From contig DYKD01000030.1 of assembly GCA_020722765.1 (NCBI GenBank), positions 1 to 32,513 on the forward strand: 32,513 nt of DNA, read 5' to 3'. Of the stretch, positions 1-32,513 are shown one piece after another. Every line of letters starts with the position of its first letter. Position 1 is the stretch's first letter. Under the pieces are notes generated by a model that was not told the origin of the DNA, made no database searches, and saw only the letters and a program-made list of their open reading frames with translations. Source of the stretch: Brevinema andersonii (GTDB lineage: Bacteria; Spirochaetota; DYKD01). Both the position numbers and the translations under genes were made by a program.

Positions 1-618
1 ATATTTTCCCCATCATTAGGATAACTGTCAAGGGCGGTTTCATCTGAAAAAGCGCCAATGGTAATGGCTTTATACCCGTAATTTCTGATTATTTGGGATT
101 CAGTATACCCATGAGTCAAATCAATCGGTTGTGGATGTGCAGGAAGGTTTCTTGAAAGATGTTCAGCATGAAAGTATAAGTCACCTTCTAATATATGTTT
201 TTTTAGGATCCCTTCAGAATGGATGAACCCGGGAGTCCCTCTATTGCAAGCATCGATGACCAAGAAAATCCCTTTTTTATCTATAATTCTCCTGTTTTTT
301 TCTGATATATTCATGGACTCCATCACAAAGTCTCCATAACCCTGTAGTGAATACTGTTTTTATGTCTATATTTCGAAGCGGTTCAGCTTTGATTTCAGAA
401 GCCAGTTTTAAGGCTATTGAGACAGCTGGACTGCCACTATCGGGATTAGCCTTGTTTTTATCTTTTGAATGGATAAACAGGCATAACCCAGTCAGTATTA
501 AAAACAGGGCAGAGAGCACAATGGACATTATCTTGATAGGCGCTGATGGGATCAGAAGATAGGTCAAGGAATTGATGAATAGGATGTTGTACAGGACCAA
601 TATGACCTTGAGGATCAT
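1..618 (-). pseudogene. M28-peptidase-like membrane protein, frameshifted and truncated by the window edge
   Basis: The reading starts at ATG 618. Two hydrophobic segments fall in roughly the first 50 residues, followed by a soluble part in which NPDSGSPAVSIALKLA resembles the DNxSGxxxLLELA helix of M28 zinc aminopeptidases. The first frame stops at 277-279. The next frame (+1) is open from about 310 to base 1 and reads KKGIFLVIDACNRGTPGF and later GYKAITIGAFSDETALDSYP, which again looks M28-like. The two halves join cleanly if the T7 run on the plus strand (295-301, A7 in the mRNA) is read one base shorter. Where M28 enzymes have the catalytic EE pair this protein seems to have LWRL, and the last His ligand looks like Tyr, so it may be catalytically inactive even if intact. 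The C-terminus lies outside the window. Alternatives are an assembly indel, slippage-dependent expression or a true pseudogene. The M28 assignment is moderate only. Confidence 0.55.
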
Positions 619-666
619 TGGTTCGTTTTTTCCAAGGCTTTGGTCTCTTTTCTGATAATGAAAAAT

Positions 667-694
667 TTGAAATAAGTATGAAAAGGAATATACT
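667..694 (+). promoter_or_regulatory. Candidate sigma70 promoter for the 750-3040 genes
   Basis: TTGAAA (667-672) and TATACT (689-694) are separated by 16 bases on the plus strand. The -10 box overlaps the -10 box of the divergent promoter at 687-715. It is upstream of the exported-protein pair and leaves about 48 bases of leader, which includes the hairpin at 721-735. Confidence 0.45.
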
Positions 695-715
695 ATATGA
701 TAAGGATATTGTCAA
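687..715 (-). promoter_or_regulatory. Sigma70-type promoter for the M28-like gene
   Basis: On the minus strand there is a perfect TTGACA (710-715) and TATATT (687-692, 5/6 to TATAAT) with a 17-base spacer. Transcription would begin near 680, leaving about 60 bases of leader before ATG 618. This supports that start over longer readings of the same region. Confidence 0.6.
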
Positions 716-720
716 TTAAG

Positions 721-735
721 ACCTGATTATCAGGT
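721..735 (+). promoter_or_regulatory. Short perfect inverted repeat just upstream of the Shine-Dalgarno
   Basis: ACCTGA-TTA-TCAGGT forms a 6-bp stem with a 3-base loop. It ends two bases before the GAGG (737-740) that serves ATG 750. It could be an operator half-site pair or an RNA hairpin affecting ribosome access. No T-run follows, so it does not look like a terminator. Confidence 0.35.
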
Positions 736-749
736 TGAGGAATTGGATC

Positions 750-1439
750 ATGGCAAGGCTGTTTTTTATCCTGTTTTTTGGATTGATTTTTTTTTTATCT
801 TATAGCGCAGATGCCTATAAGGCCGTCTTTGATTTGAAAGTTGGAAAATACAGTGTTGGTTCAGCTATGCTTCAAGGATGGGCTGATAAGACCTTTGTAT
901 CTTTTCATATTTCACCAGTACCTTTTTATTCCGTCAGGTATAAGGTTCTGGCTTATCTGGACAAGGATGGGACTGCCTACCGTGAGGATATTCTGAATAT
1001 ACGAAATACAAGGTCCAACTCGTATACGATCCTGATAAATGGAGGGAAAGCCATCCGGACCAATGTGATTCCACCATCCAAGGAGTTTGTCAGGGATATT
1101 AAGAATAGATGGGCTCCGAGAAAGCCTGTTTCGGTTTTTGTGGTTATTGATAGGTTTATCCGTGACAGAAAACCCTACACTTCTGAAAATGTGATGTTGA
1201 TGAGAGAGTTGATTGATGAAGTCAAAACCAAAGCTGTCAGACCGGGAACCTACCAGCTTTCAGATGTGGATGAACGGTTTATCTTTGAAATTGATTATAA
1301 ACAGTTGGATGGTCATCTTCTTCCTCAAAAAATAAGGATTGTCCGATATAGGCTTTATGGGATCAATTGGAGCATAGTCAATTTGCAATTAGTGGATTTC
1401 TCCCCCGAAGGTTCATCAACCCTTTCTGGTGGTTTTTGA
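750..1439 (+). CDS. Exported protein of unknown function (DUF3108-like), first of a tandem pair
   Basis: This 229-residue protein has a strong N-terminal signal segment (MARLFFILFFGLIFFLSYS, cleavage probably near ADA-YK) and no other membrane span, so it is probably periplasmic or outer-membrane associated. The start at ATG 750 is preferred over TTG 735 because GAGG at 737-740 lies nine bases upstream and the signal peptide then begins properly. The mature part opens with a beta-rich YKAVFDLKVGKYSVGSA stretch that recalls DUF3108 proteins. It ends in RYRLYGINWSIVNLQL, closely matched in the next gene's product. The two genes overlap by one base (TGATG). DUF3108 membership is a guess from the opening strands; the function is unknown. 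Confidence 0.8.
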   Translation: MARLFFILFFGLIFFLSYSADAYKAVFDLKVGKYSVGSAMLQGWADKTFVSFHISPVPFYSVRYKVLAYLDKDGTAYREDILNIRNTRSNSYTILINGGKAIRTNVIPPSKEFVRDIKNRWAPRKPVSVFVVIDRFIRDRKPYTSENVMLMRELIDEVKTKAVRPGTYQLSDVDERFIFEIDYKQLDGHLLPQKIRIVRYRLYGINWSIVNLQLVDFSPEGSSTLSGGF

Positions 1440-2101
1440 TGCGGCTTCTTGTTGTTTTATTACTCGCTTTTTCAGGATGTCTTTACTCTTACACTCTTGT
1501 TTATGACCTGTATACCGCAGGATTTAAGACAGGCAACGCGTATCTCTACTCTCATGATGATTCCTTGCTTGTCAAATTCAGGGTTGCTCCTGTTCCTTTC
1601 TTCAATTATGACTATACAATTGAATGTCTTTTGGATAAGAACCGAGTCTCTTATAGGGAAAACATAATTGAGATTATTAATGGGAAGACGAACTTGTTTG
1701 ATTATTCCCAGACAGGAGGGGATTTTATACGGACAAACAGGACCATGAATGCTCCGCCCATGGTTTTTACGAACCGATGGAAACCTGGCAAGTCCCTCTC
1801 ATTGTTTGTCCTTTTGGATCGTTTTGTGCGTTTGTTTCCTGATGCCGCACTTGATCATATAATCTTTATTAGGGAACAAAATGACCAGTTCAAGGTTATA
1901 GGACCAGAAAATGGATATTGGAGAATCAAAGAGGTCAATGACCAATACATTTTTCTTATCCATTATGTTCTTTTGTCAGGATGGCGTGTTCCTGATGCTA
2001 TCAACATAGAACGTTACAGGTTTTTTGGAATCAATTGGAATATAATAAAGTTGAAACTGCATTCATTTTCAATTGATGATGATTCTGATATGAAGGAATG
2101 A
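1439..2101 (+). CDS. Putative lipoprotein, paralogue of the preceding gene
   Basis: This 220-residue protein starts at an ATG sharing its A with the TGA stop of the upstream gene, so it is probably translationally coupled. The N-terminus MRLLVVLLLAFSGC has a lipobox-like FSGC. Phe at -3 is outside the strict enterobacterial rule but is tolerated in spirochaetes. The body aligns with the upstream protein throughout: xAPVPFF, YRENIIEI, NRWKPGKSLSLFVLLDRFVR and RYRFFGINWNIIKLKL correspond to PVPFYS, YREDILNI, NRWAPRKPVSVFVVIDRFIR and RYRLYGINWSIVNLQL. A reading starting at 1367 is also open, but it begins deep inside the upstream gene and lacks a signal peptide. The function is unknown; the pair may be related envelope subunits. 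Confidence 0.8.
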   Translation: MRLLVVLLLAFSGCLYSYTLVYDLYTAGFKTGNAYLYSHDDSLLVKFRVAPVPFFNYDYTIECLLDKNRVSYRENIIEIINGKTNLFDYSQTGGDFIRTNRTMNAPPMVFTNRWKPGKSLSLFVLLDRFVRLFPDAALDHIIFIREQNDQFKVIGPENGYWRIKEVNDQYIFLIHYVLLSGWRVPDAINIERYRFFGINWNIIKLKLHSFSIDDDSDMKE

Positions 2102-2131
2102 CAGTGCTTATGTCCTGAAGGAGACAAACAT

Positions 2132-2182
2132 TTGAAAGAAGAACCCGTGCTTGTTACTGGATATGGAAGATTGCGGAACTGA
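2132..2182 (+). CDS. Possible 16-residue leader ORF before the RNA methyltransferase gene
   Basis: A TTG start at 2132 follows a very good AAGGAG (2118-2123) and opens a 16-codon frame (LKEEPVLVTGYGRLRN) ending in TGA at 2180-2182. It is in the same frame as ATG 2192 of the downstream gene, with only the stop and three codons between them. The good ribosome site sits here and not before ATG 2192. It may be a leader peptide, or the true N-terminus of the methyltransferase interrupted by a stop. The evidence is weak. Confidence 0.2.
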   Translation: MKEEPVLVTGYGRLRN

Positions 2183-2191
2183 TTTTTTCTG

Positions 2192-3040
2192 ATGACAACC
2201 AGAAAAAAAACTCTTAACGTCATAAGATCCTTACGTGTCCTCTTCAGATGCGCCATGTTCAATTATAAGGGATCAATAGCAAAAAAAGAATTATCTGAAT
2301 ATTTTTCTCTTTTTAAAAGAGATGTGGAAGACCTTTTTTCTACAAAGCGTCTAACATCGGATTTGACCCAATACGATTTCCTGAGGCAAGTGGTTAAGGA
2401 CTGTGATGCTGCCATTTCTGTATCTGATTTTCAAGGATTGGCCAGACTGTCTTCTGATGCAAGGATAAGGCTTTCACTCCTTACAGGACAAGGAGAGTCA
2501 GAGAATGATTTTGAGATAATGACAGATGACAGAAGCCGGGATCAGCTCGCTCCTGTGTCTTATGACCTTCAAGTTGTCCTGGACAATATCAGGTCGCCTT
2601 TCAATGTAGGAGGTTTTTTCAGGACAGGAGACGCTGTCCGTGTAAAAAAAATCCATCTCTGTGGGATGACACCGACACCTGATAATATCAGGGTAAAACG
2701 TTCTGCCATGGGAGCTGATACTTTGATTCCCTGGGAACATGCCAGATTGACAGAAGATTGTGTCAGCAGTTTGAAGGGGAAAGGATATAAGATTTTTTGT
2801 ATTGAAACAGTAAAAGGCAGTATCCCTTTCCAGGAAGTATGTTTTTCAAAGTCTCCTGAAACAGTTATGGTATTTGGAAATGAGGAATTTGGTATCAGTC
2901 ATGCTGTTCTAGAAATGGCTGATGATATTGTTTCTTTGCCCATGATGGGCATGAAGAATTCATTGAATGTGACGGTTACAGGAGGTATCGTCCTTTATGG
3001 ATTTTTATCCTCTTTCTCCAAAGGGCAATCAGGACGTTAA
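2192..3040 (+). CDS. SpoU/TrmH-family RNA 2'-O-ribose methyltransferase
   Basis: This 282-residue protein has the SPOUT knot motifs in order in its C-terminal half. Motif 1 is around residues 132-147 (NIRSPFNVGGFFRTGD; the Asn and Arg shape the active site). Motif 2 is FGNEEFGIS at 228-236. Motif 3 is LPMMGMKNSLNVTVTGGI at 249-266, where the Asn contacts S-adenosylmethionine in the knot. Such enzymes methylate the 2'-OH of a tRNA or rRNA nucleotide. The substrate cannot be told from sequence. The roughly 110-residue N-terminal part is not a recognisable L7Ae-like domain. No good ribosome site precedes ATG 2192; see the small ORF at 2132. ATG 2255 is an alternative start. Confidence 0.88.
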   Translation: MTTRKKTLNVIRSLRVLFRCAMFNYKGSIAKKELSEYFSLFKRDVEDLFSTKRLTSDLTQYDFLRQVVKDCDAAISVSDFQGLARLSSDARIRLSLLTGQGESENDFEIMTDDRSRDQLAPVSYDLQVVLDNIRSPFNVGGFFRTGDAVRVKKIHLCGMTPTPDNIRVKRSAMGADTLIPWEHARLTEDCVSSLKGKGYKIFCIETVKGSIPFQEVCFSKSPETVMVFGNEEFGISHAVLEMADDIVSLPMMGMKNSLNVTVTGGIVLYGFLSSFSKGQSGR

Positions 3041-3056
3041 TGCGGTCATACTATCC

Positions 3057-3090
3057 AAAAGACAGAATTTTAGTGCTTTTCCGGTCTTTT
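3057..3090. terminator. Weak bidirectional terminator candidate between convergent genes
   Basis: AAAAGAC (3057-3063) and GTCTTTT (3084-3090) form a 7-bp stem with T-rich flanks on both strands. It lies between the convergent methyltransferase and STAS genes. The 20-base loop is long, so termination efficiency is uncertain. Confidence 0.3.
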
Positions 3091-3091
3091 C

Positions 3092-3433
3092 TTAGAATGT
3101 ATTGATCGCTTCATCATCCGTGTCATAGATTTCGAACATGTCCAACAGTTCCACTACCATAAATACCTTTTTTACGGATTCAGGCATTTTTACGAGTTTG
3201 ACTTTCCCATTTTTTGCTTTCAATTGGCGTGCCGTGGCGATGAAGATGCGAAGCCCAGAGCTGCTGAGATATTCGACGTTTTTAAGGTTGATAATCAGAT
3301 TGATGCGACCCTGTTCAATAAGCTTGTTGATTTCTTCCTCGATTTCCAGGGAATAGTGGATGTCGAGCCTTCCCGTCAGCGAGATGATGGTAACGTGAGG
3401 GGCTTTTTCAGGAATTTGTGTCTGTAACTGCAT
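3092..3433 (-). CDS. STAS-domain anti-sigma factor antagonist (RsbV/SpoIIAA type)
   Basis: This is a single STAS domain of 113 residues, typical for stand-alone antagonists. The core NVEYLSSSGLRIF carries the phospho-acceptor serine (about S58, the residue after the first Ser of SSSG). The start at ATG 3433 is preferred over 3451 because AAGGAG sits directly before it and the upstream gene's stop (TGA 3448-3450) overlaps the earlier ATG. In this family the unphosphorylated protein binds an RsbW-type kinase and releases its target; the PP2C phosphatase reactivates it. It is the last gene of the 6673-3092 operon, 14 bases after the ATPase gene. The target sigma factor is not in the window. Confidence 0.88.
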   Translation of the reverse strand: MQLQTQIPEKAPHVTIISLTGRLDIHYSLEIEEEINKLIEQGRINLIINLKNVEYLSSSGLRIFIATARQLKAKNGKVKLVKMPESVKKVFMVVELLDMFEIYDTDDEAINTF

Positions 3434-3447
3434 TGTATTCTCCTTAT

Positions 3448-3876
3448 TCATTTTTTCAGTTTTTTTGTAAGTATGATGATGTTCTCTTCACAGTCCTTAT
3501 TCTTGAATCGATATTCAACATGATCCATGAACTTATTGACAATGTATAGACCCATGCCGTTTATTTCACGGGTAGCCATCTCTTTTGACAGGATCGGTTT
3601 GTCCACATCTGATGGATTGAATGTGACTCCTTTGTGATGGAAAACAATATGAGCGATAGAATCTGATGTGCTGATTTCAAGACGGATAGGCATTCCGCCT
3701 TTCTTATTATAGGCATGTAAGATGATGTTTGTAGCCACTTCATCAATGGAAATGATGATGTCATCCATGATCGCTTTGTCTTTCACATAGGGAGACATGT
3801 TGTTCTGTACAAAGTCACTCAGATCCTTGAGCTTGGATGTATCACTTGTCATGTCAAAAACAATCTTTTTTTCCAT
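3448..3876 (-). CDS. RsbW-like anti-sigma/serine kinase ATPase domain protein
   Basis: This 142-residue GHKL-fold (HATPase) domain has an N-box IDEVATNIILHAY (E46, N50) and a G2 box NGMGLYIVNKFMDHVEY near residue 106, as in RsbW/SpoIIAB. It would phosphorylate the STAS protein encoded immediately downstream. The oddity is the G1 box. Family members read DxGxxFDP, but here it is FHHKGVTFNP (residues 79-88), so the Asp that contacts adenine is replaced. The kinase may have altered nucleotide binding or act only as a binding partner. The start is ATG 3876, with AGAGG just upstream and right after the upstream stop (3885-3887). A TTG at 3888 is less likely. Confidence 0.85.
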   Translation of the reverse strand: MEKKIVFDMTSDTSKLKDLSDFVQNNMSPYVKDKAIMDDIIISIDEVATNIILHAYNKKGGMPIRLEISTSDSIAHIVFHHKGVTFNPSDVDKPILSKEMATREINGMGLYIVNKFMDHVEYRFKNKDCEENIIILTKKLKK

Positions 3877-3884
3877 TATTCCTC

Positions 3885-6206
3885 TCAATGGAATTTTATA
3901 ATCATCAAAGTCAGATCGTCAAATTGGTGGACGTCGCCACAGAACGATTCAACATCATCCTTGATGTTTTTGATGATCTGTTCTGCTGGCAAGGATCGTG
4001 ATCTCTTGACAGTCTCTATCAGCCGTTCCAACGTGAAATCCTCGTTTTCCTTGTTTATGGCATCTAAGACTCCATCCGTATAAAGGACAATGAAATCTCC
4101 TGGTTTGTAGGATTGTGATACCTGTTGGTATTCCCTGTCAGGTAAAATGCCAAGTGGAATCCCTTTTGATTTTATGAGATTGATCTTATCAGTTGCACTG
4201 TCATAGTATAGCTGTTCATTGTGTCCTGCGCAGCCATAGGAAAAGGAGCTGTTTGAAGTGTCTATAAGCAGGTAGAATAGGGTGACAAACATCCCTTTTC
4301 TGGAGTTGGAAATTATGAAATTATTGGCTTTATCCAGGACCAAGGCTGGATTCCTCTGGGTTTCTGAGACTATGCGCATGGCAGAATGTGACAAGGCCAT
4401 GAAGAGGGCTGCTGGTATGCCTTTACCTGAAACATCAGCGATATAAGCCGCATATTTTCCATCCCCACAGTCAGTAATGTCATAGAAATCGCCGCCAATT
4501 TCCAAAGCAGGAATGCTTGTTGCTGCGATGTCTAGTCCATGGTCTGTTGGGAATGATGATGGCAGGATGCTTTGTTGGATTTTGTTGGCAACTTCCAATT
4601 CTCTTTCAATGCGTTGTTTGTCAATGAGTTCTTCATAAAACAGGGCATTTTCATAAGTTTCACTGATCTGCATGGCTATGGTTTCAATAGTCTGGAGGTC
4701 TTCATTATCAAACGGCAAACCGTTTTTCTTGTCTGCAAGATTGATGATTCCGATAATCTTCTGTTTGACGCGTAAGGGAACACATAAAAAGGATTTGGTT
4801 TTGTACCTGAATCTTTTATAAGCGCCGTATTTTTTTGTGGCTGTCATGTCTTCAACTAAAATAGGGTTGCCTGAAAGGAAAATATGCCCCATAATCTTAC
4901 CGCTTGGGTGAAGCTCATCAAAACTGTCTTTGCTGATTCCTCGGGCATCAACAATGCGGAGTTGACCTGTTTTTTCATCTTTTATGAAAAGTGAGACGCG
5001 TTCAATTCCCAAGGATTCAGCTATGATATCAATGGTTCTGGAAAAAATAGTGTTGATGTCATAATCCATATTCCTTCCAATAAGAAGGGATACTTTGTTG
5101 ATGGCAGTCAGCTCTTTGATCCGTTTTGCGAGGGACTGGTTTGAGGCGCGTAAGCTTTCAATCAGATTCCTGTTTGTTATAGCAATGCCAGCCTGGTCTG
5201 CCATGGATTGAAGGACATGAAGGTCTGTCGCGGAAAATTCCTGATGGTTCAATGAGTTGATCACTTCGAGAACGCCGATGATGTCCCCTTGCACTCTGAT
5301 CGGTACGGCAAGTATGTTTTTGGTTTTCAAAGACGTAAGCTCATCAGCTTTTCTGAAGACTCTGCTGTCGTTTTGGGCGTCATTGATTATGAGCGGTTCC
5401 CCTGATTGTGCTACGATTCCTGCAATCCCTACACCCATGGGAACGCGGATTTCTTTCAGTATTTCACCTTTTCCACTGCTGTTTTCAACAACATTGAAAT
5501 AGAGCTCATCGGTTTTTTTATCAGTCAGGAGAAGGGAACTCCCTTCAGTTGCTAGGACTTCTTTTGCGGAAGCCATGATATAGGATAGGAGGTCTTGGAA
5601 ATTGATGGCTGTGTTTATCTGTTTGTTGATGAGGACAAAGGTTGAAAGTCTTTTGATGTCATCTTCTTTTGACTGGAAGAGAGTGATATTGTCAATCATA
5701 ATGGTTATAGGATCAGCCATGTTCTGCAGAAGCTCCATGTCATCAACAGTGAATTCAGCTTCGGAATGTTTGTCCATGATCTCTATGACACCGTAGATGA
5801 CCTGCTTTGTTTTTAAGGGGACACAAAGTATCCTGGAAGGTATATATTGCAACCTGTTGCCAATGCTTTCGTTGAAGAAGGGGCTTGTTGATGTGTCATT
5901 GATTATGACAGGTTCACCTGTTTGTGCCACTTTGCCAGCAATGCCTTCACCTTTCCTGATGCGGAGATTTTTGAGGGGTTCTGTCCGGTCTCCTCGGACG
6001 ACGTTGAAATCCAGAACATCATGAGAAGAATCAAGCAGAAAAATAGATCCGGCTCTGATATTGAAAAAATCGACAATCAGATCCAATATGTTGTTTAAAG
6101 CCTCATCAAGTCTGATTTCAGACCTGATGAACCTGCTGAGGGAATCATACGCCTGGTTCTTGACTTCTAAAACTTTTGTTCCACGGGTTATAATGGACTC
6201 ATTCAT
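3885..6206 (-). CDS. Triple-GAF PP2C (SpoIIE/RsbU-type) serine phosphatase
   Basis: This 773-residue protein has no membrane span. Three GAF domains lie at about 30-175, 195-345 and 370-525; repeats such as IRKGEGIAGKVAQTGEPVII and VPMGVGIAGIVAQSGEPLII mark the first two. A linker helix follows (IERELEVANKIQQSILPSSF), then a SpoIIE-type PP2C domain to the end. The metal-site motifs are visible: EIGGDFYDI, IADVSGKGIPAALFMA, GCAGHNEQ and VLYTDGVLDA. It should dephosphorylate the STAS antagonist encoded two genes downstream when its GAF domains sense a small ligand or redox state. Its ATG overlaps the stop of the ferritin-like gene (ATGA at 6203-6206), so the two are probably coupled. The GAF ligands are unknown. 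Confidence 0.92.
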   Translation of the reverse strand: MNESIITRGTKVLEVKNQAYDSLSRFIRSEIRLDEALNNILDLIVDFFNIRAGSIFLLDSSHDVLDFNVVRGDRTEPLKNLRIRKGEGIAGKVAQTGEPVIINDTSTSPFFNESIGNRLQYIPSRILCVPLKTKQVIYGVIEIMDKHSEAEFTVDDMELLQNMADPITIMIDNITLFQSKEDDIKRLSTFVLINKQINTAINFQDLLSYIMASAKEVLATEGSSLLLTDKKTDELYFNVVENSSGKGEILKEIRVPMGVGIAGIVAQSGEPLIINDAQNDSRVFRKADELTSLKTKNILAVPIRVQGDIIGVLEVINSLNHQEFSATDLHVLQSMADQAGIAITNRNLIESLRASNQSLAKRIKELTAINKVSLLIGRNMDYDINTIFSRTIDIIAESLGIERVSLFIKDEKTGQLRIVDARGISKDSFDELHPSGKIMGHIFLSGNPILVEDMTATKKYGAYKRFRYKTKSFLCVPLRVKQKIIGIINLADKKNGLPFDNEDLQTIETIAMQISETYENALFYEELIDKQRIERELEVANKIQQSILPSSFPTDHGLDIAATSIPALEIGGDFYDITDCGDGKYAAYIADVSGKGIPAALFMALSHSAMRIVSETQRNPALVLDKANNFIISNSRKGMFVTLFYLLIDTSNSSFSYGCAGHNEQLYYDSATDKINLIKSKGIPLGILPDREYQQVSQSYKPGDFIVLYTDGVLDAINKENEDFTLERLIETVKRSRSLPAEQIIKNIKDDVESFCGDVHQFDDLTLMIIKFH

Positions 6207-6673
6207 TGCAGACCTGCCATGTCTTTCAATTTTTCTGAAAGACTGACGAAGTGTCGTTTTTCGTCATGAAGTATTTTTTCTATTGCATCATGAGAGTGTC
6301 TTTCAAGAAGATGGTTTTTCAGTTCAGTATAAAACAGGATGGAGTTTTTTTCAGTTTCAATGGCAGCTTCCAAAAGACCATCAACTGTTGTGGGCATGTG
6401 TTCAAGTTTTTTGAGGATAGGTTCCAGATCAATAAGATGGATAAGGAAATCAGATGAATAGCCTGATGCGTTAGGATTCATGTTTTGGGGTGTTTCCTCA
6501 TAAAGTCCCGTGAACTGTAAAATATGACTGGTCTCGTCTTTTGATATCTCATGGAAAAGAATTCTCAATTCCTGGGAGGCAACAGACAACGAACTGCGAA
6601 CATAAAATTCTTTGACTGCTTTTTCTATTTCGGTTGCCATTAGCAACGCTTCTCGGATGTTCATTTCTGCCAT
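6203..6673 (-). CDS. Ferritin-like/rubrerythrin-type diiron helical protein
   Basis: This 156-residue, all-helical protein carries the ferritin-like pattern twice. EIEKAVKEFY and later DETSHILQF form one half. IETEKNSILFYTEL and HDEKRHFVSL form the other, giving the E...ExxH pairs that bind two irons. There is no C-terminal rubredoxin domain, so it is an erythrin-type stand-alone four-helix bundle. The start at ATG 6673 has AGGGG a few bases upstream. It leads the partner-switching operon and overlaps the phosphatase gene, which suggests a role as an oxygen, peroxide or iron sensor or as a scavenger linked to that signal. That role is inferred from context only. Confidence 0.75.
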   Translation of the reverse strand: MAEMNIREALLMATEIEKAVKEFYVRSSLSVASQELRILFHEISKDETSHILQFTGLYEETPQNMNPNASGYSSDFLIHLIDLEPILKKLEHMPTTVDGLLEAAIETEKNSILFYTELKNHLLERHSHDAIEKILHDEKRHFVSLSEKLKDMAGLQ

Positions 6674-6702
6674 TTAACCCCTGCTATTTTTCAAATGAAT
6701 CT

Positions 6703-6730
6703 TTTATAGGATTAATTCAATATCATTCAA
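6703..6730 (-). promoter_or_regulatory. Candidate promoter for the ferritin-like/partner-switch operon
   Basis: On the minus strand TTGAAT (6725-6730) and TATAAA (6703-6708) are 16 bases apart, giving a start near 6696 and a leader of about 23 bases to ATG 6673. The interval 6674-6792 holds no gene. An alternative -35 (ATTCAA at 6715-6720) is too close to the -10. Confidence 0.4.
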
Positions 6731-6792
6731 TAGGAAAATAATGGAAATTTTATGGAAAGTCAAACTCTATTAACCTAAAAAAAGAGAGAGGT

Positions 6793-7707
6793 TCAATATT
6801 TTAAGGATAATCTGCAATCAACTGAAGATGCTGATGCATGGCGTTCTATAAGGGTCTTGATTTGAAGGCTGTCTTTTATAAATCCAGGAATGAGAGAATC
6901 CCTTCTGCCATTAAGGGAAATGGCTGTTTCATAGGCTGTTTGGAAATTCCGAATATAGAAATACAGGAATGCCAAGGACCAAAGTCCTGCGTCCAGGTAA
7001 TCCTTTTTCTCAATCCATTGATAACCTGTATATACGCTTGCAGCTCCTGCTATGAAAGTGGCTGTGCCTTCCAATGGCTTCCCTGCATACAAGATCCCGA
7101 TGCCTGGTATGATAGATAACCCAAGTGCAATATTTGGATTTCTATATTTTGTTTTTGTCCATGTATCTAGTATTTTTTTCACTTGTACTGTGGTTTCTAG
7201 TATAAGGGGATCGGATGAATATGAGGTGGCTTGTAGCAGTTCTTTAGATGCGGGATAGATTCCGAGTTGTTGGTATGAAATGGCAAGAAATATTTTGCCT
7301 GCATCAGTCTTGGAATCATTGGTTTCAGCTTTCATGAACATTTCCATGTAGCGTTTGCTTGTCACCCAGTCATTTTCTTTCAAAGCCGCTGCTCCAGCTA
7401 TGAAATACAGTTCTCGTGAGTCTGCTGGTTGTTTGAGGAACATCATTTTGAGCTGCGGATACTGGCCTGCCATAAGCAATGTCCTGGCCAAGCGAATACG
7501 AAGTTCTGGAGAAGCTGACTTTTCCGGAAAGAAATAGGTGATGTACTTATATTCGGAATAGGCCCTGAAATAATCGCCTTCTTCATATAAGGAGTCTGCA
7601 TAGAGAAGCCGATCAGAAAAATTATTGGGATCTGCATGAAGGCTGAAGTTACAACTTGTAAAAAGAAGAATCAGGAAGAAGGGAAAGGCTTCCCGAAGTG
7701 ATTTCAG
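6793..7707 (-). CDS. Exported/lipoprotein TPR-like protein with C-terminal DUF5683-like membrane module; probable CTG start
   Basis: The frame is open from 7707 and encodes 304 residues. No ATG, GTG or TTG gives a signal peptide, but CTG at 7705-7707 does (MKSLREAFPFFLILLFTSC). It lies seven bases after a strong GGAGG and overlaps the TGA of the upstream gene (CTGA). FTSC is a loose lipobox. Residues of about 30-170 look like helical repeats (LYADSLYEEGDYFRAYSEYK; AISYQQLG). A C-terminal membrane part follows, with SIIPGIGILYAGK and several hydrophobic segments, as in DUF5683 proteins. Starting at TTG 7491 would discard the signal peptide and part of the repeat domain. It is the last gene of the nine-gene envelope operon. 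The function is unknown. Confidence 0.7.
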   Translation of the reverse strand: MKSLREAFPFFLILLFTSCNFSLHADPNNFSDRLLYADSLYEEGDYFRAYSEYKYITYFFPEKSASPELRIRLARTLLMAGQYPQLKMMFLKQPADSRELYFIAGAAALKENDWVTSKRYMEMFMKAETNDSKTDAGKIFLAISYQQLGIYPASKELLQATSYSSDPLILETTVQVKKILDTWTKTKYRNPNIALGLSIIPGIGILYAGKPLEGTATFIAGAASVYTGYQWIEKKDYLDAGLWSLAFLYFYIRNFQTAYETAISLNGRRDSLIPGFIKDSLQIKTLIERHASASSVDCRLSLKY

Positions 7708-8462
7708 AAGCTTCCTCCGACGGCAAGATAGATGGTGTTAAGTACGCGATATTTATAAGGCCACCCTTCACCTGTTGTCACCTTGTTTGAATAAGTGAAG
7801 CCGGATCTGTCATATCCTATGCGTGCGTAGAAGTTAGAATAGTGGTATTCCCCGAAAGCATGGAAGTATGTTTCTGATCGGTTTTCATTCCAAAGTTTGT
7901 CTGTCAATTTGCCAAGAAGAGGATATTTGTATTCCAGACCAACCTTAAAATCCGATATTTTCATGTCTGTACGAAGTGCCAGTCTGAGGAACGTATACAT
8001 ATAGTCAGTTGTCGGTTCGGTGAATTCTGTGCCAGCGCTGATATCGTTATAATGTGCGAATTTAACATCAATACCAGGCATGACTCTTATTCTGTCTTTG
8101 ATTGTGATAGGCACATATTCTGTGAATGAGAAACTCCATGCACGTGCATAGAACAGTCTGTTTGTCAGTTCCGTATTCGTTATGGTGCCATTGATGAAAT
8201 GTTTTGAATTTGTGTCAGCAACCCATAAGCTGAGATTGAAGATGGAAAGGAATATGTCTGACTTGTATCCGATATTAATATCAACACTTGGCGCTATATA
8301 GAGATGTGTTACATTGGACTGTTTCAATGTGTTTGACAGTTTCACGGTATGTGTCGAGTATCCCGCACGGATATCGAAAAAACCGTTTGCTGAGAGGGGA
8401 GCTGCTATGGCGCAAAGAAACAACAGGGTAATGAGTATGTTTTTAAGGTTTGTATGTCGCAA
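7704..8462 (-). CDS. Outer-membrane beta-barrel protein
   Basis: This 252-residue protein has a signal peptide (LKNILITLLFLCAIAAPLSA). Alternating, aromatic-rich strands typical of small barrels follow, ending in IYLAVGGSF with a C-terminal Phe, as recognised by the BAM complex. The TTG at 8460-8462 is preferred as start: AAAGGA lies about eight bases upstream, and the longer reading from 8507 adds a Gln-rich stretch before the signal. It overlaps the end of the upstream lipoprotein gene by 20 bases. No specific transport family is recognised. Confidence 0.75.
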   Translation of the reverse strand: MRHTNLKNILITLLFLCAIAAPLSANGFFDIRAGYSTHTVKLSNTLKQSNVTHLYIAPSVDINIGYKSDIFLSIFNLSLWVADTNSKHFINGTITNTELTNRLFYARAWSFSFTEYVPITIKDRIRVMPGIDVKFAHYNDISAGTEFTEPTTDYMYTFLRLALRTDMKISDFKVGLEYKYPLLGKLTDKLWNENRSETYFHAFGEYHYSNFYARIGYDRSGFTYSNKVTTGEGWPYKYRVLNTIYLAVGGSF

Positions 8463-8874
8463 TGGTGCTTCCTTTTGCTGCTGTTGCTGTCCTGTAAATA
8501 ACAGCAAAATAGTTTGGGATTGTCATGTTGAAACCATTTGTCTGCTTTCTGACAGTATTGATGTTCATGTCTTTTATGTTTGTCATTGTCAAGATGGATT
8601 TCAGGTTTGACGAAGTCATGTAGTTTTTCACTGCAGTCATCATGTCTTCAGCTACAGCAGAAGTTATGACTTTATAGGACACTGTCCCTGAGTCCAATGT
8701 GGATGTACTCCAGATAAGCTGGAACTTGTTGGAGACAAGCGAGACAGAACACAGTTGGTCAGAAAAAGCCGGATCAAAAGGATTTGTATGTTCTGGTGCA
8801 GGGAAAAAGAAACAGGCTGTCATTGTGAGCATGAGAACAGGTAGGATGACAAGTTGTATTTTTTGTTTTACCAT
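8443..8874 (-). CDS. Small lipoprotein with an NPFDP motif
   Basis: This 143-residue lipoprotein has a clear signal and lipobox (VLMLTMTAC, Cys 21), followed closely by HTNPFDP. In several diderm phyla that tail is common just after the lipid anchor of Fn3-like lipoproteins. The remainder (KFQLIWSTSTLDSGTVSYKV) could be one fibronectin-III-like beta sandwich. Its ATG overlaps the stop of the DUF5683-like gene before it (8868-8874). The function is unknown; a role anchoring or assisting the barrel encoded next is possible from position alone. Confidence 0.75.
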   Translation of the reverse strand: MVKQKIQLVILPVLMLTMTACFFFPAPEHTNPFDPAFSDQLCSVSLVSNKFQLIWSTSTLDSGTVSYKVITSAVAEDMMTAVKNYMTSSNLKSILTMTNIKDMNINTVRKQTNGFNMTIPNYFAVIYRTATAAKGSTIATYKP

Positions 8875-9674
8875 TTTGGCGCCCAGTTGTCCATTGTGTT
8901 CTGTACAAATGATTTCTGGCGGACATACCAGAAGCTTGGGAAATACTGTTTATGGACTTCATCAAGTTTCAGGTTTGTGATTTCCCTGTTCTCAAAGGCT
9001 TCCCACATTGAGTATAACCAGGAGGAGAATCCGATAGTAAACCAGACCTTTGACTGAAGGTCTGCATTTTTGTAGTCCTCATAAGCCAGTGCAGCACGAG
9101 AAGGGGGAGCCCTGTCATAATCCTGTTTTAGTGCAGTCGCTTCCTTATCGAAGACAAGCCCTTTGTAGAGACTTCCATAGGTAGCTATGAAAAAACAAGT
9201 AGCATTGAAATAGTTCTGGTTGTAAAGCTGTCCCCATCCGGAAATGACGAGGGAGCGCATCATTGAAGATTCTGCGGTTTTCCGCAGTTCACGTACAAAA
9301 AAATCAAGGTCAAAATATTTTACAGTGAAGTCGACTGTTACCAAAGCGACATTTTCGAACGGGTATTCCACTTTCCGTATTTTTGTTCGGATGATCTCAG
9401 CATGAATGTCCTGCATGATCTTGTCTTCTGTGATAACAGCATTTTCAACTTTCTCATAAGAATGTACAAAGGATGTGGCCACTCTCTCTAAGGCTTTCAC
9501 CCTGGCATTGGCAATGGCTTTTTCACGTGCGTCTATTTCGCTTGAACCACGGGCAATTCCGTCTGTAATCCGGATTGTCCGTTTCACTGTGAGGAACTCG
9601 GCTTCATTGCCTGCCTGTGCAGAAATTCCGATTGTCAGAAGGGAAAGGATGATGATGACAGCTTTTCTTGCCAT
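8868..9674 (-). CDS. Exported protein with LPP20/FlgT-like N-terminal domain and DUF5683-like membrane module (copy B)
   Basis: This 268-residue protein has a signal peptide ending near AQA-G. A domain at about 24-125 contains DAREKAIANARVKALERVA, the pattern seen in FlgT/LPP20-like proteins. From about 140 onward it has GWGQLYNQNYFNA and hydrophobic segments, a DUF5683-type module. It is paralogous in layout to the gene just upstream (9676-10404). An AAGGAG ribosome site lies upstream of ATG 9674, and the stop of the previous gene is one base away. The product is probably in the periplasm with its C-terminal part in a membrane. The function is unknown. Confidence 0.75.
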   Translation of the reverse strand: MARKAVIIILSLLTIGISAQAGNEAEFLTVKRTIRITDGIARGSSEIDAREKAIANARVKALERVATSFVHSYEKVENAVITEDKIMQDIHAEIIRTKIRKVEYPFENVALVTVDFTVKYFDLDFFVRELRKTAESSMMRSLVISGWGQLYNQNYFNATCFFIATYGSLYKGLVFDKEATALKQDYDRAPPSRAALAYEDYKNADLQSKVWFTIGFSSWLYSMWEAFENREITNLKLDEVHKQYFPSFWYVRQKSFVQNTMDNWAPKW

Positions 9675-9675
9675 A

Positions 9676-10404
9676 TCAGAATCTCTCCTTCATTAATTCA
9701 AACTTGAATGCATAATGATATATCATTGGCATATTGTTCTGGGCTCTATATGATTCCTTGATCTGTTCCAATCCGAAATTCAGCATCAGTCTGGAAATTC
9801 CTGCATCTGAAACCGCAAGTGTCCAGAATATAAGGGATGGGATCTGATATGTCACAAAGGCAGTATTCACATCATCCTCTGAAACGGCCTTATTCATCTG
9901 GCTGATGTATGTGAGGTAGAACGCCCAATAAAAGACACCATAAAGACCTGCGCTGAAATATTCCCTGTTGTAGAATTGTCCTAAGCCTGGCATCACCATG
10001 GTCCGTAAGGAAGATCCACGCACAGTCTTGTCATATTCTTTCCAGAATTTTGGAAGGTCAAGATACCCCCCAGTAAGCCGGATTTTTACTTTCACTTCGC
10101 CAGGGGAAATGAAATCCTTTTCCAGGATCTTGACATCAAAAACCTGTATGTTCGCTTTTTTCTCTACCCAGTCACTGGAAAGGACTCCGTTGATGGTTGT
10201 TGAACCACCTTTGATCTGTCCTGCAATCAGACCTGCGCCATTTTTTTTCGCTTGCATGATGGCCATTTCAAGCGCTTCTACAGGATCATTATTCGCGCTA
10301 TATCCGGTCTCTTCTACAATGACCACACGTTTGATAGTGAATTCATATGCATGGGTGAATGGCACAAGCAGGAAAAGTGATATGACAACCAGTTTTTTTA
10401 TCAT
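9676..10404 (-). CDS. Exported protein with DUF5683-like membrane module (copy A)
   Basis: This 242-residue protein has a signal peptide (MIKKLVVISLFLLVPFTHA). A roughly 100-residue beta/alpha domain follows with EALEMAIMQAKKNGAGLIAG, a pattern resembling the LPP20/FlgT-like domain of its neighbour. After that come MPGLGQFYNREYFSAG and membrane segments. ATG 10404 is chosen. A GTG three bases earlier (10407) overlaps the upstream stop as GTGA, and GGAAG is placed acceptably for either. It lies in the middle of the envelope operon. The two neighbouring copies may form a hetero-oligomer, which is inference only. Confidence 0.75.
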   Translation of the reverse strand: MIKKLVVISLFLLVPFTHAYEFTIKRVVIVEETGYSANNDPVEALEMAIMQAKKNGAGLIAGQIKGGSTTINGVLSSDWVEKKANIQVFDVKILEKDFISPGEVKVKIRLTGGYLDLPKFWKEYDKTVRGSSLRTMVMPGLGQFYNREYFSAGLYGVFYWAFYLTYISQMNKAVSEDDVNTAFVTYQIPSLIFWTLAVSDAGISRLMLNFGLEQIKESYRAQNNMPMIYHYAFKFELMKERF

Positions 10405-10943
10405 CACCTGTACTTCCCTGAAAAGAGAATGCCGAGTTGGATTTCGCCGACAATCACCCTTGAATTGAAATGGAACAGGGCTCGTGAGTTAAGCACAATC
10501 TTATGAAAATCTATTCCAGCCATGGCATAGTATCCTGCTACAGGATAAGCCTGATTGCCAAACTTAAAATTCAGTCCTGCACCATATTGGAGTTTCAGAA
10601 AGGGGATATAAGTGCGCATCAGCAGTCCTGGATAGACTTGGTAAACAAAATTCTTATTGAGGAATCCACTCAAATCGTTGTCGAAAGAGAAATAGAGGAG
10701 TTTATTAGGTGTATATCCTATGTTATCCTGGGTCAGCCTGAAATAAAGGGCGAATCCTGATCCGAATGCAGGTTTGAACTGAAGTCGGTTGACAGGATTG
10801 TCCCGGGTATTGAGTGAACCATACAGGAAGAAAATCATCTTGTTATGATATTTTGACCCGAACTCGCCTTTTAGCGCTGCGAAGCTTTGGGTGCTGGAAA
10901 CAGCAAGTGAGATGAAAAGTGAAATGAGAATGAACTGCTTCAT
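10404..10943 (-). CDS. Small outer-membrane beta-barrel protein
   Basis: This 179-residue protein has a signal peptide (MKQFILISLFISLAVSSTQSFA) and then about eight amphipathic, aromatic-flanked strands, for example KMIFFLYGSLN and FALYFRLTQDNIGY. The start at ATG 10943 overlaps the previous gene's TGA (ATGA, 10940-10943) and is served by AGGA. The longer reading from 10985 places 14 polar residues before the signal and is unlikely. No named family is recognised. It is similar in size and style to the next gene upstream (10940-11425). Confidence 0.7.
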   Translation of the reverse strand: MKQFILISLFISLAVSSTQSFAALKGEFGSKYHNKMIFFLYGSLNTRDNPVNRLQFKPAFGSGFALYFRLTQDNIGYTPNKLLYFSFDNDLSGFLNKNFVYQVYPGLLMRTYIPFLKLQYGAGLNFKFGNQAYPVAGYYAMAGIDFHKIVLNSRALFHFNSRVIVGEIQLGILFSGKYR

Positions 10944-11425
10944 GTGCGGATTCCTAAGCAGAGAGCCCATCCTTTTGGAAGCCATTCGAATAGGGCACTC
11001 TCCTTGTTGTAAATATATTTCAAATTCAAGTCAATACCCACATTGTCTGTCTGCATCAGTTCAATGCCGATGGTCGTATGGAACATATATCCACGGAGTA
11101 TGAATGGGAAAGATCCTGCTCCCACATAGACGTTGATTTTTTCAGTTATAAGAGGCCTGTATTTGAATGCGAACGTGGAGAAGAAGCTGATGTAATCCTT
11201 GTTTTCTGAGAGAAGGAAGACATCATAGAACTGTGTGCTGAGATAGACGAGGAATTCAGCATCAAAACGTTCAGTATGCGTATAACCACCGATACCGTAG
11301 AGGTTGATAAGCTTCATGTTCATGAATTCCATCCTGAAACCGAAATGTTCAGGGGTGGCATGGAGAACCGGACCTGCGAACAGGATTATCAGGAAAAGCG
11401 ATATGGTCAGGAATCTCTTATTCAT
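10940..11425 (-). CDS. Small outer-membrane beta-barrel protein
   Basis: This 161-residue protein has a signal peptide (MNKRFLTISLFLIILFAG, cleavage near LHA-TP) and alternating strands such as INLYGIGGYTHTERFDAEF and INVYVGAGSFPFILRGYMF. ATG 11425 overlaps the TAA of the PorV-like gene (ATGAATAA) and has GAGG nine bases upstream. TTG 11434 is adjacent to that GAGG and so less likely. It is probably an eight-stranded barrel. No family or ligand is recognised. Confidence 0.7.
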   Translation of the reverse strand: MNKRFLTISLFLIILFAGPVLHATPEHFGFRMEFMNMKLINLYGIGGYTHTERFDAEFLVYLSTQFYDVFLLSENKDYISFFSTFAFKYRPLITEKINVYVGAGSFPFILRGYMFHTTIGIELMQTDNVGIDLNLKYIYNKESALFEWLPKGWALCLGIRT

Positions 11426-12677
11426 TGGTTTCAACCTCTTGGCTGTCTATTTCAGGTTTAGGTTGTTCAGCATTTGTTGCAGATTCGATTGTTTCTATCT
11501 GTGTTTCTTCAGTCGTCTCTTCAATTTTTGTTTCAACAGCAGGAAGCTCTTCTATGTTTTGATTTTCAGCCTCTTCCAGTTTTTTTAGACGTGCTTCTTC
11601 TTTCAAACGTAGTTTCTCTTCGGCCTCTCGTATCCTGCGTTCCTTGGCATCCTGCCGGTTCTTTTTATTGTTTTCCAATTCTGTCTGGATGCTTTTTTCG
11701 CGGGCCATCTTGTCTTCAAAAGAAGTGAAAAGGTAAGGTCTGTTGAAAATCCAGTGAAAGCTCAGTTCATAAAGCATCCCATAAGCCTGTTTCATTTTCG
11801 CAGAAACATCTATGGATAAAGTCCCATATCTTAGCCTGTTGCCTAATCCTGCTCCAAATGTGAAATTATCCCAGTTCGATTCCTTGAAATCATTTCCAAC
11901 ATAACCAGCACGGAGAGCAAGGAAGTAAAGGGGGAAAATCTCATATCCAAGCCTGAATGTATGGCTTTTATCAGCCGTATTCTCAATATCCATGGATAAT
12001 GACATGATGTTTTTGTAACTGAATCCGGTTCCAATCCTGAACTTCATGTCAACACTTGCAGCTTTGAGCGGATAATCAAAGCCGGGAAATATGTTCATGA
12101 TGGAAATGCCAAGACCGCTGTAGTGAAGGTCCGAAATGTATTTTTCCAGGTCATAGATGAAGAGGATTCCAATATCCATTGTAGCTGCATGGGATGTGCT
12201 GTTCATCTCCCTTAGATAAGCATGCCTTAAATTCATTCCATAATAAAACCATTTCCATATATGTCTTCCATAGGAAAGGGAGACAGCCATGTCTTCCAAA
12301 TTCCAGGAAGTTGAAGTCTCTGCTCCATTGACAATCTCTTTGATATCTTCTGTGTGATGATAAAGGAAAGAATAGGCTATGTTTCCGCCCCAGGCTGGGG
12401 CAGTGTATGCCAAATATTCAGTATTGATGGCAGCCAGACCTGGATCATGCATGAGGATGAACTGTCTGTTATAGAGTGTTCCAAGACCAGCAGGGTTATA
12501 CTGGATGGCATTGATGTCATTTGCCAGCCCAGTGAAAGCACCACCCATGGCAGAAGGCCTGACACCAAGTGATTGTGATAGGATAGGGAATCCTGCACAG
12601 TTGTTGATAAAGTATTCAGCAGAGACAAGAACAGGAAGGAGTAGGAGAAGGAGAAGGACGATGAGATTTTTTCTCAT
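11418..12677 (-). CDS. PorV/UPF0164-like outer-membrane barrel with charged coiled-coil C-terminal tail
   Basis: This 419-residue protein has a signal peptide (LIVLLLLLLLPVLVSA). The PorV/UPF0164 signature GVRPSAMGGAFTGLANDINAIQYNPAGLG begins near residue 38, followed by a FadL-like run of beta strands to about 320. UPF0164 proteins are best known in treponemes as FadL-type fatty-acid porins, and PorV-like proteins act elsewhere in secretion. Unusually, after the last strand a tail of roughly 95 residues follows: a Lys/Glu/Arg-rich helix (REAEEKLRLKEEARLKKLEEAE), then a very acidic Glu/Thr-rich end. It overlaps both neighbours (ATGA at 12674-12677; 11418-11425). The tail could reach into the periplasm and bind a partner encoded in the operon. 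Confidence 0.82.
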   Translation of the reverse strand: MRKNLIVLLLLLLLPVLVSAEYFINNCAGFPILSQSLGVRPSAMGGAFTGLANDINAIQYNPAGLGTLYNRQFILMHDPGLAAINTEYLAYTAPAWGGNIAYSFLYHHTEDIKEIVNGAETSTSWNLEDMAVSLSYGRHIWKWFYYGMNLRHAYLREMNSTSHAATMDIGILFIYDLEKYISDLHYSGLGISIMNIFPGFDYPLKAASVDMKFRIGTGFSYKNIMSLSMDIENTADKSHTFRLGYEIFPLYFLALRAGYVGNDFKESNWDNFTFGAGLGNRLRYGTLSIDVSAKMKQAYGMLYELSFHWIFNRPYLFTSFEDKMAREKSIQTELENNKKNRQDAKERRIREAEEKLRLKEEARLKKLEEAENQNIEELPAVETKIEETTEETQIETIESATNAEQPKPEIDSQEVETNE

Positions 12678-13297
12678 GGCTTCACCACCACTTTGCGCGC
12701 TTCACGGGCTTTGCCTGCATTCAGAACCAATATATAAATACCAGGTTGGACCAGGGTTCCGTTGAGATTCTTCAGATCCCATGAGAAGGAGTGAGTGCCT
12801 TCTGGTTTTTGCCCCTGTGGATAAGTAGCAACGATGTCTTTTGCGGAGTTCAGTATTGAAATTTCGGCTTCAGCCTCGTCAGGAAGGGAATACCAGATTT
12901 TTATTGTTTCACCAGCAGAAGCGGAATTGTTTTCAAACCTTATGAGGTTCTTGTATTGGTTTTGTATTGTGGAGATTTCAACTTCAGCGGACGAATCGAT
13001 TTCCGTGCCATTGCTGCTTACAGTTACTAATTTATATCTGTAATAAGTATATGGTTGGACATCTATGTCTGTGTAATTAGTTGAGTTTTTTGTGAGGTTT
13101 GTAAGGATGAAGAATGATGAATGCTGTGTCTTCTTATAAATCCTTAGTTTTTCAACATTTGTATATGTACCATTCGACCATGACAATTCTACATTTGTAC
13201 CAATAAAACGGGCTTTCAAGTTATAAGGGGCATCTGCGTGCAGGAGATTGACCGTAGAAAACGCAAGCACCATAAAGAGAAATGTTTTCTTTATCAT
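12674..13297 (-). CDS. Exported protein with Fn3-like and FlgD-Ig-like domains
   Basis: This 207-residue protein leads the envelope operon. A signal peptide ends near LLHA-DA. Residues of about 24-110 look like a fibronectin-III domain (PYNLKARFIGTNVELSWSNG ... YTYYRYKLVTVSSNG). Residues of about 118-207 look like the FlgD-Ig-like sandwich found at C-termini of surface proteins (AEAEISILNSAKDIVAT; GTHSFSWDLKNLNG; VQPGIYILVL). ATG 13297 is used; a TTG three bases earlier is possible. FlgD-Ig ends often act as sorting signals or adapters in type IX-like systems. Whether that applies here cannot be told from this window. Confidence 0.75.
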   Translation of the reverse strand: MIKKTFLFMVLAFSTVNLLHADAPYNLKARFIGTNVELSWSNGTYTNVEKLRIYKKTQHSSFFILTNLTKNSTNYTDIDVQPYTYYRYKLVTVSSNGTEIDSSAEVEISTIQNQYKNLIRFENNSASAGETIKIWYSLPDEAEAEISILNSAKDIVATYPQGQKPEGTHSFSWDLKNLNGTLVQPGIYILVLNAGKAREARKVVVKP

Positions 13298-13321
13298 CAA
13301 AGACTTTACCTGTTATGTTGT

Positions 13322-13350
13322 TTCAAATGACTGATATATTAAAGTATAAT
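13322..13350 (+). promoter_or_regulatory. Candidate promoter for mntP
   Basis: A perfect TATAAT (13345-13350) has TTCAAA (13322-13327, 4/6) 17 bases upstream. Transcription would begin near 13357, leaving about 90 bases of leader before TTG 13448. I see no recognisable manganese (yybP-ykoY) riboswitch in that leader. Confidence 0.5.
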
Positions 13351-13370
13351 CTTGGAGGGGGAATTGTCAA
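13343..13370 (-). promoter_or_regulatory. Sigma70-type promoter for the nine-gene envelope operon
   Basis: On the minus strand a perfect TTGACA (13365-13370) is followed after 16 bases by TATACT (13343-13348). The start would be near 13336, about 40 bases before ATG 13297. Since all nine genes downstream overlap or abut, this is probably the main promoter of the set. Its -10 overlaps the divergent mntP -10. Confidence 0.6.
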
Positions 13371-13447
13371 GAAAAAAATATTTATTTGGATTAGGAGTGG
13401 ATTTATAGCTATTTTTATTCAGATAAAGTGCCTGTTAGGAGATTGTT

Positions 13448-14026
13448 TTGGGTATTGTCAGTATAATTATAATTGCTTTTGGGCTTTCCATGGATTCTTT
13501 TGCTGTTTCAGTTGCAAACGGGATTGTTGTGCGGAATATGGGAATTCCCCACACGTTGAGGATGAGCCTTTTTTTTGGAGGTTTTCAGGCCTTGATGCCT
13601 GCGCTGGGATGGTTTTTAGGTGTTAAACTCAACAGGTTCATATCTGAATGGGATCACTGGGTTGCTTTCGCTATACTATCTTTCATTGGCTGCAGGATGA
13701 TTTGGGAGGCTGTTAAATCGTCAAAAGATGAAGAGAAAAAGGAATGTTCATCTGTGGATTGTTCACGGCTAAGTACCCTATCCCTTCTTGCGGTGGCAAC
13801 GAGTATTGATGCTTTTGCAGTCGGTCTCAGTTTCGCGCTTCTGAACATGTCCATTGTCGCACCTGTTTTGATCATTGGTGGCATTACTGCAGTTGTTTCA
13901 TTTTCAGGATATTATATAGGGAAGACAGTAGGACATTTTTTTGAGAACAAGGTAGAGATTGTGGGAGGAGTGATATTGATTGGTATAGGAGTGAAGATCC
14001 TTTTGGAGCGCTTGGTCGGGGGGTAA
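13448..14026 (+). CDS. mntP: MntP-type manganese efflux pump
   Basis: This 192-residue inner-membrane protein with six predicted helices is the usual length for the family. The two halves each carry the signature Asp motif, LSMDSFAVSVANG near residue 16 and TSIDAFAVGLSFALL near 120, which line the ion path in MntP. It exports Mn2+ from the cytoplasm. The start is TTG 13448, supported by TTAGGAG seven bases upstream. A short Cys-containing loop (ECSSVDCSR) separates the halves. It is transcribed alone, divergent from the envelope operon, and ends in the tandem hairpins at 14029-14071. Confidence 0.92.
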   Translation: MGIVSIIIIAFGLSMDSFAVSVANGIVVRNMGIPHTLRMSLFFGGFQALMPALGWFLGVKLNRFISEWDHWVAFAILSFIGCRMIWEAVKSSKDEEKKECSSVDCSRLSTLSLLAVATSIDAFAVGLSFALLNMSIVAPVLIIGGITAVVSFSGYYIGKTVGHFFENKVEIVGGVILIGIGVKILLERLVGG

Positions 14027-14028
14027 AA

Positions 14029-14071
14029 CCTTTCCCTTTCAAGGGAAAGGGTCGCCAAACGATGTTTGGCG
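14029..14071. terminator. Two tandem perfect hairpins between convergent mntP and ispF
   Basis: CCTTTCCCTT (14029-14038) pairs with AAGGGAAAGG (14041-14050). Two bases later CGCCAAAC (14053-14060) pairs with GTTTGGCG (14064-14071). Neither is followed by a long T-run, so Rho-independent termination is uncertain. The double-stem form also fits a REP-like interspersed element. It sits 2 bases after mntP and 38 before the ispF stop. Confidence 0.5.
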
Positions 14072-14109
14072 GGGATAGGGTTTGATTATGATGACTTATT
14101 CACCAAGAA

Positions 14110-14577
14110 CTAAGTAAGCAATGCCACAGCCCTGCACTCTGCACCTTCCCTTCGTCCAATGAAACCGAGCTTTTCTGTTGTTGTAGCTTTTATGTTTACC
14201 TGGTCAGCTTTTAATCCTGTAGCTTCCATGATATTCTTTTTCATTTTTCCCTTGTAGGGAAATATCTTAGGTTTCTGCATGAGAAGTGTGATGTCTATGT
14301 TGTCTATTTTGAAATCATTTTTTTTCAGTAATCCAACCACTTGTTTTAACAGCAGGATACTGGATATCCCCTTATATTTCTTGTCTGTGTCTGGAAAATG
14401 TTCCCCAATATCTCCAAGCGCTGCGGCTCCCAGCAGTGCGTCACAGACTGAATGCACAAGCACATCCGCATCCGAATGCCCATCAAGTCCTAATGGGGAA
14501 GGGATGTTCACTCCGCCAAGGACAAGCTTTCTGCCTTTCTTAAACCTGTGAAAATCCGTTCCGTATCCTATCCTCAT
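14110..14577 (-). CDS. ispF: 2-C-methyl-D-erythritol 2,4-cyclodiphosphate synthase
   Basis: This 155-residue protein is full length. It catalyses the fifth step of the MEP isoprenoid pathway, cyclising CDP-ME 2-phosphate with loss of CMP. The zinc ligands are visible: D8 and H10 in GTDFHRF, and H42 in the GHSDADVLVHS segment (34-43). The C-terminal ATTTEKLGFIGRREG motif closes the CDP site. The ATG overlaps the ispD stop (ATGA, 14574-14577), so the pair is coupled. In some spirochaetes and alphaproteobacteria the two are fused; here they are separate. It is the last gene of the 14-gene minus-strand run. Confidence 0.96.
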   Translation of the reverse strand: MRIGYGTDFHRFKKGRKLVLGGVNIPSPLGLDGHSDADVLVHSVCDALLGAAALGDIGEHFPDTDKKYKGISSILLLKQVVGLLKKNDFKIDNIDITLLMQKPKIFPYKGKMKKNIMEATGLKADQVNIKATTTEKLGFIGRREGAECRAVALLT

Positions 14578-15260
14578 CTTTTCCTCCCTGCCATTAGTTT
14601 GAAAAGTTCCAAATCTGCAGGATATGTGATCTTGAAATTGAATGGCGTGCTTTCCACCATGACCACCCTTTCCCCTGATAGTTCCATGGCCTGAGCGTCA
14701 TCTGTGAGGTTTTTACCCGTGTTTTTTTCTGATGCTTTCAAAATGTCTTCTGTGAAAAAACATTGGGGTGTCTGCACTTCCCACACGTCCTTTCTATCGA
14801 CTGTTGTTGTGATTTTTCCGTTTTTTACTTTCTTGAGTGTGTTAGATTCCCTCACTCCAGGAACAGCTCCCAGCCCGGGTTTCACATGTTGGATAAGTTT
14901 TTTTATGAGTTCTGTGGTTATGAAAGGCCTTGCTGCGTCATGGATAAGTGTTATGCTTTTAGGATTTTCCATGGCAATGTGGCGTAAACCGATCAGCACG
15001 GACTCCTGTCTTTCTTTTCCACCAGCAAGGCAGGCTGTCACTTTCAGATATTTTGTCATGAGTCTGGAAGCTTTCCTCATGTCATCCTGATGGAGCATGA
15101 TGACAATCTCATCAACAACCGGACATTTCTGGAAAGCGTCCAGCGTCCATTCCAGGATCGGCTTTCCTTTCCATGAAAGGAAAGCCTTGTGTGTTGATGT
15201 TGCCATTCTCTTCCCTGTCCCTGCTGCAGGAATCAAGGCTATGACTTTCTTACTTGGCAA
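14574..15260 (-). CDS. ispD: 2-C-methyl-D-erythritol 4-phosphate cytidylyltransferase
   Basis: This 228-residue GT-A-like nucleotidyltransferase makes CDP-ME in the MEP pathway. The N-terminal signature IPAAGTGKRM (10-19) with K25 binds CTP. IHDAARPF lies in the middle and VWEVQTPQCF near residue 160, both typical of IspD. The start is TTG 15260 (MPSKKVIALIPAAG), which overlaps the end of the PIN-TRAM gene by 11 bases; AGGA precedes it at about eight bases. Together with ispF it supplies isoprenoid precursors, consistent with a non-mevalonate organism. Confidence 0.95.
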   Translation of the reverse strand: MPSKKVIALIPAAGTGKRMATSTHKAFLSWKGKPILEWTLDAFQKCPVVDEIVIMLHQDDMRKASRLMTKYLKVTACLAGGKERQESVLIGLRHIAMENPKSITLIHDAARPFITTELIKKLIQHVKPGLGAVPGVRESNTLKKVKNGKITTTVDRKDVWEVQTPQCFFTEDILKASEKNTGKNLTDDAQAMELSGERVVMVESTPFNFKITYPADLELFKLMAGRKR

Positions 15261-16221
15261 AGATCATCCTGCCCGATTCAGTCTGTATGATGCTCGTCAC
15301 TTCTATGCGCTTTTTCTTGTTCATGAATTTGCTTCCATTCTCGACAACAACCATGGTCCCATCTTCAAGATATCCAATACCTTGGTTGGGATCCTTGCCG
15401 GGTTTCATGATCTGGATTTCAAATTGCTCTCCTGGATGGACAATGGGTTTGAGCATCTCTGCCAGCTTGTTGATGTTGAAGATTTTCACATTGTCGATTT
15501 CAGCGATCTTGTGTAGGTTGAAATCCGTAGTCACGACTGCGCCGTTGATCTCTTTGGCGAGTGCGATGAGCTTCATGTCTACGCCACGGATTTCAGGGTA
15601 GTCCTTTTCCATGATCTGGACAATCAGGTCCTTGCTTTTCTGCATCTTGTTGACGACTTCCATGCCCCTGCGGCCACGTTGGCGTTTCATCCCGTCTGCG
15701 CTGTCTGAAATCAGCTGCAGTTCCCGCAATACGAATTTGGGGATTATGAAGATACCTTCCAGGAAACCTGAAGGGCTTACGTCAAGAATACGTGCATCAA
15801 TGATGGCGCTTGTGTCCAGTATCTTGTACTTGAAGAAGTTGACGTTGTCCTCTTTCACTTCGCCAACCCGTCCTGCACCGAAGTTGATCCTATGTGCGTT
15901 GTCATGGAAGAGTACGAATCCTATGTAAACAAAAAGAAGCATGACACTGGCAGTGTAGGGGAGTAGGGAATGTCCAGGCGTGATGATAAATGCTGTCGTA
16001 TGTGCTACAAGATATCCTGCACCCAGTCCTAAGGCAGCACCAAAAGAACCGAAAAGGACTCCCCACGCGTGGTCTTTCCGGATGTGCGTCGTGTACCAAG
16101 AGAATGAGAACATCAAGATGAATGCGACAAGCGAGATGATGATCCGCGTGACAGCGGGTTCTGCCCTAAGAAGAAAATAGGAAAGGACAGAAATGATGAT
16201 GATAAAAATAAATTTGAACAT
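15250..16221 (-). CDS. YacL-type membrane-anchored PIN-TRAM protein (putative RNase)
   Basis: This 323-residue protein has four membrane helices in the first 105 residues. A PIN nuclease domain follows at about 130-250, with the acidic residues expected for metal binding: D136 and D142 in ILDTSAIIDARILD, D215 in GVDMKLIALA and D233 in VTTDFNLHKIA. A TRAM-like RNA-binding beta domain lies at about 255-323 (EQFEIQIMKPGKDPNQGIGYL). This architecture is YacL/PilT-like, conserved in Firmicutes, spirochaetes and others next to ispD and carD as here. It probably cleaves RNA at the membrane. The substrate is not established from this sequence. Confidence 0.9.
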   Translation of the reverse strand: MFKFIFIIIISVLSYFLLRAEPAVTRIIISLVAFILMFSFSWYTTHIRKDHAWGVLFGSFGAALGLGAGYLVAHTTAFIITPGHSLLPYTASVMLLFVYIGFVLFHDNAHRINFGAGRVGEVKEDNVNFFKYKILDTSAIIDARILDVSPSGFLEGIFIIPKFVLRELQLISDSADGMKRQRGRRGMEVVNKMQKSKDLIVQIMEKDYPEIRGVDMKLIALAKEINGAVVTTDFNLHKIAEIDNVKIFNINKLAEMLKPIVHPGEQFEIQIMKPGKDPNQGIGYLEDGTMVVVENGSKFMNKKKRIEVTSIIQTESGRMIFAK

Positions 16222-16239
16222 AATACCTCTTATGATCCT

Positions 16240-16719
16240 TTATTTAAGTGATTTCATGATGAGCTCAAGAGCTTTCTCTTTTTCTGTCTTTTTGACGATG
16301 GAAATTTCCGTTGTCAGGGAGTTTATGGCATTGTCATAGAGTTTCTTTTCCATGATGGAAAGTTCGTCCTTTTTGTATCTCTTATGAAGGTCCCTGATCA
16401 TCTCTGCAAGATCCCTGTAGTTTCCGGATTTCAGCTTGTCCAGGTTGTTCTGATAACGGAGTTTCCAGTCCTTTTCTGTCTTCTTTTTTGCGCGTTCCTT
16501 GAAAATCTTGAAGACTTTCGTAAGTGTGGCTGGAGACATCAAGGGGCGTAAGCCCATATCTTCGGCGTTTTTCACAGGGATGAGGACATTCATCTTCTTT
16601 TCTTCCATATGAAGGACGTAGTATTTCTGTTTGATGCCTTGTACATCTTTTGATTCGATTTTTTCAATCATGCCAATCCCATTTCCAGGATATACAGCTA
16701 GTTTCTTTATTTTCAACAT
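16240..16719 (-). CDS. CarD/CdnL-family RNA polymerase-binding transcription factor
   Basis: This 159-residue protein opens with the beta-rich RNA-polymerase interaction domain (LAVYPGNGIGMIEKIE ... YYVLHM, about 1-65). A helical DNA-binding domain follows, with KDWKLRYQNNLDKLKSG and RDLAEMIRDLHKRY, the standard CarD_CdnL_TRCF layout and length. CarD proteins bind the beta subunit and stabilise open promoter complexes, especially at rRNA promoters. AGGAG precedes ATG 16719. It lies 20 bases after radA and 18 bases before the PIN-TRAM gene, a grouping also known in spirochaetes and actinobacteria. Confidence 0.93.
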   Translation of the reverse strand: MLKIKKLAVYPGNGIGMIEKIESKDVQGIKQKYYVLHMEEKKMNVLIPVKNAEDMGLRPLMSPATLTKVFKIFKERAKKKTEKDWKLRYQNNLDKLKSGNYRDLAEMIRDLHKRYKKDELSIMEKKLYDNAINSLTTEISIVKKTEKEKALELIMKSLK

Positions 16720-16739
16720 TTATGACTCCTATAATGTTC

Positions 16740-18104
16740 TTATTCGAAAATTTTATTGATTGCTTCGTTGATACTGTTGACTTCCATTATCGTTATGCCT
16801 TCACGGTCCTGTTTTGTGAGTTGTGTCTGTGGTACAATGACCCTTGTGAAACCAAGCTTTTTCGCTTCTCGGATCCGTTGCCCGATCCTTGAAACAGGCC
16901 GGATGTTGCCGTTCAGACCGACTTCTCCTATCATGATAGTATCGGCAGGAATTGGTTTGTTCTTGAAACTCCCTGCTATGGCCATGGCACATGCAAGGTC
17001 CACTGCTGGTTCTGTCACTTTGATTCCGCCTGCAAGTTTCACATAGATTTCCTGGTTTCGCATGTTCAATCCACCTGATTTTTCCATGACTGCAGCAAGA
17101 AGAGAAAGCTTGTTCAGGTCTATCCCTGCGGCCACCCTCCGTGGCATGACCATAGGTGAAAAGACGCTGAGGGCCTGCACCTCTATGATCAGGCATCTTG
17201 AACCTTCCATGATCACGGAGAGGGAAGTGCCAATCGTGTTCTTGTCTCCTGCTTCAAGGAAATAGTCAGATGGATTGTTGATTTCAACCAGCCCTGTATC
17301 CCTCATTTCGAAAACTCCGATTTCTTCAGTTGACCCAAATCTGTTCTTTACTGTGCGAAGAATTCGGAACGCCCCATGCCGTTCGCCTTCAAAATAGAGG
17401 ACGCAGTCCACCATGTGTTCCAGAACCTTGGGACCTGCAATGCTTCCTTCTTTGGTAATGTGGCCGATCAGAAATACAGGAATGCCGTTCTCTTTTGCAA
17501 GGTTGATAAGGATAGCTGTAGATTCCCTGATCTGTCCTGCGCTTCCTGCTGAGCTGCTCATCTCTGGATGCGTCATGGTCTGTACTGAATCAATGATAAG
17601 TATCTCTGGTTTTTCCAGCTCCACTGTTTCCTTAATGCGGATGATGTCCGTCTCGTTTAGCAAAGGCAGATGCTGACTTTTCACTCCCAGCCTGTCAGCA
17701 CGTAACTTGATTTGACCGCAGGATTCCTCTCCAGAAACATAGAGAACCTTGTTTTTGGAGGCCATGCTGTCCGCCATCTGAAGGAGTAATGTTGATTTTC
17801 CAATGCCCGGCTCTCCTGCTATGAGAACCACTTCACCGTGCACAGCGCCACCACCCAGCACCCTGTCAAGTTCGCTGATTCCTGATGAAAGGCGGATGAC
17901 TTTGTCTGAACCCCCGATCGCAGAAAGAGCAACAGGTTTTTTTATGCGGATGTCTGTTGAACTAGATTTTTTCCTGCTCTCTTCACGCACGATCTCTTCA
18001 ACAAACGAATTCCATGCTGAACATTCAGGACATTTGCCAAGCCACTTGGATGATGTATAACCGCAAGTCTGGCAGGCAAATCTTGTTTTTGTCTTTGTTA
18101 CCAT
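16740..18104 (-). CDS. radA: DNA repair ATPase RadA (Sms)
   Basis: This 454-residue protein is the full family length. It has an N-terminal zinc finger with C11, C14, C25 and C28. A RecA-like ATPase has Walker A GEPGIGKST at 97-105 and Walker B ILIIDSVQT. The RadA-specific KNRFGS motif follows, then a Lon-protease-like C-terminal domain (AAVMEKSGGLNMRNQ ... TMIGEVGLNGNIRPV). RadA promotes branch migration in recombination. Its ATG overlaps the end of mlaD by seven bases. Confidence 0.97.
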   Translation of the reverse strand: MVTKTKTRFACQTCGYTSSKWLGKCPECSAWNSFVEEIVREESRKKSSSTDIRIKKPVALSAIGGSDKVIRLSSGISELDRVLGGGAVHGEVVLIAGEPGIGKSTLLLQMADSMASKNKVLYVSGEESCGQIKLRADRLGVKSQHLPLLNETDIIRIKETVELEKPEILIIDSVQTMTHPEMSSSAGSAGQIRESTAILINLAKENGIPVFLIGHITKEGSIAGPKVLEHMVDCVLYFEGERHGAFRILRTVKNRFGSTEEIGVFEMRDTGLVEINNPSDYFLEAGDKNTIGTSLSVIMEGSRCLIIEVQALSVFSPMVMPRRVAAGIDLNKLSLLAAVMEKSGGLNMRNQEIYVKLAGGIKVTEPAVDLACAMAIAGSFKNKPIPADTIMIGEVGLNGNIRPVSRIGQRIREAKKLGFTRVIVPQTQLTKQDREGITIMEVNSINEAINKIFE

Positions 18105-19021
18105 ATCAGGCTTTTCGGGTTCCTTTTTACTTTTTCTGTAAGCACTTCCGTGTTTTCTATTATCTTATCAAGTCTCTTGCCAAGTTTCTTGTCGTAGATA
18201 AGCCTTCCTACAACGCCTTCCTGGTTGCGGATCGCAGCGGTGATGTGCTTGCTGTTTGCAGTCACCTCTTCAAGGTCCTTTGCGGCTTTCTGTAAAGACC
18301 TGGCTGTAATTTGTAGATCAGAGATGCTCTGTGTCAATTTGTCTGAATTCACTGATGTCAGCTTGTCCAGGTTTTTTGCTGAGTGGTCAAGTGATGTGAG
18401 GATCTCTTTCATCTGTATGTTGAAAACCAGAAGTGCGTCTGCTGTTGTCTTGATCGCGCGTTGCACCTCGGGTTCGCTTGTTGATACGGTCTTGTTGAGC
18501 TGGTACATCAGGTCTGATGTGTTGTTGAATAGTGACTGGAATGAACGTTGTATGTCTTCTGTATTCATGGACTCGCCAAAAAGCGAGTTAACAGCATTCC
18601 CCACTTTTATGGAAAGGTTATCCAGAGAGATGGGGCTGATCCCTGTGATAATGGAATTGTTCGTGAGAAAAGTACCGCTCGGTGATTCCACTTCCACATC
18701 TACGTACCTGTCACCCATCAGTGAGGTTGAGCCTATGATAAAACGTGCTTTGCTGTCTATAGGATATTTGTCATCGATCCAGAGTATGGCATTCATCTGG
18801 TTCCCTGCGCGTTTCAGCCCTTTCACATATCCGATCTTAAGGCCTCCTGCCATCTTTACCTGTGATCCAGCCTTCAGGTCTCCTACAAACTTATAAATGA
18901 TATTGACGTTGTAACCACGCAGGATGACCTGGATATTGTTGGTCAAGACCAAAGCAATAAGGAAAAATATGATTGCCAGGAAGGAGAAAATGCCGACTTT
19001 GGCTTCTTTTGAAAGAACCAT
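18098..19021 (-). CDS. mlaD: MCE-domain substrate-binding protein of an Mla-type lipid transporter
   Basis: This 307-residue protein has one N-terminal membrane helix (VGIFSFLAIIFFLIALVLT). A single MCE domain lies at about 38-125 (GDLKAGSQVKMAGGLKIGYVKGL; GSTSLMGDRYVDVEV). A long helical region of about 130-280 includes heptad-like repeats, then a basic C-terminus. This is the periplasm-facing ring subunit that carries phospholipids between the membranes. It is longer than E. coli MlaD because of the helical tail, as in many non-proteobacterial homologues. It forms the third part of mlaE-mlaF-mlaD, 39 bases after mlaF. No mlaC or mlaA is in the window. Confidence 0.9.
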   Translation of the reverse strand: MVLSKEAKVGIFSFLAIIFFLIALVLTNNIQVILRGYNVNIIYKFVGDLKAGSQVKMAGGLKIGYVKGLKRAGNQMNAILWIDDKYPIDSKARFIIGSTSLMGDRYVDVEVESPSGTFLTNNSIITGISPISLDNLSIKVGNAVNSLFGESMNTEDIQRSFQSLFNNTSDLMYQLNKTVSTSEPEVQRAIKTTADALLVFNIQMKEILTSLDHSAKNLDKLTSVNSDKLTQSISDLQITARSLQKAAKDLEEVTANSKHITAAIRNQEGVVGRLIYDKKLGKRLDKIIENTEVLTEKVKRNPKSLIW

Positions 19022-19060
19022 GGTTTCCCTCTCTTTTATTCTTTTATCAAAATGATTTTT

Positions 19061-19798
19061 CTAGAATGACTCATCAAGGTTTCCTTTAAGGAAGTGCATG
19101 ACTATCGGATTCTCAGATGCCTGTATCTCTTCTTTGCTGCCGTAAAAGATGATTTCGCCTTGGTGGAGCATGGCCAGCTTGTCTGCAATCTTGAAGGCTG
19201 ACTGCATGTCATGTGTGACAATGATGGATGTGATGCCAAGTTTTTCGTTGAGGTCTATGATCAGGTTGTTGATCGAGTCTGCTGTGATGGGGTCAAGACC
19301 TGTTGTCGGTTCGTCATAGAGCATGATGCAGGGATCCATGATCAGCGACCTGGCCAAGGCGACGCGTTTCTGCATTCCGCCCGAAAGCTGGTATGGTTTC
19401 AGAGCTTCAATGTTCCTTAAATCTACGGTTTCCAGTTTCGCTTTTACAAGACTGTTTTTTTCTTCTTCACCCAGTTCTGAATACCTGTCTAAAAAGAATC
19501 CTACATTTTCACGGATTGTGAGTGAATCGAACAGTGCTGAGTTCTGGAACAATATGGAAATCCGGATTCCATTCTGGAGAAATGCAAGACGTTCTATTTT
19601 TGAGATGTCTTTGCCATCCACTTCTATGTTTCCAGAATCAGGTTTGTATATGCCTGCAAGATGTTTTAATAGTACGCTTTTCCCACAACCGCTTCTTCCC
19701 AGTATGACAAGCTTCTGTTTGTCCGGAATTTCCAGGTTTATGTTTCTGAGCACGTCGCGTCCGTCATAACTTTTTTTTAATCCGTTGATTTTGATCAT
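19061..19798 (-). CDS. mlaF: ABC transporter ATPase of the Mla-type lipid transporter
   Basis: This 245-residue ATPase has Walker A GRSGCGKS (34-41), the ABC signature LSGGMQKR (138-145) and Walker B leading to YDEPTTGLDP (161-170), followed by the switch His in IIVTHDM. The LSGGMxKR form is characteristic of the Mkl/MlaF group. ATG 19798 is chosen. A longer open frame to 19966 adds 56 Ser/Arg-rich residues that overlap the mlaE coding region and look non-biological. Only one base separates this ATG from the mlaE stop. Confidence 0.94.
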   Translation of the reverse strand: MIKINGLKKSYDGRDVLRNINLEIPDKQKLVILGRSGCGKSVLLKHLAGIYKPDSGNIEVDGKDISKIERLAFLQNGIRISILFQNSALFDSLTIRENVGFFLDRYSELGEEEKNSLVKAKLETVDLRNIEALKPYQLSGGMQKRVALARSLIMDPCIMLYDEPTTGLDPITADSINNLIIDLNEKLGITSIIVTHDMQSAFKIADKLAMLHQGEIIFYGSKEEIQASENPIVMHFLKGNLDESF

Positions 19799-19799
19799 C

Positions 19800-20582
19800 T
19801 CATATCCCCAGCGTGTAGCTGATGAACAGTGTGAGGAAATAATCTGATACAAGGATGGCGATGGACGAATAGACAACAGTCTTGGTTGTCGCTTCTCCCA
19901 CACCTTCAGCTCCGCCTGTTGTCTTGAAGCCTTGGCTACAGGCAATGATGACGATGATGATGGCAAAGAAGATGGTCTTGATCAACCCATGCATGATGTC
20001 CCCGAAATGGACTGCGACACGAAGTGCGTTGAGATATGTTTCAATGGGAATCTGCAATCTGAAATAGGAAATGAAAGCACCGCCAAGGATCCCTATGTAA
20101 TCGGAAAAGACTGTAATCATGGGTAATGTGATGAGAAGCGCCAGGAAGCGGGGAACCACAAGATATTGGACAGGCGAGGTGGAGAGCGTGTACAACGCAT
20201 CAATCTGGTCTGTCACTTTCATTGTGCCGATTTCGGCCGTTATGGAAGAGCCTATACGACCTGCAATGAATACGGAGGAAAGCACAGGTCCTAATTCTCT
20301 CACCATGGCCAGACCAATGATACTACCAATGAATGTGGAAGCTCCTTTGATTTTTGTCTCAATCGCAATGGCCGTTTGAAGGCTCATCACCATTCCTGTA
20401 AAGAAGGTCGTAATCAATGCAATAGGAAGTGATCGGATTCCAATCTGGATCATTTGTTGGATAAGGTTTTTTTTGTCAAAGGGAGGTTTGAATGTCCACT
20501 TGATGGTTTCTTTGAACAAAAGGAAGAAGGAGCCTAGTCCTTCAAAAAAAACGAGTATGGGCCGTCCAAGGAATGAGAGCAT
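19800..20582 (-). CDS. mlaE: MlaE-type permease of the lipid ABC transporter
   Basis: This 260-residue inner-membrane protein of the MlaE/DUF140 family has five or six hydrophobic segments. The conserved core is GMVMSLQTAIAIETKIKGAS, VMRELGPVLSSVFIAGRIGSS and EIGTMKVTDQIDAL (the coupling-helix region). It pairs with MlaF and with the MlaD ring to move phospholipids across the envelope. It starts two bases after the dnaB stop, so the transporter genes are embedded in the replication/ribosome operon. Confidence 0.94.
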   Translation of the reverse strand: MLSFLGRPILVFFEGLGSFFLLFKETIKWTFKPPFDKKNLIQQMIQIGIRSLPIALITTFFTGMVMSLQTAIAIETKIKGASTFIGSIIGLAMVRELGPVLSSVFIAGRIGSSITAEIGTMKVTDQIDALYTLSTSPVQYLVVPRFLALLITLPMITVFSDYIGILGGAFISYFRLQIPIETYLNALRVAVHFGDIMHGLIKTIFFAIIIVIIACSQGFKTTGGAEGVGEATTKTVVYSSIAILVSDYFLTLFISYTLGI

Positions 20583-20584
20583 TG

Positions 20585-21946
20585 TTACCTGTCCGATTCG
20601 TTTTCTAGAGATACGAATTTTGTCAGATCGCCTTTGAATCCAAGCTTGATCTTGTATCCAGAAGGGCCGTTCCTGTTTTTCATGATCAAGATGTCTGCTT
20701 TCCCTTTTTCTTCGTCAGGAGTCTTCTCCTTTAAATAATATTCTTTTCTGTCTATGAATAAGACAAGGTCTGCGTCCTGTTCAATGGCCCCAGATTCCCT
20801 TAAATCCGAAAGCTGTGGTTCGCGTTCTTTCCTGTCATCCACTTTTCTATTGAGCTGGGATATGGCCACAACAGGGATTTTCAGGTCACGGGCTATGGCT
20901 TTGAGTGACCTTGAAATTTCTGCAATCTCCTGCTGTCTGTTGTCCTGGAAAGAAGGATGCTTCATGAGCTGGAGATAATCGACAATCACGATGTTGACTT
21001 TTTTGTTCGTGTCTGCGATCAGCTTCCTGAGGCGGGAACGCATGTCAAATATGGTCATGGCCGTGCTGTCCATGATGTAGATTTCTGCGCTGCCGATCTT
21101 GTCTCCTGCATCGTAGAGCATCGCGATCTCATCCTGGTTGATCTGCGCTCTCCTGATCTTATTGTTGTTGAGTCCAGACAGGGAGCTCATCATTCGCATT
21201 GTGAGAAGGTCCGCAGGCATTTCAAGTGAGAATATGGCAACTCCCAGTTTTTCTTTGATGGCCATGTGTTCTGCGATGTTCATGGCAAACGCGGTCTTTC
21301 CCATGGAAGGTCTTGCTGCTATGATGATGAATTCGGATTCGTGGAAACCGTCCGTGTGAATGTCTATCTGGGGATAGCCAGTGGGAAGCCCGGTTATCTT
21401 CTTGTCCTGATCCATCATCTTGATGATTTTTTCCATGTTCTGCATGATGACATCACGGGCTGTGACAAAATCACCTGACACTTCGCGTTGCGAAATCTGG
21501 AATATCGAGTGCTCTGCTTCCTCTATGATTTTTTTAGTCTCGAGGGTCTCGTCAAGGCTCTTGTTGATGATCCCTTTTGCTGTGGCAATCAGGCTCCTCA
21601 GCTGTGATTTTTCCTTGACGATCCGCGCGTAGTACTCGATATTCGTAGCTGTAGGTACGATGTCCAGTATCTCGTTCAGATAGTCCACGCCACCACATTT
21701 GTCCAGGATTTTGTGGTCGCGAAGGTAACTTGTGAGTGTACGTATGTCAGCGACCCCAGTCCTGTTCAGTTCACAGATGGCATGGAAAAGAAGCTTGTTC
21801 CTTTCAAGATAGAAGTCTCCCTCTGTAATGTGTTCCTGTGCCTGGTCAATGGTGTTTTTGTCAAGCAACATGGCACCAAGGCATGCTGCCTCGGATTCCA
21901 CATCCTTGGGTTCAGTCCTCATCGGACCTTTTCGTTCTTCGTTCAT
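20585..21946 (-). CDS. dnaB: Replicative DNA helicase
   Basis: This 453-residue protein has the usual DnaB layout. The N-terminal primase-interaction domain (DVESEAACLGAMLL; FYLERNKLLFHAI) runs to about residue 110, followed by a linker. The RecA-like hexameric motor has Walker A ARPSMGKT (211-218), Walker B IVIVDYLQLM, the SQLNRKVDDR arginine segment and DLRESGAIEQDADLVLFIDR. No intein is present. ATG 21946 is used. ATG 21922 (MRTEPKD) has a better spaced AAAAGG and is possible. It follows rplI by eight bases, a very common order. Confidence 0.97.
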   Translation of the reverse strand: MNEERKGPMRTEPKDVESEAACLGAMLLDKNTIDQAQEHITEGDFYLERNKLLFHAICELNRTGVADIRTLTSYLRDHKILDKCGGVDYLNEILDIVPTATNIEYYARIVKEKSQLRSLIATAKGIINKSLDETLETKKIIEEAEHSIFQISQREVSGDFVTARDVIMQNMEKIIKMMDQDKKITGLPTGYPQIDIHTDGFHESEFIIIAARPSMGKTAFAMNIAEHMAIKEKLGVAIFSLEMPADLLTMRMMSSLSGLNNNKIRRAQINQDEIAMLYDAGDKIGSAEIYIMDSTAMTIFDMRSRLRKLIADTNKKVNIVIVDYLQLMKHPSFQDNRQQEIAEISRSLKAIARDLKIPVVAISQLNRKVDDRKEREPQLSDLRESGAIEQDADLVLFIDRKEYYLKEKTPDEEKGKADILIMKNRNGPSGYKIKLGFKGDLTKFVSLENESDR

Positions 21947-21954
21947 GGCGCCTT

Positions 21955-22398
21955 TTACTGTTTGATGACCCAGACTTTCAATTCAGCTTCGATTTCTGGA
22001 GCAAGGTGGACTTTCACAGGGAATATTCCGATCTGTTTGATCGGTTCCTCCAATATGATTTTCCTCTTGTCCAGTTCGATGCCCTGTTTTTGTAGGGCGT
22101 CTGAGATGTCTGCGTTCGTCACTGAACCATGGAGCTTGTCGTCAGCTCCTGCCTGGACAGTGATGTTCACGGATGTGGCAGCCAGCTTTTCAGCGAGATC
22201 CTTCATCTGGATCACTGTCTTTTCAGCCTGCTTCATAGCTGTCCGTTTGTAGTCCTCGAACACTTTCATGTTTGAGTCTGTGGCAAGCATGGCTAATTTG
22301 TTAGGGAATAGGTAGTTGTTGGCATACCCATTCTTCACATCTTTTATTTCGCCCATCTTGCCGAGTGTTTTGATATCATCTTTAAGAATGACTTTCAT
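21955..22398 (-). CDS. rplI: Large ribosomal subunit protein bL9
   Basis: This 147-residue, full-length L9 has an N-terminal domain MKVILKDDIKTLGKMGEIKDVKNGYANNYLFP with the typical GxxxxVKxGYxRNxLxP pattern. A long connecting helix rich in Lys/Glu follows, then a C-terminal domain ending in KVHLAPEIEAELKVWV. It binds 23S rRNA near the L1 stalk. It lies four bases from the upstream membrane-protein gene and eight before dnaB. Confidence 0.97.
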   Translation of the reverse strand: MKVILKDDIKTLGKMGEIKDVKNGYANNYLFPNKLAMLATDSNMKVFEDYKRTAMKQAEKTVIQMKDLAEKLAATSVNITVQAGADDKLHGSVTNADISDALQKQGIELDKRKIILEEPIKQIGIFPVKVHLAPEIEAELKVWVIKQ

Positions 22399-22401
22399 TC
22401 A

Positions 22402-23508
22402 TTATCCTCCGTCGGATTTGAGTTTTCGAATATTGAACCACGCATCAAATAATCCCAGCCCGAATATCCCAAGCAAGAACATGAATGGCGGAAGTATGAG
22501 GGATATCAGGACAAGTAATGCGATCTTGACCACGATGTTTGCCCTGAGCCTGCTGAAGAATGAAGTGAACACCATCACTCCTTGCAGTGCATAGAAGGCA
22601 CCACAGATCAGGAAAGCGTTCATGAAAATATTCTTCAAAAGCAAATGTCCTGTCATACTTGCAATGAGAAGACCTGCCCACGATACGATGAAAAACCATG
22701 TGAGACTGAAATCAAGCTGGAGGCTTTCCAAGGATCCTTTGGCTGGTTGTTCAATTGGTTTGAACAGGGGGACTGGCTTTGGAATGTTCCTATTCTTGTT
22801 AGCCCTGCCCTTTGTTTTTTTCAGGACAGGGGAAACAGCTTTTTCATCAGGTATGATCTGTCTGTGTAGGAAAAGCCGCGCAAGGAAAGCGTTCAGAAAA
22901 ACAGATGTAAGCACAAAAATGAAAACAAGTGCTGCATAAGCGTTCCTGACGAGATCAATCGCGAAATCCTGGAATACCAGGTAGTTCTGGATGTTCTTTT
23001 CTGTCATGTTCATTTTTTGAAATATGGCTGAAGCAGAGTCTCCTGTCATTTTCATCTGGTTGATGAGCCCTCCTATGATGTCAATTCCCATGAGTGGTTT
23101 TGCCACTATGAGGAAAATGATTATAGTAAGGGAATAGATGGAAAGGGACAGGAGAAGTTTATTCACAGTCATTTTTCCGCTCAGGAAAAGCCATAAGAGG
23201 ATTCCCATGAGCAGGGTGAACATTGCAAAAATGCCTAAGTAGGCCATCACAAGACTGTACCTGTTGACTGTTGCGACGAGGAAGATGATCCCGAACCATG
23301 TGAGAAAAGAGAAAGCGGTCTTTCTCCAGTCCGTCATCCTCTGGAATAGGATGACTAGGGGTGTCATGGCGAAGAACATGAAGGGTCCTGGTATGGCGAT
23401 CACTAAAGCAAGGAAAATAAGGTAGTTTGTCGTGATGAGGTCATTCCGTAAGGACATGTTCGTCCCACCTTGGGTATCTCCCAACATCGCTTTCGTCGTT
23501 GGCATCAT
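22402..23508 (-). CDS. Multi-span membrane protein between rpsR and rplI (DUF2232/YybS-like)
   Basis: This 368-residue inner-membrane protein has about eight hydrophobic helices and a basic loop at about 215-250 (KKTKGRANKNRNIPKPVPL). Its position between rpsR and rplI and its helix pattern match DUF2232/YybS-type proteins, which occupy the same place in Firmicutes and some other phyla. I cannot point to a diagnostic motif, so the family is mainly from context. The start at 23508 overlaps the rpsR stop (TAATG). ATG 23457 (MSLRND) follows GGTGGG and may be the true start. The function is unknown. Confidence 0.75.
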   Translation of the reverse strand: MMPTTKAMLGDTQGGTNMSLRNDLITTNYLIFLALVIAIPGPFMFFAMTPLVILFQRMTDWRKTAFSFLTWFGIIFLVATVNRYSLVMAYLGIFAMFTLLMGILLWLFLSGKMTVNKLLLSLSIYSLTIIIFLIVAKPLMGIDIIGGLINQMKMTGDSASAIFQKMNMTEKNIQNYLVFQDFAIDLVRNAYAALVFIFVLTSVFLNAFLARLFLHRQIIPDEKAVSPVLKKTKGRANKNRNIPKPVPLFKPIEQPAKGSLESLQLDFSLTWFFIVSWAGLLIASMTGHLLLKNIFMNAFLICGAFYALQGVMVFTSFFSRLRANIVVKIALLVLISLILPPFMFLLGIFGLGLFDAWFNIRKLKSDGG

Positions 23509-23804
23509 TAGTCCCTGACGAAAGGCATGAGTGCTAGCTGGCGCGCAATTTTTATTTCGCGTGCGAGCAAGCGCTGGTGCTTTGCACAGTTTCCAGACAG
23601 TCTGCGAGGCATAATCTTACCCCGTTCAGTCGTGAAACGTGCAAGTTTGTCAATCTCTTTGTAGGAGATTTCTCCGATCTGCTTCGCACAGAACCGGCAT
23701 ACTTTCTTCTTGAATTTCTGGAAGCGGGGATTGAAGCGTTTTACTTGCTGGTCTCCACCACCGAAATCTGAACCGCCAGACTGGCGATCGTTCATTTCAC
23801 TCAT
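23508..23804 (-). CDS. rpsR: Small ribosomal subunit protein bS18
   Basis: This 98-residue protein contains the bS18 core: [48 protein letters not shown]. The upstream CRFCAKQ and the later C in GNCAKH keep the zinc-binding cysteines of the C+ form of S18. The N-terminal extension (about 25 residues, Gly/Ser/Gln) is longer than in E. coli. AGGAG precedes ATG 23804. It binds S6 and lies downstream of ssb as usual. Confidence 0.97.
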
Positions 23805-23836
23805 TGTAGTCTCCTGTTTTGTGTTAATGGAACTGT

Positions 23837-24349
23837 TTAGAAGGGAATCTCGTCATCAGGCATCGGTCCGCCTAAGTCATCTGCAGGTGTGTTGTCCGGA
23901 TATCCTGGTTCTGGCATGTTTGCAGGCTGCTCGTAATTCTGTTCAGCAGCCGGACTGCTTTGTTTGTTGGAATTATACTGGTTGCCACCACCTGAATTTC
24001 CTTGGCCACCACCAGAGCTGAGTAGCTTGATGGAGTCTGCTATGATTTCAATCACACTCCGGTTCTTTTCTTCATTCTGTGGCTTGTAACTGTGTTGCGT
24101 GATCCTTCCACTGACTGCGATCATTTTTCCTTTGGTCAGATACTGCTGGAGCACTTCTGCCTGTTTGCCAAAAAGTTTGATGTTGAAAAAATGAGCCTGT
24201 TCTTCCCACTGTCCTGACTGGCTATTTTTCTTTGACTGGTTGTTGGCCAGACGGATTGTGGAGATGGAAAGACCACTGTTCGTCTGTTTCAATTCAGCAT
24301 CAGCGACAAGCCGACCTGTCAATGCAACTACGTTTATATCCGATGCCAT
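23837..24349 (-). CDS. ssb: Single-stranded DNA-binding protein
   Basis: This 170-residue protein has an OB fold at about 1-110 ([18 protein letters not shown] ... [31 protein letters not shown]). A Gly/Asn/Gln-rich linker follows ([16 protein letters not shown]), then the acidic tip PDDEIPF that docks repair and replication partners. AAGGAG lies seven bases before ATG 24349. It sits between rpsF and rpsR, the standard order. Confidence 0.97.
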
Positions 24350-24395
24350 CTTTTTTCTCCTTTTTTTCCTTTATATTTTTTGTACTGACTTCTTG

Positions 24396-24737
24396 TTAAA
24401 CAGCTGGTTGTACAACTGCAGGCTTTGTAGCAACGGCTTCTTCTTTTCTGAAGACGTGCTGGTGTTCATCAACGATGATCATGTAACGGAGAATTGACTC
24501 TACCAGTTTGAGTTCTTTCTTGAGTTCGTGGATGCGGAGAGAATCAGCTGAGAATTTGACGAAGTAGTAATATCCCTCTGTCTCCTTGTTTATCTCATAG
24601 GCAAGTCTTCTGTTTCCCCAATCGTCTGTAGTCACGATATTGGCCTCTATCCCTTTAAGCAGGGCATTGACCTTCTCTTTCATTGTTGTGGAATCAGCAT
24701 TTTTCTTAAAAATGCAAGCAAGCTCATATCTTTTCAT
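24396..24737 (-). CDS. rpsF: Small ribosomal subunit protein bS6
   Basis: This 113-residue protein begins MKRYELACIFKKN, with the S6 ferredoxin-like fold: NIVTTDDWGNRRLAYEINKETEGYYYFVKFSA is the conserved second half of the domain. A short Ala/Val/Pro tail ends it. GGGAGG stands upstream of ATG 24737. It is the first gene of the 14-gene run to 14110 and has a structured leader (24738-24856) that may mediate feedback by the S6:S18 complex. Confidence 0.97.
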   Translation of the reverse strand: MKRYELACIFKKNADSTTMKEKVNALLKGIEANIVTTDDWGNRRLAYEINKETEGYYYFVKFSADSLRIHELKKELKLVESILRYMIIVDEHQHVFRKEEAVATKPAVVQPAV

Positions 24738-24856
24738 GGTGTCACCTCCCTTCGGACTAAGATTCTAATCTTTTTTCAGTTAGAATAGAGAGATATATGA
24801 TCATTGGCAGATTCACTTGTGAGTGATGTATATATCTTTCTGGATTCCCATCCAGA
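24738..24856 (-). promoter_or_regulatory. Structured 5' leader of the rpsF operon
   Basis: Three consecutive stem-loops lie before the ribosome site. They are TCTGGAT/ATCCAGA (24839-24845 with 24850-24856), a longer arm AGATATAT/ATATATCT (24791-24798 with 24830-24837, with an inner TCACT/AGTGA), and ATTCTAA/TTAGAAT (24762-24768 with 24780-24786). In the mRNA a TCCG then stands just before GGGAGG. S6:S18 is known to bind its own leader near an unpaired CCG in many bacteria. Assigning this leader to that class is inference. Confidence 0.4.
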
Positions 24857-24862
24857 GGTCTT

Positions 24863-24891
24863 AAGATAATAGGTCCGTTCTGATATTTCAA
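24863..24891 (-). promoter_or_regulatory. Candidate promoter for the rpsF operon
   Basis: On the minus strand TTGAAA (24886-24891) and TATCTT (24863-24868) are 17 bases apart. The predicted start, about 24856, coincides with the first base of the first leader hairpin. The -10 is only 4/6 to consensus. The rest of 24892-25014 is AT-rich and holds no gene I can see. Confidence 0.35.
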
Positions 24892-25014
24892 GTTTTTTTA
24901 AAGCTTTTTTTAGCCATATTTGGCATGTATTTCTTAATATCAGTTATTGTGAAGGTTAAGATTGAAGGTTAGTCAAAACAGAAAAGTCCAGATCAAGCAA
25001 CTTAGTGTTTTTTT

Positions 25015-25043
25015 TTGACAGAATCCATAAAGAATGCTATAAT
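25015..25043 (+). promoter_or_regulatory. Perfect-consensus sigma70 promoter
   Basis: TTGACA (25015-25020) and TATAAT (25038-25043) are both exact consensus hexamers with an ideal 17-base spacer. The start would be near 25050, only about 11 bases before ATG 25061, so the leader is barely longer than the GGTGG ribosome site. It is the strongest promoter in the window by sequence and drives the small barrel gene and probably DUF3783/lepB. Confidence 0.75.
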
Positions 25044-25060
25044 GGAGTAGGTGGTAATTA

Positions 25061-25657
25061 ATGAAGAAAATAGTCATTCTCTCTATTCTCTGCCTGGCTT
25101 TCCCCCTTCTTGCTGTGCATAATGACTCTTCTGAAATCATTCCAGCAAACAATTTTTTCGGAGGTATCCATCTTGGTGTGTCCACAACTCCAGGACCTCA
25201 AACCTATGTGTCTGCAGGATTGGGAATCAATGAATGGTCTGATCTTCGCCTTCGTGTCGGATATCTTGATTATGCTAAAAATACGAATTCAGTTTACTCT
25301 GGTCTTTACTATAAGATCCTGATTACTCGTTTTTTTCAGAAGATGGACAGCGTTTCAGTGCAATTTGGTCCCCAATACCATAAGTATTTCAGTCTTTATA
25401 GTTCTCTTTTGTTGACCACAAGCTGGAAAGTTCTCCAGTTCTACACAGGATTGGATGATTCAATCTATTTCGCACCAGCAGGAACCGAAATAAGAATGAA
25501 CTTTTTGATAGGCACAAAAGTGAAATTTAAATGGTCACTAACCAGGATTAGTCCGGCTCTTAATTTTGAAGTGGCTGTGCCTGTCTTGAATAAGACTTCT
25601 TATGCTTTCTCGTTATCCCTTCTTAATGTTTTTGACTACAAGTCTGCCAATAAATAG
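25061..25657 (+). CDS. Small outer-membrane beta-barrel protein
   Basis: This 198-residue protein has a signal peptide (MKKIVILSILCLAFPLLAV). Beta strands rich in Gly and aromatic residues follow (FFGGIHLGVSTT, TYVSAGLGINEWSDLRLRVGYLDY, ALNFEVAVPVLNKTSYAF). It has the length and look of an eight- to ten-stranded barrel. No named family is recognised. It follows a perfect-consensus promoter, so it may be abundant. The next gene starts 12 bases after its stop. Confidence 0.75.
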   Translation: MKKIVILSILCLAFPLLAVHNDSSEIIPANNFFGGIHLGVSTTPGPQTYVSAGLGINEWSDLRLRVGYLDYAKNTNSVYSGLYYKILITRFFQKMDSVSVQFGPQYHKYFSLYSSLLLTTSWKVLQFYTGLDDSIYFAPAGTEIRMNFLIGTKVKFKWSLTRISPALNFEVAVPVLNKTSYAFSLSLLNVFDYKSANK

Positions 25658-25668
25658 GATTTCTATCC

Positions 25669-25899
25669 ATGGACACCCCCAAAAAACAGAAGACCATCCT
25701 GCTTGATGGTTTTGAAGATAAAGATCTTTCTTCCCTGGTTTCATTCATCAAGACCCATCCTGCAGTTGGCAAAGACGCTGTTTTTGCTTCTGTCACAGAA
25801 ACATCTCTCAAGTGGACTGTGCAGGAATGGCTGGAAGAGCTTGCCAAAGAGCACGCCTATTTTACAAAATCCAATCCTGACGACAAGCCTGTCCCTTAG
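25669..25899 (+). CDS. DUF3783-type small protein
   Basis: This 76-residue cytosolic protein fits the short DUF3783 pattern: an opening ILLDGFEDKDLSSLVSFI, a central AVFASVTETSLKWTVQEWL and an ELAKEH end. The family's function is not established. ATG 25669 has no strong ribosome site but follows the barrel gene closely. Only two bases separate its TAG from the ATG of the signal peptidase gene, so the three genes likely share a transcript. Confidence 0.7.
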   Translation: MDTPKKQKTILLDGFEDKDLSSLVSFIKTHPAVGKDAVFASVTETSLKWTVQEWLEELAKEHAYFTKSNPDDKPVP

Positions 25900-25901
25900 A
25901 G

Positions 25902-27050
25902 ATGGTTGAACGAAGCAGATGGTTCGCTGTTTTTCTAAGTGCCCTGATTCCAGGAGCAGGCCAATTTTATAAAGGTCAACGTCTTTTCCCGTTTTTTCTC
26001 TTTTTATCCTACGCTTCCCTAAAATATTTTTACCTGCTTTTCGGTGGTTTCTTCCTTGATCATAGCACGAGCAAGGTTTTTGTTCTTGTTGTTCTTATCT
26101 CCTCTGTTCTTGCTTTCCTGGCATATCTTTATAATCTTGTGAATGCATGTCTTTTCCCTGCAGGCACTGATCTTGTTTTCGATGATTTACAGAAAAGGAA
26201 AAACCCTTTCATAGCTGGTCTTCTCAGTATCATCATACCTGGTGCTGGACAGGTTTATAATAAGCAGATCTGGAAAACTTTCCTTGTCTATCTTCTGTTT
26301 GGAATCCTGTTCAGTCTTTCTGGAATTCTCAAGTTCTCTGAAGAGGATTCTGCCATTTTGGGGTTGGCCCTTTTTTTATGTGTGGAAATCATTCTCCTTG
26401 TTGATGCTATGAATACTGCAGGGAAGCGTATGGATGAAGAGTACGGAATCAAACTTAAGAAGAAAACGCCGAAAATCATCTGGTTCACTGTTCTTGTCAT
26501 CCTTTTTTTTAATGTTGTTGATATGACGCTCTCTCTCAGATTCAGAGAGACAAGCGTCAAAGCTTTCAAGATTCCCACAGGTTCCATGCAGCCAACACTT
26601 TTTGGTGGACAGGACCATGCGCTGGGTGACCATCTTGTTGTGAATTTGCGTGACAGGCGAGTCATCAACCGTGGTGAAATCGTTGTTTTTAACTATCCTG
26701 TTGATCCTGAACTCCAGTTTGTGAAACGTATCATTGGTCTTCCTGGGGAAACTCTTGAAATTCGCAACAAGGTTGTCTATATAGATGGAAAAGCGCTGGA
26801 TGAATTGTGGCTTAAGGTTTTTCCCCAGAAAGAATATTTTTCGGATTTTGGAAATACCCTTCCTGCAGTGATCAGTCCTCGGGATAACTTCGGACCTGTT
26901 CGGATTCCTGCGAATTCCTATTTTGTCATGGGTGATAATCGGGACAACAGTTCAGACAGCCGGTTCTGGGGAGTCGTAGAGAAATCATTTATTATTGGAA
27001 AGCCTATGGCGATCTATTTTCCGTTCAACAGAATGCGTTGGCTGGATTAG
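25902..27050 (+). CDS. lepB: Signal peptidase I with two extra N-terminal membrane modules
   Basis: This 382-residue protein is much longer than a standard signal peptidase. The C-terminal half is a classic S26 peptidase: IPTGSMQPTL with catalytic S228, FVKRIIGLPGE with the general base K275, and GDNRDNSSDSRFWG, all preceded by a membrane anchor at about 193-205. The N-terminal 185 residues hold two similar membrane modules, each starting with a Pro-Gly-Ala-Gly-Gln motif: LIPGAGQFYKGQ (15-26) and IIPGAGQVYNKQ (111-122), as in DUF5683-type proteins. It should remove Sec signal peptides. The added modules may position it in the membrane or bind clients. Their role is unknown. Confidence 0.92.
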   Translation: MVERSRWFAVFLSALIPGAGQFYKGQRLFPFFLFLSYASLKYFYLLFGGFFLDHSTSKVFVLVVLISSVLAFLAYLYNLVNACLFPAGTDLVFDDLQKRKNPFIAGLLSIIIPGAGQVYNKQIWKTFLVYLLFGILFSLSGILKFSEEDSAILGLALFLCVEIILLVDAMNTAGKRMDEEYGIKLKKKTPKIIWFTVLVILFFNVVDMTLSLRFRETSVKAFKIPTGSMQPTLFGGQDHALGDHLVVNLRDRRVINRGEIVVFNYPVDPELQFVKRIIGLPGETLEIRNKVVYIDGKALDELWLKVFPQKEYFSDFGNTLPAVISPRDNFGPVRIPANSYFVMGDNRDNSSDSRFWGVVEKSFIIGKPMAIYFPFNRMRWLD

Positions 27051-27077
27051 TTCCCATTTAAGAAAAACGGATATCCA

Positions 27078-27989
27078 TCATCTCTTAGCGTAACAATATG
27101 TACAGTTGAATCTGCATGTGTTGTAAGCGCCTATATCCTTGCTCCAGATACATTTGCATTCTTTTCGCTGGTTCTGGTCTTTGAGTTTGCCTTGAGGTTT
27201 GTCCAGAAATGCCATCAGCTTCTTATCGTGGGCAAATGCTTTTCTCATCAATGCTGCATCTATGCAGCTACTGGGAGGAATACCAAGGTTTGTGAAATCA
27301 AGTTCTTCCGCACAGGAGGAGAGCGTCATCCCAGAGGAATCGCATATTCGTTTCATCTTTTCTGCAAAATTGAATTGTTGCTCTTCTGTCAAGAGGGGGA
27401 TGTTGAAGCCTTGTCTTTCCATGCGGTTTCTTACAGAGGCATACATTCCGATGTCAAGGAAACTGAAGATACATCTGTTTGTGAACCCTGCAATGTTTCT
27501 GGCTATGTTTTGCAGTCTTTCAAGGATCAGATTTTCGTTGTCAGATGTTAGGATGACTGGGTCAAACCGCCAGATGTTTCTTTCGCTCCCCAATAGCCCT
27601 GAAAGCCTTTTGAACGTGTCTATCCTTTTTGGGAGTGAGGCTAACCCTGGCTCTAATCCCTCCTTTTCATAATCATTCAAAGTGTAGAGGAAATATGTCC
27701 CTATTCCAGATTCTTCAAAATACTTGAGGTGGGGGAGCATCTTTTCTGGATCTTTTGTCCAAAAAACAATCACTCTTACATTTTTCGTGAGGACAGCTTC
27801 TCTGATCAGGGGATTATACGGATTTTTAACCCAAAAATAGCCTTTTTGCCATTGGTTCATGAATTCCTCAGCACCCCAGGCTGGAATATCTGTCCTACGG
27901 CTTGCAGAAAGGATGACAGGAGCTGTAGTCTTTGTAAGCTTGTTTTCTATGATCAACTCTGATTTTTCCCAAGGAGACGTTGATGGCAT
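27078..27989 (-). CDS. DUF1848 family protein with C-terminal Fe-S-like cysteine cluster
   Basis: This 303-residue protein fits DUF1848 well: ILSASRRTDIPAW near the start (residues 23-35), VIVFWTKDPEKMLP and IWRFDPVILT in the middle, and a C-terminal cluster CKC...SKDIGAYNTCRFNCTYCYAKR. The cysteines are C278, C280, C292, C296 and C299; the CxxxCxxC resembles a radical-SAM iron-sulfur site placed, unusually, at the C-terminus. No biochemical role is established. AAGGA precedes ATG 27989. It is convergent with lepB and divergent from the ATPase gene. Confidence 0.88.
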   Translation of the reverse strand: MPSTSPWEKSELIIENKLTKTTAPVILSASRRTDIPAWGAEEFMNQWQKGYFWVKNPYNPLIREAVLTKNVRVIVFWTKDPEKMLPHLKYFEESGIGTYFLYTLNDYEKEGLEPGLASLPKRIDTFKRLSGLLGSERNIWRFDPVILTSDNENLILERLQNIARNIAGFTNRCIFSFLDIGMYASVRNRMERQGFNIPLLTEEQQFNFAEKMKRICDSSGMTLSSCAEELDFTNLGIPPSSCIDAALMRKAFAHDKKLMAFLDKPQGKLKDQNQRKECKCIWSKDIGAYNTCRFNCTYCYAKR

Positions 27990-28097
27990 GAGTTATCCTT
28001 CTATTAATAATACTCAAGACTAGTCGGATGGAATGGGTTGTTTGGAAAATCTAACATGGAAAATTGTTAAAATCAAGGAATTGTTTAAAAAGACAAG

Positions 28098-28126
28098 TTG
28101 ATTTTTCTTTTCCTATAGGGTATATT
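28098..28126 (+). promoter_or_regulatory. Candidate promoter for the ATPase/TPR genes
   Basis: TTGATT (28098-28103) and TATATT (28121-28126) are 17 bases apart. The start would be near 28133. That leaves only 7 bases before ATG 28140 but 37 before ATG 28170, which also has a ribosome site, and so supports the later start. Confidence 0.5.
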
Positions 28127-28169
28127 ATATCAAGTTGATATGACAGTAAACGAGTCGAGAGGTGTATGT

Positions 28170-28694
28170 ATGGGTGCTGAACTCAAGGAATTAAAGGTCG
28201 ATGAGAAGAGCAAGTATTTTAACACATTAGGGATGGCGCACAAGACTTTTCCAAGTGTCATGTCACGTGTACGTGAATTCACAATGGAAATCATCAAGGA
28301 TGCTCCGGAACAGTTCAAGGAAAAAAATCTCTTGGAACAGCAGTTAAGTGAAGTGATTAAGAATGCTGTCCGTCATGGTAACAAGAATAATCCTGTGAAG
28401 AAAGTGAAGGTTTGGTACAGGTTTGACACGAAAAAGCGGATTATCCAAGTGGTTGTTGAGGATGAGGGAGAGGGATTTAAGAATCTGGAAGACTGGAATA
28501 ACTTTTATCTGAAACGGACGTATTATATAGAAAAACAGGATTATGACAATATGATCAAGCTGATCAACTATAGGACATTGAATTCAACTGAGATGGATGG
28601 GGGCAATGCTCTTCTCGCAGCGATTGAGTATTGGAACGGTGGAATCATCTATAACAATAGAAGAAATAAGGTCGCTTTGATCCGGATGTTTTAA
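28170..28694 (+). CDS. RsbW-like HATPase domain protein without adjacent partner
   Basis: This 174-residue GHKL ATPase domain has an N-box LSEVIKNAVRHGNKNNP (E61, N65) and an intact G1 box VEDEGEGFK (D98). The G2 region reads EMDGGNALLAAIEYWNGGI (about 142-160) where kinases have GxGLxLI. An unusual 35-residue insert (NNFYLKRTYYIEKQDYDNM) separates G1 and G2, so the ATP lid is atypical. It probably acts in a sigma or partner-switch pathway, but no STAS partner is next to it; the SpoIIAA-like gene at 30788 is the nearest. ATG 28170 with GAGAGG is preferred over ATG 28140. Confidence 0.8.
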   Translation: MGAELKELKVDEKSKYFNTLGMAHKTFPSVMSRVREFTMEIIKDAPEQFKEKNLLEQQLSEVIKNAVRHGNKNNPVKKVKVWYRFDTKKRIIQVVVEDEGEGFKNLEDWNNFYLKRTYYIEKQDYDNMIKLINYRTLNSTEMDGGNALLAAIEYWNGGIIYNNRRNKVALIRMF

Positions 28695-28708
28695 ACATGG
28701 GGGAAACC

Positions 28709-29458
28709 ATGAGAAAGAGTGTGCGTTTTTTTTCTCTTCTGAGTCTATTGATGGGAACAGTCCTGTTTGCAACAACATTAAAAGATGCGGATCGCTTATG
28801 GGAAAAGCGTAATGGTTTTTCAGGGGAAACAGCGAAGCAGGTCTATTTGAAATACAAGGAAGTTGTTGATGCGAATCCGCAGAGTTATGAGGCGTACTGG
28901 AAATATTCACGTGCGCTCAACTGGTATGGAATGAATATGGCCACTGACAACAAGACCAAGAAAGAGATTTTCCTGAAAGCGAAGGATGCAGCCATGCTTT
29001 CTACTCAGATAAACCCCAATGGTGTTGAAGGCCATGTCTGGCTTGGTGTGAACTGGGGTACTTGGGGAGAAGCGAACGGTATCTTGAACAGTCTCAAGGC
29101 AGTGCCAGAGATTGAGCGGAACATGAATGAGGTTCTTACCACGAATCCCGATTATGATGAGGCCATTGCGTACAGGGTTCTGGGGCGTCTCTATTTCAAG
29201 GCTCCTGGTGCGCCACTCAGTATCGGAGACAAGGAAAAATCAGAACAATATTTGCGGAGAGCTTACCAGATTGCCCCTTTGAACAAGAAGAACGCCCTTT
29301 ATCTGGCAGAAATTCTGGTTGCAAAAAAGAACAACAAGGAAGCTCTTCAGGTTCTGGATGAGGCTCTTTCCAAACCAGTTCGCCCCTCGAACAGGATTGA
29401 AGAGGATGCTGATCTAAAAGAGATGAAAGCTCTCAAAGCGCGTATCTCTGAAAAGTAA
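28709..29458 (+). CDS. Exported TPR-like protein (TatT-like)
   Basis: This protein of about 249 residues has a signal peptide (VRFFSLLSLLMGTVLFA) and an all-helical body of TPR-type repeats: YLKYKEVVDANPQSYEAYWKYSRAL, TQINPNGVEGHVWLGVNWG and SEQYLRRAYQIAPLNKKNALYLAEIL. The stretch GVNWGTWGEANGILNSL ... YDEAIAYRVLGRLYFKAPG resembles a group of periplasmic TPR proteins related to the T-component (TatT) of some spirochaetal TRAP transporters. No TRAP permease is in the window. ATG 28709 follows GGGGGA at five bases; ATG 28697 lies within that site. Confidence 0.75.
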   Translation: MRKSVRFFSLLSLLMGTVLFATTLKDADRLWEKRNGFSGETAKQVYLKYKEVVDANPQSYEAYWKYSRALNWYGMNMATDNKTKKEIFLKAKDAAMLSTQINPNGVEGHVWLGVNWGTWGEANGILNSLKAVPEIERNMNEVLTTNPDYDEAIAYRVLGRLYFKAPGAPLSIGDKEKSEQYLRRAYQIAPLNKKNALYLAEILVAKKNNKEALQVLDEALSKPVRPSNRIEEDADLKEMKALKARISEK

Positions 29459-29493
29459 GTGTTTTTTACCTTTTCAAATTTTCTCTTTTTGTT

Positions 29494-29522
29494 TTGACAT
29501 CCTGAAAACTCTTTAGTATCTT
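29494..29522 (+). promoter_or_regulatory. Candidate promoter for the glycosyltransferase gene
   Basis: TTGACA (29494-29499, exact) is followed after 17 bases by TATCTT (29517-29522, 4/6). The start would be near 29529, about 38 bases before ATG 29567. It separates the glycosyltransferase from the TPR gene. Confidence 0.45.
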
Positions 29523-29566
29523 GCATTTCCCTTTTTCAACATGAATATCATATTGAGGAGTGTTCA

Positions 29567-30754
29567 ATGGTCAAGAAAAATCAGAAACGGATGATGCGGA
29601 TAGGATTTTTTACAGATACCTATTATCCGACCATCAACGGTGTTTCCGCTTCTACTGAATATTTTGCAGAAGAGCTGGCTGCCTTGGGGCATCATGTGGC
29701 CATTTTCTGTCCGAAGTACAAAGGGTCTGAAAACGAGATTCGGGATATCAACAAGCCTGGTTTTTCCGTATATCGTTGCCCTTCTTTTCCTGTTTTCACA
29801 AATCCGGAACATGCTTTTACGTTCCCACAGCTTGGTTTTGGAGTGGATATCAGGAAGCTCAATCTTGACATTATCCATATACAGTCTCCATTTATTATTG
29901 GAAGCTATGGTGCTGCACTTGCCAGGAAACTGAAGATTCCCCTCACACAGACCTATCATACATTTTGGGAAGACTACCTTCATTATTTTGTATTCCCAAA
30001 ATTCATAACCAGACCTCTCATGATCTGGCAGAATACGCTTCTTTGCAACCAGTCCCTTGTCAATTTTGTCCCATCCCCCCAGATGACGCAAGGACTTGTT
30101 GATTACGGTGTGAAGACCAAACTTGTCGTATGCCCCACAGGAATTGACGTGGAGCGTTTCCGCAAGGAATCTAACAAGAAACTTGTAGCACGGAATCTTG
30201 GGCTTCCCAAAGACAAGCGTATCCTTCTTTTTGCTTCCCGCATGTGTGTTGAAAAGTCCGCTGATGTTGTCGTGAAAGCATTTTCCATCATCGCATCGGA
30301 GGAACCGGATACCATGCTGGTCATGACTGGTGATGGCCCAATGACAAAGGATATCATCAGGCTTGTGAAGAGGCTAAGGCTGGAAGACCGGGTCGTAGTG
30401 AAAGGTTATCTCAACAGGCCTGACCTTTATGCGCATTACGAAGCTGCTGAAATTTTCGTGTTTCCTTCAGTCTCAGAGACACAAGGGCTTGTTGTTCTGG
30501 AAGCACAGGCATTCGAGACTCCGGTTGTCGGAGTAGGACAGATGGGTGTCAAGATGATCATGAAGAATGATGTAGGCGGTTTTCTTGCAAAAGAAAGGAA
30601 TCCCAAGGAGATTGCGGATCTGTGCTTGAAGCTTCTGAGGGACAAGAAACTTTATGCAAGAAAATCAAAAGAAGCGCTTGCCAATTCCAGGAAATGGAAG
30701 ACTTCGGAATATGCAAAGCTGATGGAACAAGAGTTGTTAGCCCTATTAAAATAA
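29567..30754 (+). CDS. GT4-family glycosyltransferase (glycolipid-type)
   Basis: This 395-residue GT-B enzyme has an N-terminal acceptor domain starting MRIGFFTDTYYPTINGVSAS with a Gly-containing nucleotide loop (TINGV), and QSPFIIGSYGAALARKLKIP and YHTFWEDY, as in diacylglycerol glucosyltransferases. The C-terminal donor domain has VCPTGIDVERF, LFASRMCVEK (R225, K230) and the EX7E motif with E304 and E312 (SVSETQGLVVLEAQ). The family includes retaining enzymes that make glucosyl-diacylglycerol at the inner face of the membrane. The acceptor here is inferred. GAGGAG precedes ATG 29567. Confidence 0.9.
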   Translation: MVKKNQKRMMRIGFFTDTYYPTINGVSASTEYFAEELAALGHHVAIFCPKYKGSENEIRDINKPGFSVYRCPSFPVFTNPEHAFTFPQLGFGVDIRKLNLDIIHIQSPFIIGSYGAALARKLKIPLTQTYHTFWEDYLHYFVFPKFITRPLMIWQNTLLCNQSLVNFVPSPQMTQGLVDYGVKTKLVVCPTGIDVERFRKESNKKLVARNLGLPKDKRILLFASRMCVEKSADVVVKAFSIIASEEPDTMLVMTGDGPMTKDIIRLVKRLRLEDRVVVKGYLNRPDLYAHYEAAEIFVFPSVSETQGLVVLEAQAFETPVVGVGQMGVKMIMKNDVGGFLAKERNPKEIADLCLKLLRDKKLYARKSKEALANSRKWKTSEYAKLMEQELLALLK

Positions 30755-30787
30755 GTTTAAATTTGAGACAGTTATGGGAGGGATTCC

Positions 30788-31165
30788 ATGGAACGTGTAA
30801 GATGGGAAGAGCATAAGGGGAAAAAAATCCTTGTGCTTGATTACTCTGGTCTGAAAGCAGGGAAGGTTGACGAGAAACAGCAGCTTCTGGATGTGATCAG
30901 GCAAGCTTATGACGTTGTAGGCCAGCAGAATGAAAAGATCCGGTTTCTTTCCTATGTAGCCAACTCTTCTGCGGATAATGACATCATGGCACGACTCAAG
31001 GAATTTGCTGCGTTCTGCAACTCAAACGGAAAAGTGGACAAAGAATGTGTGGTGGGAATCAGTCCCCTGCAGAAGATATTTGTAAATACGATCAACATGT
31101 TCTCAAAAGCCAAACTTGTCATTTTTGATACTGTTGATCAAGCTAAGGAGTGGCTGGTTTCCTGA
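30788..31165 (+). CDS. SpoIIAA-like/STAS-related small protein
   Basis: This 125-residue protein has the opening WEEHKGKKILVLDYSGLK and the end AKLVIFDTVDQAKEWL, which are the first strand and final helix of SpoIIAA-like (STAS/SEC14-type) proteins. It lacks the SSG phospho-serine motif of true RsbV antagonists, so it is unlikely to be a kinase substrate of that type. GGGAGG precedes ATG 30788. Its TGA overlaps the ATG of the PHP pseudogene (TGATG), showing the two were once coupled. The function is unknown. Confidence 0.7.
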   Translation: MERVRWEEHKGKKILVLDYSGLKAGKVDEKQQLLDVIRQAYDVVGQQNEKIRFLSYVANSSADNDIMARLKEFAAFCNSNGKVDKECVVGISPLQKIFVNTINMFSKAKLVIFDTVDQAKEWLVS

Positions 31166-31484
31166 TGTATAAGTATGAGACACATGCACATACTTCAGAA
31201 GTCAGTGGATGCAGTAATGTGGAAGCCCAGGAACTTGTAAGGCTTTACGCTGAGGCAGGATAGTCAGGTGTTGTCATTACTGATCATTTTTATGGCGATT
31301 TTTTTCATTCCAGATCCATGAAGTCCTATAAGAATGCTGTTGACGATTTTCTTGTGGGATACAGGCTCGCCAAGGAAGAAGGAGAGCGTTCGGGTATAAA
31401 TGTATTTTTGGGGATGGAACTTCGGTTTTTTGTATCCTTGTTGAAAAGCAGGAAATACAGGCTCATCAGGACATGACAATGTGA
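31165..31484 (+). pseudogene. Decayed PHP-domain phosphoesterase
   Basis: From ATG 31165 the frame reads MYKYETHAHTSEVSGCSNVE with the PHP metal ligands H7 and H9, then AGxSGVVITDHF with the TDH motif. Codon 33 is TAG (31261-31263) exactly where PHP proteins have Tyr (EAGYxG), a one-base change from TAT or TAC. The frame continues past the stop (KNAVDDFLVGYRLAKEEGE, GMELRF). It then loses homology; after a T-run near 31430 another frame gives VEKQEIQAHQDMT, recalling the later QAHPxRxGM motif. So there is a nonsense mutation plus a frameshift and an internal deletion. Intact relatives are about 200-270 residues. Confidence 0.75.
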
Positions 31485-31524
31485 TTTCCAAAAACAGTTA
31501 GTCGAATTTTTAGGAGGTCTGATT

Positions 31525-31596
31525 ATGTCACAAGAGATTCACAAGTGTGCGCCCTCTGGTGCTGTTTATGAGGCTTTGAAAAGACTCGGAATGTAG
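31525..31596 (+). CDS. 23-codon ORF with a perfect ribosome site
   Basis: ATG 31525 follows TAGGAGG (31511-31517), and the frame encodes MSQEIHKCAPSGAVYEALKRLGM before TAG at 31594-31596. The peptide reads like the helical N-terminus of a normal protein. It stops just as the toxin-antitoxin region begins, so it is probably a truncated gene whose body was lost. A genuine small protein is possible. Confidence 0.35.
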   Translation: MSQEIHKCAPSGAVYEALKRLGM

Positions 31597-31597
31597 G

Positions 31598-31867
31598 TCA
31601 GTTGCCGGCGTTCTTCTTCTTTTTCTTAACGCATTGGGCGGAAGCTGAATCTAACTCTTTTAAAACTTCATCTGCAGAATATAGTTTTCCTTTTTTTGTG
31701 GTTTCTTTTTTAACAAAAGCTTCCACTTCCATTTTATCTACAAGATCTTCATATAATTCAATTATGGATCTTTTTAAGATTTTAGAACGATCCTCATGGT
31801 AATGTTTGCTGAGTTTATTTACAATGAGTTCTTCTGGTTCTGTAAAACGGATTGAAACTAATCCCAT
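31598..31867 (-). CDS. RelB-like ribbon-helix-helix antitoxin
   Basis: This 89-residue protein begins LVSIRFTEPEELIVNKLSKHYHEDRSKILKRSI, a ribbon-helix-helix: one beta strand, then two helices. It would dimerise on its operator. The remainder (DKMEVEAFVKKETTKKGKLYSADEVLKEL) is the charged, toxin-neutralising part, ending in a Lys-rich tail. Its ATG overlaps the last 10 bases of the toxin gene. Here the antitoxin follows the toxin, the reverse of most relBE pairs. Confidence 0.82.
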   Translation of the reverse strand: MGLVSIRFTEPEELIVNKLSKHYHEDRSKILKRSIIELYEDLVDKMEVEAFVKKETTKKGKLYSADEVLKELDSASAQCVKKKKKNAGN

Positions 31868-32127
31868 GGTTTGTATACCTCCACGCGTTTAGCGATTTGA
31901 ACGATTATATAATCATTGTTTTCAATGAAAAAAATAGCTCTATATTTATTTTTTCTAAGTCTATAAAATATTTGATCCTTTTCAGTGTGGATTTGCTTTA
32001 TATCAAACAAATTCATGTTTTTTGTCAAATCAATAGCTGCAAATGCATCATAAAAAAGTTTGAAGATGCTTTTTGGGATTTTGCCTTTTTTGAGAGCCTT
32101 AAGCACATCTTCATGTATTTTTATCAT
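31858..32127 (-). CDS. RelE/ParE-type toxin
   Basis: This 89-residue protein begins MIKIHEDVLKALKKGKIPKSIF. The core IHTEKDQIFYRLRKNKYRAIFFIENNDYIIVQIAKRVEVY has the RelE/ParE superfamily order of beta strands with basic residues (R and K) and a final KRxxxY. Such toxins cut mRNA at the ribosome or poison gyrase; which one applies cannot be told here. ATG 32127 is preferred over 32244, because the extra 39 residues run across the promoter and repeat. There is no ribosome site, and the promoter at 32134-32162 places the start on the ATG itself. Confidence 0.78.
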   Translation of the reverse strand: MIKIHEDVLKALKKGKIPKSIFKLFYDAFAAIDLTKNMNLFDIKQIHTEKDQIFYRLRKNKYRAIFFIENNDYIIVQIAKRVEVYKPWD

Positions 32128-32133
32128 ATATAC

Positions 32134-32162
32134 AATGTAATACAAATTGATTTGAAAGTCAA
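32134..32162 (-). promoter_or_regulatory. Promoter giving a leaderless toxin-antitoxin transcript
   Basis: On the minus strand TTGACT (32157-32162) and TACATT (32134-32139) are 17 bases apart. The -10 ends six bases before ATG 32127, so transcription would start on or next to the initiation codon. The absence of any Shine-Dalgarno there agrees. Confidence 0.45.
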
Positions 32163-32201
32163 GTTTTTTCTTATACACCCAACGAGGACGAATCTTATGA
32201 C

Positions 32202-32259
32202 GAGCCTTGCACTCTGATTTCGTATCAAAACTAAACGAAATCAAGTGTTCGCAAGGCTC
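32202..32259. repeat. Long imperfect inverted repeat upstream of the toxin-antitoxin pair
   Basis: GAGCCTTGC (32202-32210) pairs with GCAAGGCTC (32251-32259), and further in TGATTTCGT (32215-32223) pairs with ACGAAATCA (32234-32242), leaving a loop of about 10 bases. The surrounding 32165-32330 contains recurring TGACGAG/CGAGG words and GCCCGAAGGGC. It looks like a non-coding interspersed element. Confidence 0.6.
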
Positions 32260-32331
32260 ACGAGCCCTGTCGAGGGATCCTGACGAGGATTGCTGACGAG
32301 CAGTAGCCCGAAGGGCGTATCACGTTCCTTC

Positions 32332-32390
32332 CCAGGTTATCGAGTAATTTTACCGAAGGTGAAATTGTATCGAGATAACCTGGCGTTTTT
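32332..32390 (+). terminator. Large hairpin with T-run, possible terminator
   Basis: CCAGGTTATC (32332-32341) pairs with GATAACCTGG (32374-32383). An inner arm of about nine bases (AATTTTACC with GGTGAAATT, one mismatch) is around 32347-32367. GCGTTTTTT follows directly, so on the plus strand it resembles an oversized Rho-independent terminator. A flanking TTCCCAG/CTGGGAA pair offers a competing fold. Confidence 0.5.
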
Positions 32391-32513
32391 TCTGGGAAAT
32401 GGATGATACCGGTCTGTCCAGCAATAAAGAATCCTTTTTCTCTCCCCTGAACCATGCCTAAAAACGACTTTTAGACCCTTCAGCCTGGCATATTGAATTT
32501 TTTAAAAAACTCC
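32391..32513. other. Unassigned right-hand end of the window
   Basis: I find no convincing gene here. Short open frames on the minus strand (for example through 32258-32455) cross the inverted repeats and show no recognisable domain. This may be the tail of a repeat element or the fragment of a gene lying to the right. Confidence 0.3.

Follow-up and report, generated by a model that had tools for sequence, protein, structure and literature searches.

What could nine consecutive genes, every one of which seems to encode an exported protein, do together in a spirochaete envelope? The question arises from a stretch of DNA of 32,513 nucleotides, which we call the window. It carries on the minus strand a collinear run of nine genes, named A to I here, that extends from 13297 down to 6793, and each product begins with a hydrophobic export signal. 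With the most plausible starts (Table 1), the eight junctions are overlaps of 4 to 20 nt, except E-F, which is a gap of one base. An earlier note on this DNA had described nine ORFs for exported proteins with overlapping or one-base-gap junctions, and our gene calls bear this out; the soft spots are the start of H (TTG), which is uncertain, and that of I, where a CTG following GGAGG is needed because no ATG, GTG or TTG lies upstream of the lipoprotein signal. From the strict coupling the note had also suggested a fixed stoichiometry. This suggestion is weak, since a neighbouring unrelated gene run (14110-24737) is packed in much the same manner, its genes overlapping or lying a few bases apart; close packing being common in this genome, junction tightness is poor evidence for stoichiometry.

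Table 1. Features of the nine-gene operon in the window; gene starts lie at the higher coordinate
Feature	Description	Coordinates	Strand	Start	Evidence
Promoter	Sigma-70-like, TTGACA-16-TATACT, ahead of gene A	13343..13370	-		11/12 consensus matches, the region's best; site count not above that of shuffled sequence
A	207 aa; signal peptide, Fn3, C-terminal FlgD_ig / type-A-like T9SS sorting domain, end ...GIYILVLNAGKAREARKVVVKP	12674..13297	-	ATG	PF13860 3.1e-10; PF00041 8.5e-5; TIGR04183 8.7e-5
B	419 aa; PorV/UPF0164/FadL-family barrel, NPA motif, charged C-terminal tail	11418..12677	-	ATG	NF033709 1e-27; PF03687 above gathering score
C	Small exported protein, probable 8-stranded barrel	10940..11425	-	ATG	3e-24 to relatives' C profile
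D	Exported barrel-like protein	10404..10943	-	ATG	7e-17 to relatives' D profile
E	243 aa; signal peptide, N-terminal domain, DUF5683-like helical region; F paralogue	9676..10407	-	GTG	PF18935 2.5e-5; 8e-59 to relatives
F	268 aa; signal peptide, beta-alpha-beta-beta domain, DUF5683-like helical hairpins	8868..9674	-	ATG	PF18935 6.9e-5; 7e-66 to relatives; predicted model pLDDT 65.6
G	143-aa lipoprotein, HTNPFDP motif, possibly Fn3-like	8443..8874	-	ATG	9e-4 to relatives
H	Exported beta-rich barrel-like protein	7704..8462	-	TTG	6e-3 to relatives, and position; low-confidence model, 9 strands, pLDDT 49
I	304-aa TPR and DUF5683-like lipoprotein	6793..7707	-	CTG	8e-21 to relatives

The FlgD_ig domain of A scores above its cut-off, and the type IX secretion system (T9SS) sorting-domain model TIGR04183 reaches 22.4 bits against a cut-off of 23. 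B matches the PorV_fam model NF033709 with 97.7 bits (cut-off 90) and UPF0164 (PF03687) with 23.7 bits (cut-off 21.4), and its hatch motif reads YNPAGLG. The earlier description of A as an Fn3/FlgD-Ig-like protein and of B as a PorV-like barrel is confirmed by these Pfam domains (PF13860, PF00041) and by the PorV_fam score. E and F had been called both LPP20/FlgT-like and DUF5683-like: the former has no support from Pfam, where no LPP20 or FlgT match was found for either protein at E<1, and the DUF5683 likeness scores 24.7 bits for E and 23.3 bits for F, below the PF18935 gathering score of 26.7 bits. What fits the LPP20/FlgT-like idea is solely a weak FcpA-related match of F (0.0024) and its predicted beta-alpha-beta-beta domain. 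The model of F shows, at modest confidence, a signal helix, this domain and long helical hairpins; a fold search with it gave no match below E 0.1 and no significant PDB match, and neither D, H, F, B nor the SprA homologue described below brought up anything useful when searched against PDB sequences. No PF18935 match is listed for I in the Pfam search. The lipoboxes read LTMTAC in G and LLFTSC in I, and in the HTNPFDP motif of G the N, P and D are invariant among 11 sequences. C, D and H are named as probable barrels and G as putatively Fn3-like; which membrane would hold the DUF5683-like helices is likewise a matter of prediction.

Elsewhere in the window, a plus-strand gene (25902-27050) encodes a signal peptidase I whose N-terminal part is a DUF6677/DUF5683 membrane region, the same type of domain that E and F contain. 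Genes for an MCE/MlaD-like protein and an MlaF-like ATPase lie at 18098-19966 on the minus strand, with a possible permease at 19800-20582.

The operon is shared with other Spirochaetota. A search of 60 relatives with gene F led to three genomes of family f16; two of them carry B-C-(D)-E-F-G-H-I, arranged and oriented as in the window, and the third (G054) has B-H but no I, and at one locus (L018) gene D had been missed by the simple ORF caller. The earlier note had left it to a neighbourhood survey whether the order is conserved in any relative; B-C-D-E-F-(G-H)-I, eight of the nine genes, keep their order in families f16 and f45 (Turneriella relatives). Profiles built from the relatives without the window sequence rank each of the window genes B to I first among 1050 ORFs (E values for C to I in Table 1), the matches of G and H being weak, yet correctly placed. 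B is orthologous to the relatives' B (9e-40; the next PorV paralogue reaches 1.6e-14). Junctions among the relatives measure 10 nt or less in 81 of 89 cases, in a list that counts two loci twice.

Among 393 Spirochaetota genomes, 13 match the full gene F profile (the window's own family f1, and f16 and f45) and 12 match gene C, whose profile finds matches only in operon-bearing genomes; in the one without C (G114), the contig starts inside gene E. A motif-based scan of the genome collection, by which distant relatives would be missed, returned 11 loci, all within the Spirochaetota operon group by coordinates or record name; two are named Hydrogenedentota and Caldithrix, and their coordinates belong to genomes G163 and G094, both placed in Spirochaetota. 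The viral contigs searched held no relative. The operon is therefore rare, conserved in order and, as far as tested, confined to this group. The literature searched holds no description of it. The earlier view of one operon for exported envelope proteins stands, and C-I would make up an undescribed envelope module of unproven function.

The operon also varies among genomes. Only in the window's lineage, represented by one genome, does A stand ahead of B, and the relatives lack it at this locus; in f16, a longer C-terminal region of B replaces the charged tail, and D is a lipoprotein there and a non-lipoprotein in the window. Between H and I, several relatives' loci carry a YidD-like ORF (TIGR00278 3e-21; for example, L031:6218-6589) whose product has a predicted signal peptide. 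YidD is usually cytoplasmic; the ORF resembles that family (PF01809), and the operon of the window has no counterpart. In the genus g44 (Turneriella), loci reaching the H end stop after H, with neither I nor the YidD-like gene. One relative has, divergent from the operon, a second PorV-like gene and further exported proteins (L033:1432-6153, minus strand). A PD40 and OmpA gene near I in the relatives was considered as a relative of D and dismissed, the apparent likeness being an artefact of iterative assignment.

Is there a secretion pore with which A and B could work? The earlier statement that no SprA is present is right for the window and wrong for the genome, since another contig (L075:13-5928, G000:C333) encodes a SprA/Sov homologue of 1971 aa that matches TIGR04189 in three stretches (E 6e-31), with 106.5 bits, below the equivalog cut-off of 200. 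A profile of SprA relatives found no PDB chain at E<=1; in 90 of the 393 Spirochaetota genomes it found homologues (including L076-L100), mostly of about 1900-2000 aa. About six of these matches are doubtful, namely the weakest, at E 1e-8 to 4e-4, of which two lie in frames interrupted by stops. Outside g44, the genomes of f16 and f45 show a SprA match, and all seven operon-bearing genomes carry SprA. Within g44, the operon is present in six of six genomes and SprA in none, two of these genomes being 99% complete; B-H must therefore be independent of SprA. The joint absence of SprA and I there proves nothing alone, because it is a single phylogenetic event in one clade. Family-level co-occurrence of operon and SprA was set aside as uninformative, most SprA genomes being without the operon. 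STAS/anti-sigma-type regulatory genes lie near the operon at 3092-6206 (minus strand), and in f16 and f45 (L076-L080) a related STAS gene directly adjoins the SprA homologue.

For the other T9SS parts, PorU (C25 sortase, PF01364) gave no match in the window's genome or in f16, and one match in f45 shows that the model can detect it. GldM (TIGR03517) gave none in 15 genomes, and no control genome matched either. The model NF052230 for PorE, a peptidoglycan-binding anchor, which bears on the OmpA/PD40 gene near I in the relatives, was rejected as a T9SS marker: it has many matches per genome with or without SprA, never above the cut-off. With PorU not found and SprA under its equivalog cut-off, we do not class the operon as a T9SS.

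The genome contains about 28 PorV-family ORFs (including L020-L030 and L102-L114). An ORF ending in a type-IX-like C-terminal domain (CTD) directly precedes 19 of the 28, against 5 of 146 background ORFs (Fisher p=2e-14, a value somewhat flattering because the CTD motif was chosen after the pairs had been viewed). Independently of the motif, and in the same direction, 13 of 27 FlgD_ig matches sit 104-174 nt 5' of a PorV-family match on the same strand. CTD similarity also tracks barrel similarity (Mantel r=0.48, p=5e-5, 19 pairs), in a test that takes the genes to be exchangeable and whose value owes something to whole pairs having been duplicated. A and B form such a CTD-PorV pair. Elsewhere in the genome, a single frame of 1132 aa (L111:2504-5902) combines a PorV-family match, several FlgD_ig repeats and an OmpA-like domain.

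It seems to us, tentatively and at somewhat less than an even chance, that A-B is a type-IX-like substrate/shuttle pair heading an outer-membrane-centred assembly in which C-I accompany B. A would cross the inner membrane by Sec and would use the SprA homologue, whose gene lies elsewhere in the genome, to traverse the outer one; its C-terminal FlgD-type domain would be taken up and held outside by its own PorV-family barrel B, in the manner of the SprF/PorP barrels that retain type B cargo in Bacteroidota. The putative barrels C, D and H, the lipoprotein G and the exported proteins E, F and I with their DUF5683-like helices may surround B and tie it to the envelope. From the conserved order, the SprA homologue, the adjacency of FlgD_ig and PorV genes, their co-variation and the type B precedent, we infer this secretion route, the binding of A by B and the contacts of C-I with B. 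Against it stand the absence of A from the relatives' locus and the SprA-less operons of g44, where B-H must act without SprA, as well as the missing PorU, the unmatched GldM (in a search in which no control matched), the low SprA score, and the exchangeability and duplication behind the Mantel value. A single complex of all nine proteins is unproven; genus Turneriella retains B-H but has neither SprA nor A nor I.

This retention in Turneriella favours another explanation, which we hold to be rather doubtful, namely that B-H form a core, built on a FadL-type barrel, for transport or for upkeep of the outer membrane, with uptake of lipids or other hydrophobic compounds, no role in secretion and A as a late addition. 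B does match UPF0164 (PF03687), the family of the Treponema pallidum FadL-like proteins, and the window carries an MCE/MlaF-like lipid ABC transporter. Moreover, three of the five T. pallidum FadL-like proteins, treated as hydrophobic-nutrient importers, have helical C-terminal extensions comparable to the tail of B (PMC8407342). However, B fits the PorV_fam model better than UPF0164, most PorV paralogues in the genome pair with CTD proteins, and Mla-like genes do not adjoin the operon in the relatives examined.

The mix of a PorV barrel, small barrels, a lipoprotein, a TPR protein and proteins with helical segments also resembles the missing trans-envelope part of a divergent T9SS, in which B-I would replace PorK-N, PorL/M, PorP, PorG and PorW. 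The failure to find PorU or GldM (the latter in a search whose control was also without match) and the occurrence of SprA in the operon genomes outside g44, together with the lack of both I and SprA at the g44 loci examined, agree with such a replacement; but no operon is recognisable in at least 75 of the Spirochaetota genomes that bear SprA, g44 keeps B-H without SprA, and the joint loss counts as one event, so that we consider it unlikely. We give slightly less credence to the broader proposal that Spirochaetota possess their own T9SS branch, with a dedicated PorV shuttle for each CTD cargo and with B-I replacing the PorKLMN motor where the operon is present. Nor does it seem probable that nine envelope genes merely share one promoter as a transcription unit of convenience without forming a complex: the general close packing in the window and the coming and going of I, A and the YidD-like gene would suit it, but seven genes keep a constant order over three families at 15-40% identity, and the genome distributions of C and F are essentially equal.

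A 2016 survey found the T9SS confined to Bacteroidetes (PMC4793230), and a 2024 paper reported it in further FCB phyla and stated that its genes are absent elsewhere (PMC11285876); our literature search for T9SS or PorV with Spirochaetes, whose coverage excludes most subscription journals, found nothing contrary to this. A SprA homologue with paired CTD/PorV-type genes in Spirochaetota would extend the T9SS range beyond the FCB group, would reveal that type-A-like signals can follow a one-cargo-one-shuttle layout, and would offer a reading of the Spirochaetota PorV/UPF0164-type barrels other than fatty-acid uptake. The conserved B-H represent seven undescribed envelope families.

Compared with known systems, B has its Pfam family, the NPA motif and a C-terminal extension in common with the T. 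pallidum FadL-like proteins. Those proteins, in contrast, are described as hydrophobic-nutrient importers, in a paper that makes no mention of PorV (PMC8407342). Like the T9SS of Bacteroidota, the window's genome has a SprA homologue, PorV-family barrels and FlgD/Ig-like C-terminal domains; it differs in that PorU was not found, GldM was undetected in a search that had no positive control and SprA lies below the equivalog cut-off, and also in having many PorV-type barrels, each beside one cargo, whereas type A cargo in Bacteroidota shares one PorV. An analogous arrangement is that of type B CTD genes in Flavobacterium, which are directly followed by a dedicated barrel shuttle gene (PMC12618676, PMC9143113). 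Here too the cargo gene directly precedes its own FadL-type barrel gene, but with a FlgD_ig/type-A-like CTD and with a barrel of the PorV family in place of PorP/SprF.
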